Positions 1-64,000 of a DNA stretch of 64,000 nucleotides are shown piece by piece. The number at the start of each line of letters is the position of its first letter. The first letter of the stretch is position 1. The stretch is from Cellulophaga baltica (lineage in GTDB: Bacteria; Bacteroidota; Bacteroidia; Flavobacteriales; Flavobacteriaceae). The notes beneath the pieces were generated by a model that saw nothing but the letters and a program-made list of their open reading frames with translations, made no database searches and was not told where the DNA came from. The translations under genes were made by a program, and so were the position numbers. The DNA is taken from assembly GCF_018861125.1 (NCBI RefSeq), contig NZ_JAHKQN010000019.1:62001-126000 (forward strand). Reading direction: 5' to 3'.

Positions 1-1221
1 AACCTTAGTATCCTATTTTTTGTTGTATGTTTTTCAGGTACATTAGCTACTATTGCTCGTGAAATAGATTGGATATTCAGACCAGATATTAGAGTTTCTG
101 TTCAAGAACTTAAAGCTGATAAAAACGAAATAGTAAAAAAAATTGAAAAAGCGTATCCTGATGGAGTTATTACAGAGTGGGAAGGTGGTAGAATGCCTTA
201 TTTGTGTGATCTTGTATCAGTAGAAAAAGAGGGTTTAGAATGGTATGTATTTGTAAACCCATACACTGGTGAAATACAAGGAGCCACAACACTTACATTT
301 CAGCGATTTATTAGAGATTTTCATTATTACTTTTTTATAGACTATAACAACGTAGGCCATTTTATGGTACTTGTTTTTGCTTTTATGTTGTTTATAGTCA
401 CTATTACAGCACTGTTCTTCTATAAAAACTGGTGGAAAAAATTATTTGAGTTAAAAATAAATAAAGGAAGCGCAGTACTCTTTAGGAGTTTACACAGATT
501 AGTAGGTGTTTGGTCTGTTCCTTTTTGTTTATTGATTTCTATAACAGGAATTTGGTATTTTATAGAACGAACAAACACAGCTAACGTATCTGATGTTGCA
601 AATCCAGAGACTCCCAAAATAGAAACGTTAGATTTAGATGAAACATCTTTTTCAAATTTAGGTTTTACCGTAGATTATAATAAAGTGGTTAGTACTGCAG
701 AAAATGCTATACCAAACTTAAAGGTAAAAGATATTAAACTTCCTAAGAATTTAAATAGCCCAATATATGTGACAGGTAAAAGCGATGTGCCTTTAGTGAG
801 GTATAGAGCGAATAGAGTTTGGTTGCACCCATTAACTTATGATGTTGTAGGTATACAAAAAGCAACTGAAGTAGGTGCAAAAACATTAATAAATGATAGT
901 GCAGATATGCTTCATTTTGGTGTTTGGGGAGGCTTAATTACCAAAATTATTTGGTTCTTTTTTGGACTCTGTCTTTCAACTCTTGTGTTAACGGGTATTG
1001 TTATCCGTTTGAAAAAGAAAACGAAAAAAGAAGCTGACCTAAAGGTTGCCAAATGGAATTACTTTAATATTTCTGTAGTAGTGCTATTATTCGGAGCCAT
1101 GTATTATACTTTGGTTGTAAAATATGCATTAGCTCCGTATCAAATAGTTTTAATTACGGGTGCTTTTGTAATTCTAATACTTTTAGCTTACTACGTTTTT
1201 GGTTATAAATTAAAAAAATAA
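1..1221 (+). CDS. PepSY-associated TM helix protein, 5' partial
   Basis: The reading frame is already open at base 1, so the 342-codon stretch from the ATG at 193 is not the true start; 406 codons are visible and the N-terminus lies outside the window. The visible part begins with a membrane-like stretch (LSILFFVVCFSGTLA), then a soluble PepSY-like segment, a second membrane helix (VLVFAFMLFIVTITALFFY), and the family hallmark HRLVGVWSVPFCLLISITGI. Two or three more helices follow near the C-terminus, and the protein ends in a lysine-rich cytoplasmic tail. Such proteins are inner-membrane proteins often linked to siderophore or iron reduction systems, but no iron gene is in view here. It is convergent with the nucleoside hydrolase gene, with 11 bp between the stops. 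The family call is firm; the substrate is unknown. Confidence 0.85.
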   Translation, partial: NLSILFFVVCFSGTLATIAREIDWIFRPDIRVSVQELKADKNEIVKKIEKAYPDGVITEWEGGRMPYLCDLVSVEKEGLEWYVFVNPYTGEIQGATTLTFQRFIRDFHYYFFIDYNNVGHFMVLVFAFMLFIVTITALFFYKNWWKKLFELKINKGSAVLFRSLHRLVGVWSVPFCLLISITGIWYFIERTNTANVSDVANPETPKIETLDLDETSFSNLGFTVDYNKVVSTAENAIPNLKVKDIKLPKNLNSPIYVTGKSDVPLVRYRANRVWLHPLTYDVVGIQKATEVGAKTLINDSADMLHFGVWGGLITKIIWFFFGLCLSTLVLTGIVIRLKKKTKKEADLKVAKWNYFNISVVVLLFGAMYYTLVVKYALAPYQIVLITGAFVILILLAYYVFGYKLKK

Positions 1222-1232
1222 TAATTAGTAAT

Positions 1233-2162
1233 TTATTGTAATGATTTATGAAGCATAGCAATAAACTTAGCTCTATCTGCCTGTAAAACTATTTCAGCAT
1301 TTGGTTCGTAACCTGTAATACCAATATAATCAATAGCTGTTTGTCCTCTAGAATAATCATCGTTAGTCAAAATAGTTACATGAGCTTTTTTTATTTCAGT
1401 AGCAATACTTTCATCAATAGCAATAGCCATAGCAATAGGGTCTGGTAAATCAAAACCTTCAAGTTTGGCCATTTTTTTAGTAAATTCATTTCTAGTTGCT
1501 TGTATAGAAAGTGCAAAATCTGCTAGGGGAGTACCAATAGCTTTAATTTGATTGCTATCTTCTTCTTCAAAAACTGCGAAATCGCGTGAAATGTCCCAAC
1601 CCACCATTCTAATAGGTATTCCAGATTCAAATACAATTTTAGCAGCCTCAGGGTCAGCCCAAATGTTGTACTCAGATATTGGAGTAATATTCCCTCTTCC
1701 TTGTCCAACACCACCCATAATCACACATTTTTTAAGTTTGTGTACTATAGATTTATCCAATTGTATTGCAGCTGCAATATTCGTTAGTGGAGCCATACAT
1801 ACTAAGGTAATTTCACCAGGGTTTTCATTTATTTTTTCAATAAGAATTTGAACCGCATGTTTTTCTTTAGCTTTAAAATTTTTTGGTTCTAAACCGATAC
1901 CTCCAAGACCATCATTACCATGCACATGATAAGCAGTTTTTAATGGTCGTAGTAAAGGTTTATCCATACCAGCATAAACAGGCAGTTCTTGATCACAAAG
2001 AGAAATGGTGTATAGGGCATTCTGTACACCTTTTTCAAGTTCAACATTACCAGCAACAACTGTTATAGCTTCAATTTTAATACTTTCATTTTTCATTGCC
2101 ATTATTAGTGCAACGGCATCATCAGTAGCTGTATCAGTATCTATAATAAATTTGTTCTTCAT
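1233..2162 (-). CDS. nucleoside hydrolase (inosine/uridine-preferring family)
   Basis: Predicted to split ribonucleosides into free base and ribose. The N-terminus has the calcium and ribose binding signature DTDTATDDAVAL, and further on are the family segments VCMAPLTNIAAA, GGVGQGRGN and ISEYNIWADPEAA. The 309-residue length is normal for the IunH/RihA group. It is the last gene of the pyrimidine operon, 2 bp after the ribokinase gene. That position suggests uridine or other pyrimidine ribonucleosides as substrate, the uracil going to PreTA and the ribose to RbsK. Purine nucleosides cannot be excluded from sequence alone. No signal peptide, so it acts in the cytoplasm. Confidence 0.92.
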   Translation of the reverse strand: MKNKFIIDTDTATDDAVALIMAMKNESIKIEAITVVAGNVELEKGVQNALYTISLCDQELPVYAGMDKPLLRPLKTAYHVHGNDGLGGIGLEPKNFKAKEKHAVQILIEKINENPGEITLVCMAPLTNIAAAIQLDKSIVHKLKKCVIMGGVGQGRGNITPISEYNIWADPEAAKIVFESGIPIRMVGWDISRDFAVFEEEDSNQIKAIGTPLADFALSIQATRNEFTKKMAKLEGFDLPDPIAMAIAIDESIATEIKKAHVTILTNDDYSRGQTAIDYIGITGYEPNAEIVLQADRAKFIAMLHKSLQ

Positions 2163-2164
2163 AA

Positions 2165-3076
2165 TTAATTGTTACTTATAATTTCTGATCGATATGGTGA
2201 CGCTGTTTGAGCACCTAATTTACCTACAGATATGGTAGATGCAGCAATGGCAAACTTTATAATTTCTCTCCAGTTTTTTGATTCTCCGAGAGCAACAGCT
2301 AAAGCACCATTGAATACATCTCCAGCACCTGTAGTGTCAACAACTTTTACTTTTTTTGCAGGAATATGAAATTCCTCATCTTTATTTTTAAAAAACGCTC
2401 CTTTTGCTCCCAAAGTAATTACCACATTTTTTACACCTTTATTTAAAAAATAATCAGCAGCTTGTGAAGCTGTTTCAATATCTGTTATTTTGATACCTGT
2501 TAAACTTTCAGATTCACTCTCGTTTGGTGTGATTAAATAAATTTTAGCATACATCCAATCATCAAGCAGATGCATAGGAGCAGGGTTGAAAATGATTTTA
2601 CTTTCAGAAGAAGCTACTGTTTTCAATAAATATTTTACAGTATCTATTGAAATTTCTAGTTGAATTAAAATAATTGCAGCATTTTTAATAATAGGTGATG
2701 CATTATCAATATCACTAACGGATAAAAGATTGTTTGCACCAGGAGCCATAACAATTGAATTTTCTCCTTTTTCATTAATTAAAATTACAGCAACACCAGA
2801 TACGGCTTCGTGGTCTGTAAAAACATAATCACAATTTACTTTACTTAGGTTGAGCTCTTTAATACTTCGTTGTCCAAAATCATCATTTCCAATTTTAGAT
2901 ATAAAAGATACATTACCACCTAAGCGTGAAGCTGCAATAGCTTGGTTTGATCCTTTTCCGCCCGAAAGCATACTAAAATCTTTACTCTTTATGGTTTCAC
3001 CTGGTTTTGGGAAGTTTTCAGTTTGAAAAACCAAATCGAGGTTTGTACTTCCTATTACAATTATTTTTTTATTCAT
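2165..3076 (-). CDS. rbsK: ribokinase
   Basis: PfkB-family sugar kinase that phosphorylates ribose to ribose 5-phosphate. The start IVIGSTNLDLVF, the first PfkB signature around GGKGSNQAIAASRLGG, and the second signature DTTGAGDVFNGALA with the catalytic Asp are all present. The 303-residue length fits ribokinase. It lies 2 bp upstream of the nucleoside hydrolase gene in transcription order. The pair would release and trap the ribose of pyrimidine nucleosides, so the operon recovers carbon from both halves of the nucleoside. Other PfkB substrates are possible, but this neighbour makes ribose the best choice. Confidence 0.9.
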   Translation of the reverse strand: MNKKIIVIGSTNLDLVFQTENFPKPGETIKSKDFSMLSGGKGSNQAIAASRLGGNVSFISKIGNDDFGQRSIKELNLSKVNCDYVFTDHEAVSGVAVILINEKGENSIVMAPGANNLLSVSDIDNASPIIKNAAIILIQLEISIDTVKYLLKTVASSESKIIFNPAPMHLLDDWMYAKIYLITPNESESESLTGIKITDIETASQAADYFLNKGVKNVVITLGAKGAFFKNKDEEFHIPAKKVKVVDTTGAGDVFNGALAVALGESKNWREIIKFAIAASTISVGKLGAQTASPYRSEIISNN

Positions 3077-3111
3077 TTAAAAACTTTAGTGGTTCTAATA
3101 CATAAAGATGT

Positions 3112-4440
3112 TTACTTACTTCGTAACGCTTTTGAAGGTTCAGGAACATAATGCCCGTTACCGCCAGCTCTTTTATCATTGAAAGTACTTGGTATTTCAT
3201 CTTTATCTGTCAATTGCTGCCAAGTTACATTTTCTTTTCCATCATCAGTTCGTACCATAGTGATACAATCTTCAACAGGACAAACTAAAGAGCATAAATT
3301 ACAGCCTACACAATTTTCATCAATTATACTTGGTATTCTGCTACCATCTAAAGGCAATGCAATAGCTTGGTGCGCACCATCGTCACAAGCAATATAGCAA
3401 AGATCACAACCTACACATTTGTCTTCATTAATTTCGGCTTTTACATTGTATTTTAGGTTTAAATTTTTCCATTCTGTAACATTAGGTAAGGCTTTGCCCG
3501 CAAAATCATAGATTGTATTATAACCTCTTTCATCCATGAATTTAGTTAAACCAGCTTCCATTTCGCGAACAATTCCAAAACCGTAATGCATTGCAGCAGT
3601 ACATACTTGTAGCGATGTTGCGCCAAGCAGAATAAATTCTACCGCATCACGCCAAGTTTCAATACCACCAATACCACTAATTGGTAAGTGGTTAATATCT
3701 TTATGTTGTGCCAATTCTTTCACCATATTCAGGGCGATAGGTTTTACCGCAGGTCCGCAATACCCTCCATTAGAACCTTTACCGTCGACAACAGGGTAAG
3801 GCGCATAAGAATCTAAATCAATACCAACAATACTTTTAAAAGTATTTACAAGTGAAATAGCATCAGTTCCACCTTGTGCGGCAGCCAAACCAGGATCAGT
3901 AATATGTGAAATATTAGGTGACAGTTTCGTAATTACAGGAATTTTAGCAGCATCCATTACCCATTCGACAATGGTTTTAAGTACTACTGGATCTTGACCA
4001 ACGGCTGAACCCATTCCTCTTTCACACATACCATGCGGACAACCAAAATTAAGCTCAATACCATCAGCGCCTGCATTTTCTACATCTTTGATAATCTGAA
4101 TCCATTGTTCTCTGGTATCGACCATTAGAGAAGCAATAACAGCATGATCAGGAAAATGTTTTTTAACCTCTTCCATTTCTCTTAGGTTATCTACTAAAGG
4201 ACGGTCAGAGATAAGTTCTATATTATTAAAGCCAGCCATGCGGGTATTGCCATAATTTACAGCACCATAGCGGCTAGAAACATTTATAGTTGGTAAGCCC
4301 AATGTTTTCCAAACAGCGCCACCCCAACCAGCTTCAAAAGCCTTAATAATTTGGTATCCGGAGTTCGTTGGTGGCGCAGAAGCCAACCAAAAAGGATTGG
4401 GAGCTTTTATTCCTGCAAAGTTTACTGATAAATCTGCCAT
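3112..4440 (-). CDS. preA: NAD-dependent dihydropyrimidine dehydrogenase, subunit PreA
   Basis: Catalytic FMN and iron-sulfur subunit of the bacterial dihydropyrimidine dehydrogenase, which reduces uracil or thymine to the 5,6-dihydro form. The N-terminal two thirds is a dihydroorotate-dehydrogenase-like barrel with the motif ELNFGCPHGMCERG holding the likely catalytic Cys. The C-terminus has two 4Fe-4S ferredoxin motifs, CVGCDLCYIAC and CVGCNLCSLVCP. The 442-residue length is slightly longer than the E. coli protein because of a C-terminal tail. It follows preT by 11 bp and forms the expected heterotetramer partner. It is cytoplasmic and the first enzyme of reductive pyrimidine breakdown. 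Confidence 0.96.
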   Translation of the reverse strand: MADLSVNFAGIKAPNPFWLASAPPTNSGYQIIKAFEAGWGGAVWKTLGLPTINVSSRYGAVNYGNTRMAGFNNIELISDRPLVDNLREMEEVKKHFPDHAVIASLMVDTREQWIQIIKDVENAGADGIELNFGCPHGMCERGMGSAVGQDPVVLKTIVEWVMDAAKIPVITKLSPNISHITDPGLAAAQGGTDAISLVNTFKSIVGIDLDSYAPYPVVDGKGSNGGYCGPAVKPIALNMVKELAQHKDINHLPISGIGGIETWRDAVEFILLGATSLQVCTAAMHYGFGIVREMEAGLTKFMDERGYNTIYDFAGKALPNVTEWKNLNLKYNVKAEINEDKCVGCDLCYIACDDGAHQAIALPLDGSRIPSIIDENCVGCNLCSLVCPVEDCITMVRTDDGKENVTWQQLTDKDEIPSTFNDKRAGGNGHYVPEPSKALRSK

Positions 4441-4451
4441 GTACTATTTTT

Positions 4452-5780
4452 TTATTTTGTTAACCATTGGTGAATTCCTTTTGCGGCTAATTTTCCGTCA
4501 TAAACGGCATTTACAACTTCTGCACCGCCATTAATAACATCACCACCTGCAAAATATTTAGGATTGGTTGTTTGATTATTTTTTTCGTCTACTACAATTC
4601 TTGATTTACGATCTAGTTCAAGATCACTAATTAAATCGGTAAACTTTTTTTGTTTTGCTTGACCAGTAGCTTTTATGACCATATCGCATTCCAATACAAA
4701 TTCAGTATTATTTAAAGGTCTAAGAATGCCATGTTCAGTTGAAGTTCTAATGAATTTTACACCAGTAACTTTAGTTCCGTTACCAACAATTTCAATAGGT
4801 GAGCAGTTAAAAAGGCCTTCAACACCAGCACTTACAGCTAAGTCATATTCAAAACTATAAGCACCCATATCTTCTTTTGCTCTACGATAAGCTAAATACA
4901 CTTTTTCGGCACCTAAACGTGCGGTTTCAGAAGCAGCATCCATAGCTGTATTACCACCACCAAGTACAATTACTTTTTTAGGAACCTCAATTAAATGGTG
5001 TTGCATACGTAAATCTTCTACAAATTCAACAGCACCAATTACATTTTCTAAATTCTCACCTTCCATATTTAAGCCCGCTGTAGCTCCAATACCTAAACCT
5101 AAGAAAATAGCATCGTGAGTACGTTCTAAAAGTTCTAATTGTGCTTTGTTCGAAATAGGAGAGTTATATTTTATAGTAAAACCTAATTGTTTTTGAAGAT
5201 ATTCTACTTCATCTAAAACATCTTCATTAGTAATCTTATAGGGCGCAATACCATAAACTGTCAAACCAGATGGCTTTTCTTTAGCTTCATAAATAGTAAC
5301 TTCAAAACCTAAAAGGCGAAGTTCACTAGCACAAGCAATGCCTGCAGGTCCAGAACCGATAATGGCTACTTTTTTACCATTATCTTTACCTGGTTTGTAC
5401 AATTGTTTGCCAGAATTAATAACGTTTTTGGTAGCATAATTTTGCAAACGGCCAATTTGCAAAGGTTTAACATCTTGATGATTGTAAACACATGAGCCAA
5501 CACATAAAACATCAGTAGGGCAAACAGTACCACAAGCATTGCCTAACCAGTTTGCATCATAAATGGTTTTGGCTGCACCCTCAACATTTTTAGTGCTGAT
5601 TTGTTTGATGAATAAAGGAATATCAATACTTGTTGGGCAAGCTTGAACACAAGGAGCATCATAGCAAAACAGACATCGAGAACTTTCGTAAAAAGCCTCG
5701 GTGTCGTTCATTAATGGTTTTTTGAGTTTGAAGTTTTTATCAAACTCCTCTTGTGTTGTTGGTCTTTTGAATTCGGCCAT
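4452..5780 (-). CDS. preT: NAD-dependent dihydropyrimidine dehydrogenase, subunit PreT
   Basis: Electron-input subunit of dihydropyrimidine dehydrogenase; it takes electrons from NAD(P)H through FAD and iron-sulfur clusters to PreA. The N-terminal part has cysteine motifs CLFCYDAPCVQACP and GNACGTVCP, as in glutamate synthase small subunits. A FAD-binding motif IIGSGPAGIACA and a second dinucleotide motif VLGGGNTAMDAA follow. The C-terminal GGDVINGGAEVVNAVYDG is the usual FAD-closing motif. At 442 residues it is of usual size. It lies between the beta-ureidopropionase and preA genes, which separates it from glutamate synthase or NfnB-type relatives. Confidence 0.95.
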   Translation of the reverse strand: MAEFKRPTTQEEFDKNFKLKKPLMNDTEAFYESSRCLFCYDAPCVQACPTSIDIPLFIKQISTKNVEGAAKTIYDANWLGNACGTVCPTDVLCVGSCVYNHQDVKPLQIGRLQNYATKNVINSGKQLYKPGKDNGKKVAIIGSGPAGIACASELRLLGFEVTIYEAKEKPSGLTVYGIAPYKITNEDVLDEVEYLQKQLGFTIKYNSPISNKAQLELLERTHDAIFLGLGIGATAGLNMEGENLENVIGAVEFVEDLRMQHHLIEVPKKVIVLGGGNTAMDAASETARLGAEKVYLAYRRAKEDMGAYSFEYDLAVSAGVEGLFNCSPIEIVGNGTKVTGVKFIRTSTEHGILRPLNNTEFVLECDMVIKATGQAKQKKFTDLISDLELDRKSRIVVDEKNNQTTNPKYFAGGDVINGGAEVVNAVYDGKLAAKGIHQWLTK

Positions 5781-5811
5781 TTATATTGTAATTTAATTTA
5801 TTGAAAGTTTT

Positions 5812-6678
5812 TTAAAGATCAGTTAGTTTAGAATATGTTTCAGGTCTTCTATCTCTATAAAACTGCCATGTAGATCGTACTTCGTCAATAAGGTCAAGAT
5901 CAAATTCTGATACTAATAATTCGTCATTATCACGCGAAGCTTCTGCTATTATTTTCCCTCTTGGATCAACGAAATAAGATTGTCCGTAGAATTTACCAAG
6001 GTTCCATGGTTTTTCTTCTCCAACACGGTTAATGCAACCCATAAAATATCCGTTAGCTACTGCATGCGCAGGCTGTTCTAACTTCCATAGGTATTCACTT
6101 AAACCAGCAACTGTTGCAGAAGGGTTGTACACTATTTCAGCACCATTCAGTCCTAATGCTCTAGCACCATCAGGGAAATGTCTATCATAACAAATGTAGA
6201 CTCCAATTTTAGCATATTTGGTTTGAAAAACTGGATACCCTAAATTTCCTGGCTTGAAAAAGAATTTTTCCCAAAAACCTGTGGTATGCGGAATATGGTT
6301 TTTTCTATATTTTCCTAAATAGGTTCCATCTGCATCAATAACTGCAGCAGTATTGTATAAAACCCCTGGTTGCTCTTTTTCATAAATAGGAACAATAATT
6401 ACCATGCTATATTTTTTAGCCAAAACTGATATTTTATCGGTAGTAGGTCCAGGAACAGATTCTGCTGAAGCATACCACTTGCTATCTTGACCAGGACAGA
6501 AGTAAGGCGTGGTAAATATTTCTTGTAGACATAATATTTGAACACCTTGTTTTCCGGCTTCTTCAATATAAGGTACATGCTTATCATACATTGCAGTTAC
6601 TATTTCGTCAATAGATCCTTCACCTTCAGTCATTGGTAGACTCATTTGTATTAAGCCTGATTTAATTTTTCTTGCCAT
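5812..6678 (-). CDS. beta-ureidopropionase (nitrilase superfamily)
   Basis: Carbon-nitrogen hydrolase predicted to convert N-carbamoyl-beta-alanine to beta-alanine, CO2 and ammonia, the third step of reductive pyrimidine catabolism. The nitrilase triad is visible: Glu in ILCLQEIFTTPYFCPG, Lys in GKYRKNHIPHTTGFWEK, and Cys in VYICYDRHFPDGARALG. The 288-residue size and these contexts are typical of bacterial beta-ureidopropionase or N-carbamoylputrescine amidase. Its place between the dihydropyrimidinase and preT genes decides for the pyrimidine role. N-carbamoylputrescine amidase is the nearest alternative by sequence, but no polyamine gene is nearby. Cytoplasmic. Confidence 0.9.
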   Translation of the reverse strand: MARKIKSGLIQMSLPMTEGEGSIDEIVTAMYDKHVPYIEEAGKQGVQILCLQEIFTTPYFCPGQDSKWYASAESVPGPTTDKISVLAKKYSMVIIVPIYEKEQPGVLYNTAAVIDADGTYLGKYRKNHIPHTTGFWEKFFFKPGNLGYPVFQTKYAKIGVYICYDRHFPDGARALGLNGAEIVYNPSATVAGLSEYLWKLEQPAHAVANGYFMGCINRVGEEKPWNLGKFYGQSYFVDPRGKIIAEASRDNDELLVSEFDLDLIDEVRSTWQFYRDRRPETYSKLTDL

Positions 6679-6689
6679 TCTAATAATTT

Positions 6690-8072
6690 TTATATGTTTT
6701 CAGTTACTGCTTTTCGTTTTACAAATTTTCCATCTCCGGAAGTTAAGAGACAACTATCATCAGCGATTGCTATTTTTCCTCTTAAAAGAACGGTTTCGGT
6801 TTTACCGATAATTTCTTTTCCTTCATAACCAGAATAATCACAATTCATATGATGTGTTGTTGCAGAAATTGTGTGTTGCTTATTCGGATCAAAAATTATG
6901 ATATCAGCATCACTTCCAATTGCTAATGTTCCTTTTTGAGGATACATCCCAAAGATTTTAGCAGCGTTTGTTGCACTAACTTCTACAAATTTTGAAAGTG
7001 ATATTTTTCCTGTTCTAACTCCTTCAGAATATAAAAGCTCCATACGATGCTCAATTGCAGGGTGGCCATTAGGTATTTTAGAAAAATCATCTTTTCCCAT
7101 TTCTTTTTGTTCCCATAAAAAGGGACAATGATCGGTACCTACGGTTTGTATTAGCCCTTGATTTATTCCAGACCATAGTGCATTTTGATCTTTCTTTTCA
7201 CGTAATGGAGGACTCATTACCCATTTGGCTGCTTCAAAACCCTTTTCATACAAAGAAGCATCTAAAACCAAATATTGGGTACAAGTCTCAACGTAAGCTT
7301 TTTGGTTGCGAAGTGTCGCTTTTCTTACCGCATTTAATGCACCTTCACAGGTCATATGAACTATATAGCCTCTACAACCGGTGTAATGAAGCATGTCTAA
7401 AAAACGAGCAGACGCTTCAGCCTCAGTTACTTCTGGTTGCGACAGATAATGATAGAGTGGTGATAAATTCCCTGCTTCTCTGTTTTTTGAAACAAGTGAA
7501 TCAATCATATCACCATTTGTGGCATGTACAGTGACAATACCACCGTGTTTTTTAACTACTTTCATTAGTTGTACCATTTGACCATCATCAATCATAAGGG
7601 CACCTTTGTAAGCCATGAAAGTTTTGAAAGAAGTAATGCCTTCTTCTTCTATAAATTGCACAACTTCTTTTGCAACATCATTATTGAAATCTGTTACGGC
7701 CATGTGATACGAGTAATCTCCTATAGCATTACCTTTAGCTTTTTTCTTCCATGTTTTTAAAGCATTATGTAAGGTGTCGCCTTGTGTTTGTAAGATAAAA
7801 TCTATTACCGTAGTTGTACCACCAAAAAGCGCGGCGAGTGTTCCTGTTTCATAGTTATCACTGGAATACGTACCCATAAAAGGCATATCTAAATGCACAT
7901 GCGGATCAATGCCTCCAGGAAAAATTAATTTATCAGTAGCATCAATAGTGGTTGCTACATCGTAAGATAAATTTTTGCCAATAGCTTTGATTTTTTCACC
8001 TTCAATATAAATATCTGCGATAAAATCTTCTGAAGCCGTTACGATATGACCATTTTTAATTAAGATTGACAT
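6690..8072 (-). CDS. hydA: dihydropyrimidinase
   Basis: Cyclic amidohydrolase that opens the ring of dihydrouracil or dihydrothymine to the N-carbamoyl beta-amino acid. The metal-binding motif GGIDPHVHLDMPFMG is present, and the carboxylated lysine is expected in EGITSFKTFMAYKGALMI. Further metal ligands are in VTVHATNGD and GYIVHMTCEGA, and the catalytic Asp region is TVGTDHCPF. The 460-residue length is normal for D-hydantoinase/dihydropyrimidinase. Its first 17 bases overlap the end of the permease gene in another frame, indicating translational coupling. It is the second enzyme of the pathway encoded by this operon. Confidence 0.95.
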   Translation of the reverse strand: MSILIKNGHIVTASEDFIADIYIEGEKIKAIGKNLSYDVATTIDATDKLIFPGGIDPHVHLDMPFMGTYSSDNYETGTLAALFGGTTTVIDFILQTQGDTLHNALKTWKKKAKGNAIGDYSYHMAVTDFNNDVAKEVVQFIEEEGITSFKTFMAYKGALMIDDGQMVQLMKVVKKHGGIVTVHATNGDMIDSLVSKNREAGNLSPLYHYLSQPEVTEAEASARFLDMLHYTGCRGYIVHMTCEGALNAVRKATLRNQKAYVETCTQYLVLDASLYEKGFEAAKWVMSPPLREKKDQNALWSGINQGLIQTVGTDHCPFLWEQKEMGKDDFSKIPNGHPAIEHRMELLYSEGVRTGKISLSKFVEVSATNAAKIFGMYPQKGTLAIGSDADIIIFDPNKQHTISATTHHMNCDYSGYEGKEIIGKTETVLLRGKIAIADDSCLLTSGDGKFVKRKAVTENI

Positions 8073-9762
8073 TCTGTGTATATTTTTTCATTAATAAATA
8101 ATAGACGATAAATGAGATGATGAAGCCCGTAAACCAAGATAATGAGTACAAAAAGTTAAGTTTTGGAACCCAAAAACCAACCAAGGCGGTAAAGATTCCG
8201 ATTACTAATGAGATCATGGCATATTTGTTATAACCAGAACCACCAAAAGCATATATACCTTTTACTTTATAGAGTTCCGCTAGATGTAATTTTTTCTTTC
8301 GGACTAAAAAATAATCTGCAATTAAAATAGCGAGTACAGGACCTAACAATCCACTAATAAAAGTTAAGATGGTTGAAATCTCATTTAACAACCACCATGG
8401 CATAATTACAATTCCAATGATTCCTGTAATTAGACCCCCTATTTTGAAGCTAATTTTCTTAGGAAATAGGTTTGAAAAAGCATTAGACGGTGCAATTACA
8501 TTAGCAGCAATATTTGTACTTAGCGTAGCAATTAACATAAATACTTGAGCAATAACGACAACTAACGGATTTTCAAATTTTGATAATAATGATACGGGAT
8601 CCCACGGAGCGTCTTCAGCAATTAAAACATCATTAAAATTTATTGTAGCCGCGCAAGTCATGAATATTCCAACGAACGAATAAAGAACCATTGTACCCGG
8701 TAAGCCTATAAACTGACCATATATTTGATCTTTTTGTGATTTAGCAAATCGGGTAATATCGGCAATACTAATTGCCATTGTTGCCCAAAAACCAACCATT
8801 GCAGTAAGCCAGAGCAAGTATTTCCATATTTTAGAACCAAATGAATTTTCTTTACTAGCTAAATCTGTTGCAGTTACTATCGATGATTCTATAGGTGTTT
8901 CTGATATTTTTGTATTTCTGAATTGAACGTTTACTATGTCATTTGTAACAGCAATAGGTTCTTCAGTATAGGGTTTCCAATCTCCATTTTCAGAGGCATC
9001 GACAATCCTATATTCATCAACTTTTTTACTAAGGTCTTTATTTGATAATGAATTTAAATGAAGGTATTTAGTCTCGCCTTCGTATTCTTGCGTGATGTAA
9101 GCCGTTTTTTGGCCTAGTTGCTGACTTTGATCTAGTACAATAAAAAATCCATCTGCTTTTACATAACCCCACCAGATAAGTACAACGCCCATGATAATTA
9201 GAATAGGAGCAGTAAAAGCCTCTAGCCATTTTATACTTTCTGTACCCCGCCAGATAAAAAATATATTAATTAACCAGAAAATTCCAAAACCAATAAATTT
9301 ACCAATAGAAAGTCCTATTTCAGCCGGTGAACCTGTAATAGCATTAAATATTGCATATAAAGCTAAACCACCAATCCATGTTTGTACGCCAAACCAACCA
9401 CAAGCAATAATACCTCTAGTAATTGATGGTATGTGAATTCCTTTTGTGCCAAAAGCAGCACGACCAACTACAGGAAAAGGAATACCATATTTTACACCTG
9501 AATGTCCGTTAAGCAACATTGGTACTGTAATAATTAAATTTGCAATGCCAATAATAATGAGTGCCTCATACCAGTGTAAACCAGTTTTAATCATGTAAGA
9601 AGCTAATAAATAGGTAGGAATACAGACACCCATACCAACCCAAAGCGCTGCAATATGTAAGACACCCCAAGTTCTTTCATTTTTAGGAATAGGAGCTAAA
9701 TCTTCACTGTATAATGGTGAATTGACACTCTCTAATGGTAATTTTTTTTGTTTTTCAGCCAT
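8056..9762 (-). CDS. NCS1-family nucleobase:cation symporter with large soluble insertion
   Basis: Inner-membrane permease of the NCS1 (Mhp1/allantoin/uracil) family, predicted here to import uracil, thymine or a related pyrimidine. Family marks are NERTWGVLHIAALWVGM at the start, PVVGRAAFGTKG in the substrate region, and the later helix MVGFWATMAISIADITRFA. At 568 residues it is longer than the usual 430-500. The excess is one hydrophilic stretch of about 100 residues, roughly 210-308, between the helix ending LIWWGYVKADGF and the helix starting KIWKYLLWLTAM. In other NCS1 proteins this loop is short. The gene is 2 bp after the aminotransferase gene and overlaps hydA by 17 bp. Confidence 0.92.
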   Translation of the reverse strand: MAEKQKKLPLESVNSPLYSEDLAPIPKNERTWGVLHIAALWVGMGVCIPTYLLASYMIKTGLHWYEALIIIGIANLIITVPMLLNGHSGVKYGIPFPVVGRAAFGTKGIHIPSITRGIIACGWFGVQTWIGGLALYAIFNAITGSPAEIGLSIGKFIGFGIFWLINIFFIWRGTESIKWLEAFTAPILIIMGVVLIWWGYVKADGFFIVLDQSQQLGQKTAYITQEYEGETKYLHLNSLSNKDLSKKVDEYRIVDASENGDWKPYTEEPIAVTNDIVNVQFRNTKISETPIESSIVTATDLASKENSFGSKIWKYLLWLTAMVGFWATMAISIADITRFAKSQKDQIYGQFIGLPGTMVLYSFVGIFMTCAATINFNDVLIAEDAPWDPVSLLSKFENPLVVVIAQVFMLIATLSTNIAANVIAPSNAFSNLFPKKISFKIGGLITGIIGIVIMPWWLLNEISTILTFISGLLGPVLAILIADYFLVRKKKLHLAELYKVKGIYAFGGSGYNKYAMISLVIGIFTALVGFWVPKLNFLYSLSWFTGFIISFIVYYLLMKKYTQNVNLN

Positions 9763-9764
9763 GA

Positions 9765-11093
9765 TTAGTAAAAGTGTTTATCAGCAATTAAAATTGCTTC
9801 AGAAATTATATTTAAACCTTTATCTACATCTTCTTTACTAACATTTAGTGGTGGAGCAATAAAAATCCAATTCCATCTTACAAAAGTGAACATGCCTAAG
9901 TCTCTTATTTTTTTAGCCATTTCATTTGTGATTTGCATTTGATCTGCAGGAGCATTCCAAGGGGTTATTGGCTCTTTAGTTTCTCTATTTTTAACTAATT
10001 CAATGCAACCTAATAATCCTGTATTTCTAAAATCACCAATTGATGGGTGTTTTTCTTTCAATTTTTCTACCTGCTCTTCAATATAGATTCCCATTTTCTC
10101 AGCTTTTTCAACTAGAGATTCTTCTTCTATAATTTTTAAATTCTCTAATGCCGCGGCACAAGAAACTGCGTGAGCAGAGTAGGTGAGCCCAAGAGCCATA
10201 GGTTTATCATTAAAAGCAGCTGCAATAGTATCTGTAATTGTCATGGCACCTAATGGCAAGTAGCCAGAAGTTAAGCCTTTAGCCATACACATAATATCTG
10301 GAGTAACGTTATGATGGTCAACACCAAACATTTTTCCTGTACGCCCAAAACCGCTCATGGTTTCATCTATAATTAAAAGAATACCATACTGGTCACAAAG
10401 TGCTCTAACTTTTGCTAAATACATTGGAGGGTATTTAATACACCCAGAAGAACCAGATTCTCCTTCTAATAAAATAGCAGCAATAGCATCAGGGTTTTCA
10501 AATTTTACAATACGTTCTAAATTTGCAAAAGCACGTTCCCCGCATTCTTCAAAACTTGTTGAATTCCAAGGGCATCTATAGAAATAAGGGTTTTCAACAT
10601 GAACAAAGTTACCAGCCCCTTGACTATCAATAGCAAATTTTCTAGGGTCGCCCCCTACAGCCATTGCAGCATATGTAGCACCATGATAGGAACGGTAATG
10701 CCCAATAATCTTATGACGTTTTGTATATATTCTTGATAATTTAATAGCATTCTCAACTGCTTCGGCACCACCTAATGTAAAAAATGATTTTGTTAAATTC
10801 CCGGGTGTTATTTCTGCAAGTTTTTTACCTAATAAACCTCTTACGTCGGTTGCCATACCAGGATAAACGTAAGCGAAGTCTTTCATCTGTTTTGTAACAG
10901 CTTCTGTAATTCGTTGGTCACCATGTCCAATATTTACATTCATTAATTGAGACGAAAAATCTAAATACTCTTTTCCGTCTTTGTCAAAAACATACGAACC
11001 TTTTGCCTTTACAGCATTTATAGGATTAAGGCCAGCTTGTTTTCCCCAAGAAAATAATGTGTACTCTAAATTGTTTTTAAGTGTTGTGTCCAT
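9765..11093 (-). CDS. class III aminotransferase, probable beta-alanine transaminase
   Basis: PLP-dependent omega-aminotransferase. The PLP lysine lies in CMAKGLTSGYLPLGAM, the conserved Asp in LLIIDETMSGFGRTG, and the phosphate-binding region in FFTLGGAEAVENAIK. Its 442 residues fit the class. It is the first gene of the pyrimidine operon, so the likely substrate is beta-alanine (or 3-aminoisobutyrate from thymine), giving malonate or methylmalonate semialdehyde. The amino acceptor, pyruvate or 2-oxoglutarate, cannot be read from sequence. No semialdehyde dehydrogenase is in the cluster. The promoter and leader hairpin lie just upstream, giving a leader of roughly 150 nt. Confidence 0.9.
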   Translation of the reverse strand: MDTTLKNNLEYTLFSWGKQAGLNPINAVKAKGSYVFDKDGKEYLDFSSQLMNVNIGHGDQRITEAVTKQMKDFAYVYPGMATDVRGLLGKKLAEITPGNLTKSFFTLGGAEAVENAIKLSRIYTKRHKIIGHYRSYHGATYAAMAVGGDPRKFAIDSQGAGNFVHVENPYFYRCPWNSTSFEECGERAFANLERIVKFENPDAIAAILLEGESGSSGCIKYPPMYLAKVRALCDQYGILLIIDETMSGFGRTGKMFGVDHHNVTPDIMCMAKGLTSGYLPLGAMTITDTIAAAFNDKPMALGLTYSAHAVSCAAALENLKIIEEESLVEKAEKMGIYIEEQVEKLKEKHPSIGDFRNTGLLGCIELVKNRETKEPITPWNAPADQMQITNEMAKKIRDLGMFTFVRWNWIFIAPPLNVSKEDVDKGLNIISEAILIADKHFY

Positions 11094-11142
11094 TTTATAG
11101 CAATCGTAAATTAAGTTTAACTCACTTTTTAAATGATTTATG

Positions 11143-11173
11143 AAAATCTGTAAGGGTAATAATTACAGATTTT
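11143..11173 (-). promoter_or_regulatory. leader hairpin of the pyrimidine operon
   Basis: Perfect 11-bp inverted repeat AAAATCTGTAA / TTACAGATTTT separated by 9 nt, in the untranslated leader about 50 nt before the aminotransferase start codon. It is not followed by a U-run on the coding strand, so it looks more like a leader structure than a terminator. Any regulatory role is inferred. Confidence 0.45.
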
Positions 11174-11256
11174 TACAATTTTTAAAAGAGAAAAGAATGA
11201 TTATTCTATTACGGCTGTTGATGCTGTAAATCTTAAAATTATCATAACGATATGGA

Positions 11257-11287
11257 CAAATATAGAAAGTAATTATTTTTGAACAAA
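11257..11287 (-). promoter_or_regulatory. Bacteroidota-type promoter of the pyrimidine operon
   Basis: On the minus strand a -33 TTTG (11287-11284) is followed after 19 bp by a -7 TATATTTG (11264-11257), an exact match to the TTTG-N19-TAnnTTTG pattern. Transcription would begin near 11250, leaving a leader of roughly 155 nt before the ATG at 11093. Confidence 0.75.
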
Positions 11288-11298
11288 CGATTGTTCAA
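11279..11298. promoter_or_regulatory. palindromic operator candidate over the -33 element
   Basis: Perfect inverted repeat TTGAACAA-ACGA-TTGTTCAA. The -33 TTTG lies inside it, so a bound dimer would block the promoter. No regulator gene is in the pyrimidine operon, and I did not see a second copy elsewhere in the non-coding DNA of the window. Confidence 0.55.
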
Positions 11299-11579
11299 TT
11301 TTTGCGTTTAATTGTTTTTGAAACATTAAATTCAATGAATATGTGAAAATATCTAATTAAATTTAAGAAATCTTAATTTACCTTGAATACTGTTTAATGA
11401 TTTTCTGTTTTCTTTGAGATAGTGTTTTTGTTTTTTTGTGCAAGACTTTTTAGTTGCGAATTGTTATTTTGAGAACTACAAAAGAAATGAATTGACAGTT
11501 AGTAAAACTCTACATAACTATTGAGGTATAGAATTTCTCTGAATTTTTAATGAAAATAGAATAGAGGAAGAAAGATTAA

Positions 11580-12623
11580 TTATTTAGTCACTTTCGCTAA
11601 TCTGTTTTTTACAGACTCTCTTTTTGTTAGGTGGGTGGGTAGTAAGATGTTTTCTTGAGTACTCGTTTTATTATCAATTTGATTAAAAAGAAGCTCAATG
11701 GCCTTTTTACCCAAATTATCATCAAAGTGTGTTACTGTAGAAATAGGAATGTACAATAAATCAGAATAATTATGCTCATCAAAAGAGATTATAGAAATAT
11801 CATCAGGGATATTAATGTTCTCTTCTTTCATAGCTTTTAAAGCTCCCAAAGTAATTTGATTACTTGTAGAGAAAATGGCAGTGATATTCGTTTTATTTAA
11901 ATTTTTAATGATTTGTTTGGTTTGGGCGTAACCATTTTCGAAATTAAAATCATCTCCTAAAATAAAATTCTCATCTAATGGGATGTTGTGTTTTTTGAGA
12001 GCATTTTCGTAACCTTCAACGCGCTGTGTGTTTGATGATGTACCAACGACACCTTGTATGCAGGCAATATTTTTATGGCCGTTATCAATTAGGTGTTCTA
12101 TAGCATCAAAAGCACCACTATAATCATTTGTAGATACATAAGGGATTTCGACATTTTCAAAAAAACGATCAATAAGCACTAAGGGAATATGGTTGTTGTA
12201 AAAATCAAGTAAGTGGTCATATTCTAAACCAATAGGAACCATAATTACGCCATCAACTTTCCATTCAGCTAATAAGTTCATGGACTCTTTTTCGATATTA
12301 ATGTCATCACTACTATTGCATAGAAAGACATTGTAACCTACTTTTCTTGATTCTTTTTCAATTCTTAACGCTATTTCAGCAAACCACGGATTAGAAATAT
12401 CAGGTACAATTAAACCAATAGTAAATGTTTTTTTTAACCTTAAACTTTTAGCAATTTTATTGGGCGTATAATTTAATTCATTTGCTGTATTAGTTACTAA
12501 TTTTACGGTCTTTTCACTAATTCTATATTTTTTAGCAAGTCCATTTAAAACTCTAGATACAGTAGACACATCTAAATTAAGATGTTTTGCAATAGATGTT
12601 ATGGTTGCTCTTTTAGGTGCCAT
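11580..12623 (-). CDS. LacI-family transcriptional regulator
   Basis: DNA-binding regulator with an N-terminal helix-turn-helix (ATITSIAKHLNLDVSTVSRVLNG, residues about 7-29) and hinge region, then a periplasmic-binding-protein-like effector domain starting at FTIGLIVPDISNPWFAEIA. The 347-residue length is typical. The gene closes the uronate/polysaccharide cluster: uxaC ends 188 bp upstream in the same direction. It most likely senses a uronate or 2-keto-3-deoxygluconate and controls the uxa/uxu genes and possibly susCD. Its own promoter overlaps a perfect 14-bp palindrome, which would allow autoregulation. The neighbouring pyrimidine operon is a less likely target because its palindrome has another sequence. 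Confidence 0.93.
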   Translation of the reverse strand: MAPKRATITSIAKHLNLDVSTVSRVLNGLAKKYRISEKTVKLVTNTANELNYTPNKIAKSLRLKKTFTIGLIVPDISNPWFAEIALRIEKESRKVGYNVFLCNSSDDINIEKESMNLLAEWKVDGVIMVPIGLEYDHLLDFYNNHIPLVLIDRFFENVEIPYVSTNDYSGAFDAIEHLIDNGHKNIACIQGVVGTSSNTQRVEGYENALKKHNIPLDENFILGDDFNFENGYAQTKQIIKNLNKTNITAIFSTSNQITLGALKAMKEENINIPDDISIISFDEHNYSDLLYIPISTVTHFDDNLGKKAIELLFNQIDNKTSTQENILLPTHLTKRESVKNRLAKVTK

Positions 12624-12659
12624 TAGTAGCTTATACGAGTTTTATAGTGTGGATAAATA

Positions 12660-12692
12660 CAAAAGTATACTTTTTTAAAATTATTGATTCAA
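12660..12692 (-). promoter_or_regulatory. promoter of the lacI-family gene
   Basis: On the minus strand a -33 TTG (12692-12690) lies 22 bp from a -7 TACTTTTG (12667-12660), matching the Bacteroidota pattern. The start codon is about 35 bp downstream. Confidence 0.6.
12661..12674. promoter_or_regulatory. palindrome AAAAGTATACTTTT at the lacI promoter
   Basis: Perfect 14-bp palindrome covering most of the -7 element. LacI-family regulators bind even palindromes with a central step like this, so autoregulation is plausible. This is inference from position only. Confidence 0.4.
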
Positions 12693-12791
12693 GTTTGTTT
12701 TACTTGAGATACATAAAATACCTAAAAAAGCATTTATTTTGAGTTTTAGACTAAATTGTAATTAATTTTTTGTGAAATAAATTATGATAAT

Positions 12792-12816
12792 AATAAATAA
12801 TTGTCAATTATTTATT
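12792..12816 (-). terminator. AT-only hairpin at the end of uxaC
   Basis: A 12-bp inverted repeat AATAAATAATTG / CAATTATTTATT with a single central base, overlapping the uxaC stop codon. It has only one G-C pair, so as a terminator it would be weak; it may simply reflect AT-rich sequence. Confidence 0.3.
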
Positions 12817-14221
12817 TGAAATTAAAGTAGTTAACAGCATTATTGTAGCAGATATCTTGAATCATTTTACCTAGAAAATTAAGATCATTTGGTATAAGAC
12901 CTTTGTTTACATCTTCAGCAATTAAATCGCACAATATACGTCTGAAATACTCATGTCTTGGAAAAGATAAAAAGCTTCTGCTATCCGTAAGCATACCAAC
13001 GAATCGGCTTAATAAGCCCATGTTAGACAAAGCATTTAATTGCTTTTCCATGCCATCTTTTTGGTCTAAGAACCACCAGCCAGAGCCCCATTGCATTTTA
13101 CCAATATATTCACCAGAATTGTAATTCCCCATCATAGTAGCAAATACTTCATTTTGTGAAGGGTTTAAATTATAGGTGATTGTTTTTGCTAAACTATTCT
13201 CATAATCTAGTCTTCCGAAAAAGGCAGACATTGATTTTGCATGCGTATTATCTCCCATTGAATCACAGCCAGAATCGGCTCCTAATTGTTCTAGAAGGCG
13301 TGTATTGTTATCTCTTAAAGCACCTAAATGAAATTGTTGTACCCAATTTTTAGCACGGTACATCTTACTTAAATGATATTGAATACAAGATTTGTATATG
13401 TTAGTCTCATTTTCAGATAAAGTAGCACCAGAGAGTCTTTTCTTTAATATTACATCAGCTTCTTCATAGGTAAAATTGTAAGCGTAAATTTGTTCTAAAC
13501 CAAAATCAGACAAACGGCAACCATTGTCATCAAAATAATCAACTCTACTTTGTATAGCTTTTAAAAGATCATTTAAATTATTGATTCTTATTGTGCTAAT
13601 AACAATTAGCTTTTCTATATATGAATTGAAAGATTCTTTATTTATTAAAAAAAGTTGATCTGGTCTAAATGTAGGGTAAACTTTTGTAAAAAAGTTTTGT
13701 TTCGCTATTTCTTGATGGTATTGTAAATTATCAATAGGATCATCGGTAGTACAAATAACCTCTACATTCATTTGCATTAAAAGCTGTGCAGGAGTTTTAT
13801 CAGCTAAAATTGCATTAGCTTTCTCATATATTTCTGAAGCATTACTTTCTTGTAAAATATCATCAATATCAAAATAGCGTTTCAATTCTAAATGCGTCCA
13901 ATGAAATAAAGGATTACGCAATGTATATGGTACTGTTGATGCCCAGTTATTAAATTTTTCTTCTTGAGTAGCACTACCTGTAATAAATTGCTCATCAATA
14001 CCATTGGCTCTCATGGCACGCCATTTATAATGGTCACCATTTAACCAAGCATCTGAAATGTTGGTCATTGGTTTATTTTCTGCAATTTGCTTAGGTGATA
14101 AGTGATTATGGTAATCAATAATCGGCATTTTTACAGCATAATCATGATAAAGTATTTGTGCTGTTTCAGAATTTAATAAAAAATTATCTGTTATAAAGTT
14201 ATCTGCATCTATTGTAGCCAT
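12812..14221 (-). CDS. uxaC: glucuronate/galacturonate isomerase
   Basis: Uronate isomerase that turns D-glucuronate into D-fructuronate (or galacturonate into tagaturonate). The amidohydrolase-like metal motif MPIIDYHNHLSPKQIAENKP is at the start, and GMLTDSRSFLSFPRHEYFRR near the C-terminus is a strong family signature. The 469-residue length is exactly usual. It follows uxuA with 4 bp between, and UxuA acts only on the glucuronate branch, so glucuronate is the better physiological substrate. It is cytoplasmic and receives monomers released by the adjoining SusCD-linked hydrolases. Confidence 0.97.
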   Translation of the reverse strand: MATIDADNFITDNFLLNSETAQILYHDYAVKMPIIDYHNHLSPKQIAENKPMTNISDAWLNGDHYKWRAMRANGIDEQFITGSATQEEKFNNWASTVPYTLRNPLFHWTHLELKRYFDIDDILQESNASEIYEKANAILADKTPAQLLMQMNVEVICTTDDPIDNLQYHQEIAKQNFFTKVYPTFRPDQLFLINKESFNSYIEKLIVISTIRINNLNDLLKAIQSRVDYFDDNGCRLSDFGLEQIYAYNFTYEEADVILKKRLSGATLSENETNIYKSCIQYHLSKMYRAKNWVQQFHLGALRDNNTRLLEQLGADSGCDSMGDNTHAKSMSAFFGRLDYENSLAKTITYNLNPSQNEVFATMMGNYNSGEYIGKMQWGSGWWFLDQKDGMEKQLNALSNMGLLSRFVGMLTDSRSFLSFPRHEYFRRILCDLIAEDVNKGLIPNDLNFLGKMIQDICYNNAVNYFNFK

Positions 14222-14225
14222 TGTA

Positions 14226-15401
14226 CTATAAGCTATTTTTGATTCCTAATTCCAAGCCTCTAATTTCAGCTAAACCACGTAACCTTCCAATTCCTGAATA
14301 TCCAGGATTAGTTTTCTTATGTAAATCATCAAGCATTTGATGACCGTGATCAGGTCGCATTGGTATTAAAGAATCTTTTCTACCTTCCTTTACTCTTCGT
14401 TTTTGCTCAATCAAAATTTCTTTTACGATGCTGTACATATCTACATCACCTTCTAAATGATTTGCTTCGTAAAAATTACCTTTTTCATCTCTTTTTGTAC
14501 TTCTAAGGTGAATAAAATGCACACGATTAGCAAAGCGTTTGAATATTTTAACTAAATCATTATCAGCTCTCACGCCTAAAGAACCAGTACAGAATGTAAT
14601 TCCGTTAGCAATATTTGGCACGTTTTCAAATATGTATGCATAATCAGCCTCAGTACTTACAACTCTTGGCAAGCCTAAAATAGGAAAAGGAGGGTCATCT
14701 GGGTGAATACACATTACTACATTTTCTTGCGAAGCAATTGGGATTATTTCATTTAAAAATGCTACTAAATTTTCTCTTAGTTTTGTAGCATCAATATCAT
14801 CATAAGTATCTAGTACCTTTTGAAATTGCTCTAAAGTATAACCTTCTTCAGCACCAGGTAAGCCAGCAATAATATTATTAATTAGCGCTGTTTTTTCTTC
14901 TTCTGAAAGTTCGTTAAAATAAGCTTTAGCTTCTTCTTTTTGCTCATCAGAATAGGTGCTTTCAGCACCAGGCCTTTTTAATAAAAATAATTCAAAAGTG
15001 GCAAAAGCAGTAACATCATATCGTAAAGCTCTAGAACCATCTTCAACCTCATAATCAAGAGAAGTTCTGGTCCAGTCTAAAACAGGCATAAAGTTATAGC
15101 ACACAATGTTAATTCCACAAGAAGCTAGGTTTATAATGCTCTGTTTGTAATTTTCAATATAGGTTTCAAAATTACCAGATCGAGTTTTTATATCTTCATG
15201 AACAGGAATACTTTCCACTACACTCCAAGTTAAGCCAGCTTGTTCAATAATTGCTTTACGTTCTTTTATAGCATCAACTTCCCAAACTTTACCGTTTGAA
15301 ATTTGATGCAATGCAGAAACAATACCTGTTGCACCTGCTTGTTTTATGTCTGATAATGATACAGGATCATTTGGTCCGTACCAACGCCATGTTTGTTCCA
15401 T
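14226..15401 (-). CDS. uxuA: mannonate dehydratase
   Basis: Converts D-mannonate to 2-keto-3-deoxy-D-gluconate. The N-terminus [25 protein letters not shown] and the segment [16 protein letters not shown] are characteristic of UxuA, and the metal-binding region includes [17 protein letters not shown] and [13 protein letters not shown]. The 391-residue size is normal. It lies 19 bp after the SDR gene and 4 bp before uxaC in transcription order, making a three-gene uronate unit. The next steps, KDG kinase and KDPG aldolase, are not adjacent; a KDPG aldolase gene lies at 56079-56747. Confidence 0.97.
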
Positions 15402-15420
15402 TTTATTGTTTTAAATTGAA

Positions 15421-16236
15421 TTATACACCACTAAATGCACTAAAACCACCATCAATAGGTAAAACTACTCCTGTAACAAATTTAGAAGCATCAGCACATA
15501 AATAGTGAATTGTACCGTTTAATTCGTCAGTTTCGCCAAAACGTTTCATAGGTGTATTTCTGATAATTGTGTCGCCACGATCAGTATAATTGCCAGTCTC
15601 TTTATCAATTAATAAATCTCTGTTTTGATTCCCGATAAAAAAACCAGGAGCAATAGCATTTACACGTAAACCTTCACCATATTTTAATGCCAATTCAACA
15701 GAAAGCCATTTGGTGAAATTATCTATAGCGGCTTTAGATGCTGAATAACCTACCACACGTGTAATAGCACTCTGAGCAGTCATAGAAGAAACATTAATTA
15801 TAACTCCTTTTTTATTATTAGCCATTTCTTTACCAAAAACCATAGCAGGTAAAATACTACCGAATAAATTAAGATCAACAACCTTTTTAAAATCGTCAAT
15901 ATTTACATCAAAAATTGTTTGATTTACACCAATTGTAGCACCTGGCATGTTACCACCTGCGGCATTAATTAGAACATCAATTTTCCCGTGTTTTGCTATA
16001 ATTTTATCAGAAACCTCTTTTAAACTAGTTTCGTCAAGAGCATTACAAACATAACCTGAAACGTTATCACTTATTTTTTTAAGTTTTTCTAAACCTGAGT
16101 TTACCGTAGTATCTCTATGGCCAAGAATAATAACAAATGCTCCGTTAGCTAAGAGGTAGGTAGCCATCTCACCACCTAAAACACCACCACCACCAGTGAT
16201 TACTATTACTTTATTTTTAATGTCAAATAAGTTCAT
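15421..16236 (-). CDS. SDR oxidoreductase, probable D-mannonate oxidoreductase (fructuronate reductase)
   Basis: Short-chain dehydrogenase of 271 residues. The cofactor motif VIVITGGGGVLGGEMA, the NAAGG motif (INAAGGNMPG) and the catalytic Tyr-Lys pair in VVGYSASKAAIDNF are present, and the C-terminus VTGVVLPIDGGFSAFSGV is typical. No classical long-chain uxuB is in the cluster, and this SDR sits where that enzyme would be, directly before uxuA. I infer that it reduces fructuronate to mannonate. It has its own upstream gap of 128 bp with a -7 like element and a hairpin, so the three uronate genes may be transcribed separately from the hydrolases. Confidence 0.85.
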   Translation of the reverse strand: MNLFDIKNKVIVITGGGGVLGGEMATYLLANGAFVIILGHRDTTVNSGLEKLKKISDNVSGYVCNALDETSLKEVSDKIIAKHGKIDVLINAAGGNMPGATIGVNQTIFDVNIDDFKKVVDLNLFGSILPAMVFGKEMANNKKGVIINVSSMTAQSAITRVVGYSASKAAIDNFTKWLSVELALKYGEGLRVNAIAPGFFIGNQNRDLLIDKETGNYTDRGDTIIRNTPMKRFGETDELNGTIHYLCADASKFVTGVVLPIDGGFSAFSGV

Positions 16237-16278
16237 TTAATATGTTTTTTTGTAATATTTTAAAAGTAGATTGATAGT

Positions 16279-16298
16279 ATCACATTTTTAGATGTGAT
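16279..16298 (-). promoter_or_regulatory. hairpin or operator in the leader of the SDR-uxuA-uxaC unit
   Basis: Inverted repeat ATCACAT-N6-ATGTGAT located between the -7 like element and the start codon. It could be an operator or an RNA hairpin close to the 5' end of the transcript; no U-run follows. Confidence 0.35.
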
Positions 16299-16304
16299 TG
16301 CATA

Positions 16305-16312
16305 CAAATATA
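16305..16312 (-). promoter_or_regulatory. -7 element candidate for the uronate genes
   Basis: On the minus strand TATATTTG fits the TAnnTTTG consensus exactly. No TTTG or TTG was found at 19-23 bp upstream, so the -33 is weak and the promoter may need activation. Confidence 0.4.
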
Positions 16313-16364
16313 GCAATAAATGCTAGGCTTGTTTTTATATTAAAAACTCTTTTAAGTTAAATTA

Positions 16365-18200
16365 TCAATATTGAATTTTAATTATGTTTTTCCCTTTAGA
16401 TAACTTAATTTCAGTGTGCTTTTTACGTACTTTTTTACCATTTAAATAAGCTTTGGTAGTATTGTTTGGTAATACAAACTCCGCATTCATGGTTTCAGGA
16501 ATTTCAATTTCATAAACGCCTTCTGTTTTATTGATTAATTTATAATCGGAATATATAGAACCGTTTTTGGTTGGGACTTTTATTTTTGTGAAAGTTAAAT
16601 CACCAAGTTTTGGTTCAATAATAGCTGTTTCAAAACCAGCAGTTTTAGGCTGAATTCCCCACATGTAACGTGTAATAGCATTTAATGGAGCAGTTCCCCA
16701 TGCGTGGTTCCAATCAGAATTAGGTTTGTATTTAACATCCCAAGCTTCCATCGTCATCGTGGCTCCCACTTGAATCATATTCCACCAACTACGGTCATTT
16801 TCAGTCTCAGTAATTAAATTAGAAGCATAATCTTCTTCATTGTATTTGTAAAGACCTTCTAACAAATATTGTGCGCCATAAACACTACAAGCCATTCCTC
16901 TAGATTTTATAAATTTAGTAACCGTACTTACGTATTCATCTGGAACTAAATCAAAAGCAAGTGGTAACATATTACCATGTAACGAAGCGTGTGTAGAACC
17001 TTCACCATCAATATAATATCCATTTGTTTTGTCTAAAAATTTAGCGTTGATTGTTTTTTTTACTTTTTCAGCTTTAATTTTAAAAAGAGTAACATCGTCT
17101 TCTTTATCTAAAAAACCTGCGATTTCAGACATTAATTTCAAATTATAATAATAAAAAGCATTAATGGCAGTGTTTACTTTCACAATTTCATAGCCATCTC
17201 TTTCGCCTTCTGGGGTAGCAAGTTTCCAACCTGTGTCTTTTTGAGCGGGAGGCCAATCAATGATATCTTGTATTTTTTTATCCCCTTTTTCAAAACCTAA
17301 TTTGGCCGTAAACTCTTTGCTAAGTTTAGGAGAAGAAGAACTAATTAAACCGTCTTCACGCTCTAATTCCATCAAGGTTTTTAACTTAAGATTATCGTAG
17401 TGTTTTTTTAGGGGTTCTAAATCGCCTGTATACATGTAATCAGCATGAAACATTAGAACTGTGTGTAATATCCATTCTGTTGGCCATGTAGGGTTTTTTA
17501 AAAAATATTCATTTGTTCTACGTGCGATACTATAATCATTATCAACACTATAATGGCTTAATTGATTAATATAAGCATCAGCTTCATACGGAATACGTTC
17601 ACGATCACCATCAACATAATAACCTGTAAAACTAGTAGCTTTAATAGTGTGTTTACAAAGGTCCCAAATGGCATTCATTACTTCATTGGAGGAAGTGAAA
17701 TAACTAGCGTCATCATTAAAATTATAATGAATTGCTTTTTGTTTAATTGTTATTGCTTCAATAGGAATTTTAAGGTTTTCAATTTCAAAATATCTAAAAG
17801 GAATAATAGTTCCGATACTATCTGGTAACATAATAGCATTACCTGTTGTGTTTCGTTTGTAAGGAACCATATCAATCGTAATAGGGGAGTTTGATTGTAA
17901 ATTTGGAACGGTAGATTTTCGATATCTAATAGTTGCTCCAGGTTTTTTGTCGATACTATTATTTTTTAATTTTTCACCTAAATGAAAAAAAAGGGAATCG
18001 TTTTGAGTTTGGTTTGATTCAAGTACAACAGTGCCAAAAAAAGCTTTTCCAAAATCAATTAAATAATGTCCGTCTTCAATTTTTGTTACTTTTTCTGGAT
18101 TGAAATAAGATACCTTTATATTATTAAACTCTGTATTTGTTTGTGCATTTGAGAAATATGCCAACATACAGATGATGGCCGTTAAATATATTTTTTTCAT
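16365..18200 (-). CDS. GH78-type alpha-L-rhamnosidase, secreted
   Basis: Glycoside hydrolase predicted to release terminal alpha-L-rhamnose. The start at 18200 was chosen over an in-frame ATG at 18251 because it begins a clean signal peptide (MKKIYLTAIICMLAYFSNAQ) and avoids overlap with the upstream esterase gene. The N-terminal half is beta-sandwich-like. The GH78 active-site segment YYVDGDRERIPYEADAYINQ holds the acidic residues that match the family general acid and its neighbours. A helical (alpha/alpha)6 barrel follows, with NDRSWWNMIQVGATMTMEAW and SDWNHAWGTAPLNAI. At 611 residues it is compact for GH78, without extra N-terminal domains. It is probably periplasmic. Confidence 0.85.
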   Translation of the reverse strand: MKKIYLTAIICMLAYFSNAQTNTEFNNIKVSYFNPEKVTKIEDGHYLIDFGKAFFGTVVLESNQTQNDSLFFHLGEKLKNNSIDKKPGATIRYRKSTVPNLQSNSPITIDMVPYKRNTTGNAIMLPDSIGTIIPFRYFEIENLKIPIEAITIKQKAIHYNFNDDASYFTSSNEVMNAIWDLCKHTIKATSFTGYYVDGDRERIPYEADAYINQLSHYSVDNDYSIARRTNEYFLKNPTWPTEWILHTVLMFHADYMYTGDLEPLKKHYDNLKLKTLMELEREDGLISSSSPKLSKEFTAKLGFEKGDKKIQDIIDWPPAQKDTGWKLATPEGERDGYEIVKVNTAINAFYYYNLKLMSEIAGFLDKEDDVTLFKIKAEKVKKTINAKFLDKTNGYYIDGEGSTHASLHGNMLPLAFDLVPDEYVSTVTKFIKSRGMACSVYGAQYLLEGLYKYNEEDYASNLITETENDRSWWNMIQVGATMTMEAWDVKYKPNSDWNHAWGTAPLNAITRYMWGIQPKTAGFETAIIEPKLGDLTFTKIKVPTKNGSIYSDYKLINKTEGVYEIEIPETMNAEFVLPNNTTKAYLNGKKVRKKHTEIKLSKGKNIIKIQY

Positions 18201-18213
18201 TTTAGTGTAACTT

Positions 18214-18924
18214 TTAATAATTATTGATGATTTGTGCTGCTTTTTCAGCAAAACGACTACCTAGTTTTTTGTAACCTATGGCTGACATGTGCAAATCATT
18301 ATGAATTACATTTCCATTTCTATTTTCACCATCGTTTAAATCATCAGTATTAACCCAACTAAAACGTGGGTTAGAATTGGCTACTTTTAATTGTGCTTCA
18401 CGAACCATAGTCCAATGTTCGTATTTTTCATTATTCATATCAAAATCGCTAAGTCTACCAATAATAAAATTCATATCATTTCTATTAATGTCATTACTTA
18501 ACTGTTTGTATAAACCAAGAAGACTTTTTTCATAAACTTCGCCATGTTTTTCTTTAGCATCGCGTTCACCTTGCATCCAAATAAAAGTAACTGTTTTTAT
18601 TTTTTCGTCTTTAATAGAAACATTTACTTTATTTATTAATTTACTATATAAATCTGGATTAGCTTCTGGAGTATTCCCTTCTTTAGGTTTCCAGTTTTTA
18701 TACCAACGCCTTATAGGTTCTCCGCCTTTAGCATCTTTAACTATAATTACATTTTCTTTGCCAAATTCAGCCTCAATAGTAGGAGTGAAAGATTCTTCTA
18801 ATTTTAAGCGTTGCATGTTTGATTGCCCTGAAAGAATAAATAAATGTTTCCCTTTTGCTCGAGGAGAACAAGATTTTGTAATAATAAATAGAAAAATAGA
18901 AAAAAGGTATAAGTAATTTTTCAT
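18214..18924 (-). CDS. SGNH-fold sialate O-acetylesterase/CE6-like carbohydrate esterase, exported
   Basis: Predicted to remove acetyl or similar ester groups from the glycan handled by this locus. The SASA-family nucleophile motif LSGQSNM is at residues 32-37, the segment IWMQGERDA carries the second family block, and HNDLHMSAIGY holds the catalytic Asp/His pair near the C-terminus. The N-terminus is an export signal with a Cys at residue 19 (ITKSC), which could be a lipobox though it is not canonical. At 236 residues it is a single-domain form. It lies between susD and the rhamnosidase gene, after a strong intergenic hairpin. Sialic acid is not expected from the context; acetylated sugar is. 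Confidence 0.8.
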   Translation of the reverse strand: MKNYLYLFSIFLFIITKSCSPRAKGKHLFILSGQSNMQRLKLEESFTPTIEAEFGKENVIIVKDAKGGEPIRRWYKNWKPKEGNTPEANPDLYSKLINKVNVSIKDEKIKTVTFIWMQGERDAKEKHGEVYEKSLLGLYKQLSNDINRNDMNFIIGRLSDFDMNNEKYEHWTMVREAQLKVANSNPRFSWVNTDDLNDGENRNGNVIHNDLHMSAIGYKKLGSRFAEKAAQIINNY

Positions 18925-18971
18925 TTGAGTTTGTTGGTTTGGCGTATTTTTAAATGAAATGGTAATATAAT

Positions 18972-19005
18972 AACAGAGCTCTAAGATTTATCTTAGAGCT
19001 CTGTT
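18972..19005 (-). terminator. strong hairpin between susD and the esterase gene
   Basis: Perfect 15-bp stem AACAGAGCTCTAAGA / TCTTAGAGCTCTGTT with a TTTA loop. On the minus strand it is followed by an AT-rich but not U-only sequence. It may act as a partial terminator or as a 3' end that stabilises the susCD message against the downstream enzyme genes. Confidence 0.6.
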
Positions 19006-19057
19006 AAAATTCGTTTATGCTATTAATTTAATAAGCATTTTATAATTGATTTTATGA

Positions 19058-20746
19058 TTACCAACCTTCGTTTTGTTCCCATCTAACTTCGCTATTTGCG
19101 TCGATAAATAATTGAGGAATAGGAAAAGCGTTAAAATCAAAAGTTAAAGAATTTGTTGTCCAATCATGCTCTGCGTAAGTTCTAATACGATCTACAGCAA
19201 CTGTGCCACCCATTCTTAATAAGGTATTCCAACGGCTTTCTTCTCCTAAAAGTTCCCTAGCTCTTTCATCTAATATATAATCTATATCAACAGTACCTGC
19301 AGTAGCTAACACATCGCATTGCGCTCTATTTCTAATTATGTTGATATCATCTGCAGCTAATTGAGTTTCTCCTTTTCTGAAGTGAGCTTCTGCTCTTACT
19401 AAAATAGTTTCAGATAATCTGATTGCATACCTGTCAATAAATAAATTACTTCGATCTTCTCCGTTATCAAGTCCTTCAAATTGATCTGTAGTAAATCTTT
19501 GAAATATAGGATAAATAGCACCTTCTAATTCACTTTTAGCTTGGTCAATAGCTTCTTGAGGAACTACAGTACCATAAACCTCAGCGTATTCATCAGCTGG
19601 GTCATTATAATAAATAGTTCTTGTAATATTAGCTTCAGAATTTCTTAAATCTCCCGCAGAAACAGCATCCTCCCAAATAATAGTTTCAGATAAGTCAGTA
19701 GGAGTGTAGTAGGCAACCCCTCTACCACCTACGTCTTCAGCGGTACCATCTACACCGGCAATTTGTCTCCATACTGGCCCCCAATACCTAGGATACTCAG
19801 TTGCTGCATTTTCATCACCTGCAACATAAGCATCATAGTCCATTTGATAAGCCCAAATACTTTCGTTATTACCATCGCTATAATTAATGTTTCCTTTTCT
19901 AAATAAATCCCAATACACATCTTTACCTTCTTCTTCAATTCTTGATCCAAAGCGATCTGTCATTAATGAATAAACACCACCATCTATTAGATCTGTTGCG
20001 TATTCAATTGATTTATCAAAATCATCTGAATCTCCTGTTTCAGTACCTAAACTTAAGTAAAACTCACTTAAATAATGTTGAGCGGCACCTTTTACAACCT
20101 TCCCTGGCTCAGCAGCAGTTTCAGGTAAATCATCTAAAATAGCTTCTAATTCATCTATAGCAAATTGATACACTTCAGCTCTTGTTGATTGTTCATAATC
20201 ATATCTTGGTTCACTGGCAGATTCGTCAACAATTCCTACATTTCCAAAAAGTTGGGCTAACTGTCCGTGTATTTTTGCTCTAAAAAAACGGGCTTGTGCT
20301 AAAACATATGCTTTTGTTTCTTCGCTTTCAAATTCAATACCATCAATATCTGCAGCGGAAATGGTAGTATTTGCAGATGCGATGATGGAATAATGGTAAT
20401 TAAATAAATTTCGTAAGTATGAATTTTCTGCATTGATACTTGAATAATCACTAAAATGTAAGCCAGATCTAAAACCAGGAGTAACCATTACATCAGTTCC
20501 TTTACCTTGTATGATGCCATTAAAACTAGTACTTGTTCTTAATGTTCTATCGTAATCGTATAATGTAATAAGTGACTGTTCTACTTGCACACCTGTACTA
20601 AATACATTGTCAATTGTATAAAATGTTTCAGGATCTAAATCTAAGAAATCATCATCATTACAACTTGTTAATAATATGCCACTTATTAGTAGTAGCTTAA
20701 TATTTAACTTTCGATTTATATATTTTTTAATATTCATTTTTTTCAT
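19058..20746 (-). CDS. SusD/RagB-family outer-membrane glycan-binding lipoprotein
   Basis: Surface lipoprotein that caps the SusC transporter and binds the oligosaccharide. The signal peptide ends in a lipobox (GILLTSCNDDDF) with the mature Cys followed by acidic residues, which in Bacteroidota is a surface-export signal. The SusD-like N-terminal helical part includes a segment typical of the family (VLAQARFFRAKIHGQLAQLFG). The C-terminal RagB part includes ADDINIIRNRAQC, YILDERARELLGEESRWNTLLRMG, and the ending FPIPQLFIDANSEVRWEQNEGW. The 562-residue length is usual. It follows susC by 8 bp. Sugar specificity cannot be read from sequence. Confidence 0.95.
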   Translation of the reverse strand: MKKMNIKKYINRKLNIKLLLISGILLTSCNDDDFLDLDPETFYTIDNVFSTGVQVEQSLITLYDYDRTLRTSTSFNGIIQGKGTDVMVTPGFRSGLHFSDYSSINAENSYLRNLFNYHYSIIASANTTISAADIDGIEFESEETKAYVLAQARFFRAKIHGQLAQLFGNVGIVDESASEPRYDYEQSTRAEVYQFAIDELEAILDDLPETAAEPGKVVKGAAQHYLSEFYLSLGTETGDSDDFDKSIEYATDLIDGGVYSLMTDRFGSRIEEEGKDVYWDLFRKGNINYSDGNNESIWAYQMDYDAYVAGDENAATEYPRYWGPVWRQIAGVDGTAEDVGGRGVAYYTPTDLSETIIWEDAVSAGDLRNSEANITRTIYYNDPADEYAEVYGTVVPQEAIDQAKSELEGAIYPIFQRFTTDQFEGLDNGEDRSNLFIDRYAIRLSETILVRAEAHFRKGETQLAADDINIIRNRAQCDVLATAGTVDIDYILDERARELLGEESRWNTLLRMGGTVAVDRIRTYAEHDWTTNSLTFDFNAFPIPQLFIDANSEVRWEQNEGW

Positions 20747-20754
20747 TTTTTTTA

Positions 20755-23700
20755 TTAGAAGCTAATATTCAAACCTAGACTATAAGAAGAGTATACAGGT
20801 AAAGTAGTACCACCTGCAGCTATACCTTCTTCAGGGTCACCGCCACCAAACCAATTTGTAAATGTATATAAGTTACTACCTGATGCATAAAGTTCTAAAC
20901 TTGATAAGCTAGGACCTATTTTGCTTAATATGTCCTTAGGGAATTGGTAAGATAAACTTGCTTTTTGTAATTTAATAAAAGCTCTAGATTGTAAACCTAA
21001 ATATCTAGAGTCTACATATCCTGGTCTTAGGTTTGTAGTGCTTTCGTTTTCAGGAGTCCACCATTCACCATTATCAACTTGGTTGTATGAATAATCTGTT
21101 TCAGAACCAGCAAATGAGTTGTGTTTTTGATTTGCTTTTTGGTAAAAACCGTTGCCTCCAAAAATACCATTGAATAAAGTAAAAAACGTAAAGTTTTTAT
21201 AAGTTATAGTATTGCTTAATGACATACTAAAGTTAGCTTTAGTATAGCCTAATATTTTTCTGTCATTGTCAGCATCAATTAAACCATCGCCATTTAGATC
21301 TTTAAACATAGGATCTCCTGCTTCACCACCAACATTAGCTAAATATTCAGTATCATCAGCTTGTACAACTCCCACATATTCGTAACCATATATAGCACCT
21401 ATAGATTTACCAATAAAGTAACTATTACTAATATCATCATCTTCTTTGCCATCGCCATCAGCATCTTCACCATATAATGAAGCAATTTTGTTTCTATTTC
21501 TCCAATACATTAAACTAGAAGACCAATTGAAATTTTTAGTTTGAATATTTGTTGAACGTAAATTAATTTCTAAACCAGTATTATCAACTTGACCTAAGCT
21601 AGATAAGATTGTTGAGTATCCTGTAAGCGCAGGAATTTGTCTTGTAAAAATTTGATCTTTAGTTTGTGAAGTATAATAATCAACATCTAAAAAAAGTTTA
21701 TTGTTCAACCAAGTTGATTGTAGACCAACATTAAATGATGTTGTACTTTCCCAACCCAGTGTATTGTTTTCTAAAGAAGTTTGTCTAATACCATACTCAA
21801 TATCACCATCGCCAAATTCATATTCAATATCCCCCGAGTTTCCTAAAGCAACCGTTGCTAAAGTTTGATAGGCACTAATACTTTGGTTACCATTGGTACC
21901 GTAAGACCCGTTTATTTTTAAATAATTTAATACTTTACTATTCTTTAAGAAATCTTCTTCAGTAAGTGTCCACGCTAAACCTAGAGAACTAAAAGTTCCG
22001 TATCTCTTTTCAGCTCCAAAAACAGAAGCTCCGTCTCTACGAATAGAAGCATTTAAGTGGTATTTGTTGTCAAAAGCATACCCTAATTTAGCTAAATAAC
22101 CAACATTAGTTTCTTCCGTAATGGAATAAGTTGTTTCTTGAGTACCTGCTAAATATAAGCCATTTGAACCCAAGATTGTATTTCCTATTTCTGAAAAATC
22201 GGAACCTGTAAATGTATTTGTAGTTACAGAGTTGTAATCTCTAGTAGCAACTAAAGTTAAGTTTACAAAGTTTTTATTAAATGTTTGACTATAATCTATA
22301 ACATTATTTATTACATAGGTGTCAGTATTGGTATCAACGTTGGTACCATTTGCTTGAGATAAATTATTTTGGACAGACTCTGTGCTATAGCGATCTATAA
22401 ATTCAGAATCAGCATCAATTACATCTGTTGCAGTTACATAGTAATCTTCATAATAAAAACTTTCTTGTCTTTGTTTTTTTGTACTTGTAGAGTAATTTAC
22501 TCTGTAAGATAAACCATCAACCCATGGAACTTTTACTTCAGCAGTTGCAGTTAACAAAAAATAGTTTCTCTTATCCATGCTTCTCGCAGTGCCATCAGTA
22601 CCCCATAAAGGATTTTGTATTGATGAACCTGTAGGATACCTTTCTAAATCAGTTGAAGTATTTGATACAACATCATATGGTTGGTTGTCATATCGATAAG
22701 GATAACCAAATGGCGCCATTAAATATGCAAATCTAAGGTTAGCTTGTACGCCTGAGTAATCATTATTATTATACGTACCATCAATGCTCACATTTAACCA
22801 ATCAGTTACATCAACATCCAATCTAGACTTTACAGAAATTCTTTTAAATTGATCACCAATTATCACACCTTCTTGGTCAACATAGCCTCCAGAGAAAAAG
22901 TAGTTTACTTTGTCTTTTCTGCCAGAAACAGACACATTATTTTCATTAACTACCCCAGTTTGAGAAGTAAAATCTAACCAATCAGTTTCTACTCTTTGGT
23001 CATATAACGCTGTTCTAAAAGCACCTTCCCAACTAATATCATCAGCAGAATCAAAACCATTTTGTGCAGCATACTTTTCTAAATATTTTTGAGTGCCTAA
23101 AAGTTGAGGCTTCTGTTGCCAAACATTTACACCTGTAGAAGTAGAAAACCTAATTAAGGGTTTTTCTGTCTTTCCTTTTTTAGTAGTTATCATAACTACA
23201 CCATTCGCAGATCGAGAACCATAAGCAGCAGCTGATGAAGCATCTTTTAAAATATCAATTGTAGCAATATCCGATGGGTTTATATCTGTTACACTACCAA
23301 TGAATATTACACCATCTAAAACTATTAATGGTTCATTTGATGTAGATGAAATCGAATTTTGACCACGTACTGTAATAGATGGAGTTTCACCCACACTATT
23401 TGAAGTTCCTACATTAATACCAGAAGAAACACCTTGTAAAGACTGTAAAATATTTGTTGTAGGTGTTAATGCAGAAGGAGAATCTTCTAAATTAATTCTA
23501 CTAACTGCTCCGGTAATATTTTTTTTCTTAATTGTACTATAACCAACAACTATTACCTCTTCTAGTGCGGCTACATCTTCTTCTAAAACAATTGATAATT
23601 CTGTTTGGTTTTTAACAGAAACTTCTTTTGTCTTATAACCTAAATAAGACACTACTAAAATAGGGTTTGCATTTGATGTTGAAATGGTAAAATTACCATC

Positions 23701-23952
23701 AAAATCTGTTTGAATGCCATTTGAGGTGTTTTTCTCAAGAATGTTTACACCAGGTAATGGTTGACCATTTTCATCTAGTACAGTACCAATAATTTGTTGC
23801 TGTAATACTTTTTTGTTTGTTCTAATAGTAGTATCCTCTTTGGAAATAGATCCGAAAGAATAACTAAGGAATAAAAAAACAAACGTTCTCACAAAAAGAT
23901 TAAACATCCTTTTTTCAAAATAAGAAAGTAAGCTTCTAAATTTGATTTTCAT
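20755..23952 (-). CDS. SusC/RagA-family TonB-linked outer-membrane transporter
   Basis: TonB-dependent channel that imports oligosaccharides with SusD. Order of parts: signal region up to about residue 40, a carboxypeptidase-regulatory-like domain (IIGTVLDENGQPLPGVNILE to about residue 130), the SusC box around LEEVIVVGYSTIKKKNITGAV, a plug domain with IATIDILKDASSAAAYGSRSA, then a beta-barrel ending in an aromatic residue (YSLGLNISF). The 1065-residue length is typical. It is the first gene of the susCD pair and probably of the whole polysaccharide operon. No TAnnTTTG promoter was found upstream, so expression is probably activator- or LacI-dependent. Confidence 0.97.
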   Translation of the reverse strand: MKIKFRSLLSYFEKRMFNLFVRTFVFLFLSYSFGSISKEDTTIRTNKKVLQQQIIGTVLDENGQPLPGVNILEKNTSNGIQTDFDGNFTISTSNANPILVVSYLGYKTKEVSVKNQTELSIVLEEDVAALEEVIVVGYSTIKKKNITGAVSRINLEDSPSALTPTTNILQSLQGVSSGINVGTSNSVGETPSITVRGQNSISSTSNEPLIVLDGVIFIGSVTDINPSDIATIDILKDASSAAAYGSRSANGVVMITTKKGKTEKPLIRFSTSTGVNVWQQKPQLLGTQKYLEKYAAQNGFDSADDISWEGAFRTALYDQRVETDWLDFTSQTGVVNENNVSVSGRKDKVNYFFSGGYVDQEGVIIGDQFKRISVKSRLDVDVTDWLNVSIDGTYNNNDYSGVQANLRFAYLMAPFGYPYRYDNQPYDVVSNTSTDLERYPTGSSIQNPLWGTDGTARSMDKRNYFLLTATAEVKVPWVDGLSYRVNYSTSTKKQRQESFYYEDYYVTATDVIDADSEFIDRYSTESVQNNLSQANGTNVDTNTDTYVINNVIDYSQTFNKNFVNLTLVATRDYNSVTTNTFTGSDFSEIGNTILGSNGLYLAGTQETTYSITEETNVGYLAKLGYAFDNKYHLNASIRRDGASVFGAEKRYGTFSSLGLAWTLTEEDFLKNSKVLNYLKINGSYGTNGNQSISAYQTLATVALGNSGDIEYEFGDGDIEYGIRQTSLENNTLGWESTTSFNVGLQSTWLNNKLFLDVDYYTSQTKDQIFTRQIPALTGYSTILSSLGQVDNTGLEINLRSTNIQTKNFNWSSSLMYWRNRNKIASLYGEDADGDGKEDDDISNSYFIGKSIGAIYGYEYVGVVQADDTEYLANVGGEAGDPMFKDLNGDGLIDADNDRKILGYTKANFSMSLSNTITYKNFTFFTLFNGIFGGNGFYQKANQKHNSFAGSETDYSYNQVDNGEWWTPENESTTNLRPGYVDSRYLGLQSRAFIKLQKASLSYQFPKDILSKIGPSLSSLELYASGSNLYTFTNWFGGGDPEEGIAAGGTTLPVYSSYSLGLNISF

Positions 23953-24341
23953 AAAATAGAGTTGTTAATTGTTAATTATGTGGAATGTTCCGTTAAGTAA
24001 TCTTTAATTTTATGTTAAAGACCAGTTAAACGTATCAATTAAATCTATTTTGTATCTTAAATTTTCGACGAATAACAGAAGATCGTAGATAGATAAGTTT
24101 GTTAATGTTTATGTATATTTCTGTTAATTAATGTGTGAATATTTAATGAATTTATTTTCGAAAACGTTACTTTTATTGTTAAATATTTATATTTATTAAT
24201 AAATATTGCGTTATTCTTAAAATTTGCTAACAGGTTGAATTACCTGATATTATTAATGTTTTTGTAAATAAAAAGGCTTACAATAAATACTATTTATTGT
24301 AAGCCTTTGATAAATATGACTAATTTTAATTGTACTGTTTT
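23953..24341. other. 389-bp intergenic region upstream of susC
   Basis: Very AT-rich, no ORF. It contains an AAAACGTTAC segment at 24161-24170 whose AACGTT core resembles LacI-family half sites, a small inverted repeat CAGGT-N6-ACCTG at 24231-24246, and the terminator listed next. The susC promoter must lie here, but the usual TAnnTTTG element is absent. Confidence 0.5.
24272..24308 (-). terminator. terminator of the REC-GT2 gene
   Basis: An 18-bp perfect inverted repeat (AAAGGCTTACAATAAATA and its complement, one base between) lies about 30 bp after the stop of the receiver-glycosyltransferase gene. The arms start with AAA and end with TTT, so the folded RNA ends in U's in either direction. 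Confidence 0.75.
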
Positions 24342-25487
24342 TTAATTATAGTGAACAGCAATTTTGGCTAACTGTCCAACAATTTTTACAGAATCAGACA
24401 TTGAAAGTTTAGAACCATCAGCATGAATCCATCTTTTTAAAGGTTGTTCACAAATAAGTTGTATTACTTTATCTTTTCCGTAATGCTTACGCATTCTCAT
24501 AAAAATTTCAACATCAAACAACCATCGAGTAATAAAACTTTTATTAAAAACTAATGTAGCAATTTCTTTATCCATTATTTTAGCACCACATTGTGTGTCA
24601 TTAAATGGCATTTTTAAAATTGTTCTTATTATTAAGTTTATAGTTTTACTAATTATAGCTCTTGCGGATTCTTTTGTAATATCAGCACCCATTCTTGCCA
24701 TTCTAGAACCACTAACAATTTTAAAATCTGATTTTTCAATAGTTTTAACCAAATCATCAAAATCTCTAAAATCTGTAGATAAGTCAGCATCTAAATAACC
24801 TATAAAATCTAATTGAGGATCTTTTGCCAAATGTAAAACTCCTTGACGAACAGCCTCTGCTTTTCCTCCATTTTTTTCACAGTTATAAACACTTATCTTA
24901 TTTTCGTTTCCAACGCTCAACTCTTCTAATACTTTTAATGTATTATCTGTGCTGCCGTCATTTACAAAACATAAATGATAGCCTAAATTGCTGTGTACAA
25001 AATCTTTAAACTCTTTCCCAGAAAGTCTGTCTTCTTCGTTGTAACAAGGTATAACCACACCAACACAATATTGCTGTAACATTTGTGCGCTATCGTCTGA
25101 TTTTGTTATTTCTGTACTTATTTTTTCTGGTTTACCAATGATTCTCTTTACACGCGCGGTAACCTCATTTAAACTAACGGGTTTTTTCATGTAATCATCA
25201 ATTCCCAATTCAAAACCATTTACAATAACTTTTTCATCGGTATTACCAGACATTACCATAATAGGTGTGTCTGATTCTTCAATAATTCTGATATGCTTAA
25301 TGACATCAATACCAGACATGCCAGGCATATTGATGTCGACAATGACCAAATCAGGATGGAATGTTTTGAAGCTTTCTATTCCTAATCTTCCAGAATCTGC
25401 TACTTTTACTTCATATCCTGTTTCTTCAAGTCTTTTTTGTAAAGACATTAAGATTAATTGTTGATCATCAATGGCTAAGATTTTCAT
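24342..25487 (-). CDS. receiver domain fused to GT2 glycosyltransferase
   Basis: A 381-residue fusion. Residues 1-115 form a CheY-like receiver: acidic pair D7/D8, phospho-acceptor D51 in LVIVDINMPG, S80 in MVMSG, and K102 before Pro. All residues needed for phosphorylation are kept. Residues 141-370 are a GT2 catalytic domain of the dolichyl-phosphate mannosyltransferase type, with GVVIPCYNEED, FVNDGSTDN, the DAD metal/nucleotide motif at 233-235 and an acceptor-side region around GAKIMDKEI. No C-terminal membrane helices are seen. The ATG at 25487 starts directly at the receiver; an ATG 30 bp upstream is possible. The gene is divergent from the glycan cluster. Phosphorylation-controlled sugar transfer is inferred. 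Confidence 0.9.
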   Translation of the reverse strand: MKILAIDDQQLILMSLQKRLEETGYEVKVADSGRLGIESFKTFHPDLVIVDINMPGMSGIDVIKHIRIIEESDTPIMVMSGNTDEKVIVNGFELGIDDYMKKPVSLNEVTARVKRIIGKPEKISTEITKSDDSAQMLQQYCVGVVIPCYNEEDRLSGKEFKDFVHSNLGYHLCFVNDGSTDNTLKVLEELSVGNENKISVYNCEKNGGKAEAVRQGVLHLAKDPQLDFIGYLDADLSTDFRDFDDLVKTIEKSDFKIVSGSRMARMGADITKESARAIISKTINLIIRTILKMPFNDTQCGAKIMDKEIATLVFNKSFITRWLFDVEIFMRMRKHYGKDKVIQLICEQPLKRWIHADGSKLSMSDSVKIVGQLAKIAVHYN

Positions 25488-25663
25488 ATTTTTTAATTCA
25501 GTTTGGGCTCTGGTCAAAATTAAAAATGCATATTATTTAATACGTTATTTTTGGTTGAACAGTATTTATCTATAGTTAATTCGTTTGTTTGTGTCGATGA
25601 CTAAATACCATTAATTATAAAGTTTTTTCTTACATAATTATAAGATAACTTCTACAATAACGT

Positions 25664-25671
25664 TAATTTTG
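25664..25671 (+). promoter_or_regulatory. -7 element candidate for the glycan cluster
   Basis: TAATTTTG fits TAnnTTTG and lies 78 bp before the start codon at 25749. No -33 TTG at the right distance was found, so this is weak support. Confidence 0.3.
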
Positions 25672-25748
25672 TGATTGTGTTGTATAACCATGATAAATTA
25701 TTTAATTTAATCTTATATATTGTTATATTTTCCTACAATAAAGTTTAA

Positions 25749-28700
25749 ATGAAAAAAACAAATACGTTATTAATATTAGCCCTTATAATAGGTATTGCTT
25801 TTCATGGTTCCGGTATTTTTTTTACGTTAGAATATACTTATGATGCTTTAATTCATTTATTTTTTGCAGATCATTATGCAAATAGTTGGTTTGAGCCTTG
25901 GGATTTTAGATGGTACACTGGTTTTACTGTTCAAGCTTATCCGCCATTAGTACATCAAACCATTGGTATTCTATCCCATATTGGTGGGCTCAAGTTCGGA
26001 ATGTTCACTGTAGGACTTACTGCTATAGTATTGTTTATTACTGGTGCTTACAGGTTTGGTTTATTAATGACTGGCAATAGGAGAGTAGCTGGTTATACGG
26101 CAGTTTTAGCCGTTTTTTCTTCCACATTTGTAGAGACACTCCATATTTTCGGGCAATTACCAAGCGTGGCAGCATTATCGATTTTAATGCATTGTTTACC
26201 CGAAATTTATTTATGGATTAAAACGGGTAAATACAAGTATTTACTTACATCACTATCATTATTAGCTGTAACTGTTACTTCACACCATGTTACACCAATT
26301 TTCGGAATGGTATTTTTTATTTTTCCTTTATTAGGAATGGCAGTTATGGATTTAGCTCGTGAGCAAGTTAATACTATGAAAGAAGTGACATTTATGGTGT
26401 TTTTTGCTTCGTTTAAAAAAGCATTTTGGCGTATTGTTTCTTTTGGTTTCGGATCACTATTACTCATTGTTTTTTGTATATTACCTTACTGGCTTAATTC
26501 AAAAAGAAATCCAATAACACAGGTTCCAATTCCTCATGGTTCCAGAGATAATTTTTTAGAAGTAACATCATCTGGTTTGGTCTTTTTAGTAATTCCTTGG
26601 GGGATATTAACATTTTTAATTCCGTATATATTTTACAGGTTTTTTAGTAAACGATATATTTTCTTTGGATTATCAATGGCATTGTTAACCATTTTAGGTA
26701 CGGGAGGTACAACTCCAATTCCGTTAATAATGTTAGGAGAAACCGCTTTTAATATTCTTACTTTAGATAGGTTTACACTTTGGGCTACTATTATGGCTTT
26801 GCCCATTTTCGGTGAATTTGCTTACCGGATGGTTGAAGGTGATATTAAAGTTGCTATGCAAAAACGGTTTGGTTCTGTTTATCATCGTATTATAGGTGGT
26901 CTATTAGCAGGGGGAATACTTTTTATGGTCATTTTTACGATGAGTCTTGGGTATTTTAGACCCTCGCAACCCGCTAAAATAAAAATGTTGCCAATTGTAA
27001 ATTTCTTAAATCAAGATATGCACGATCATTGGCGTTATTTGCCTTTAGGTTTTGGTGATCAAATGGCTTGGCTTTCTGCACAAACAAAAGCAATGACGGT
27101 AGATGGAAATTATCATTCTGCTCGAAGACTTCCTGAACTGACCACACGAGCTATTGAGCGTATTGAAAATTCTAAATTTAGAGGTGTTGAGGGTATTGGC
27201 TCACTACAGCAGTTTTTGACTGTTCCTGAAAAGTACAATTTAAAATATATTTTTTCAAATGATAAATTTTATGATCCTATTTTGTATTTCTGCGGTTGGC
27301 AACGTTTACAGCAGTTAGAAAACGGAATTATGGTTTGGGAAAAATTGAATGTTCCTCCAATTCCAGCAATTATTCCTAAGCAAGATGTTCCAAGATTTTT
27401 GAAAATCATGTGGGGTGTAATTCCATTATTAACTGTTGTAATAGCATTCGTAATTAATATTCAAATGATTTGGTTTCGAATGCTAAAATCAAAAAAAATA
27501 GCGCCACCATCATATTTAAACCATGCAATAGCGTATAGTGGTTTTCCGCAGCGAGTTATTACTGTAATGCATATTTGGGCAGTGATAATTTTAGGATGTA
27601 TAGCTTTTGGTTATTATCAATTTTACATGAAAAACACCACACAAATTGCACCTAGTAATGTGGTGAAAGCGTATTATGATGCTATTGATTTTAAAGAGTT
27701 TGAGCGTGCATTTTCATATATTGATCCTGATAGTGATGCAACTTTAGCACAATACATGCTTGAAGTTTCCGTAACTGATGGTATTTTAAGCTCTTATGCA
27801 AAATTAGACTCTATTGGCATTGAATTGAGTAATGTTACTAAAAATAGTGCTAAAGCTAAAACCGCTACGCGATGGATTACACCTTTAGAGAAAGTGAGTA
27901 AAATGTATTATCATGAGCTCGTAAAAAAGAAAGGAAAGTGGTTTATTAAACCCTCTTCTTTTGATAAAGATATTCCACCAGATCAGCTTTTTGTAGCGAA
28001 TACCACTAGTTTTTTTAATCATGGGCGTAGAAAAATAAGTACCCAGCAAACGCATCATGAAGATGTTTTAAAACAACCCCTTTTGGAAGTGCTTTCGGCT
28101 AAATTGGTAAAGTACGATTCTCAATATGCAATAATTGGTGAGCTGCAAAACATTGATAATGTACCTGCTGATGTTGTAATTAAAGCAACACTTTATAATG
28201 ATAATAATAAAGAGTTGGCCAATTTTAACGCTAAATACCATATGAAACATAAATTGATGCCTAAAGAAATTACGAGCTTTAGAGTTAATTTTGAGGGTAT
28301 TGCATGGTCACAAACTAAAGATACAATTCCACCAACCTTTAACCCTGATGAGTTTACACCTATCGAATTAGAAGAACAGCCCACAAAATTCAATTTACAA
28401 TGTGCGGGTAATGTTGCAAATTCAGATTTATACAAAGAAGTTGCGCTGCAAGATATGCAGTTTACAAAACACGGTATTGAGGGTGTTTTATTTAATTCTG
28501 GAATACAAGAGATTACTATTCCGCAATTATTGGTTTCTTATTATTCAAATGATAAACAACTGTTGTGGGTTGATCATCAATTTTTAGCTGAAGGTGTGCG
28601 GGTACAACGTAAACAAGTTTTTACGTATGAGCCTAAAAACATGGAGTCGATAAAAGTAATTAATAGTAGTTTAAATAATTGCTATATCAACGGTTTGCCA

Positions 28701-28835
28701 AATGAATCTATAGGTACTATTATATTCCCGAACAGAAAAAAAAGTCATGAAACTGATCAGTTTCAACCTTATGATGGTGAAGGGTTTGACTATTTAAAAT
28801 TTGAGATGAATGGTTATATTGGAAATCCTAAATAA
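25749..28835 (+). CDS. large GT-C-like membrane protein (PTPS-related type) with periplasmic NTF2-like and FxLYD-like regions
   Basis: A 1028-residue inner-membrane protein. Residues 1 to about 420 hold roughly a dozen helices with an acidic first outside loop (EYTYDALIHLFFADHYANSW, D32), followed by WYTGFTVQAYPPLVH. This layout matches GT-C glycosyltransferases of the 6-pyruvoyl-tetrahydropterin-synthase-related membrane family. A soluble region and two more helices follow near residues 550-630. After that come an NTF2-like part (SNVVKAYYDAIDFKEFERAF) and a part like FxLYD domains (GELQNIDNVPADVVIKATLY). It is probably a lipid-linked sugar transferase or polymer-handling protein. It starts a three-gene unit, 1 bp before the lipoprotein gene. 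The exact reaction is unknown. Confidence 0.7.
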   Translation: MKKTNTLLILALIIGIAFHGSGIFFTLEYTYDALIHLFFADHYANSWFEPWDFRWYTGFTVQAYPPLVHQTIGILSHIGGLKFGMFTVGLTAIVLFITGAYRFGLLMTGNRRVAGYTAVLAVFSSTFVETLHIFGQLPSVAALSILMHCLPEIYLWIKTGKYKYLLTSLSLLAVTVTSHHVTPIFGMVFFIFPLLGMAVMDLAREQVNTMKEVTFMVFFASFKKAFWRIVSFGFGSLLLIVFCILPYWLNSKRNPITQVPIPHGSRDNFLEVTSSGLVFLVIPWGILTFLIPYIFYRFFSKRYIFFGLSMALLTILGTGGTTPIPLIMLGETAFNILTLDRFTLWATIMALPIFGEFAYRMVEGDIKVAMQKRFGSVYHRIIGGLLAGGILFMVIFTMSLGYFRPSQPAKIKMLPIVNFLNQDMHDHWRYLPLGFGDQMAWLSAQTKAMTVDGNYHSARRLPELTTRAIERIENSKFRGVEGIGSLQQFLTVPEKYNLKYIFSNDKFYDPILYFCGWQRLQQLENGIMVWEKLNVPPIPAIIPKQDVPRFLKIMWGVIPLLTVVIAFVINIQMIWFRMLKSKKIAPPSYLNHAIAYSGFPQRVITVMHIWAVIILGCIAFGYYQFYMKNTTQIAPSNVVKAYYDAIDFKEFERAFSYIDPDSDATLAQYMLEVSVTDGILSSYAKLDSIGIELSNVTKNSAKAKTATRWITPLEKVSKMYYHELVKKKGKWFIKPSSFDKDIPPDQLFVANTTSFFNHGRRKISTQQTHHEDVLKQPLLEVLSAKLVKYDSQYAIIGELQNIDNVPADVVIKATLYNDNNKELANFNAKYHMKHKLMPKEITSFRVNFEGIAWSQTKDTIPPTFNPDEFTPIELEEQPTKFNLQCAGNVANSDLYKEVALQDMQFTKHGIEGVLFNSGIQEITIPQLLVSYYSNDKQLLWVDHQFLAEGVRVQRKQVFTYEPKNMESIKVINSSLNNCYINGLPNESIGTIIFPNRKKSHETDQFQPYDGEGFDYLKFEMNGYIGNPK

Positions 28836-28836
28836 T

Positions 28837-30087
28837 ATGAAAAATATACTTGTATTACTTTTCGTATTTGGTATTCTGAGTTGCAGTTCAGAAAAAGAAA
28901 CTGAAGTAAAACCGGATAAAGTTTCTAATGATTTTAAGTTTAATGACTTAAAGAAAGAGTTTTTAGCTGATGAAACTATAGTTTTTATTTCTGAAAGCAA
29001 AATAAACTCTATAGACCTATTACCTAAGTTAGTTGTAACAAATTCTTTTGGAACAATTATCGTTGGTGGAGAAATAGCAAATGCTGGAGTACAATATAGT
29101 TTGCCAAAAATAATAACAAGAAAAATAGGTTTGGTCGATTGGAAATTAGTAGATGAGTCAATTGTTTTACAATCAGGCACGTTTGAAATATTACCAAATA
29201 TTTCAAAAAAGAATGGATTAGAATCTTATTTTGGTCCTCGAAGTATTAGTGCAGGAGATATTGATTTTTCAATGCTTGTTGTAATTCCGAGTGATGTATA
29301 TGATAATCCAGTTCTTGATGGTACCACGGTTGAGTTAAGATATCAGTTTGAAAATGATGTGACTGATGTTCCTTTAGAAACAGACGACCTTATTGCTTGG
29401 TACAATGTTGGTGCGCCACATAAATCGGGTAGAATTTTAGTAACCGCTTTATGTAATGGTGTAAAATCAAAAGAGTTGACCTCTATTGTTTTTCCAGCAA
29501 ATGCAACCACATTTAAAATTGATTATACCCGAGATCATGCTTACGCAGATGGTAATCAGATTATTAGGTTTAATACATCAATTATAAAAGATGAATTTGG
29601 AAATGTTATTAGTGATGGAACGCTAGTATCATTTACCGCCGTAAATACCAAAGGAATACAATTACAAGCAGTAGGTTTATCAATTGGTGGTGTTGCTATT
29701 GCTAAAATGCTACATCCTGATAAAAAAGATACTTGGAAAGTAAAAGCATATGTTACGGGTGCGGCCAAAAGCAACGCTATAAACGTAAGTTTTAAAACTG
29801 CATTTGATGATTATCCAGTAAATATTTCAAAAGACAATAGAAGAATTATTGTAGGGCCTATAACTAGTTTTATGAATCAATTAGCACCAGATGGTTTGTT
29901 GGTTCGTTTGGCTATTAACGATAGTGATAAGCAACGTATTGAGACAAAAGTTAGTACCTTACAAAATGGTAAAGTAATGTATTATTTAGATCCTGATTTT
30001 TATCCTGATGGAAATTATGAAATTGAAATAAAATCAGCAGGAATTGTAAAAACTTATAATTTAAATTTAGATGGCAGCACGGATTAA
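28837..30087 (+). CDS. lipoprotein with Ig-like (invasin-type) domains
   Basis: A 416-residue exported lipoprotein. The ATG at 28837 was chosen over an in-frame ATG at 28810 because it starts the lipoprotein signal (MKNILVLLFVFGILSCSSEK) and leaves 1 bp after the previous stop. The body is beta-rich. The part around residues 220-310, with DHAYADGNQIIRFNTSI, DEFGNVISDGTLVSFTA and AYVTGAAKSNAINVSF, resembles bacterial Ig-like group 1 (invasin/intimin) domains. It overlaps the next gene by 17 bp. No enzymatic motif is seen; a structural or scaffold role in polysaccharide export or anchoring is possible but inferred. Confidence 0.7.
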   Translation: MKNILVLLFVFGILSCSSEKETEVKPDKVSNDFKFNDLKKEFLADETIVFISESKINSIDLLPKLVVTNSFGTIIVGGEIANAGVQYSLPKIITRKIGLVDWKLVDESIVLQSGTFEILPNISKKNGLESYFGPRSISAGDIDFSMLVVIPSDVYDNPVLDGTTVELRYQFENDVTDVPLETDDLIAWYNVGAPHKSGRILVTALCNGVKSKELTSIVFPANATTFKIDYTRDHAYADGNQIIRFNTSIIKDEFGNVISDGTLVSFTAVNTKGIQLQAVGLSIGGVAIAKMLHPDKKDTWKVKAYVTGAAKSNAINVSFKTAFDDYPVNISKDNRRIIVGPITSFMNQLAPDGLLVRLAINDSDKQRIETKVSTLQNGKVMYYLDPDFYPDGNYEIEIKSAGIVKTYNLNLDGSTD

Positions 30088-31615
30088 CCGAAATATATAT
30101 AGAGGTATTTTAATACTTTCTTTTTTAGCGGTAAATGGCTTAATACTTTTTGGTATCAGTAGCGTATTATCTTATTTAAATACTGGAGCAGATCGTACTT
30201 CAATGTTACACCTTGAGGTGGAACGTGAAGATGTGTATTTGCCTAATGTTACTTGGGAAGATTTACAAAACCCAGGTAGACCTTTAGAAAAGCAAACTCA
30301 AGGTGAGATTGAACGTGATTATTTAAGTTCTTGGTATGTAAAAAATATAGCATATAAGACCAATGATTATTATGGAGTAAAAGATTATTATACAGATAGT
30401 GCAAGGGTGAAGGTGTATAAAACCATTGATTACAATTTAGCGCATAATATAAACCTAAACACCACTACACTTAGCCATAACTTATCATTAGATTTTTATA
30501 GTGCTGATGGTAAATTGGCTGTAGTTGAAGACAAAAATGTAGTTTCTTTTAAAGAAGTTTTTGAAGCAGATAAAATGGTTTTACAAGAGCGAGATACATC
30601 AAGCTATAAAGCTATTTTGTTATTAGAAGATGGTTTTTGGCGAATTCGACATTTAAAAAAGATTATTAACGACACTGTTGCCGCACAAGAAAAAGTTGCT
30701 ATAGATTATTCTAATATTAAAAATGCTAAAGGATTGAATTATTATCCAAAAGATAGCCCGTGGAACATGTTTGGCAAGAAATTTAATCCATTCACTATTC
30801 ATTTAGATTTTGAGTTAATAAAAAAAATGGGAATGAATACGATACGAATATTTGTGCCTTATGAAGCTTTTGGGAAAGCATCCATTGATTATGAAAAATT
30901 AGACCAGCTAAAAAGAATCTTAGATATTGCTAATAAAAACGGTTTAAAGGTAGTTGTTACGCTGTTTGATTTTTATGGAAATTACGATGTATCTGATTGG
31001 ACAATTACAAACAAACATGCTACAATTATTGTTAACGCACTAAAAAATAATAAAGCTTTGTTAGCTTGGGATATTAAAAATGAGCCAGATTTAGATTTTA
31101 AATCTCGTAGTAGTACTACTGTAGTAAATTGGTTAAAGCAAATGATAGTAACTATTAAAAATGAAGATGTGAACCATCCAGTGACTATTGGTTGGTCATC
31201 GCCAGAGGCGGCAACTTTGTTAGTAAATGAATTAGATTTTGTTTCATTTCACTATTATAAAAAGATTTCTGATTTTGAGAAAGATTACAATAAACTTACA
31301 GTAAAATCTCAAGGAAAACCTATTATGTTGCAAGAATACGGACTATCATCATATAGTGGGTTATGGAATTTTTATAAAGGTTCAGAAGTTGATCAAGCGG
31401 ATTATTATAAAGAAATACAGCCTATTTTATTAAAAAATAACATTCCATTTTTAGCTTGGACATTGTATGATTTTAAAGAAGTACCAAGTGAAGTTGCAGG
31501 TAGTTTACCTTGGCGAAAAAACAAACAACACAACTTTGGTTTTTTTGATATTAATGGAAAAGAGAAATCGTCTTATAATTACTTCAGTTTACAGAAAAAT
31601 AAAAAGGGAGAGTAA
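30071..31615 (+). CDS. membrane-anchored TIM-barrel glycoside hydrolase (cellulase/GH5-like)
   Basis: A 514-residue protein with one N-terminal helix (GILILSFLAVNGLILFGI) that would anchor it with the catalytic part outside the cytoplasm. Residues about 40-215 are a non-catalytic region; the barrel begins near FNPFTIHLDFELIKKMGMNT. Two glutamates fit a retaining clan GH-A glycosidase: E338 in WDIKNEPDLD as acid/base and E422 in MLQEYGLSS as nucleophile. The gene overlaps the lipoprotein gene by 17 bp, so they are co-translated. Polysaccharide biosynthesis clusters often encode such a hydrolase to trim or release the product, and that is the role inferred here. The exact GH family is uncertain. 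Confidence 0.8.
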   Translation: MAARINRNIYRGILILSFLAVNGLILFGISSVLSYLNTGADRTSMLHLEVEREDVYLPNVTWEDLQNPGRPLEKQTQGEIERDYLSSWYVKNIAYKTNDYYGVKDYYTDSARVKVYKTIDYNLAHNINLNTTTLSHNLSLDFYSADGKLAVVEDKNVVSFKEVFEADKMVLQERDTSSYKAILLLEDGFWRIRHLKKIINDTVAAQEKVAIDYSNIKNAKGLNYYPKDSPWNMFGKKFNPFTIHLDFELIKKMGMNTIRIFVPYEAFGKASIDYEKLDQLKRILDIANKNGLKVVVTLFDFYGNYDVSDWTITNKHATIIVNALKNNKALLAWDIKNEPDLDFKSRSSTTVVNWLKQMIVTIKNEDVNHPVTIGWSSPEAATLLVNELDFVSFHYYKKISDFEKDYNKLTVKSQGKPIMLQEYGLSSYSGLWNFYKGSEVDQADYYKEIQPILLKNNIPFLAWTLYDFKEVPSEVAGSLPWRKNKQHNFGFFDINGKEKSSYNYFSLQKNKKGE

Positions 31616-31639
31616 ACATTGTGTTTACATCTCCCTTTT
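31602..31639. terminator. bidirectional terminator between the glycosidase and GT4 genes
   Basis: A 17-bp stem with one bulged base (AAAAGGGAGA arm, TCTCCCTTTT arm, inner TAAACA/TGTTTA) spans the stop codon of the glycosidase gene and lies between two convergent genes. A-rich and U-rich ends serve both directions. Confidence 0.8.
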
Positions 31640-31666
31640 CGCACACTAACCAAATTTTAAAAAGTA

Positions 31667-32878
31667 TTAAGCATTCACTTTTTTGAAAGAGTGAGACTCA
31701 GACTTTTGTTCTATAATTTCATTAAATTCTTCTAAATACATTTCAGTAATTGTTGACATAGGTAAAGAACAAGCTGCTTTATAATTTGTTTGTCCTAAAC
31801 TACGTCTATACGTATCATTTGTTATAATGTTTTGTATAGCATCAGCTAATGAATTAGCATTGTCTGCATCAAAAAATTCACCTTTATAACCTTCTTCTTT
31901 TACAAGAATACTCAAATCGCCTAAATCAGGTAAAGCAACTGCATTGCCATAACTTCCTGCTTGGTGTAAAACACCTGAGCTGCCTGTAGTTGAGGTGTAT
32001 GGGAAAATTACCGCAGCACTATCTCTAAATATCTTTTCAACATCTTCTTCAGCAACATAACCTGTAAATCTAATTTGTGGAACTTTATTATAAGTGTTTT
32101 TTACTCCTTCTAAATACCCTGGTGTATTTGGACTGTCAGTACCAGCAATAACAATTTCTATATCTTCTTTAGTTCTTTGTCTAATAATTTCAACCGCTTC
32201 AATTAAAATCTCAACTTTTTTGTATGTTCCAAATTTTCCAAAAGCCATTACTTGTTTAGGACCTTCAGGTAAATCGTAAGTTGGTTCTGGCGGTGTTTCA
32301 AAAGCACCATGCGGAATTAAAGCTATACGATCTGTTTTGTATTTTTTCTCTAGAATAGTTACATATTTACTAATGGTAACCGCAACAATATCTGAAGCTA
32401 AAACAAATCTTGTTAGAGTAGTGCCAATAAAGTTATAAATGGCTTGTAAAACTTTGTTTTTAGTAAATCCAGCACTTTCTAAATCTACTTGTTCTAAAAT
32501 ATTGTGTAATAATGAAATGGTTGGGATACCTCTCATTTTACAAATTGCAGGTAGTAATAAACCTAAAGCTGCAGGAATTTTTTTATCTCCGAATTTTAAA
32601 AACTGTAAATTAAATAATACAGCATCAGGTTTAGTCTGGCTTATAGCTTTATTAACACTCAAAATATTTTTGTAGCTATTAAAACTCCAGCATTCTTTTA
32701 CTGTAATCTTACAACCATCTTCTTCAAAGGCTAAATCTTTTTCACCTTCAGTTTTATCACAAATTAATATAAGTTCAGTAACCTGTTCTTGTAATCTAAA
32801 ATGCTTTACCAAATGATAACCATACTCTGTTAAAGTTACTTTACTTGGCGGGTATGCTGTTACGATTGCTAATTTCAT
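31667..32878 (-). CDS. GT4-family glycosyltransferase
   Basis: A 403-residue GT-B fold glycosyltransferase. The N-terminal domain starts MKLAIVTAYPPSKVTLTEYGYHL and the C-terminal Rossmann domain has the group 1 pattern (QVMAFGKFGTYKKVEILIEAVEII), RFTGYVAEEDVEKIFRDSAAVIFPY, and the nucleotide-sugar binding segment SSGVLHQAGSYGNAVALPDLG. The usual EX7E motif is altered: the first Glu position reads S/G in TTGSSGVLHQAG, so the donor site is not standard. It lies 53 bp after the flippase gene in the same direction. It probably adds a sugar to the repeat unit of the cluster's polysaccharide. Confidence 0.85.
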   Translation of the reverse strand: MKLAIVTAYPPSKVTLTEYGYHLVKHFRLQEQVTELILICDKTEGEKDLAFEEDGCKITVKECWSFNSYKNILSVNKAISQTKPDAVLFNLQFLKFGDKKIPAALGLLLPAICKMRGIPTISLLHNILEQVDLESAGFTKNKVLQAIYNFIGTTLTRFVLASDIVAVTISKYVTILEKKYKTDRIALIPHGAFETPPEPTYDLPEGPKQVMAFGKFGTYKKVEILIEAVEIIRQRTKEDIEIVIAGTDSPNTPGYLEGVKNTYNKVPQIRFTGYVAEEDVEKIFRDSAAVIFPYTSTTGSSGVLHQAGSYGNAVALPDLGDLSILVKEEGYKGEFFDADNANSLADAIQNIITNDTYRRSLGQTNYKAACSLPMSTITEMYLEEFNEIIEQKSESHSFKKVNA

Positions 32879-32931
32879 AATTGTAATATTTAATTTGGGT
32901 AATGACTAAAGTATTATCTTGTACTTTGCAA

Positions 32932-34167
32932 TTATTTAGTTTTTTTGGTTAAAAAATAGGTGATTTGAACAGCTAATAAAATAGCCATCGCTACTATTTG
33001 TACTTGTACCACTGTTGCTAAATTGTTGTGGAAGAGTACTACTAATATTATTTGTGACATTCCTAAAATACCCGAGAGTATTACTGGAACATATTGATCT
33101 AATGATAAAAAATAATATGCGAATATGTTTGCAATGGCAAATAATGATGTTGCTAAAGCATATTGCCATAATAAACTAGCCATTGATATGTAAGCCTTGC
33201 CAAACATTATGTTAATTATAAATTCGGGCATAATATAACAAGCAAGTATAATCACAGTAGATAATAAAGCAATGTAACCTACATATTTAAAGAGTGTTGG
33301 AGCAGTCGCTTCACCATCTTTTTGCTTTTGAACTACCGTTGGTAATAACAACATTACGAACATCCAAGCAACAAAATAAACAACACGCCCAATTAATGCT
33401 AAGGAAGCATATAAACCAGCTTCAAGTGGGTCGAAATAGTGTTTTACTAATAGGATATCGCTATTGTTTATTATAATTTGAGTAAACTCATAACATACGG
33501 TCAATATCATAAATTTATTTACTCTTTTTGTGTTTTCAGGTAATAAACGCTCTTTACTTGTAAGGTCTAAATCTTTTATATCAGAAGGTATTAAGCCAAA
33601 AAAGAATGAAATAACAATACCCAATGCTACTAAAAATGAGGTCTCAAAAGGGATAGCAATTAATAACAATAATGTGATTACCAATTTGCTCCACATTTCA
33701 GTCTGGTAGGTAACTGAAAGATTTTTAAAATTTTGATTTCCTTGGTATGCACCTCTATTTACACTCATAAAAAAGTATAGTGGTATTCCAAAACCAAACA
33801 AAACAAACATCCAATGACTTTCTGTATGAAAAATTTCTTGTAATTTTTTAGCAAATATTACAATAAGTAAGCCAGCTACAAGACCATAAATACTTGCTTG
33901 TTTATAACTCCGGTTTTTAAAAATTGACCATTGTTTTCCTGAAAATACTACTGCAAATTTAGCAGTGGTTAATTGAAATGTCATTCCAATAAAAGATAGA
34001 ACCAATAATAAGGTAATTAATAAGGCTGCTTCTGCAAATGCCTCAGGGCCAAGTATTCTGCCTAACAATAAATTATAAATATAATTACCGCCATTCACCA
34101 CTAAAACACTGCCCATGAACAGCTGTTCAGGCGATATTTTTCGTAAGAAAAGTTTAAGTGTGTTCAT
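32932..34167 (-). CDS. MOP-superfamily polysaccharide flippase (Wzx-like)
   Basis: A 411-residue integral membrane protein with about 12 helices. The start FMGSVLVVNGGNYIYNLLLGRILGPEAFAEAALL is the typical first segment of polysaccharide-exporter flippases, and the region FTQIIINNSDILLVKHYFDPLEAGLYASLALIGR is the conserved seventh-helix block of the family. It is expected to move lipid-linked glycan units across the inner membrane. With the GT4 gene it forms a two-gene minus-strand unit inside the glycan cluster. No Wzy-type polymerase was recognised, unless the 1028-residue membrane protein does that job. Confidence 0.85.
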   Translation of the reverse strand: MNTLKLFLRKISPEQLFMGSVLVVNGGNYIYNLLLGRILGPEAFAEAALLITLLLVLSFIGMTFQLTTAKFAVVFSGKQWSIFKNRSYKQASIYGLVAGLLIVIFAKKLQEIFHTESHWMFVLFGFGIPLYFFMSVNRGAYQGNQNFKNLSVTYQTEMWSKLVITLLLLIAIPFETSFLVALGIVISFFFGLIPSDIKDLDLTSKERLLPENTKRVNKFMILTVCYEFTQIIINNSDILLVKHYFDPLEAGLYASLALIGRVVYFVAWMFVMLLLPTVVQKQKDGEATAPTLFKYVGYIALLSTVIILACYIMPEFIINIMFGKAYISMASLLWQYALATSLFAIANIFAYYFLSLDQYVPVILSGILGMSQIILVVLFHNNLATVVQVQIVAMAILLAVQITYFLTKKTK

Positions 34168-34466
34168 TTTGATTTTATATTTATGCGTTTGGTTTTCAGT
34201 ATATATAACGCTTAAAAATTACTTTATTGTAAGTAAATTCTTATATTTTTTATTTATTAGTTAATTTTTATGTGTTACATTTAATAAGTTAAGATTTAAA
34301 TTATTTGGAATTAGTAAGCTGGCTTTAATATTTGCTAAGGGAATCTCTTTGAATTAAAGCATTTAGATTTCTCAAGATCTAATATTTATTGAATAAAACA
34401 ATAATTAAACCTAATAATTTGAAAAAAACATCGTTACTTTATAAGTAGTAAAAAACTTACAACTTA
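34168..34466. other. divergent intergenic region, flippase and TPR/barrel genes
   Basis: 299 bp of AT-rich DNA between two divergent genes. It must hold both promoters, but I found no clean TAnnTTTG element on either strand; two near matches (AATATTTG near 34331 and ATAATTTG near 34413) miss by one position. No ORF or RNA gene seen. Confidence 0.5.
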
Positions 34467-36527
34467 ATGAGAAACTCCATTACATTACTTTTTATACTTA
34501 TTTTTAGTCTTTTACATGCGCAAGAGAATAGCATGCAAAAAGGTTTTAGCATGTTGGAGGTAGGTGATTTTCAAGAAGCAGAAGTGTTTTTTGATTCATA
34601 TTTAAAAACTGACCCTGATAATAAAACAGCAAAACTGTGTTACGGTAGAGCAGTAGGTTTAAGTGGTGAGCCAGAAAAAGCTAATAAAATTTTTGCAAGT
34701 CTACTAAAAAAGTATCCTCAAGATTTTGAGGTTCAAATAAATTATAATGAATCTTTTCTTTGGGCAAAAAAATATTTAGTAGCCAAACCTTTATATGAAA
34801 AGCTAGCAAAAGAAAACCCCGATAAATTTGGTGCTGTTTTAGGTTATGCAAATACTTTATCAAACTTAAAGGAATATCCTAAAGCTCTAGAAGTCGTAGA
34901 ACAAGCAATTGCTCTACAGCCAGAAAATGAAAGTGCTAAAGTTTCTAAAAAGTATATGAATCTTGGTTTTGCAAACTATTATGTAAATAAGCAAGAATAT
35001 AAAAAGGGTCTAAAGTTATTAAATGAAATTTTTGTTGATTTTAAGGAAGATAAAGATGCGCTTTTAAATATCGCAAATGTTCACTTAATCATGAAAAATT
35101 CTGATAAAGCTATTGAAACATATAAACGATATGCTACTAGTCCTAAAGATTCTATTACAGCTTTAAACGGAATTGTTTTAGCTCATCATATTGGAGAAGA
35201 TGATAAAACTGCTTTGAAAATTTCAGAATTTACAGTAGAAAAAGTTTATAAACTTGCTGATGATGAATTATTAGAGAAAACCTATAATAGATATGTTCAA
35301 GCTTTAATATGGAATAACAAATACAAAATAGCGAGAGAAGAAATTGCTTTATTGAAAGAAAAATACCCTGACAGAAATTGGGTTTCTGCGTTAAGTGCAA
35401 CTTACGGTATGTATACAGCAGATTTTAAATTGAGTTTATCTAATTATGATGATATTTTAAAAAGAGATAGTGCTTCTTTTGATGGCAATTTGGGTAAAGC
35501 CAATGCATTGTTTGCTTCTGATAAAATAATACCTGCATACCAAGCAGCTTTTCAAACTCTCAAAGTATTTAAAGGTCAGAAAGATGCTTTAGGTTTTATA
35601 GAAAAATTAAACATTAAATACACACCTTATGTAGAAGAACATGTAGCTTATACTTTTGATAATGGTGATAATGTCGCATTTTCAAGTACAACAAATTTTA
35701 ATGTACCTATTACTACAAAATTAAATACAACCTTAAGTTATCAGTTTAGGACTACAGATAATTCTGTTACAATAAATAGTGCCAGTACGCATGTTTTAAT
35801 TGCAGGAATATGGTATAAGTTATTGCCTAAAACAACTGTTAAAGCTTCTTTGGGTATTAATAATTCTAGTTTTTCAGGTGAATCGTATGTGCAACCTGTT
35901 ATTGATGTTAAATTGGAAATGCAACCTTTCAAGCTTCAAAATTTAACTTTAGGGTATACACGTGAATTACAAAGTTTTAATGCAGAGTTAATTGAACGCG
36001 AAATTGTAATGAATCATTTTGGATTAAATTATAATTTGGGCACCAATTTTAAATTGGGATGGTATACACAATTAATGCACACGCAACAGTCTGATAATAA
36101 TGTTAGAAACATATTGTTTACATCGTTGTATTATAACTTATTTAAGAAGCCAGCTTTCAAATTCGGATTGAATTTTCAATACATCACTTTTCAGGATCAA
36201 GTGCCAACAATTTACTTTAGTCCTGAAAAGTATATGGCTTTTGAGTTATTTGGAGATTTACGAGGTAATTTCTCAGAAAAGACCACCTATATGTTAAGTG
36301 CAGCTTCTGGTTTACAGAAAGTTGAAGACGATGATTTTTCTGTAATTTTTAGAGCAGAAGCAGGGGTGAAGCATCAATTTAATAAAAGATGGAGTGCCGA
36401 TTTTTATGCGAAATACAGCAATATAGCCTCAGCAACTGCAGCAGGTTTTGAGTTTACTGAAATTGGTTTTAAAGTGAAATGGCTCTTTTTAAAAGAACCG
36501 TTATTTTATAAAAATATAAAAAAATAA
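34467..36527 (+). CDS. TPR-repeat outer-membrane beta-barrel protein, probable polysaccharide exporter
   Basis: A 686-residue exported protein: signal peptide MRNSITLLFILIFSLLHAQ, then about 350 residues of tetratricopeptide repeats (LEVGDFQEAEVFFDSYLKTD, KEYPKALEVVEQAIALQPEN and others), then a C-terminal beta-barrel of roughly 300 residues with alternating amphipathic strands such as TTLSYQFRTTD and AGIWYKLLPKTTVKASLGIN. The order TPR then barrel is that of BcsC, PgaA and YaiO-type proteins, which pass polysaccharide through the outer membrane. It is divergent from the flippase gene. The export role is inferred from architecture and neighbours. Confidence 0.8.
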   Translation: MRNSITLLFILIFSLLHAQENSMQKGFSMLEVGDFQEAEVFFDSYLKTDPDNKTAKLCYGRAVGLSGEPEKANKIFASLLKKYPQDFEVQINYNESFLWAKKYLVAKPLYEKLAKENPDKFGAVLGYANTLSNLKEYPKALEVVEQAIALQPENESAKVSKKYMNLGFANYYVNKQEYKKGLKLLNEIFVDFKEDKDALLNIANVHLIMKNSDKAIETYKRYATSPKDSITALNGIVLAHHIGEDDKTALKISEFTVEKVYKLADDELLEKTYNRYVQALIWNNKYKIAREEIALLKEKYPDRNWVSALSATYGMYTADFKLSLSNYDDILKRDSASFDGNLGKANALFASDKIIPAYQAAFQTLKVFKGQKDALGFIEKLNIKYTPYVEEHVAYTFDNGDNVAFSSTTNFNVPITTKLNTTLSYQFRTTDNSVTINSASTHVLIAGIWYKLLPKTTVKASLGINNSSFSGESYVQPVIDVKLEMQPFKLQNLTLGYTRELQSFNAELIEREIVMNHFGLNYNLGTNFKLGWYTQLMHTQQSDNNVRNILFTSLYYNLFKKPAFKFGLNFQYITFQDQVPTIYFSPEKYMAFELFGDLRGNFSEKTTYMLSAASGLQKVEDDDFSVIFRAEAGVKHQFNKRWSADFYAKYSNIASATAAGFEFTEIGFKVKWLFLKEPLFYKNIKK

Positions 36528-36534
36528 TTGATAT

Positions 36535-36580
36535 AAATAAGCTTAAAAATTGCCAATATTGGTGGTTTTTAAGCTTATTT
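36535..36580. terminator. bidirectional terminator between barrel and STAS genes
   Basis: Outer arms AAATAAGCTTAAAAA (36535-36549) and TTTTTAAGCTTATTT (36566-36580) pair perfectly over 15 bp, and an inner CCAAT/ATTGG adds five more pairs. The two genes converge here and the STAS stop codon lies in the right arm. Confidence 0.7.
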
Positions 36581-36889
36581 ATTTTCTAAAACACAATTGT
36601 TTTCAATAATATAATGGGTTTTTGTTTTTTGCATAAATGCTTTAATAACTTCATTATTATGTTCTAAAAAGGTGATTTTTTTATTTTCTAAAGTAGCTTC
36701 TTTATACAACCTCTCAAGGTTTTTAGCTGCAACCTTATCCATACTGTTAAGCTTCTGAATATTAATAATAACAGTATTGTTAGCTTGTAATAAGTTTTTT
36801 ACGTGATTTCTAATTAAATTTGCATTTCTCCAATTTAATTCTCCTTTTAAGGAGTGAATTCCATTTTCTTCATTTATTTCAATCGGCAT
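36575..36889 (-). CDS. STAS-domain protein lacking the usual phospho-serine
   Basis: A 104-residue single-domain protein of the anti-sigma-factor-antagonist type. The fold pattern is clear: IHSLKGELNWRNANLIRNHVKNLL, then TVIINIQKLNSMDKVAAKNLERLYKEA, then KKITFLEHNNEVIKAFMQ. In SpoIIAA-like proteins the sequence after the second strand is D-S-S/T-G with a serine that is phosphorylated; here it is D51-K52-V-A, so the standard site is gone. It may bind a partner without Ser/Thr phosphorylation. The gene lies 96 bp after the LytTR regulator gene in the same direction and is the last gene of the signalling cluster. No partner anti-sigma kinase is in view. Confidence 0.75.
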   Translation of the reverse strand: MPIEINEENGIHSLKGELNWRNANLIRNHVKNLLQANNTVIINIQKLNSMDKVAAKNLERLYKEATLENKKITFLEHNNEVIKAFMQKTKTHYIIENNCVLENK

Positions 36890-36985
36890 GATATATTAAG
36901 TTTGGGTTAATTTATAATTAACGAGAAAAAACTTACAATATTATGTGTTTTAAAACTAATGAGATTAGATATATGTAATCAAAAT

Positions 36986-37699
36986 CTATAAAAGATTCAG
37001 TCTTCTCATAAGTTCCGGTCTGTTAGATCTACTTATAGGAATGACGTTTTTTTCTATTAACACACTGTTATCTTCAATATCTATAATTTTAGTAAAGTTG
37101 ATGATAAATGACCTGTGTATTTGTAAAAATGTACTTTCGGGCAATTTTTCTTTTATACTTTTTAAAGTATTATGTACGCGGTATGTTTTCTGAATAGTTT
37201 TTACATCAATATAATCGCCCTTGGCTTCAACAACCAAAATTTCATTTAATTTAAGTTTTATGAGCCTACGATCAATATTTATATAAATATCTTCTTCAGT
37301 ATTGGTAGATTGAAGTGTTTTACTCTCTACGGTTTTGGCAGAATTTTTTAAAGCTTTTTTAATTTTAATAATAGATTTTTCAAAACGGTCTTGCGTTATC
37401 GGTTTTACCAAATAATCTACAATGGGCTCGTATTCATAAGCTTCAATAGCAAAATCAGTATCTGATGTGGTAAGCACTATTCTTGGCGGGTTTTTTAACG
37501 TTTGTATAAAGTCAATCCCTGTAAATCCTGGCATATGTATATCTAGAAAAATGACATCAACAGTATTTTGATTCAAAAACTTAATTGCTTCCATAGCATT
37601 TGAGAATGAATCAATAATATTTAAATCTGAAATTTTAGAACATAACTGCTCAACAATAGCTCTTGCAGTTGCTTCATCATCTACAATGATACAATTCAT
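36986..37699 (-). CDS. LytTR-family response regulator
   Basis: A 237-residue regulator. The receiver (residues 1-120) has D7/D8, phospho-acceptor D53 in VIFLDIHMPGFTG, the Thr in IVLTTSDTDFAIEA and K in YLVKPI. The C-terminal LytTR DNA-binding domain runs from about residue 138, with ILVVEAKGDYIDVKT and STFLQIHRSFIINFTKI. Such proteins bind direct repeats in promoters. It follows the Hpt gene by 5 bp, so it is a natural phosphorelay output of the two histidine kinases upstream. Target genes are unknown; the adjacent glycan cluster and the regulator's own operon are candidates. Confidence 0.95.
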   Translation of the reverse strand: MNCIIVDDEATARAIVEQLCSKISDLNIIDSFSNAMEAIKFLNQNTVDVIFLDIHMPGFTGIDFIQTLKNPPRIVLTTSDTDFAIEAYEYEPIVDYLVKPITQDRFEKSIIKIKKALKNSAKTVESKTLQSTNTEEDIYINIDRRLIKLKLNEILVVEAKGDYIDVKTIQKTYRVHNTLKSIKEKLPESTFLQIHRSFIINFTKIIDIEDNSVLIEKNVIPISRSNRPELMRRLNLL

Positions 37700-37704
37700 A
37701 ATTG

Positions 37705-38025
37705 TTATAGGTTTTTAGTATAAGCGTCAATCTTCTCTAAGATAGTTGAAAATTTTGTATCTAGCTTCTTATCTCCCCTCAATAATTCCTCTTCATAGGT
37801 CACTGCTAATTTATAATCTTCTGTAAGGCTTAAAATATTTAGTTTGTGTTTTAATTTATGTACAATGTCAGCTGTTTCTTTTAAATTGTTGCTAGCAATT
37901 GCATTCTCATATTCTTTTTTTTCTAGGGGTATTTCTTCTTTTATGACAGAAATAAATTTTATTTCAAAAGCTTTATCATCACCAGCTAATTGTTTTATAT
38001 AATTTAAGTTTGGTTGTTGTTCCAT
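37705..38025 (-). CDS. histidine phosphotransfer (Hpt) protein
   Basis: A 106-residue all-helical protein with the Hpt signature TADIVHKLKHKLNIL; H56 is the expected phosphate carrier, with K59 after it. The usual Gly after HxLK is replaced by His60. It lies 1 bp after the second histidine kinase gene and 5 bp before the LytTR regulator gene. A stand-alone Hpt implies a multistep relay: kinase to a receiver, to Hpt, to a final receiver. The free REC protein encoded at 43186 and the REC-GT2 protein encoded at 24342 are possible partners in addition to LytTR. Confidence 0.85.
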   Translation of the reverse strand: MEQQPNLNYIKQLAGDDKAFEIKFISVIKEEIPLEKKEYENAIASNNLKETADIVHKLKHKLNILSLTEDYKLAVTYEEELLRGDKKLDTKFSTILEKIDAYTKNL

Positions 38026-38026
38026 A

Positions 38027-39082
38027 CTATTTTTTTAAAGTGAAATAAAATATTGTTCCTTGATCTTCAGCTGAAGATAACCATATGTCACCTTCATAAA
38101 TATTAACTACTTTTTTTACTAAAGCAAGACCAATACCTGTTGCGTTAGCTTTATTTTCAAGCTTTTTAAACATCGTAAAAATACTTTCTTGATGTTTTTT
38201 TGCAATGCCTTTACCATTATCTGTTACGCTAAATTTCCAAAACTCATTTTCGTTTATACAATCAATAGTAATCACACCCTTTTCGCGATGTTCTGTAGCA
38301 GTAACAGCATTGGTAATTAAATTTTTAAATAATTGTTCTATTTTATATTTTTCAACATACATGGTAGGTAAACTACCTATTATATCAATAGTAATTGTAT
38401 TTGGGTAATATATAGTTTTTTTAATTTCATCAATCAATTTATTTAAGTCAAGATGAATTTTTGGCTCTTCAAGAGAATCTATGGCTGAATGCCTTAAAAT
38501 TCCTTCAATTAATGAATCCATTTTTTCGAGATTCTGTGATACTAAGTTACAATTTTCTTTACTTTCATTAGAAAACTTTTCTTTTTCTTCTTCTAGTATC
38601 CAGCACATTAATGCATTAATGTTTCTAATAGGCGATTTTAAATCGTGTGAAACCATATGAGCATAATCTTTTAAAGCTTCATTTTGACGCTCTAGATTTT
38701 TGACCATCGCTTTGTTTTCAGCAGTCATTCTAACTATATCTTTAGCTTGTTTTTCAATTCTATTTACTATTTCTATAGGATCTAAAGCTAAACTTATTTT
38801 GTTATTATCTTCAATTACATTCTTAGAATCGTTTAATATGTTAATCGCTTTTTTAAGAATATTTAAAGTCTTTTTTTGACTTTCAGTTTCAGCACGTAAA
38901 TCTTTATTTGCTTTATATAATTCGTCGGAGCTTAATTTCATTGCTCTTTGTATCATTTCAGATTTTTCTTCATAATCTGAATATGACTTATCAATTGCCT
39001 CTATAAAAAGTACAAGTTCCTTAGAGTCTTTTAGATTCTCGGGTATGTATTTTCTAATTTGTCTTTTTAAGAGTGAGTGCAT
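38027..39082 (-). CDS. soluble histidine kinase linked to the FIST protein
   Basis: A 351-residue kinase with no membrane helix. Residues 30-140 are helical and coiled-coil-like (EEKSEMIQRAMKLSSDELYKANKDLRAETES). H146 in YAHMVSHDLKSPIRNINAL is the phosphorylation site, and the ATPase domain has NLITNAVTATEH, VTDNGKGIAKKH and ATGIGLALVKK. It has no sensor domain of its own, so it must be controlled by a partner. Its ATG overlaps the stop of the FIST gene by one base (TAATG), which strongly suggests translational coupling and a FIST-kinase pair. Its H-box region is very like that of the PAS kinase encoded two genes upstream, so the two probably share partners. Confidence 0.93.
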   Translation of the reverse strand: MHSLLKRQIRKYIPENLKDSKELVLFIEAIDKSYSDYEEKSEMIQRAMKLSSDELYKANKDLRAETESQKKTLNILKKAINILNDSKNVIEDNNKISLALDPIEIVNRIEKQAKDIVRMTAENKAMVKNLERQNEALKDYAHMVSHDLKSPIRNINALMCWILEEEKEKFSNESKENCNLVSQNLEKMDSLIEGILRHSAIDSLEEPKIHLDLNKLIDEIKKTIYYPNTITIDIIGSLPTMYVEKYKIEQLFKNLITNAVTATEHREKGVITIDCINENEFWKFSVTDNGKGIAKKHQESIFTMFKKLENKANATGIGLALVKKVVNIYEGDIWLSSAEDQGTIFYFTLKK

Positions 39083-40215
39083 TATTCGCTAATAAGGGTT
39101 AAAGTCATTGTTTGGTTGTGCAATTTACATTCATTTCGGTTAGAAAATGGTGCTAATTCGCCATAAGAATAAAAACCTGTTGTTACAGATTGATTGCCAG
39201 TAACTTCAATTACTTCCTCAATTTCTTCTTCTATTCGTTGGTTCATAACTAGTTTGCGGCCAATACAGCTTACTAATAATGATAATTCTGGTTTGTGCTT
39301 TCTATTACGCATGGCATACGTTGCGGCTTTTGATGCTCCTTCAGCAATATCATCGACTGAAGACATCATTAATTGGACGGAAGCATTTTCTGGTACATCA
39401 CCAGCTAAAATCATGGTGTTGTTTTCTTCATCAATATTTAAGATTGTTCTAATTATTGATTTATCGCTACCTTCAACTTTAAGGTTTAAAGGGTAGAATA
39501 GTGCTGCTTGAGGTAATTCATTTGCTTTATCACCTAAATACTTTTTGTATAAATTTAATGCCGGTTTGTGATCAAGTTCATATAATATATTCCCAACTGA
39601 TTTTGTGACAATTCGTTCGGGTCCAAAAGCCTTCCAACCACCATAATTTGCACATGAAATTTCTAAGCTTTCACCGTAAAAACCTATAGCTACAATTTCT
39701 CCTTCTTTTGGGCTTTCATTATATGAAGCTAGTGTTTTTTTAAATCGAGCACCATCACCACATAAACCACCTGATATTTTTATGTTAGTACCAATGTTTT
39801 TTTCTAAACCTTCTATTAAAGAACTACCATTAACAGAACTTCCTTCTGATATTATAAAAATATGTTTTAAATTTTCTTTAGAAAATTTAGTTGCTAAAGC
39901 TTCACCTACTTTTTCTGAATTATTATCAAACTCTGTTATGTTTTTTGAATGGACTATATAATTACTTTTTTCGAACTCAATAGCTGTTATTACAATACTA
40001 TCATCATGTACATTTTCATTTATAATTTCACCTGATGTAGAACCAAAAACAATATTTCCTGAGGGAAATAATTCTTTTACATCATTATAAATAGTTGGTG
40101 ACTCTAATAAGAACCGATTGCCAAATACTAAAACTAAAGGGTCTTTTAATTCCTGTTTTTCAGAAATAAAATTCCATTTATTACCTTTTAATTTATGAAC
40201 TTGAACTGTTTTCAT
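39082..40215 (-). CDS. FIST-domain sensor protein (NosP-like)
   Basis: A 377-residue soluble protein with both FIST parts. FIST_N spans about residues 20-210 with NIVFGSTSGEIIN, KISGGLCGDGARFKKTLASY and VAIGFYGESLEI. FIST_C spans about 215-375 and ends with VTTGFYSYGELAPFSNRNECKLHNQTMTLTL, the usual FIST_C terminus. FIST proteins are small-ligand sensors; one subgroup, NosP, binds heme and nitric oxide and controls a partner histidine kinase. Heme binding cannot be proven from sequence. The gene sits 2 bp after the H-NOX-linked kinase gene and overlaps its own likely kinase gene by one base. Amino-acid sensing is the main alternative. Confidence 0.88.
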   Translation of the reverse strand: MKTVQVHKLKGNKWNFISEKQELKDPLVLVFGNRFLLESPTIYNDVKELFPSGNIVFGSTSGEIINENVHDDSIVITAIEFEKSNYIVHSKNITEFDNNSEKVGEALATKFSKENLKHIFIISEGSSVNGSSLIEGLEKNIGTNIKISGGLCGDGARFKKTLASYNESPKEGEIVAIGFYGESLEISCANYGGWKAFGPERIVTKSVGNILYELDHKPALNLYKKYLGDKANELPQAALFYPLNLKVEGSDKSIIRTILNIDEENNTMILAGDVPENASVQLMMSSVDDIAEGASKAATYAMRNRKHKPELSLLVSCIGRKLVMNQRIEEEIEEVIEVTGNQSVTTGFYSYGELAPFSNRNECKLHNQTMTLTLISE

Positions 40216-40217
40216 AA

Positions 40218-42572
40218 TTATTTTTTTAATGAAAAGAAAAAAGTAGTTCCTACACCAATCTCACTTTCTAACCAAACTTTACCTTCGTATAAGTCAATGA
40301 TTTTTTTTACAATTGATAAGCCTATACCCGTTGAGCGTTCTTTATTTCCGACAGATTGAAATATTTTAAATATTTTTTCATGGTATTCTTTTGGAATACC
40401 TACACCGTTATCTTTTACGCTAAATTCCCAATGCGTTGGTGTTTCGATACATCCAATTTCTACAAGTCCTTTTTCTCGTTCTATATGAACAACAGCGTTG
40501 CTTAAAAAGTTTTGAATAAGTTGGTGTATTTTAGTTCGGTCAGCACAAATTGTTGGTAATTTGTTAGTTACCACAATTTCAACATGATCAGGAATAAATA
40601 TAATATCAGTAATTTCTTTAATTACTTCATTAACATCAACAGATGTGTTTACAATATTTTCACTGTTAATAGTTGAGTATTTTAAAATACCATCAATTAA
40701 ACTGTCCATGGCTTCAACCTTCTCTTGCATCATATTTAAGTTATACTTACCAGGATCATCTAAAACATCTTTATAATCTTCATTCAACCACGAACAAAGT
40801 GCATTAATGCTTCGTAATGGCGATTTTAAATCATGTGATACTATATGAGCATATTCTTGTAAACCTTTATTACTCTGTTCTAATTCTTTAAGTAAAGTTT
40901 CTTTTTGATTTTCTAATGTTTTTTGTTCAGTAATATCAAAATGGATGCCAATTGAACCAATTACTTTTCCTGTAACATCATGTTTAGGTGCTGCACTAAC
41001 TAACCAGTGTTTCACAGTGCCGTCAATATGTTTTATATCTATTTCATATGAATCAGATTTTCCTGTACGTCTACTAGCAATTTTGTTTTCAAGTAAATCT
41101 TTATTAATGACTTGAATTACATCAGTTGCTTTTTTACCAATAAGTTCTTCTTCTGAATAGCCTGATATCTTACAGAAACTTTGATTTACCAATTGAATAA
41201 TTTGGTTATTGTCGATTTCAATTAACCCGAGGTTCATGTTAGCAATAATACTGCTGTATTTTTCTTTTTCTGATTCTAGGTTTATCTTGTAATTTCTAGC
41301 AATTGTAACATCATTATAAGTCCATAAGTGGCCAGCATAAACATTACTATTGAATATAGGAATATAGTCACGTTCAATAATTCTACCATCAATCATTTCA
41401 ATTTCATCGGCTAGAACAAGATTTTTGTTTTTAGTAACTTCTTCAATTCTTTTTATTTCTCTTTCGGGATTTTTAAAAAGATGCTTAATCTTTTCTATAG
41501 CTACAACACAATCATAACCCTTTAACCCCTCTTTATTAATTTTAACATCAAAAAGATCATGAAACATTTCATTGGTTAGAGTAATTTTTCGGTTTTCATC
41601 TTCAACAAGAATTCCTGTGTGTAAGTTTGCAATAAGTTTTGTTAATCTGTTTTTAGAGTCTACTAACTGCTTTTCAGCTTCAATTGTCTTTGTAATATCT
41701 TCAATTAAACCAACTTTGTAATCAATACTCCCGTTTTGGTTTCTAACAGCACTAATAGCAGTTTTACCAAGAATATGGCCGCCAGCTTTTTTTATGTATT
41801 TATATGTGATTGTAAAATTATCAATGTCACCTTTTTCCAATTGATTAAACAAAGATTCTCTTTGTTTTGGGTCTTCAGGTTTTGCAATGGTATCAATTTT
41901 AATATTTTTCAATTCAGACTCAGAATATCCTAACAAACGAATAAAAGAGTTATTTACCTTTATAATATCACGATTTTGTACTAAAACAATTGCTAATGGG
42001 GAATTTTGAACAATTATATCTAATTGCTTTCTTTGTTCACTTAAAAGTTTTTTTATTTCTGTTTCTTGATTAATATCTCTTATAACTCCTTGAGCTCCAA
42101 TTGGTTTTTGGTTGTTGTCATAAATTAAGCTTGCGTTAATTTCAACATATTTTTCAACACCTTTTGTTATAACTAATTTGGCCCGATAATTTTTAACAAT
42201 ACCAACTTCAATTAATGCTTTAAATGAAGTATGAGTATAATCAATATAATTTTTATGAATAAACCGGCCTAAATTTAATTTTTCTTTAGTATTATCAGCC
42301 TGTAAAAACTCTTTAGCAGAAGAGTTCATTTTTATAACATTACCAGTTAAATCCATTACAACGTAAGGGTCAATTAGATTAACAAAGACACCATCAAGTT
42401 GCGTTGATTTTTCAGTTAATGTTTCTTCAAGCTTATTATTTGCTTCTTTTAAATGCAAAGTAACATCGTAGAGCTCTTTAGATTTTTCTTCTAAGATTCT
42501 TTCGGCTTGCTTACGTGCCTTGACTTGCCTTGCAAGTGCTTTTTTTAATAATGTAATTTCTTTACTATCCAT
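40218..42572 (-). CDS. multi-PAS soluble histidine kinase linked to H-NOX
   Basis: A 784-residue kinase from the ATG at 42572; a TTG 15 bp upstream is possible. The N-terminus is a coiled coil (KKALARQVKARKQAERILEEK) and is followed by about four PAS domains, some with PAC parts (IGAQGVIRDINQ, VGLIEDITKTIEAEKQ, IGSIGIHFDITEQ). The H-box YAHIVSHDLKSPLRSINAL has the phospho-His near residue 580. The ATPase domain has NFLSNAVVHIE, VKDNGVGIPKEY and STGIGLSIVKK. There are no membrane helices. The start codon lies inside the end of the H-NOX gene (8-base overlap), the typical arrangement of an H-NOX with its kinase. PAS ligands are unknown. Confidence 0.93.
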   Translation of the reverse strand: MDSKEITLLKKALARQVKARKQAERILEEKSKELYDVTLHLKEANNKLEETLTEKSTQLDGVFVNLIDPYVVMDLTGNVIKMNSSAKEFLQADNTKEKLNLGRFIHKNYIDYTHTSFKALIEVGIVKNYRAKLVITKGVEKYVEINASLIYDNNQKPIGAQGVIRDINQETEIKKLLSEQRKQLDIIVQNSPLAIVLVQNRDIIKVNNSFIRLLGYSESELKNIKIDTIAKPEDPKQRESLFNQLEKGDIDNFTITYKYIKKAGGHILGKTAISAVRNQNGSIDYKVGLIEDITKTIEAEKQLVDSKNRLTKLIANLHTGILVEDENRKITLTNEMFHDLFDVKINKEGLKGYDCVVAIEKIKHLFKNPEREIKRIEEVTKNKNLVLADEIEMIDGRIIERDYIPIFNSNVYAGHLWTYNDVTIARNYKINLESEKEKYSSIIANMNLGLIEIDNNQIIQLVNQSFCKISGYSEEELIGKKATDVIQVINKDLLENKIASRRTGKSDSYEIDIKHIDGTVKHWLVSAAPKHDVTGKVIGSIGIHFDITEQKTLENQKETLLKELEQSNKGLQEYAHIVSHDLKSPLRSINALCSWLNEDYKDVLDDPGKYNLNMMQEKVEAMDSLIDGILKYSTINSENIVNTSVDVNEVIKEITDIIFIPDHVEIVVTNKLPTICADRTKIHQLIQNFLSNAVVHIEREKGLVEIGCIETPTHWEFSVKDNGVGIPKEYHEKIFKIFQSVGNKERSTGIGLSIVKKIIDLYEGKVWLESEIGVGTTFFFSLKK

Positions 42573-43107
42573 GTTGGACAATATCAAATTTAACCTCAGT
42601 CCCGTCTTCTTTTAGAAGTTCATAGCTAATAGTTGCTTCACCATTAAAATGTTCAAATGTTTTTTCAATTAAACCGTGTGCTAGTCTATATAGACCTCTA
42701 GAAGAACTATATATCATAGATAATGAAGTTTCGGTTTTGTCTAATATTTTAAATGTAGGAAGTTCTGCGTCAGGATAAAGTTTTTTTACATGCACATGAA
42801 TATGGTCTTCAATTGCGTATAAAAGATTAATTGGATTAGTATAGTTTTCTATTACTTCAGGGTGAGAAGTACCTAAACCATTGAACAGGTAAAGACCAAA
42901 AGTATAAATTAGGTCACCCATAGGGGCTTTTACCTCATCACTCAAATTGGTAATAAGACTAATCATTTCATTAAAGTCATAGGTGCCAACAGAAGTATAA
43001 ATTCCTTCCGAGGCTAAATTAGAATTTTCTATAATAGTGTCAACGACTTCTAAACCAAATTTAGATTCAACCATTTCAAGAAACTCTGTAAAAACAACAC
43101 CTTTCAT
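42565..43107 (-). CDS. H-NOX heme nitric-oxide-binding sensor protein
   Basis: A 180-residue stand-alone H-NOX domain, starting MKGVVFTEFLEMVESKFG as usual. The proximal heme ligand is H104 in DHIHVHVKKLYPDAELPTF by alignment with soluble guanylate cyclase and Thermoanaerobacter H-NOX. The heme propionate motif YxSxR is complete at Y133, S135 and R137. The distal tyrosine that gives O2 binding in the Thermoanaerobacter protein (Y140) falls on L142 here, so an NO-selective sensor is predicted. The end of the gene overlaps the start of the PAS kinase gene by 8 bases, making that kinase the likely partner. Cytoplasmic. Confidence 0.95.
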   Translation of the reverse strand: MKGVVFTEFLEMVESKFGLEVVDTIIENSNLASEGIYTSVGTYDFNEMISLITNLSDEVKAPMGDLIYTFGLYLFNGLGTSHPEVIENYTNPINLLYAIEDHIHVHVKKLYPDAELPTFKILDKTETSLSMIYSSSRGLYRLAHGLIEKTFEHFNGEATISYELLKEDGTEVKFDIVQHG

Positions 43108-43185
43108 AAAACTTTTTTATTTTTCTTTACAAAGTAGGAAATATATTACGTTTTATAAAAAAAATGTTGTGAAATGCTAAATTTC

Positions 43186-43587
43186 CTATGCCTTCACTAG
43201 CTCATTTGTTTCCCAATACTCAAAAACGGTTTTTAATTTAGTTTCGTAATCTTCATATTTTAAGGGTTTTATTACGTAGCCAGCAATTCCAATTCTATAG
43301 CATTCTAACAAATCAGCTCTGTTTTCTGATGTTGTAAGAATGATTGTAGGAAGATATTTGTATTTTTCATCTGCCTTTAAAATACTCAAAAATTCAATAC
43401 CGCTCATTCGTGGCATATTTAAATCTAAAAGTATTATATCTGGTAATTTAGTAGCATTTTTTAAAACCTCCAATGCTTGTTCCCCATTTTTAGCTTCTAT
43501 GATATTATGCTTTAATTGAAGTTTTGAAACAGTACGTTGTAATTTCATTGTCTCAATTGTATCGTCTTCGATAAATAATACATCCAT
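43186..43587 (-). CDS. stand-alone receiver-domain response regulator
   Basis: A 133-residue CheY-like protein: E7/D8/D9 at the start (LFIEDDT), phospho-acceptor D55 in IILLDLNMPR, Thr in TIILTTSENR and K in GYVIKPLKYEDY. It has no output domain. The gene is 78 bp upstream of the H-NOX gene in the same direction and is probably the first gene of the signalling operon. It could be the middle receiver of a kinase-REC-Hpt-REC relay. A CATCTTTG element close before the start codon (43605-43612) resembles the -7 consensus but with no clear -33. Confidence 0.9.
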   Translation of the reverse strand: MDVLFIEDDTIETMKLQRTVSKLQLKHNIIEAKNGEQALEVLKNATKLPDIILLDLNMPRMSGIEFLSILKADEKYKYLPTIILTTSENRADLLECYRIGIAGYVIKPLKYEDYETKLKTVFEYWETNELVKA

Positions 43588-43745
43588 AGTTTTAATATTT
43601 ACGGCAAAGATGAATTAATAAAAAAGAATATAAATTCATTTGTAGTTGAATAACAAATTAGTGTCGATGAGTGGAATTTTGAATAAGTTAAATAGATTTC
43701 TATTAAAAAACAGTAAATTATACCATATTTTTTAAATAACACATA

Positions 43746-45212
43746 TTGAACACTTACTTAGTTTTAGGCATAATAATACTTTATTTTATAATTTTAATGA
43801 TTATCTCCTATTTTACTTCTAGAAATAGGAGTGTTGAAACCTATTTTACAGGTGATAGACAATCACCATGGTTTTTAGTGGCATTTGGTATGGTTGGTGC
43901 AGGTTTATCCGGTGTTACATTTGTCTCATTACCAGGTATGGTGGGTAATAATTACTTCTATTTTTATCAATTTATTTTGGGTAATGTAGTAGGTTATATT
44001 TTTATCACTTTTGTATTAATTCCATTGTATTTTAAGTTAAAATTGGTTTCAATTTATGGTTTTTTAAAAGATAGATTTGGGTTAAAATCATACAAAACAG
44101 GATCATTATTTTTTTTAATTTCTCAGTCATTTGGCGCAGCTTTACGACTACTTTTAGCATCTAAAATTTTGCAATATGCATTATTTGACAAGTTGAAAAT
44201 TCCTTTTTGTGTAACAGTTCTTATAATACTATTGTTAGTATGGTTGTACACCAATAAATCGGGTATTAAAACTATTGTTTGGACGGATACAATGCAAACT
44301 ACTTTTTTACTATTAGGCGCTTTAATTACAATATATACCATAACAACAGAATTGGATTTATCTTTCCCAAATACCGTAAGTGAGATTACATCTCATGAGT
44401 ACTTTAAAGTTTTTAATTGGGAAGGCAGTTCTGGCAATAACTTTTACAAACAATTTATTGCAGGTATTCTGGTAGCAATTGCTATGGTTGGTTTAGATCA
44501 AAATATGATGCAAAAAACACTTACCTGTAAAAATCAATGGGATGCTCAAAAAAACACGTTAACCTATAGTCTTATACTAGCTTTAACTCAGTTTCTTTTT
44601 TTAGGTTTGGGTGTGTTACTTTATATGTATGCTCAAAAAAACGGAGTTACTTTAGATGTAAACGAGAAGGGATCTTTTGTTCAAACCGATAACTTATTTC
44701 CTAATTTAGCATTAAATCATTTAGGTGTTTTTGCAGGTGTATTTTTTTTATTAGGAATTATAGCTGCTTCATTTTCTAGTGTAGATTCATCTTTAACAGC
44801 ATTAACCACATCATTTACATACGATTTTCTAGATATTGAGACTAAATCAGTAGCAGAAAAGCAAACGATTAAAAACAGAGTGCTTTTTGGTTTTTCCGTA
44901 GTGATATTTGCAATTATTATGCTATTTGCTAATAGTAAAGGTGATGTTATTTCGTTGATTTTTAAAGTGGCAGGGTATACTTACGGACCTTTACTAGGTT
45001 TGTATATGTTTGGCATGTTTACAAGTATTAGCATTAAAGATAATTGGGTTCCTGTAATTTGTATTTCTTCACCATTATTAACTTATTTTTTAAGTGTGTA
45101 CTTATTAGAAAATTTTCAGTTTAATTTTGGGTTTGTAAATATTGCTGTGAATGCAGGTATAACTGTTTTAGGCTTACTAATTGTAAAAAGAACAAAAACT
45201 TTTGAGGCTTAA
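43746..45212 (+). CDS. sodium:solute symporter (SSS family)
   Basis: A 488-residue inner-membrane symporter with about 13 helices. Family segments are SVETYFTGDRQSPWFLVAFGMVGAGLSGVTFVSLPG at the start, LVAIAMVGLDQNMMQKTLTCK, and FLLGIIAASFSSVDSSLTALTTSFTYDFL. The start codon is TTG at 43746; the next in-frame Met lies inside the first helix, so TTG is preferred. It is divergent from the signalling operon. The sequence does not show the substrate; sugars, uronates, amino acids and sialic acid are all transported by this family. Confidence 0.88.
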   Translation: MNTYLVLGIIILYFIILMIISYFTSRNRSVETYFTGDRQSPWFLVAFGMVGAGLSGVTFVSLPGMVGNNYFYFYQFILGNVVGYIFITFVLIPLYFKLKLVSIYGFLKDRFGLKSYKTGSLFFLISQSFGAALRLLLASKILQYALFDKLKIPFCVTVLIILLLVWLYTNKSGIKTIVWTDTMQTTFLLLGALITIYTITTELDLSFPNTVSEITSHEYFKVFNWEGSSGNNFYKQFIAGILVAIAMVGLDQNMMQKTLTCKNQWDAQKNTLTYSLILALTQFLFLGLGVLLYMYAQKNGVTLDVNEKGSFVQTDNLFPNLALNHLGVFAGVFFLLGIIAASFSSVDSSLTALTTSFTYDFLDIETKSVAEKQTIKNRVLFGFSVVIFAIIMLFANSKGDVISLIFKVAGYTYGPLLGLYMFGMFTSISIKDNWVPVICISSPLLTYFLSVYLLENFQFNFGFVNIAVNAGITVLGLLIVKRTKTFEA

Positions 45213-45319
45213 AATGATGTTTTGAATAACTGTTTGTACTTTTTTTAGTTTTATAACTGTTTGATATTTATTACTTTGTATCTTGTTTTTGGTAAATGTA
45301 TAATTTACTTAAAAAAATA

Positions 45320-45351
45320 TTGCAAAATAAATATGGAAAATAGTATATTTG
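45320..45351 (+). promoter_or_regulatory. promoter of tRNA-Arg
   Basis: A -33 TTG (45320-45322) is followed after 21 bp by the exact -7 match TATATTTG (45344-45351). Transcription would begin about 30 nt before the tRNA. Confidence 0.7.
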
Positions 45352-45388
45352 CACCCGCAAACTAGAATAATAATTTTTGTTTGTAAAT

Positions 45389-45462
<74 letters not shown>

Positions 45463-45463
45463 C

Positions 45464-45496
45464 AAAAAACCTCTAATGAAAATTAGAGGTTTTTTT
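45464..45496 (+). terminator. terminator of tRNA-Arg
   Basis: Stem AAAAAACCTCTAAT / ATTAGAGGTTTTTT with a 4-nt loop starts two bases after the discriminator and ends in a U-run: a clear rho-independent terminator. Confidence 0.93.
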
Positions 45497-45809
45497 GGTT
45501 TTATATGTATAAGAACATTTATTTTTTTTATTGCATTGTTCTTATTTGATTTTTTTAAGAGAATTATGTAATTCAATTCTTGTTAAAATAAAATGAGCCG
45601 ATTTTTAATTTCAATTACCTTATTTTTAAAATAATATTTTTATTGCTATATATTTTTTATTCTATAAAATCTACAAGGTTAAATAAAGAATTTAGTAATA
45701 ATAGAATACTTCGGGTAGTTATAATTTCTTAACGTATAGTTAATAATGTATTTTAGAGAAACCAATAGTCAAGTGCTAAGTTTGACTGTTTAAAATTAAC
45801 CAACACGAT
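45497..45809. other. AT-rich intergenic region upstream of the nuclease gene
   Basis: 313 bp with no ORF, RNA gene or canonical promoter that I can support. The promoter for the giant nuclease gene should lie here. Confidence 0.6.
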
Positions 45810-48800
45810 ATGAAAAAAAATTACTTTAAAAAGTGCCTGCTTTTAGGTGCTTTAAACTTTCTTGTTTTAACTTTTGTGCATGCTCAAGTTCCTGATTATT
45901 ATAATGGAACTGATATTACTGCAACTGGAGAAGATTTAAAAACGAACCTTTCAACTTTAATTACGAATACTCATACTACGGAGTTAAGTTATACTCCTGG
46001 TGTTTGGGACGCATTAAAGCAAACTGATCTTGACCCTACAAATTCTAATAACGTTTTGTTAATATACGGGTATGATGATACTGATTCAGACTTAACAAAT
46101 GATAGAAGTAGATCAAAAGATTCAAACGGTGGGAATACTGGAGATTGGAACCGTGAACATACGTATCCAAAATCATTAGGCAACCCTAATTTAGGAGAAT
46201 CTGGTCCAGGTTCTGATGCGCATCACTTACGTGCTTCTGATGTGCAATTTAATAGTACAAGAAGTAACAATCCTTACATAGATGATTCTGGCGTTGCAAA
46301 AGCAATTAATTCTGGTTTTTATCCTGGTGATGAATGGAAAGGCGATGTTGCTCGTATGATGATGTATATGTATGTGCGCTATGGCGATCGTTGTTTACCT
46401 AACACTGTAGGCTTAGGTGACTCTACGTACAGTTCAGATATGCGAGATATATTTTTAGAATGGAACGCTGAAGACCCTGTTTCTCAAGTAGAAATTAATA
46501 GAAATATTCTTCTGGAGGGTATTCAAGGGAATAGAAATCCTTTTATTGATAACCCAGCATTTGCTACAACAATTTGGGGAGGACCACAAGCAGAGAATAG
46601 ATTTGAGACTACTTCTACTGATACTGAAGCGCCAACAGCTCCTGAGAGTTTAGTAATTGCAAATACTACTGATACTGAAACAGTTTTATCATGGGATGCA
46701 TCAACAGATAATGTAGGTGTTATAGCTTATCAAATATTTCAAGACGGAACACAAATAGCATCTTCTACTGAAACTACTTATACGGTTACTGATTTAATAG
46801 CGGATACAGAATATACTTTTTACGTTGTAGCAATTGATGCTTCAAGCAATACTTCAGGTAATAGTAATGAAGAATCAGTTACAACACTTGAAGCTACAGA
46901 TATTCCTGCAACAGGTGATTACATTGTTTTTCAAGGTTATGAAAGTAGTATTGAAGATACTTGGGCATATACACAGTCTCCGGTTGCATGTGCCGATGGT
47001 ACTGATATTTGGGATGTAGTGACAAGTGTTGGTTCAATAACAACACCAAATTCTGGAATTAACTTTTTTGGTATTCAAGATTTAGAAGGTAATTGTGGTA
47101 CAGCTGATGGAGGTACACTAGCCTTTAACAGTGTAGATGTTTCAACTTTTGAAGATGTTACCTTGTCATTCAGTGTAAATGTAGATGGTTTTGATGTGGC
47201 AAATGGTGATGTTATTACGTATGAAATTTTACATGACGGAGTTTCTCAAGGTATAGTAACTATTACAGTAGATAGTCCTTATAGTACTTCAGGATGGGAA
47301 AAAATTACAGCATCTGTTCCTAATACGGTTAGTTCAGTAGCTTTAAATTTATATGTAAAACAAAATGGAGGTAGTGATTATGCTGGTTTTGATGATGTTT
47401 TATTACAAGGTACTTCTGTTGCAGCCGGTAGTTCTGATGAAGGACTTTTGATTAATGAAGTAGATGCTGATCAAGATAGTACTGATGCATCTGAGTTTAT
47501 AGAGCTTTTTGATGGTGGTGCTGGTAACACATCTTTAGATGGTTATGTGGTTGTATTGTATAATGGTAGTTCAGATGTTAGTTATGATGCTATTGATTTA
47601 GATGGTTATACGACAGATGAGAACGGCTATTTTGTAATAGGATCAGAAAGTGTTGCTAATGTTGATTTAATTGAATTTACAACAAACGGAATACAAAACG
47701 GAGCTGATGCTGTTGCTCTTTATTTAGGTGATGTTACGAGTTTTTCAACAGGAACAGCAGTGCTTGCTGATGACACTTTAATTGACGCCTTAGTTTATGG
47801 TACAAGTGATGCTGACGATGAAGGTTTGCTAGTTTTATTAAATTCAGGAGAAATACAAGTTGATGAAAATGAAGATGGTAATGGAACTTTAAATTCAATG
47901 CAAAGATCACCTAATGGTTCAGGAGGCTTAAAAAGTACTAGTGCTTATGCTATGTCAACTCCGACACCAGGAGCCGAAAATTTATCAACTACAACCGTTG
48001 AAGATAACGAAGTGCCTACAACGCCTGAAAATATTGTAACATCAAATATTACAGGTTCAAGTGTAGATTTATCATGGGATGCTTCAACAGATAATGTAGC
48101 TGTTACTGAATATCAAATATATAATGGTACTGAACTTGTTGCAACAACAACAGAAACATCAATAACTATTGAAAATTTAGAAGCTGTTACTGCATATAGT
48201 TTTACGGTTATAGCAGTAGATGCTACAGGTAATATTTCAGAAAGTTCAGATGGTATTGAGTTTACAACAACTACTGTGACTATCAATTCTGAGAGCGCCT
48301 TATTAATTACTGCCTTATACGATGGTCCACTTACAGGTGGAGTACCTAAAGGTGTTGAGTTGTATGTAACGGAAGATATAGATGATTTAAGTGTTTATGG
48401 ATTAGGTTCTGCAAATAATGGCGGTGGTACTGATGGTGAAGAATTCACTTTTGATGCAGTCGCAGTTACAGCGGGTACATTTATATATGTAGCTTCAGAA
48501 AGTGTAGAATTTGCAAATTTCTTTGGTTTTGAACCTACATATACTTCTGGTGCTATGGCAATAAATGGTGATGACGCTGTTGAGCTTTTTATGGATGGCG
48601 TAGTAGTTGATGTTTTTGGTGAAATAGATGTTGATGGTTCTGGTCAAGCATGGGAATATACCGATGGCTGGGCCTATAGAGTTGAAAATACTGTTCCTGA
48701 TACTGCTTTTGCAATTGAGAATTGGACTTTCAGTGGAGCTGATGCATTAGATGATCAAATAGATAATGCAACAGCAAGCTTGCCAGTTCCTCTTGCCACT

Positions 48801-51770
48801 TATACATATACGGTATCAGATTCTGTAACACTTTTAATAAATGAGGCTGATGTAGATAATACTAGTACTGATGCATTAGAATTTGTAGAACTTTACGATG
48901 GCGGAACAGGTAATACACCTTTAGATGGCTATGTAATCGTATTATATAATGGTAGTGATGATTTAAGTTATAATGATGCTATAGATTTAGATGGTTATGC
49001 TACTGATGAGAATGGTTATTTTGTAATTGGCTCTGAAAGTGTTGAAAATGTCGATTTAGTAGCTTTTACAACAAACGGATTGCAAAATGGAGCAGATGCA
49101 ATTGCACTTTATCAAGGTGATGCTACGAGCTTTCCAAATGATACGGCAATTTTAGTAGATGATACTTTAATTGATGCTTTAGTTTACGGAACTGACGATG
49201 ACGATGATGCTGGTTTATTAGTCTTATTGAATTCTGGTGAAGCACAAGTTAATGAGGCGGGTGAAGGTGATAAAGACAATCACTCAATGCAACGTATTGC
49301 TAACGGTACAGGTGGTTTAAGAAACACATCTACATACACACAAGCTTTTCCTTCTCCGGGTACTGAAAATGGAGCGGCAGTAATAGCTCCAGGAACTATA
49401 ACTATTCTTGAAGCAAGAAATACTGAAGATGGTGAGTTAGTAACTATTTCAGGAGTATTAACAGTTGCAGATGAATTTGCAGGTTCTGCTTATATTCAAG
49501 ATGCAACTGCAGCGATAGCAATATTTGACCAAACTGTTCATGGAGAGGGAAATTTTATGGTAGGCGATTCTATTACACTTACAGGAACTAGAAGTTCATA
49601 TAGCGATCAAATACAAATTAGCACTGTTGTTAGTGTTGAAAATAATGGTTTGCCAGCAACTCCAATAGAAGTACAGACAATTACATTGGCAGAATTAGGT
49701 GATCATCCAGCGGAATTGGTAAGAGTGGTAAGTCCTTCTTTTCCTAATCCAGGAGATATTATATTCGGAGGTTCAAACTTTGAAATTACTGATGCTAGTG
49801 GAACAGGAGAATTACGTATAGATATTGATGTTGAGGCATTAGTTGGTTTAGGGCAACCAGATTCTTGTGATGAGATTATTGGTGTTGTAGGTCGTTTTTA
49901 CGAAATATATCAATTATTACCACGTATGAAATCTGATATGGCTTGTGCTGGTGAGTATGTTCCATTAGGAAGTTCTGTTACCATTTCAAAAGAAAAAACA
50001 TTTGATGTTGCGGCATGGAATATTGAGTGGTTTGGTGATGCTTCAAATTCTCCGGCTTTGGGTTATGACAATCCTGATCAAGTTCAAAAAGATAGTGTTA
50101 AAGTAGTTTTACAATCTTTAGATGCTGATATCTATGCTGTTGAAGAAATTTCAGATGAAGAGTTGTTTGCGACTTTAGTGGGTGAAATGGAAGGTTATGA
50201 TTACGTATTGTCAGATGCTGTTTCGTATCCTGATGATACTTCTGGGACACAACAAAAACTAGGCTTTATATATAATACAGCTACAGTTTCGGTAGTAGAA
50301 ACAAAACCTCTTTTGGCAAGTATTCATCCATATTATAACGGTGGTGATGAGTCTGCCTTAGCTGATTACCCAGTAACAGATAAAACTCGTTTTTACGCTA
50401 GTGGTCGTTTACCATTTTTAATGACTGCTGATGTTACTATTGAGGGTGTAACTAAACAGTTTGATATTGTTGCTTTACATGCAAGAGCAAACAGTTCAAC
50501 AACTACGCAAGAGCGTTACGATATGCGTAAATATGATGTTGAGATTTTAAAAGATACTCTAGATGTACAATACGGTTCAAGAAACTTAATTGTTATGGGG
50601 GACTATAATGATGATGTTGATTTTACAGTGGCTAGTGATGTTTCTTCTGCAGTAAGTACTTTTGAGGCTTATGTAAATGATCCAACTAATTACAACATTC
50701 TTACGAGTGTTTTAAGTGATAATAATTACCGTTCTTATGTGTTTAGTGAGAATATGATTGACCATATTATGGTGTCAGAAGAAGTTAGTCCTTATTATAT
50801 TGAAGAAACTGTAAGTGTAGGGTATGAGTTTTATGATGCAGATTTTTCAACTACAGCTTCAGATCACTTTCCGGTATTTGCACGTTTTCTGTTAGAAGAG
50901 TTTAAAATAAATGAAATTACGGCTACAGCTACAAATTGTGATGGTGAAGATGCTACTGCAACTGTAAGTGTGTCTGGTGGTGTTTCACCGTATTCTTATG
51001 AATGGAGTGACGGACAATTAACTGCAACAGCAACTGATTTAGTTGGTGGTGAATATAGCGTAATTGTTACAGATGCATCAGGAGAAAGTTTAACTACTGA
51101 AATTACTATTGAAGAAACTACTGCAATAGAAATTACACAATCAGAAGATACTAAAGTGTATGCTGGTTATGGTGATGAGTCTTGTGCAACTATTGGTGTT
51201 ACTAGTGTAACTGGTGGTGTAGCCCCTTATACGTATGCTTGGAGTACAGGGGAAACTACTGAGGAGATTTCAGCTTGCCCAGAAGAAACTACTACGTATA
51301 CAGTAACGGTAACTGATGCTAATGGGTGTTATATTGAATCTGATATTGTTGTTGAGGTTGAAAATGTAGTTTGTGAAACTAAAGGTAGATATACCAAAAT
51401 AGCAATGTGCTATAAAGGTCGTTCTGTTTGTGTATGGGAATATTTAGTGAAGTATTATGAAAGATACGGTTATACTGTAGGTTCTTGTACTGATGATGGT
51501 TCTGGCTCTGGAGAATTAATTGTTTCAGATGTATATCCTAATCCATTTTCATCTTATGTAGTGGCTAAAATAGAAGCTTCAGAAAGATCAAAAGCAACAT
51601 TTGTAATATATAACGGTTACGGTAGAATTGTTTATAAATCTAATAAGACTTTATCTACAGGAGAAAATAAAACAGTATTACCATTATGGTACTTAAGTAG
51701 AGGATATTATTACTTGAAAATTTATGTTGATGGTGATTTGAAAAGCACGCAAACACTTATGAATAAATAA
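45810..51770 (+). CDS. giant T9SS-secreted protein with two nuclease domains
   Basis: A 1986-residue modular exoprotein. Signal peptide (to about residue 25); endonuclease-I domain, residues about 30-255, with WNREHTYPKSLG and DAHHLRASDVQFNSTRSN; FN3 domain (270-358); a beta-sandwich-like region (370-535); a lamin-tail-like domain (545-730); second FN3 (733-822); two more lamin-tail-like domains (829-1005, 1008-1190); an OB-fold-like part (1194-1375); an endonuclease/exonuclease/phosphatase domain (1396-1690) with NIEWFG, AVEEISD, GDYNDD and SDHFPVFARF; two SprB/PKD-like repeats (1700-1850); a short Cys-containing part; and a T9SS tail with SDVYPNPFS and a lysine at the end. It should cut extracellular DNA, perhaps RNA or phosphodiesters too. 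Single gene, own terminator downstream. Confidence 0.92.
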   Translation: MKKNYFKKCLLLGALNFLVLTFVHAQVPDYYNGTDITATGEDLKTNLSTLITNTHTTELSYTPGVWDALKQTDLDPTNSNNVLLIYGYDDTDSDLTNDRSRSKDSNGGNTGDWNREHTYPKSLGNPNLGESGPGSDAHHLRASDVQFNSTRSNNPYIDDSGVAKAINSGFYPGDEWKGDVARMMMYMYVRYGDRCLPNTVGLGDSTYSSDMRDIFLEWNAEDPVSQVEINRNILLEGIQGNRNPFIDNPAFATTIWGGPQAENRFETTSTDTEAPTAPESLVIANTTDTETVLSWDASTDNVGVIAYQIFQDGTQIASSTETTYTVTDLIADTEYTFYVVAIDASSNTSGNSNEESVTTLEATDIPATGDYIVFQGYESSIEDTWAYTQSPVACADGTDIWDVVTSVGSITTPNSGINFFGIQDLEGNCGTADGGTLAFNSVDVSTFEDVTLSFSVNVDGFDVANGDVITYEILHDGVSQGIVTITVDSPYSTSGWEKITASVPNTVSSVALNLYVKQNGGSDYAGFDDVLLQGTSVAAGSSDEGLLINEVDADQDSTDASEFIELFDGGAGNTSLDGYVVVLYNGSSDVSYDAIDLDGYTTDENGYFVIGSESVANVDLIEFTTNGIQNGADAVALYLGDVTSFSTGTAVLADDTLIDALVYGTSDADDEGLLVLLNSGEIQVDENEDGNGTLNSMQRSPNGSGGLKSTSAYAMSTPTPGAENLSTTTVEDNEVPTTPENIVTSNITGSSVDLSWDASTDNVAVTEYQIYNGTELVATTTETSITIENLEAVTAYSFTVIAVDATGNISESSDGIEFTTTTVTINSESALLITALYDGPLTGGVPKGVELYVTEDIDDLSVYGLGSANNGGGTDGEEFTFDAVAVTAGTFIYVASESVEFANFFGFEPTYTSGAMAINGDDAVELFMDGVVVDVFGEIDVDGSGQAWEYTDGWAYRVENTVPDTAFAIENWTFSGADALDDQIDNATASLPVPLATYTYTVSDSVTLLINEADVDNTSTDALEFVELYDGGTGNTPLDGYVIVLYNGSDDLSYNDAIDLDGYATDENGYFVIGSESVENVDLVAFTTNGLQNGADAIALYQGDATSFPNDTAILVDDTLIDALVYGTDDDDDAGLLVLLNSGEAQVNEAGEGDKDNHSMQRIANGTGGLRNTSTYTQAFPSPGTENGAAVIAPGTITILEARNTEDGELVTISGVLTVADEFAGSAYIQDATAAIAIFDQTVHGEGNFMVGDSITLTGTRSSYSDQIQISTVVSVENNGLPATPIEVQTITLAELGDHPAELVRVVSPSFPNPGDIIFGGSNFEITDASGTGELRIDIDVEALVGLGQPDSCDEIIGVVGRFYEIYQLLPRMKSDMACAGEYVPLGSSVTISKEKTFDVAAWNIEWFGDASNSPALGYDNPDQVQKDSVKVVLQSLDADIYAVEEISDEELFATLVGEMEGYDYVLSDAVSYPDDTSGTQQKLGFIYNTATVSVVETKPLLASIHPYYNGGDESALADYPVTDKTRFYASGRLPFLMTADVTIEGVTKQFDIVALHARANSSTTTQERYDMRKYDVEILKDTLDVQYGSRNLIVMGDYNDDVDFTVASDVSSAVSTFEAYVNDPTNYNILTSVLSDNNYRSYVFSENMIDHIMVSEEVSPYYIEETVSVGYEFYDADFSTTASDHFPVFARFLLEEFKINEITATATNCDGEDATATVSVSGGVSPYSYEWSDGQLTATATDLVGGEYSVIVTDASGESLTTEITIEETTAIEITQSEDTKVYAGYGDESCATIGVTSVTGGVAPYTYAWSTGETTEEISACPEETTTYTVTVTDANGCYIESDIVVEVENVVCETKGRYTKIAMCYKGRSVCVWEYLVKYYERYGYTVGSCTDDGSGSGELIVSDVYPNPFSSYVVAKIEASERSKATFVIYNGYGRIVYKSNKTLSTGENKTVLPLWYLSRGYYYLKIYVDGDLKSTQTLMNK
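47444..47990 (+). repeat. first copy of a duplicated lamin-tail-like module
   Basis: Encodes a module starting LLINEVDADQDSTDASEF that matches, nearly residue for residue, the module encoded from 48829. Shared stretches include YVVVLYNGS, DENGYFVIGSESV and TLIDALVYGT. It lies inside the nuclease gene. Confidence 0.85.
48829..49375 (+). repeat. second copy of the lamin-tail-like module
   Basis: Encodes LLINEADVDNTSTDALEF and the same later blocks as the copy at 47444 (YVIVLYNGS, DENGYFVIGSESV, TLIDALVYGT). The copies are in frame and about 1.39 kb apart, so internal gene duplication is clear. Confidence 0.85.
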
Positions 51771-51794
51771 GAAGCATATTGTTTTATATAAATC

Positions 51795-51823
51795 AAAACC
51801 GCCAATTAATTGGCGGTTTTTTT
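51795..51823. terminator. bidirectional terminator after the nuclease gene
   Basis: Palindromic stem: AAAACCGCCAATT pairs with AATTGGCGGTTTT, then more T's. It separates the convergent nuclease and DoxX-like genes. Confidence 0.93.
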
Positions 51824-51824
51824 A

Positions 51825-52238
51825 TTAAACAACTTTTCTAAGTTGGACTTTCTCTTTTACTTTTTTTATATATTTTTTATGCTCTACATTTTTCCTTTTG
51901 TAAAGTATGTAATTAACTAATAATAATGTTAAACAAAAAACAGCCATAGCGCCGTTACCATCCTTTACTAATAAGTGTGCTATTATTCCTAAAATTAAAT
52001 TGGTAAAGAATCCAGAATAAGCCCATTCTACCATCCATTTACTTCTTCTGGTAAAAATAATAACCAATCCTAAAATTTGTGCTACACCTAATACCTCAAT
52101 TAAGTAAGCAGGGTAACCAAGACTTATAAACTTAGATGCGACTATATTGTAATTAACATAAGAGTTTATAACAGCACTTATAATAGCAATAGAAAATAGT
52201 GCTAGAGAAATCAAATAGTATAATTTATAATTTTTCAT
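51825..52238 (-). CDS. DoxX-like small membrane protein
   Basis: A 137-residue protein with four predicted helices (YLISLALFSIAIISAVI, YLIEVLGVAQILGLVIIF, WAYSGFFTNLILGIIAHLL, AVFCLTLLLVNYILY) and a basic C-terminal tail. The segment SLGYPAYLIEVLGVAQILG is typical of DoxX/DoxD-like proteins of Bacteroidota. The molecular role of these is poorly known; some relatives take part in quinone or thiol redox work. It stands alone, convergent with the nuclease gene and divergent from the Fur-family gene. Confidence 0.7.
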   Translation of the reverse strand: MKNYKLYYLISLALFSIAIISAVINSYVNYNIVASKFISLGYPAYLIEVLGVAQILGLVIIFTRRSKWMVEWAYSGFFTNLILGIIAHLLVKDGNGAMAVFCLTLLLVNYILYKRKNVEHKKYIKKVKEKVQLRKVV

Positions 52239-52377
52239 AATTTGGGATTTTAGAAGATTACTTCTTTAAAGATAAAAACAACAATGAAAACAATTATCGA
52301 CGATTAGTTATAGGATTATTTGCTGTAGATGAGTAACTTTAATCTATAGATGTAGCTAATTCTAAATAACTATTTTA

Positions 52378-52791
52378 ATGACTGCTATTGAGCAATTTCT
52401 TGAACAAAAAAATATACGGCCAACAGCTATGCGTATTTTGGTATATCAATTTTTAGACACTAAAGAAATTGCAGTTGGCTTAACTGCTATTGAACATGCT
52501 TTTGATAAAGCAGAAAGAACAACTTTGTATAGAACACTAAAAACCTTTGAAGAAAAAGGTGTTGTGCATCAAATTGATGACGGCACAGGAACTACAAAAT
52601 ATGCCTTATGTGAAGCAGGTTGTAATTGCGATGTTGAGCAAGACTTGCATTTGCATTTTCATTGTACTAAGTGTAATGAAACCACTTGTCTTACAGATCA
52701 TAAGATTCAACCTATGAACTTACCTGATAATTTTACTGCAGAAGATGTTAATCTTGTTGTAAAAGGCATTTGTGATAAATGTAATGACTAA
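52378..52791 (+). CDS. Fur-family metal-dependent regulator (Zur-like)
   Basis: A 137-residue regulator. The winged-helix part covers residues 1-80, with the recognition region ERTTLYRTLKTFEEKGVVHQI. The metal-binding half has HLHFHCTKCNETTCL and a C-terminal CDKC pair for structural zinc. The gene is followed after 11 bp by the reading frame of a zinc/cadmium-type ATPase, so it very likely regulates metal export or metal balance. Zur-, PerR- and Fur-type members are hard to tell apart from sequence; the neighbour favours zinc or a related metal. Confidence 0.9.
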   Translation: MTAIEQFLEQKNIRPTAMRILVYQFLDTKEIAVGLTAIEHAFDKAERTTLYRTLKTFEEKGVVHQIDDGTGTTKYALCEAGCNCDVEQDLHLHFHCTKCNETTCLTDHKIQPMNLPDNFTAEDVNLVVKGICDKCND

Positions 52792-52832
52792 ATGCACTAC
52801 CGTTGCATAAACTTATTTCTCAACTTTGTAAT

Positions 52833-54785
52833 ATGATTGAGAAAGATGATGTAAATAAAAATTGCGGTACTAATGAATCTAGTTGTTGTGGTCATGATCA
52901 CGGTCATAGTCAAGAAGAAGCTACTTCAAATTTTAAAATTTATTTACCGGCAATTATAAGTTTTGTAATGCTTGTGGTTGGTCTTACTTTAGATTATACG
53001 GAAGCAATTTCAATTTTTAAAGGATGGGTTCGGTTAGTATGGTACGGAATTGCATATTTTCCGGTTGGTTTGCCAGTTTTAAAGGCGGGATTGAAAAGTA
53101 TTCAAAAAGGTGATTTTTTTACTGAATTTTTACTGATGTCTATAGCGACAATTGGAGCATTCGCTTTAGGAGAATATCCTGAAGGTATAGCGGTAATGGT
53201 TTTTTATTCAGTAGGGGAATTATTTCAACATGCTGCAGTTCAAAAAGCTAGAGGAAATATTAAAGCCCTATTAGATGTTCGGCCAAAAACAGCATCTGTT
53301 TTTAGAAATAACAAGTATATTTCCGTGGCTCCAGAATCAGTTAGCATTGGTGAAAAAATACAGGTATTAGTAGGTGAAAAAGTTCCTTTAGATGGTATTC
53401 TGTTATCAGATAAAGCGTCTTTAAACACAGCTGCTATTACAGGAGAAAGTAAACCTAAAAGTGCAAATATAAATCAGAATGTTTTTGCGGGTAGTATTAA
53501 TTTAGAAGCAGTTATTGAAATTAAAACTGCTAAAGTGTTTAAAGATAGTTCTATTGCTCGTGTTTTAGATTTGGTTCAAAATGCTACCGCTCGAAAATCA
53601 AAAACAGAATTATTTATTAGAAAATTTGCAAGAGTATATACGCCGATAGTTACCTTTTTAGCAATTGCTGTTACTTTTTTACCTTATTTTTTTGTGACTG
53701 ATTATGTGTTTAGCGATTGGTTGTACAGGGCGTTAATATTTCTAGTAATCTCGTGTCCTTGTGCTTTGGTTATTTCTATTCCTTTAGGGTATTTCGGAGG
53801 GTTAGGTGCAGCGTCTCGAAATGGTATTTTATTCAAAGGAGCTTCGTTTTTAGATACGATTACTAAAATTGATACTGTGGTAATGGATAAAACAGGAACG
53901 GTTACTAAAGGTGTTTTTAAAATCACAGAAATTAAGGTTGTTGGTGTATCTGAGAATGAATTGATGCAATACTTACTAGCCATTGAGTCAAAATCTACGC
54001 ACCCAATAGCAAAAGCATTACTGAAATATAAGATTGAAGGTGAAATTTTTCAAGCTACTAATGTAACAGAAATACAAGGTAAAGGTTTGTCGGGAATTGT
54101 AAATCATAAATCTGTATTAGTAGGAAATAAAGCTTTAATGGATTTAAATGGGGTCACGGTTCCTATAGAGCTTGAAAACATTGTTGATACTTTAGTTGTT
54201 ATTGCAATTGATAATACATTTTTAGGCTATGTTAGTATTGCTGATGAATTAAAAGATGATGCTAAAATTGCTGTACAGAAAATTAAAGAAGTAGGAGTAT
54301 TAAATGTTGTTATGTTGTCAGGTGATAAAGATGTAATTACTCAAAAAGTAGCAAAAGAATTAAAACTAGACAAGGCAAAAGGTAGTTTGATGCCTGAAGA
54401 TAAATTAAATGAGGTTGAGCTTTTAAAAAGCAAATCACATAAAGTAGCCTTTATTGGTGACGGAATTAATGATGCACCAGTATTAGCAACTAGTGATGTT
54501 GGTATTGCAATGGGTGGTTTAGGTAGTGATGTCGCTATAGAAACTGCAGATGTAATTATTCAAACAGATCAGCCTTCAAAAATAGCAACGGCAATAAAAA
54601 TAGGTAAATCTACACGGCAAATAGTTTGGCAGAATATAGCTTTAGCTTTTGGTGTAAAATTTATAATACTTTTATTAGGTTTGTTTGGGTTAGCAAGTAT
54701 GTGGGGAGCTGTTTTTGCAGATGTTGGTGTTGCGCTTTTAGCAATATTAAATGCGGTACGTTTGCAAAACAAATCATGGAATTAA
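52833..54785 (+). CDS. P1B-type ATPase exporting Zn/Cd/Pb (ZntA/CadA-like)
   Basis: Heavy-metal efflux ATPase of 650 residues from the ATG at 52833; a TTG at 52803 would add ten residues. All core motifs are present: TGES in AAITGESKP, CPC in VISCPCALVIS, DKTGT in VVMDKTGTVTKG, HP in KSTHPIAKA, and GDGINDAP. The last helices carry a Lys and an Asp-Gly (FGVKFIILLLG, GAVFADVGVALLAILNA), as in Zn/Cd/Pb exporters rather than Cu ones. There is no N-terminal HMA domain; instead a short Cys/His tail (NESSCCGHDHGHS) could bind metal. It is in one unit with the Fur-family gene. Confidence 0.93.
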   Translation: MIEKDDVNKNCGTNESSCCGHDHGHSQEEATSNFKIYLPAIISFVMLVVGLTLDYTEAISIFKGWVRLVWYGIAYFPVGLPVLKAGLKSIQKGDFFTEFLLMSIATIGAFALGEYPEGIAVMVFYSVGELFQHAAVQKARGNIKALLDVRPKTASVFRNNKYISVAPESVSIGEKIQVLVGEKVPLDGILLSDKASLNTAAITGESKPKSANINQNVFAGSINLEAVIEIKTAKVFKDSSIARVLDLVQNATARKSKTELFIRKFARVYTPIVTFLAIAVTFLPYFFVTDYVFSDWLYRALIFLVISCPCALVISIPLGYFGGLGAASRNGILFKGASFLDTITKIDTVVMDKTGTVTKGVFKITEIKVVGVSENELMQYLLAIESKSTHPIAKALLKYKIEGEIFQATNVTEIQGKGLSGIVNHKSVLVGNKALMDLNGVTVPIELENIVDTLVVIAIDNTFLGYVSIADELKDDAKIAVQKIKEVGVLNVVMLSGDKDVITQKVAKELKLDKAKGSLMPEDKLNEVELLKSKSHKVAFIGDGINDAPVLATSDVGIAMGGLGSDVAIETADVIIQTDQPSKIATAIKIGKSTRQIVWQNIALAFGVKFIILLLGLFGLASMWGAVFADVGVALLAILNAVRLQNKSWN

Positions 54786-54790
54786 ATTCA

Positions 54791-54824
54791 AAAAAGAGGA
54801 TGCAATTTGCATCCTCTTTTTTTT
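54791..54824. terminator. bidirectional terminator between the ATPase and msrA
   Basis: Stem AAAAAGAGGATGCAA / TTGCATCCTCTTTTT, then more T's; it lies between two convergent genes. Confidence 0.93.
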
Positions 54825-54839
54825 GTGACTTTTGCGTGA

Positions 54840-55379
54840 TTACTTTAATCGATCACCGTATAACTTTCTAAGTTTTGTTAGTTTAGGAGTTATTACTGCA
54901 TTGCAGTATCCATTTTCTGGGTTATTGGCATAGTAATCTTGATGGTAATCTTCAGCTTCATAAAAAACACCAAGTTTAGTTAACTCGGTTACAATTGGTT
55001 CATCATAATACGGGGTAACTTTTTCTAAAGCTTTTTTGGCTAACTCTTTTTGAGCTTCATTGTGATAATAAATAGCGGAACGGTATTGCGTACCAACATC
55101 TGCACCCTGTCTGTTTAAAGTGGTAGGGTCGTGGCTTGTCATAAAAATCACTAGCAAATCTTCATAACTAATAATACTACTATCAAAAGTTATTTGAATA
55201 ACTTCTGCATGACCAGTTAAACCAGAACACACTTCTTTGTATGTTGGTTTTCCCGGAGCTGTACCACCAGTATATCCAGAAATTATTTTTTCTACGCCTT
55301 TTACTTCTTTAATAACTGCTTCAACACACCAAAAGCATCCGCCTCCAACAGTCATTTCTTCTAAATTATTATCTTTCAT
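54840..55379 (-). CDS. msrA: peptide-methionine (S)-S-oxide reductase
   Basis: Repairs oxidised methionine (S-sulfoxide). The catalytic motif GGGCFWCVEAVIKEVKGV has the reactive Cys at residue 15. Further family segments are SGYTGG, CSGLTGHAEVIQITFD, FMTSHDPTTLNRQGADVGTQYRSAIYYHNE and AEDYHQDYYANNP. Its 179 residues are the usual size. It follows msrB directly with no spacer, so both stereoisomers are repaired by one transcript. No signal peptide, so it is cytoplasmic. Confidence 0.97.
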   Translation of the reverse strand: MKDNNLEEMTVGGGCFWCVEAVIKEVKGVEKIISGYTGGTAPGKPTYKEVCSGLTGHAEVIQITFDSSIISYEDLLVIFMTSHDPTTLNRQGADVGTQYRSAIYYHNEAQKELAKKALEKVTPYYDEPIVTELTKLGVFYEAEDYHQDYYANNPENGYCNAVITPKLTKLRKLYGDRLK

Positions 55380-55826
55380 TTATAAGTTTTCTAATGTTAT
55401 TGCTTCAGAATTTACGCAATATCGCAAGCCTGTAGGTTCTGGTCCATCAGGAAAAACATGTCCTAAATGGGCATCACAAATATTGCATAACACTTCAACA
55501 CGTATCATACCAAATGATACATCTTTAATATATTTAATTGCATTCTCTTTTATAGGTTGCGTAAAACTAGGCCAGCCCGATTGTGATTCGAATTTTATTG
55601 TAGAGTCAAAAAGTGGAGCATTACAGCAAATACAATTGTATTTTCCAACTTTATGAGTGCTACATAATGCACCACTGTGTGCAGGCTCAGTACCTTTTTT
55701 ACGTGTAATTTTATATTGTTCTTCTGTTAATAAAGTTCGCCATTCCTGTTCAGATTTTTCAACTCTTTTGTCAGGAGTAGAGTTTCCTTTGGCAGTAAAA
55801 CTAATAATACTTTTCCAAGTCAACAT
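55380..55826 (-). CDS. msrB: peptide-methionine (R)-S-oxide reductase
   Basis: Reduces the R-sulfoxide of methionine in proteins. Zinc-binding Cys pairs lie in NCICCNAPLF and VLCNICDAHLGHVF, the substrate segment is ESQSGWPSF, and the reactive Cys is in LRYCVNSEAI near the C-terminus. The 148-residue length is normal. There is no signal peptide. It is the first gene of the msrB-msrA pair, ending exactly where msrA begins. Confidence 0.97.
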   Translation of the reverse strand: MLTWKSIISFTAKGNSTPDKRVEKSEQEWRTLLTEEQYKITRKKGTEPAHSGALCSTHKVGKYNCICCNAPLFDSTIKFESQSGWPSFTQPIKENAIKYIKDVSFGMIRVEVLCNICDAHLGHVFPDGPEPTGLRYCVNSEAITLENL

Positions 55827-56078
55827 TGTATCTTTCAGTTTAAAAATTAATGGTTTTTATTAGTCGTAAAACAACCTCTTTTCTTACAGCTGTTAAAGCT
55901 ATTGAAAATAGCTTTAATTTTTAAAACGCCTGCTTGTTAAAATGTTAGTTTTTAATTAAAATATTACATCTATAACGTTTGAGATAGTAAATAAATGACA
56001 GAATTTGTATTTTAGGCGTCAATTTAAAATGCTATTTGTAAAAAATAGGCAAAACACTAATAAACTAACAAAATTATA

Positions 56079-56747
56079 ATGGCGCAATATTCAAGAATTG
56101 AAGTGGCAAACGTAATGAAGGAAAACGGTATGGTTCCTTTATTTTATCATCCTGATATTGAATTAGGGAAAAAAATATTAAAAGCAGTTTACGATGGAGG
56201 AGCTCGTTTAATGGAGTTTACTGCTCGTGGAGATTTTGCTTTTGAAGTGTTTTCTGAATTAAATAAATATGCAATTAAAGAACTTCCTGGGATGATTTTA
56301 GGAGTTGGTTCTATAACTGATGCAGCAGCAGCTTCTATGTTCATGCAAATGGGTGCTAACTTTATTGTTACTCCTTCATTAAGAGTAGATATTGCTAAAG
56401 TTTGTAATAGAAGAAAAGTATTATGGTCTCCTGGTTGTGGTTCTTTAACTGAAATTAATGCAGCTGAAGAATTAGGTTGTGAAATCGTTAAACTTTTCCC
56501 TGGTGATTTATATGGTCCAGGATTTGTAAAAGGTATCAAAGGCCCTCAGCCTTGGACAAGTATTATGCCTACAGGTGGTGTGAGTACTGACGAAACTAAC
56601 TTAAAAGGTTGGTTTGATGCAGGTGTTACTTGTGTTGGTATGGGTTCTAAATTAATTAGTAAAGACGTTTTAGCTAATAAAGATTATGCTGGTCTTGAAA
56701 AAACAGTTAGAGATACTTTATCGTTAATTAAGACATTACGTAAATAA
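56079..56747 (+). CDS. eda: KDPG/KHG aldolase (bifunctional)
   Basis: Cleaves 2-keto-3-deoxy-6-phosphogluconate to pyruvate and glyceraldehyde 3-phosphate, and possibly 4-hydroxy-2-oxoglutarate. The Schiff-base lysine is K138 in CEIVKLFPGDLYGPG; other family parts are MEFTARGDFAFEVF, ILGVGSITDAAAA, FIVTPSLRVDIAKVC and IMPTGGVSTDETN. The 222-residue length is usual. It stands alone with its own terminator, about 40 kb from the uxa/uxu genes, yet it would do the last step of the glucuronate pathway encoded there. No 2-keto-3-deoxygluconate kinase gene was seen in the window. Confidence 0.95.
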   Translation: MAQYSRIEVANVMKENGMVPLFYHPDIELGKKILKAVYDGGARLMEFTARGDFAFEVFSELNKYAIKELPGMILGVGSITDAAAASMFMQMGANFIVTPSLRVDIAKVCNRRKVLWSPGCGSLTEINAAEELGCEIVKLFPGDLYGPGFVKGIKGPQPWTSIMPTGGVSTDETNLKGWFDAGVTCVGMGSKLISKDVLANKDYAGLEKTVRDTLSLIKTLRK

Positions 56748-56773
56748 CATATTTATATTTAACTTAAGGTTTT

Positions 56774-56808
56774 AAAAGCCTCACTATGTATTTGGTGAGG
56801 CTTTTTTT
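56774..56808 (+). terminator. terminator of the aldolase gene
   Basis: Stem AAAAGCCTCAC / GTGAGGCTTTT with a 10-nt loop and then a T-run, about 27 bp after the stop codon. Confidence 0.93.
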
Positions 56809-56883
56809 TATAGAATTTTTTATGTGGTTTTAAAACTATCTAGTATTTTACAAGAAATTAATAATTGGTTAATAAATTAAGTT

Positions 56884-57609
56884 GTGCGTAAGTTATATTT
56901 TTTAGGAGTATTAGTGTTTTTTAGCTGTAAACAAGAAATGAAAAAGTCAGTTATAAGTAAAACTGAAATTAAAGATAGTATAACAGAACTTATAACCATT
57001 GACACTATAGTTTCGATTACAGAAGAGAAACAAGAAACTTTAAAATCCTTAGATGGTTTAGCAGATACTACTTTTGTTCGTTTGGCAGACTATAGTCATG
57101 ATTTTGCTTATGACATGCGTTATGCAACCAATAATAATTTTTTAAAAAAACAAGTTTACGATTGTGCAGAATGTTATACTCGTGTAAAAACAGCAAAGGC
57201 GTTGTTGAAAGCAAATGCTGATTTTATGAAAAACGGTGTAAAAATCAAGTTTTTTGATTGTTATAGACCAAATGATGTGCAATATAAAATGTGGGCTATA
57301 GTTCCAAATCCGCAATACGTAGCAAACCCTAAAAAAGGCTCAATCCACAATAAAGGTGGAGCTGTTGATATTACTTTGGTTGCTCTTGATGGAAAAGAAT
57401 TAGATATGGGTACCGATTTTGATTTCTTCGGAAAAAAAGCATATCACGATAATTTTGATTTGCCTGAAAACATTTTAGCGAATAGAAAACTGCTAAAAGA
57501 GACTATGGAAGCTTACGGTTTTTGGTCTATTAGAACGGAATGGTGGCATTATAATTTATCTGCAGGAAGTAATGCTAAGATTGCTAATTTTAAATGGGAC
57601 TGCAACTAA
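56884..57609 (+). CDS. D-alanyl-D-alanine dipeptidase, VanX-like lipoprotein (M15D)
   Basis: A 241-residue exported zinc peptidase. The start is GTG at 56884; using it gives a short lipoprotein signal (MRKLYFLGVLVFFSCKQ), while the next ATG would lose it. The M15D motifs are complete: VYDCAECYTRVKTA, FFDCYRPNDVQ, SIHNKGGAVDIT with zinc His and Asp, and TEWWHY with the catalytic Glu and third zinc ligand. It probably cleaves D-Ala-D-Ala from cell-wall turnover in the periplasm. There are no vanH/vanA genes, so vancomycin resistance is not implied. The esterase gene follows after 13 bp. Confidence 0.9.
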   Translation: MRKLYFLGVLVFFSCKQEMKKSVISKTEIKDSITELITIDTIVSITEEKQETLKSLDGLADTTFVRLADYSHDFAYDMRYATNNNFLKKQVYDCAECYTRVKTAKALLKANADFMKNGVKIKFFDCYRPNDVQYKMWAIVPNPQYVANPKKGSIHNKGGAVDITLVALDGKELDMGTDFDFFGKKAYHDNFDLPENILANRKLLKETMEAYGFWSIRTEWWHYNLSAGSNAKIANFKWDCN

Positions 57610-57622
57610 AAACGTATTTGTA

Positions 57623-58552
57623 ATGAAAAAAGTTATTTTAAATATTTTGATTATTTCTTTATACGGTTTATCTGTAAAAGCTCAAGATACCATTGTTTCA
57701 TTATGGACTAATAAAATTCCTAATTATACTGCTTCAGACGAAAAAGAGATACGCAAAGAGAATGATAGGAGGGTATCTTATTCGTTCGTTCAAAATCCAT
57801 TATTAGAAGTCTATTTGCCATCAAAAGGTAGTGCTACAGGTAAAGCAATGCTTATTTTTCCGGGTGGAGGTTACCATCACTTAGCTTACGACTGGGAAGG
57901 TACTGATATTGCTAAATTTTTAAATTCAAAAGGAATTGCTGGTATTGTAGTGAAATATAGGTTGCCTAATTCAAAATCATTAACTGAGAATTATAAAGTA
58001 CCATTACAAGATGCGCAACGTGCTATGAGAATGGTAAGAGCTAATGCTGAAAATTGGAATATAATACCAGATGAAGTAGGAGTGATTGGCTTTTCAGCAG
58101 GTGGGCATTTAGCATCCACATTAGGTACTCATTTTAATGAAGTTGCTTATGAGCCTCAAGATGAGATAGATGATTTAACTGCGCGACCAGATTTTATGGC
58201 TTTAATTTATCCTGTAATTTCAATGCAAGATAATATTACGCATAATGGTTCTAAGAAAGCATTACTAGGTGAAAAACCTACTGATGAATTAAGAAATTAT
58301 TATTCTAATGAGTTGCAAGTGCAAATTGATTCACCGCCAACATTTTTGGTTCATGCAACAGATGATAATGTGGTAGTTGTTGAAAATAGCTTGTTATTTT
58401 ATTTAGCTTTACGAGAGAATAAGATTCCTGTTGAAATGCATGTATATCCAAGTGGTGGTCATGGTTTTTCATTAGCAAACTCTAATGCGATTTTAAAGCA
58501 TTGGCCAGAGCAATTAAATAGGTGGATTGATAATTTAAATTATAAAGATTAG
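57623..58552 (+). CDS. exported alpha/beta-hydrolase, BD-FAE-like carbohydrate esterase
   Basis: A 309-residue serine esterase. The start at 57623 was chosen over an in-frame ATG at 57572, which lies inside the dipeptidase gene, because it begins a signal peptide (MKKVILNILIISLYGLSVKA). The oxyanion segment is MLIFPGGGYHHLAYDWEG, the nucleophile Ser is in VIGFSAGGHLAS, the Asp in HATDDNVVV and the His in PSGGHGFSLA. Such proteins often remove acetyl or feruloyl groups from polysaccharide, but no glycan genes adjoin it here. Its stop codon overlaps that of the next, convergent gene by 3 bases. Confidence 0.85.
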   Translation: MKKVILNILIISLYGLSVKAQDTIVSLWTNKIPNYTASDEKEIRKENDRRVSYSFVQNPLLEVYLPSKGSATGKAMLIFPGGGYHHLAYDWEGTDIAKFLNSKGIAGIVVKYRLPNSKSLTENYKVPLQDAQRAMRMVRANAENWNIIPDEVGVIGFSAGGHLASTLGTHFNEVAYEPQDEIDDLTARPDFMALIYPVISMQDNITHNGSKKALLGEKPTDELRNYYSNELQVQIDSPPTFLVHATDDNVVVVENSLLFYLALRENKIPVEMHVYPSGGHGFSLANSNAILKHWPEQLNRWIDNLNYKD

Positions 58553-59727
58553 ATTTTTTCACAATCTAAAACAATATAATTGTTTTCGCTATTTGTTGTA
58601 AAAAACAAATACTGATTGCCTCCATCTTTTATTTTATACTTTTTTCTAATTGTTGCAACACTGTCTGCAAAGTTTCGGGTAGTGATGTTTGCTTTGGATA
58701 TTTTAAGTTTTTTAATTTCTTTCTTAGAATAAGGTATCGTATTTAAAATTTTAAATCTACGACCCGGAAAATTAATTAGTTTTTCGGAAGTGTATAAATG
58801 ACTATGCTCATGTAGTTTTTTAAGTTCAAAGCTATTCCCAATAGTTTTAAAGGCTCCTGATTTTAATATTGCGCTATTGGGTTCGTAGATGTAAGAAAGT
58901 GGATCAGAGAACTTATTAACAACCTTTTTCTCTTTGTCTAAATTAAATTTAAATATCTGTTTGCCTGTTTTTGCAAAATTTATGGTTTTAATGGTGATAG
59001 CATCAGTGTAATTTTTCTCTAAAATCCATAGTAATTCTTTAACATCATTTTGGAGTGCAACCACATGAATTTCTTTTACATTTTCAAATTCTTTTATTCC
59101 AACAGAAAAATCTAAAAGCGGAGATGTCTTAATTAATAAGTTATTCGATTTTGAAAAAAGGAAGTCTAAATTATCAGGAACATTTGGCAAGCAATCAGCC
59201 ATAAAAAACACCTTTTCTTTTGCGTCATTTCTTCTTGAAGGATCAATGTAGATCCAGTCAAATTTCTGATTATTTTTTTGTAAAAAATCAAGTCCATTTT
59301 CTGAATTAAATGTGGTATTATTAACACCTAAAATTTCATAATTATAAGCACCTATTTCAGATAGATTTTTGTCTATTTCACAATGGTGAATTTGATCGCA
59401 TTTTTTACTAAAAAAATAGCTATCAATTCCAAATCCTCCGGTAAGGTCAATTAATGATTTTCCGTTAACTAAATTAGCTTTGTAGGTCGCAGTAATTTCA
59501 GATGAAGTCTGTTCAATGTTTAGTTTATTAGGGTAGTAAATATTTGCAGTGTTAAACCAAGTTGGTAATTTGGTATGGCACTTTTTTTTAGCTTCAAGTT
59601 GTTCAACTAACTCCTTTTGAGATACCCCATCAAAAATTGGTTTTTTAAGCAGTATTGACATTATGTCAGTATTCCATTTTTTTGATATAAAATATTGAAC
59701 ACCAGTTTTTAATATATTTTTATTCAA
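58549..59727 (-). CDS. THUMP-like class I SAM-dependent methyltransferase
   Basis: A 392-residue protein. The central Rossmann-fold methyltransferase domain has the SAM motif LIDLTGGFGIDSYFFS, the acidic ribose-binding part HHCEIDKNL and the motif DWIYIDPSRRNDAKEKVF. The C-terminal part with FPGRRFKILNTIPYSKKEIKKL is the THUMP-like domain found in a Bacteroidota family. These are probable RNA methyltransferases, with an unknown target. It follows the AI-2E transporter gene by 7 bp in the same direction. Confidence 0.8.
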   Translation of the reverse strand: MNKNILKTGVQYFISKKWNTDIMSILLKKPIFDGVSQKELVEQLEAKKKCHTKLPTWFNTANIYYPNKLNIEQTSSEITATYKANLVNGKSLIDLTGGFGIDSYFFSKKCDQIHHCEIDKNLSEIGAYNYEILGVNNTTFNSENGLDFLQKNNQKFDWIYIDPSRRNDAKEKVFFMADCLPNVPDNLDFLFSKSNNLLIKTSPLLDFSVGIKEFENVKEIHVVALQNDVKELLWILEKNYTDAITIKTINFAKTGKQIFKFNLDKEKKVVNKFSDPLSYIYEPNSAILKSGAFKTIGNSFELKKLHEHSHLYTSEKLINFPGRRFKILNTIPYSKKEIKKLKISKANITTRNFADSVATIRKKYKIKDGGNQYLFFTTNSENNYIVLDCEKI

Positions 59728-59734
59728 AGTAATA

Positions 59735-60835
59735 CTATAAATTATTAGTCAGTTGTTTTACAAATGAATTTTCAGATAAAAACTCTTTTAAAATCACTTT
59801 TATTGCAGTGTAACCTGGTACAGCGACTATCATACCTACAATACCGAAAAGAAGACCTGCTATGATAATAATTAAGAATATTTCAAGCGGATGAGACTTT
59901 ACGCTATTCGAAAAAATAAATGGCTGAGAGAAAAAATTATCAATCAATTGTCCGATAGCTAAACCAATTAAAACATAGCCTGCTTTTGGTAAAATAATAG
60001 TGCTGAAATCTGCACCTAAATTGGTGGTCATTGTAAGTATAATCATAAGCACAGCTCCAATGATTGGGCCAATGTATGGAATCACATTAAACAAGGCACA
60101 TAGAAAGGCAATTACAATGGCGTTTTCTATCCCTACAATTAGCAGTGTGATAGTGTATATTACAAATAGAATAAACAGTTGTAAAAGTAGGCCTACAAAA
60201 TACCTTGAAAGTAGATTATTAATTTTTTCAATTGAGTTAGTCATGTTTGATTCTTTTCCTTTTGGCACAAACATTAAAACTCCATTTTGCAATAAATTAC
60301 TATCTTTTAAAAAGAAAAAAGATATAAATAAAACTGAAAACAAACCAATACTGGCCGTACTTAAAACTCCTAAAAAAGAGTTTAAAAAATTAGGAATAAA
60401 ACCAACATTAACTCCGTCTAAAATATTTTTATCAAGACTAGATTCTTTTAATAGTTCATTCACAACATCTGGTGAAGAACTAAAATATTGAGTAACTTCA
60501 AGATATAAAGTATTAAGGTTTTCTTGTAGTTGATTAATGTCAAGCAATGATAAATTTTTACCTTGCTCTGTAATTAATGGCACAAATAAAGCAATGATTC
60601 CTGCAAAAACTCCGACCATTAATAACATAGTTATAATTACCGCTACGGTGTTTGGAACCTTGAGTTTTTTCCTCAGAAAAAAAACAATGGGTCTGCCTAA
60701 TAAGGCAAAAACAGCAGCAATGCATAAATAGGCTAAAACAGACTGTATTTTGTATAAGAAGAGAAGTATTAGGACTATGGCTGTAATAATTCCTAAAGCT
60801 CTTAAAATACCGTTTGATATTGTTTTTGATGTCAT
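59735..60835 (-). CDS. AI-2E family transporter-like membrane protein
   Basis: A 366-residue membrane protein with about seven helices. It opens with two helices close together (LGIITAIVLILLFLYKIQSVLAYLCIAAVFAL), followed by LGRPIVFFLRKKLK, then a helical extracytoplasmic region. The conserved block ALFNVIPYIGPIIGAVLMIIL and the later segment SNSVKSHPLEIFLIIIIAGLLFGIVGMIVAVPGY are hallmarks. Despite the family name most members have unknown cargo; some work in ion antiport. It lies 3 bp after the DUF4159 gene. Confidence 0.9.
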   Translation of the reverse strand: MTSKTISNGILRALGIITAIVLILLFLYKIQSVLAYLCIAAVFALLGRPIVFFLRKKLKVPNTVAVIITMLLMVGVFAGIIALFVPLITEQGKNLSLLDINQLQENLNTLYLEVTQYFSSSPDVVNELLKESSLDKNILDGVNVGFIPNFLNSFLGVLSTASIGLFSVLFISFFFLKDSNLLQNGVLMFVPKGKESNMTNSIEKINNLLSRYFVGLLLQLFILFVIYTITLLIVGIENAIVIAFLCALFNVIPYIGPIIGAVLMIILTMTTNLGADFSTIILPKAGYVLIGLAIGQLIDNFFSQPFIFSNSVKSHPLEIFLIIIIAGLLFGIVGMIVAVPGYTAIKVILKEFLSENSFVKQLTNNL

Positions 60836-60838
60836 TTT

Positions 60839-61480
60839 CTAGTGTTTAAAAACATACTGTATGATGTTGGCGCCCATTTGTAATGCTTTTTGTCTCACTT
60901 CTTCAGGGTCATTGTGTACAGTTGGGTCTTCCCATCCGTCACCTAAATCACTTTCAAAAGTAAATAGCAATACTAGTCTATTTTCTTCAAAAATGCCAAA
61001 TGCTTGTGGTCTTTTGCCATCGTGTTCGTGTATTTTAGGTAAACCATCTGTAAAAGTAAATGCTTGATTAAAAATTGGATGATCAGCAGGAAGCTCTGTA
61101 AGTTCTTTATCAGGAAAAATTTTAGTAAGTTCTTTTTCTAAATAAGGTTTCATTCCGTAATTATCATCAATATGTAAAAAGCCACCTGCTAAGAGATAAG
61201 TTTTGAGGTTTTTAGTATCTTCATCAGAAAAAAACACATTTCCGTGCCCCGTCATATGAATAAATGGGTATTGAAAAATGTCATCACTATTTGGTTCTAC
61301 TGTTTCGGTTTTATCATTTAGTTTAGTGTTAATATTGTTATTGCAAAACCGAATTAGATTAGGAATTGCAGTTGGGTTTGCATACCAATCACCACCGCCA
61401 TTATACTTTAATATGGCAATATCTTGAGCATTAGCTGTTAAAAAAGTAATAAAAAGTAATAAAGTGGTAAGTACTTTCAT
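60839..61480 (-). CDS. DUF4159 exported protein
   Basis: A 213-residue protein with signal peptide MKVLTTLLLFITFLTANAQ and a DUF4159 domain. Typical segments are YNGGGDWYANPTAIPNLIRFC, YPFIHMTGHGNVFFSDED, LLAGGFLHIDDNYG and LLFTFESDLGDGWEDPTVHND. The fold is of the glutamine-amidotransferase-like type in which nothing is known of the reaction. It is first in an operon with the AI-2E transporter and methyltransferase genes and diverges from the DUF1223 gene across 40 bp. Confidence 0.85.
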   Translation of the reverse strand: MKVLTTLLLFITFLTANAQDIAILKYNGGGDWYANPTAIPNLIRFCNNNINTKLNDKTETVEPNSDDIFQYPFIHMTGHGNVFFSDEDTKNLKTYLLAGGFLHIDDNYGMKPYLEKELTKIFPDKELTELPADHPIFNQAFTFTDGLPKIHEHDGKRPQAFGIFEENRLVLLFTFESDLGDGWEDPTVHNDPEEVRQKALQMGANIIQYVFKH

Positions 61481-61505
61481 GTGAAATCGACCTTTTCTAT
61501 AGTTT

Positions 61506-61513
61506 CAAATTTA
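61506..61513 (-). promoter_or_regulatory. -7 element candidate for the DUF4159 operon
   Basis: On the minus strand TAAATTTG fits TAnnTTTG and lies 26 bp before the start codon. No TTG was found at -33, where the sequence belongs to the divergent gene. Confidence 0.35.
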
Positions 61514-61520
61514 AAATATT

Positions 61521-62294
61521 ATGAAGAATAAAGGTGTATTTTTAATTTTACTTTTGGTAGGTTTTGTGGTAACCTCTTTTAAAGTTGCAAATTTTAGTGC
61601 AAATAAATCAATTAATAAAACTGCTGATGAAGATAAAGGTTTTGTGGTTTTAGAATTGTATACATCGCAAGGCTGTTCTAGTTGCCCACCTGCTGATGCA
61701 TTATTAGAAAAAGTGAAAAATCAATATGCTGAAACGGTTATTCCATTATCATACCATGTAGATTATTGGAATTATATAGGCTGGGATGATCCATTTAGTA
61801 AGGCTACTTACACTGAAAAACAAACTGCATATAATTATAAATTTAAAAATAGGAGTAACTATACACCACAGGTTGTGGTAAATGGAGCTACTCATTTTGT
61901 AGGTTCTAATAGTTTAGAAATGTATAAGAATATTAACATTTTTAAAAATAATAAACCTGATAATACTATTTTGGTGTCAAATGTAAAAACAAATGCAAAT
62001 TCTATTAAATTTGAGTATAGCTTAAAAGGGGAGTTAGCTCATAAGAAAATTAGAGTGGTTTTAATTTTAGATAAAAGAGTGACTAAGGTTAAAGGTGGTG
62101 AAAACAGAAATAGAGTATTAACGAATAATAATATTGTTGTTGCAGAAAAGTATATAGTTGCTAATGCAAGCGGAGAAGCTAATATTCAAATTCCTGAAAT
62201 TGTAAAAGCAAATGAAAAAATAGCATTATTGTTAATTAGTGAGAATGAACAATTAGATATTACTGGTGCTACTAAAATTAATGTTAGTAGGTAA
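61521..62294 (+). CDS. DUF1223 thioredoxin-fold exported protein
   Basis: A 257-residue protein with an N-terminal export signal (GVFLILLLVGFVVTSF) and a thioredoxin-like domain. The CxxC motif stands in LELYTSQGCSSCPPADALLEKV, followed by the family segments LSYHVDYWNYIGWDDPFSKATYT and YTPQVVVNGATHFVGS. The C-terminal third is beta-rich. Redox or chaperone action in the periplasm is possible, but the function of the family is not established. Single gene, divergent from the DUF4159 operon. Confidence 0.88.
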   Translation: MKNKGVFLILLLVGFVVTSFKVANFSANKSINKTADEDKGFVVLELYTSQGCSSCPPADALLEKVKNQYAETVIPLSYHVDYWNYIGWDDPFSKATYTEKQTAYNYKFKNRSNYTPQVVVNGATHFVGSNSLEMYKNINIFKNNKPDNTILVSNVKTNANSIKFEYSLKGELAHKKIRVVLILDKRVTKVKGGENRNRVLTNNNIVVAEKYIVANASGEANIQIPEIVKANEKIALLLISENEQLDITGATKINVSR

Positions 62295-62354
62295 AATAGA
62301 AATCTCTCGAGACTTATTAATCGGAGTTGATAGGTCAAAAATTGAATTGTTTTT

Positions 62355-62381
62355 AACCTTTTTATTTTAATTTAAAAGGTT
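62355..62381. terminator. terminator between the DUF1223 and rsmE genes
   Basis: Arms AACCTTTT and AAAAGGTT separated by 11 nt, overlapping the rsmE stop codon, between convergent genes. Short, with few G-C pairs. Confidence 0.4.
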
Positions 62382-63083
62382 TACGGTTGCGCAAGCAAAT
62401 ATTGCAGCAGTCTCGGTTCTTAATCTATTTTCACCTAAAGAAACAGGTTTGTAGTCAGTTGCTAGTGCTATTTCAATCTCAGAAGTGCTAAAGTCGCCTT
62501 CAGGGCCAATAAGAATTGTCACATTGCTATTTTTAATTAAACGTTCTTTTAAATCTACTTTTTCAGTTTCTTCGCAGTGTGCTATAAAATATTGTTGATT
62601 ATTATTTTTAGCTTGATTGTTATTTTTGATAAAATCTTTAGCGGAGATAGGGTTGTTTAATTTTGGTAAATGAAACTGTAATGATTGCTTCATAGCCGAC
62701 TGCAATACCTTTTGCATGCGATCTTTTTTTATAACTTTTCGTTCTGAATGGTCACAAATAATCGGCGTTATTTCGGTAATCCCAATTTCGGTGGCTTTTT
62801 CTAAAAACCACTCATAACGGTCGTTCATTTTTGTTGGTGCAACAGCTATATGTAAATTAGAATTTTTATTTGGGTGAAAAGTGCTTTTAACAATTGTAAC
62901 ACTGCACTTTCGTATATCTGTAGCTATAATTGTAGCTTCAAATAAAAACCCTTTTCCGTTTGTAATGTGTAAAGTGTCACCTTCTCTTTTGCGCAATACT
63001 TTTACAATATGTCTGCTTTCATCAGAAGGGAAAGTAAAATGTGATGACTTTTCTGTGATGTCAGGGTTAAAAAAAAGTTGCAT
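62367..63083 (-). CDS. rsmE: 16S rRNA m3U1498 methyltransferase
   Basis: Methylates N3 of U1498 in 16S rRNA. The N-terminal PUA-like part has SDESRHIVKVLRKREGD, and the C-terminal SPOUT knot has ILIGPEGDFSTSEIEIA and PVSLGENRLRTETAAIFA, both RsmE signatures. The 238-residue length is usual. The gene lies 1 bp after the TfoX-like gene and is the end of a tsaD-tfoX-rsmE unit in this window. Confidence 0.97.
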   Translation of the reverse strand: MQLFFNPDITEKSSHFTFPSDESRHIVKVLRKREGDTLHITNGKGFLFEATIIATDIRKCSVTIVKSTFHPNKNSNLHIAVAPTKMNDRYEWFLEKATEIGITEITPIICDHSERKVIKKDRMQKVLQSAMKQSLQFHLPKLNNPISAKDFIKNNNQAKNNNQQYFIAHCEETEKVDLKERLIKNSNVTILIGPEGDFSTSEIEIALATDYKPVSLGENRLRTETAAIFACATVNLLN

Positions 63084-63084
63084 A

Positions 63085-63426
63085 TTATTTTAATTTATGT
63101 TGTGCGTGTGCTACGCCAAGTTCAATCCAATGTTGTAGTTCTTCTTCGGTTTTAAAACCTTCAGCGCTAACATATATAAACTCTTTCACTGGTTTTTTAG
63201 AAAAATCCATTGGCCTTACGTAATCTCTCTGCATAGAAATTTCCATTTCATGACTTAAAACACGAACCATTAAATCGTTATTCATTACACCAACGCTCAT
63301 TTTGCCTTTGTATAAAAATACAATACCACCAAACATTTTCTTTTGTGTAATTTCATTTGACATTTCTTTCGGGAAATACGAGAAAGAAGCTTCAATACGT
63401 TTTGCTAAAAGTTGGTTGTAGGCCAT
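63085..63426 (-). CDS. TfoX N-terminal domain protein
   Basis: A 113-residue single-domain protein with the TfoX/Sxy N-terminal fold: KKMFGGIVFLYKGKMSVGVMNNDLMVRVL and a C-terminal part RPMDFSKKPVKEFIYVSAEGF. It lacks the C-terminal helix-hairpin-helix half of E. coli Sxy, so competence regulation should not be assumed. It is 1 bp from the tsaD gene and 1 bp from rsmE, so it is cotranscribed with two RNA-modification genes. Confidence 0.88.
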   Translation of the reverse strand: MAYNQLLAKRIEASFSYFPKEMSNEITQKKMFGGIVFLYKGKMSVGVMNNDLMVRVLSHEMEISMQRDYVRPMDFSKKPVKEFIYVSAEGFKTEEELQHWIELGVAHAQHKLK

Positions 63427-63427
63427 T

Positions 63428-64000
63428 TTACGAATTTATTACGTAACGCGCTTTTGCAGTAATACTTTGGTCTGTAAATTTTTCTTCATTATATTTTAAA
63501 AGACCAACAATACCAATCATTGCGGCATTATCTGTACAGTATTCAAATTTAGGTATGTAGGTTGTCCATCCATATTTTTTTTCACCTTCTTCAAGTGCTT
63601 TTCGTATGCCTGAATTAGCTGAAACACCACCACCAATAGCAATTCGCTTTACACCGGTTTGCTTTACTGCTTTTTTTAGTTTGGTAACTAAAATATCAAC
63701 AATTGTGTATTGAATAGAAGCGCAAATATCGTCTCTGTTTTCTGCTATAAAATTCGGATTCTCTTTAACATTCTTCTGAATAAAATAAAGAATACTGGTT
63801 TTTAAACCACTAAAGCTAAAATTCAAATCGCCCACTTTTGATTTAGGGAACGGAAATGCTTTTGGGTTCCCTGATTGTGCATACTTGTCAATTAATGGCC
63901 CACCAGGATAAGGTAAGCCTAAAATTTTCGCGCTTTTATCAAAAGCTTCACCAACGGCATCATCTAAAGTCTGGCCTAAAATGTCCATATTGAAATAATC
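63428..64000 (-). CDS. tsaD: tRNA threonylcarbamoyladenosine transferase TsaD, 5' partial
   Basis: C-terminal part of the TsaD subunit that makes t6A37 in tRNAs reading ANN codons. The frame continues past an internal ATG at 63988 to the window edge (four more codons), and the family start with its metal-binding His motif lies outside, so this is not the true start. The visible segments are GQTLDDAVGEAFDKSAKILG, PYPGGPLIDKYA, FSFSGLKTSILYF, IAIGGGVSANSGIRKAL and TDNAAMIGIVG. About 190 of the usual 340 residues are seen. It leads the unit with the TfoX-like and rsmE genes. Confidence 0.97.
   Translation of the reverse strand, partial: DYFNMDILGQTLDDAVGEAFDKSAKILGLPYPGGPLIDKYAQSGNPKAFPFPKSKVGDLNFSFSGLKTSILYFIQKNVKENPNFIAENRDDICASIQYTIVDILVTKLKKAVKQTGVKRIAIGGGVSANSGIRKALEEGEKKYGWTTYIPKFEYCTDNAAMIGIVGLLKYNEEKFTDQSITAKARYVINS

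Follow-up and report, generated by a model that had tools for sequence, protein, structure and literature searches.

An H-NOX operon with an optional FIST-kinase cassette as a candidate two-input phosphorelay in flavobacteria

Within the window, the whole 64,000-nucleotide stretch of Cellulophaga baltica DNA that was analysed, lies an operon that probably encodes a two-input phosphorelay, in which an H-NOX protein with its kinase (HK1) and a FIST protein with its kinase (HK2) would converge on one chain of receiver (REC), Hpt-like protein and LytTR response regulator. New here is an unnamed N-terminal module of HK2, which by its distribution appears tied to FIST genes.

Results

Organization of the operon

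The first-pass annotation had given the gene order as H-NOX, PAS kinase, FIST, kinase, Hpt and REC-LytTR, and ORF coordinates and Pfam agree on these six genes, all on the minus strand (Table 1). The close packing that it had described, with no overlap or gap exceeding 5 bp except one 8-base overlap, also holds: the FIST and HK2 genes share 1 base, the remaining gaps are 2, 1 and 5 bp, and the 8-base overlap of H-NOX and HK1 is obtained with an ATG start of HK1 at 42572, the upstream alternative being a TTG at 42587 (ORF 40218-42587). The operon was rightly called flavobacterial, the closest named relatives being Aquimarina (61%) and Flavobacterium (60%). Two genes had gone unlisted: a REC gene, which starts the run 78 bp upstream of H-NOX, and a STAS gene 96 bp after the LytTR gene. 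A promoter scan gave 31 sites versus 43.4 in shuffles, that is, no excess, and a search of genome contigs for related loci returned 3 loci only.

Table 1. Features of the operon and its surroundings, in window coordinates.
Feature	Position	Strand	Basis
REC, stand-alone, CheY-like	43186..43587	-	phosphoacceptor D55; Pfam Response_reg 75.8 bits
H-NOX	42565..43107	-	Pfam HNOB (PF07700) 129 bits, cut-off 25.5; H104, YSSSR, Gly71 hinge
HK1, PAS repeats + HisKA + HATPase	40218..42572	-	Pfam; PAS scores 3 stretches
FIST sensor protein (putative), first cassette gene	39082..40215	-	Pfam FIST_N (PF08495) 151.2 bits and FIST_C (PF10442) 114.4 bits, both above cut-off
HK2, second cassette gene	38027..39082	-	HATPase match; HisKA under Pfam cut-off
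N-terminal FIST-partner module of HK2 (putative)	38727..39082	-	HSLLKRQIRK...SY...SSDEL..AN; unnamed in Pfam/NCBIfam
Hpt-like phosphotransfer protein, 106 aa	37705..38025	-	H56; Pfam Hpt 17.7 bits, cut-off 24.6
REC-LytTR response regulator	36986..37699	-	D53; Pfam Response_reg 71.9 bits, LytTR 68 bits
STAS (anti-sigma-factor-antagonist-like) protein	36575..36889	-	Pfam STAS 40 bits
Terminator-like inverted repeat	36534..36581	+	pattern match alone; between operon end and convergent TPR gene
TPR protein, convergent to operon	34467..36527	+	C-terminal stretch resembles outer-membrane barrel (by eye)

FIST and HK2 as an optional cassette

Among 299 genomes of the family, FIST lies within 3 kb of H-NOX in 58 of the 105 that carry H-NOX, on the same strand in 58/58, and the two co-occur in 68 genomes (Fisher p 3e-23, uncorrected for kinship). 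The typed FIST list behind the linkage count leaves out secondary tandem matches and drops no genome. This arrangement is far beyond chance. In a sample of the phylum, the layout is present at 3 (L188-L190) of the ten H-NOX loci fetched.

A genome search for the gene order had been named beforehand as a check, and the cassette layout was found at 70 of 119 loci; at 41 the cassette is absent (core operons), and 8 loci are of other kinds. Besides the window, L097, L099 and 15 loci from the same genus, the set comprises 57 linked H-NOX matches and 44 of the 51 unlinked ones. The other seven unlinked matches (G074, G083, G093:C2, G096, G129, G157:C28, G292) were set aside because they looked weak or incomplete or because their contigs seemed short; G074 turned out to lie on a contig of 133 kb and was later read as L233. 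The same genus provides 17 genomes with H-NOX, of which the window is one and G013 (3-kb contig) lies outside the 15 fetched; 13 of these 15 loci have the cassette and 2 do not.

The two genes, sited between HK1 and Hpt, appear from this distribution to be an optional plug-in cassette that behaves as a unit. Only one half-cassette occurs among the 119 loci (L066, in which H-NOX is truncated too), and the relay tree shows 22 changes between presence and absence, of which supported branches force at least 8. One same-genus pair, L058 and L041, represents a natural swap: FIST and the N-terminal region of HK2 are replaced together, and the remainder of the relay is 72-92% identical. Two loci count against the relay reading: L049 has FIST-HK2 but has lost Hpt and most of LytTR, and at L233 an HK2-type kinase persists with no FIST in its operon, the neighbouring H-NOX having, as judged by eye, apparently lost the proximal-His motif.

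H-NOX as the likely NO sensor

The residues expected of a heme sensor are conserved across the operons and support the candidacy of H-NOX: the proximal histidine H104, P117, Y133 and S135 are kept in 111/111, and R137 of the YxSxR motif in 107/111, the other 4 having Lys. NO would be its ligand. In a PDB sequence search, the closest solved H-NOX structures are 6bde (206 bits) and 6bdd (203 bits), which we take to be Kordia algicida H-NOX, the entries themselves bearing an aldolase name; position 71 is Gly in the window and in 6bde, and Ala in 6bdd. Work on Ka H-NOX is cited in excerpts of PMC7356049. An internal source of NO is not indicated, because across the 299 genomes nirK is associated neither with H-NOX (15/53 versus 90/246, p 0.27) nor with linked FIST (7/58 versus 8/47, p 0.58).

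The FIST protein lies outside the NosP group

The first-pass annotation had proposed two different NO sensors in one operon. Such dual sensing, with FIST as a heme protein resembling NosP and with NO read by the two sensors over different ranges, would fit the place of FIST inside an H-NOX operon, the strong linkage of the two families, the C317 and H366 that the window FIST and NosP have in common and, according to excerpts of PMC12570481, the binding of heme and NO by NosP-group FIST proteins that control adjacent kinases. The protein itself, however, does not look like NosP, and we therefore reject its assignment to that group and regard dual NO sensing as unlikely. First, it scores 56.1 bits on the NosP equivalog model NF041558, the cut-off of which is 450; a RefSeq-named NosP (L204) scores 500.5 bits, and 0/247 Bacteroidota reach the cut-off in a search that is blind to weak matches (it first missed the 56-bit match of the window). 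Second, NosP forms one clade (100) and the window FIST falls in another (99) in a quick tree with flagged long branches. Third, the NosP histidines H217, H268, H279 and H361, present in 12, 10, 10 and 10 of 12 NosP or NosP-like proteins, are G, Y, I and S in the window FIST and occur in 0/70 operon FISTs and in 0, 1, 0 and 0 of 37 other FISTs. The 12 reference rows comprise 3 named nosP and 9 not so named, two of which scored 338 and 357 bits on NF041558. Fourth, none of four NosP-adjacent kinases tested matches the N-terminal module of HK2. The sequence thus gives no support for FIST as a second NO sensor.

The fifth NosP histidine, H377, is kept as H366 of the window FIST; we rejected it as evidence for heme because it is generic, being present in 36/37 other FISTs. 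Since Azospirillum lipoferum 4B carries both NosP (L204) and a FIST of the window type (39% identical), the two are paralogues. A PDB sequence search with the window FIST found no convincing relative (best E 0.069), and an AlphaFold model from four sequences was unusable (mean pLDDT 47).

This FIST may still bind heme through some other residue. Candidate ligand-site residues are C363/H366 and C152; the latter is found in 67/70 operon FISTs and in 2/37 others, which are themselves of the operon type. A narrower form of the relay reading, rather than an alternative to it, has FIST sense heme or another small ligand and gate the NO response via HK2 by AND or veto logic. We hold this possible but tentative: some operons lack the cassette and its sensor can be exchanged, the FIST protein CdpA of V. 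cholerae is reported as heme-responsive (excerpts of PMC8846402), and FIST proteins have been proposed as small-ligand binders (excerpts of PMC4398556).

An unnamed module of HK2 mostly follows FIST

HK2 scores 80.2 bits against a cut-off of 400 on the NahK-type models NF041831/NF041832, and HK1 scores 77 against 1500 and 75.8 against 400, so that neither is of that type by these models. The N-terminal module of HK2 was followed by profile search in 80 chosen genomes, which represent 46 of the 87 with FIST and 34 of the 212 without it. It was matched in 28/46 FIST-positive and 0/34 FIST-negative genomes, and 34 of 36 matches come directly after a FIST gene. Fourteen of the 18 FIST-positive genomes without it carry a tandem or other FIST group by our own sorting; the others have a type-B FIST (G135, G283), a fused system (G269) or a contig-cut FIST (G123). 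The profile also finds the module in Azospirillum, although tblastn against plasmids gave no match. The best PDB match (E 0.017) we read as a chance coiled-coil match. Of the kinases beside FIST outside H-NOX operons, 14 of 16 with a recognised motif have SHEIRTP and 2 do not, and in 6 further ones the motif is not recognisable.

On balance we favour the view that this module of about 85 residues marks kinases heeding one branch of FIST across phyla, and that FIST plus module is an exchangeable cartridge of H-NOX relays. The module would then span flavobacteria, other Bacteroidota and Azospirillum on catalytic cores of different types, and the cartridge would come and go, or even give way to another FIST type along with the kinase input region, while REC, Hpt and LytTR stay fixed.

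Kinship and covariation of the two kinases

Within its own genome, the kinase nearest to HK2 is HK1 (46%; the next is at 38%), and a branch with SH-aLRT 87 sets HK1 and HK2 together, apart from 10 other own-genome kinases; the catalytic core of HK2 thus appears paralogous to that of HK1. Of the 70 cassette operons, 23 went into the tree, together with HK1 from 10 core operons, the 10 of 23 own-genome kinase loci recognised by a motif search and 4 kinases beside other FISTs, among which L139 is counted with HK2.

By rank partial correlation over 63 of the 70 cassette operons, the HK2 N-terminus tracks FIST best (0.54) and the cores of HK1 and HK2 track each other (0.54). With eight long-branched loci dropped (55 operons), FIST tracks the HK2 N-terminus (0.61) and also H-NOX (0.60), and H-NOX tracks FIST (0.60) and REC (0.59) more closely than it does the start of HK1 (0.35, versus 0.50 in the full set). 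A Pearson partial correlation of 0.88 between FIST and the HK2 N-terminus was rejected, as it is driven by one outlier, L058. Support from covariation is modest, and for H-NOX not robust.

The earlier pairing of two sensors, each with its own kinase, on one relay draws its support from operon conservation, the behaviour of the cassette and the natural sensor swap. Covariation is weaker support for this pairing than these three.

A receiver as the proposed step between the kinases and Hpt

All four acceptor residues of a His-Asp-His-Asp chain are found within one operon. HDLK is present in HK1 in 111/111 operons (as HDLKSP in 111/111) and in HK2 in 70/70, D55 of REC in 109/109, H56 of Hpt in 111/111, and D53 of the LytTR regulator in 106/106. 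The first-pass annotation had both kinases feeding one Hpt; the convergence on one relay is supported, but the path was incomplete. A kinase without a receiver normally does not phosphorylate Hpt directly, so an intermediate is needed, and the upstream REC gene would supply the Asp step. REC is directly upstream of H-NOX in 109/111 operons (70/70 cassette, 39/41 core), the L102 layout is HNOX-HK-REC-Hpt-LytTR, and at L018 one kinase beside FIST and H-NOX carries HK, REC (97 bits) and an Hpt-like region (21.7 bits, cut-off 24.6). The Hpt-like protein of the window itself stays under the Pfam Hpt cut-off (17.7 against 24.6 bits), a point against the relay; its L102 counterpart passes the profile with 30.7 bits.

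These observations also bear on a reading in which HK1 and HK2 serve different outputs, with REC and Hpt-LytTR as separate, co-resident branches. A bare REC can act alone, and excerpts of PMC8738867 describe a Legionella Hnox2-HK-CheY-like REC set with no known Hpt. Moreover, L034, L035 and L037, all cassette loci, lack LytTR beside Hpt, as confirmed by tblastn; output there must differ or lie elsewhere. Against the nearly constant position of REC, its place between HK and Hpt at L102, the fusion at L018 and the receiver-less kinases, we consider separate branches quite improbable.

Flanking genes were counted within 9.5 kb of H-NOX, as far as locus ends allow. A same-strand STAS gene lies downstream in 23/111 operons, so STAS is likely associated with the operon rather than core to it; relatives of the TPR gene, whose product is presumably YaiO-like, lie downstream on the opposite strand in 45/111. 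The TPR gene of the window is near exopolysaccharide genes.

Discussion

Considering (i) the gene content and acceptor residues, (ii) the unity of the cassette, the tie of its module to FIST and the one swap, and (iii) the kinship of HK1 and HK2, we propose the following model, in which every binding and phosphotransfer step, NO as what H-NOX binds here, the direction of control and the target genes are inferred. H-NOX, sensing NO, would control HK1, and FIST, via another signal, would control HK2 by contact with its N-terminal module. With their related catalytic cores, both kinases would phosphorylate the small REC, which would hand the phosphate to Hpt and Hpt to the LytTR regulator. The latter would change transcription, perhaps of surface or biofilm genes, the TPR/exopolysaccharide region being a possible output neighbourhood.

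The system is compact and plausibly joins two sensors, one of them likely for NO, to a single relay. Natural presence/absence variants within one genus, together with the swap, make signal integration directly testable, and likewise what FIST proteins outside NosP read. The system also carries a warning: a FIST protein beside a kinase need not be an NO sensor.

FIST near H-NOX has already been published as a neighbourhood statistic (PMC8738867), and the representatives of H-NOX group 1 include Cellulophaga and Runella of the Bacteroidota (PMC8738867; groups in PMC7108781). In excerpts of PMC8738867, the group 1 neighbourhood is a frequency in a figure; gene order, the REC-Hpt-LytTR relay, the cassette and the distinction of FIST from NosP are not given there.

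As in NosP-NahK (L204), the FIST gene of the window is immediately upstream of a kinase gene, but the FIST clade, the histidine set and the kinase N-terminus are other ones. The H-NOX/HnoK-NosP network of Shewanella oneidensis reportedly has c-di-GMP output and a true NosP, unlike the window. A title cited in PMC12570481 has H-NOX and NosP as inputs to one c-di-GMP network in that species. Legionella pneumophila lpg2459-2457 likewise brings Hnox2, HK and a single-domain receiver together, but excerpts of PMC8738867 and PMC11237717 place no FIST in this operon and describe the downstream signal as unknown. In the Vibrio LuxU system, too, FIST and H-NOX sensors beside kinases converge on one Hpt, with VpsV/NosP-VpsS feeding LuxU in V. 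cholerae and H-NOX-HqsK in V. harveyi (excerpts of PMC6769237, PMC4398556 and PMC8738867). There the kinases are hybrids with their own receiver, the output is LuxO and the FIST protein is called NosP, whereas the window has one operon, a separate REC, a LytTR output and a FIST protein of non-NosP type.

A proposed phosphorelay with seven rather than six genes

The six genes, the order and the spacing given by the first-pass annotation were all confirmed, on the minus strand. Pfam recognises H-NOX (129 bits), the PAS/HisKA/HATPase kinase after it (HK1), the FIST protein (FIST_N 151 bits, FIST_C 114 bits), the kinase after FIST (HK2; HATPase 80 bits, HisKA weak) and, as the last of the six, REC-LytTR; the 106-aa protein is Hpt-like, with a score under the Pfam cut-off. 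Since a kinase without a receiver is normally unable to phosphorylate an Hpt, an overlooked stand-alone REC (see the table) would serve as a relay step, filling the Asp position between kinase and Hpt. The genes proposed to feed one Hpt are real and the system is fuller than described, the proposed direct feed having left out the REC. Two other layouts support this role of the REC: at locus L102 it sits between HK and Hpt, and at L018 one kinase adjoining FIST and H-NOX contains HK, REC and an Hpt-like region (21.7 bits, cut-off 24.6). The L018 kinase, which also adjoins an NtrC-type regulator, appears to be common to both sensors.

Coordinates of features in the window and in compared loci
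Feature	Locus	Position	Strand	Remark
Stand-alone REC	window	43186-43587	minus	78 bp upstream of H-NOX; overlooked by first-pass annotation
STAS protein	window	36575-36889	minus	96 bp after LytTR; overlooked by first-pass annotation
1986-aa protein	window	45810-51770		secreted-looking; by eye, has repeats and segments resembling nucleases
Receiver fused to family 2 glycosyltransferase	window	24342-25517		near polysaccharide genes
NtrC-type regulator, FIST, H-NOX, 1156-aa kinase	L018 (G269)	7467-14198		kinase HNOBA-PAS-HK-REC with Hpt-like end
LytTR C-terminus remnant	L049	6578-6694		straight after HK2; Hpt gone
Nitrate/nitrite-reductase-like genes	L023	12023-15975		directly upstream of relay; minority of loci
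GAF-domain third kinase	L190 (G522)	4212-5570		inserted between HK2 and Hpt
H-NOX homologue	L233 (G074)	7014-7562		same relay kind; proximal-His motif apparently lost, SxR apparently changed (by eye)

Distribution of the operon

The operon system is real, common across the family and more complete than previously annotated. Among 299 sampled family genomes, H-NOX occurs in 105, FIST in 87 and both in 68; in 58 the two lie no more than 3 kb apart, invariably on the same strand. The layout HNOX-HK1-FIST-HK2-Hpt (cassette operons) accounts for 70 of 119 annotated H-NOX loci and HNOX-HK1-Hpt (core operons) for 41, the other eight being contig ends, broken copies and different designs. The REC immediately precedes H-NOX in 109/111 operons (70/70 cassette, 39/41 core), LytTR is the next gene after Hpt in 66/70 and 40/41, respectively, and the phosphoacceptor residues are invariant across the annotated set. 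Cassette operons L034, L035 and L037 have no LytTR after Hpt, nor one elsewhere in the locus by tblastn; the L049 remnant represents an internal deletion. HK1 lengths in the 111 operons cluster about 128 aa apart (about 400, 530, 655 and 790), with one, two and three PAS domains by Pfam in HK1s of 403, 529 and 658 aa and three in that of the window; these domains seem to have been gained or lost singly.

Thirteen of 15 further loci from the same genus carry the cassette, and the other two (L124, L125) lack exactly FIST-HK2. A single one of 18 same-genus genomes, G011, has no H-NOX match; it has a copper nitrite reductase above cut-off, which the window's genome lacks, and across the family no association was found between this enzyme and H-NOX absence. 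Flavobacterium petrolei (L099) also has the cassette layout. H-NOX was found in 16/247 genomes of a phylum-wide sample, and three of ten loci examined from it show the cassette layout: L188 belongs to a different family within the window's class, and L189 and L190 to a different genus within its family. The other seven lack it. The L190 layout includes a third kinase, and its relay may take three inputs.

The FIST protein is distinct from NosP

The proposal of two different NO sensors found no support for its FIST half. As a candidate NosP, the window FIST scores 56 bits on NF041558 (cut-off 450), against 500 bits for a RefSeq-named NosP. We compared histidines in 12 NosP or NosP-like proteins (three named), 70 FISTs of cassette operons and 37 other FISTs. 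H217 is present in 12/12 of the first group and H268, H279 and H361 in 10/12 each; at these positions histidine occurs in 0/70 operon FISTs and in 0, 1, 0 and 0 of the 37 others. H366 (window numbering) is generic because nearly all FISTs have it, NosP or not (68/70, 12/12 and 36/37 in operon FISTs, NosP and others). In the tree, the NosP clade (support 100) is apart from that of the window FIST. Heme binding through another residue is possible; the sequence does not back FIST as a second NO sensor.

FIST and HK2 form a cassette

FIST and HK2 are gained or lost jointly. On a REC+HNOX+Hpt+LytTR tree (104 rows) the cassette label changes 22 times, eight of which are forced by well-supported branches. 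One half-cassette was flagged by script among the 119 loci, L066, whose H-NOX and FIST are also truncated; outside this set, L233 lacks FIST but has retained a kinase of the HK2 type next to its H-NOX homologue. Because FIST+HK2 distances follow those of the relay (Mantel r 0.73, reached by 0/999 permutations; 0.87 in a within-relay control; FIST+HK2 against HK1 0.56), the history is consistent with largely vertical inheritance and recurrent losses, gains being possible; 24/60 splits are common to both trees, the same as in the control. In genome G067 the H-NOX operon (L101) lacks the cassette, while a second locus (L139), with no H-NOX or Hpt close by, reads HK-FIST-HK2 and its FIST is of the operon type.

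HK1 is the nearest kinase to HK2 in its own genome (46%; next 38%), and the two cores lie on one side of a branch (support 87) from the other kinases in the tree, HK1 forming a clade with support 99. Both share the phosphoacceptor motif YAH(I/M)VSHDLKSP...W..ED; 14 of 16 recognised FIST-adjacent kinases outside H-NOX operons have the SHEIRTP type.

The probable FIST partner is a module of HK2

The best evidence on pairing comes from one close pair, L058 and L041, from species of one genus (group g46). Their REC, H-NOX, HK1, Hpt and LytTR are 88%, 88%, 77%, 77% and 92% identical and their HK2 cores (from residue 155/121) 72%, whereas the FISTs share 24% over just 194 aligned residues and the HK2 N-terminal parts show no meaningful similarity; in the DNA alignment, similarity returns shortly before the phosphoacceptor helix. 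The second FIST type has strong matches in 2/299 genomes, L058 and L038, the latter from another genus (48% to the L058 FIST). This natural swap suggests that FIST partners the HK2 input region and that the HK2 core belongs to the fixed relay.

A profile of operon HK2 N-termini, run on 8204 reading frames of the collected loci, matched operon HK2s and 19 other kinases (copies merged), some of them hybrids with unrelated cores and every one beside a FIST gene, plus one chance-level match (E 0.26). As these loci were chosen around H-NOX and FIST, the unbiased test was a run on 80 whole genomes, where 34/36 matches have a same-strand FIST match before them, ending no more than 900 bp from their start, the others being L233 and a weak one (E 6e-4). 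The module accompanies one FIST branch, not every FIST, because it occurs in 28/46 FIST-positive and 0/34 FIST-negative genomes. The 111 HK1s, four NosP-adjacent kinases and two HK2s paired with the second FIST type gave noise scores, and Pfam and NCBIfam returned nothing above a cut-off for five module examples. At L143, L144, L152 and L153 a kinase is preceded by two to four divergent FIST genes in tandem, which belong to a different FIST group.

Covariation over 63 operons (rank partial r, controlled for relay divergence) gave FIST as the part best tracked by the HK2 N-terminus (0.54), the start of HK1 as the part best tracked by H-NOX (0.50), and 0.54 between the cores. With eight long-branched loci dropped, the core-core link is 0.62 and FIST-HK2 N-terminus 0.61, but FIST against H-NOX likewise reaches 0.60 and the value for H-NOX with the HK1 start drops to 0.35. 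Given this unsteadiness, we argue the pairing from the swap and the module instead.

Output and relation to known systems

Within 9.5 kb of H-NOX in the 111 operons, recurrent downstream neighbours are an opposite-strand TPR protein (45), a DUF6923 protein with a T9SS sorting tail (37), a polysaccharide flippase (34) and STAS (23), which makes a surface or biofilm output plausible on neighbourhood grounds; upstream, a rubredoxin/nitrite-reductase-like protein recurs in 11. The window has a TPR-type neighbour, a flippase, a glycosyltransferase and a REC-glycosyltransferase.

We found no account of this operon in the titles and abstract openings of the papers surveyed on H-NOX, FIST and flavobacterial NO, few of them subscription papers, which does not prove its absence from print. 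Lasting interest attaches to the plug-in design of its sensors and to the FIST-partner module. FIST genes close to H-NOX have been published as a genome-neighbourhood statistic (PMC8738867), the representatives of H-NOX group 1 include Bacteroidota (PMC7108781), and convergence of several sensors on one Hpt is already known from Vibrio (PMC6769237, PMC4398556).
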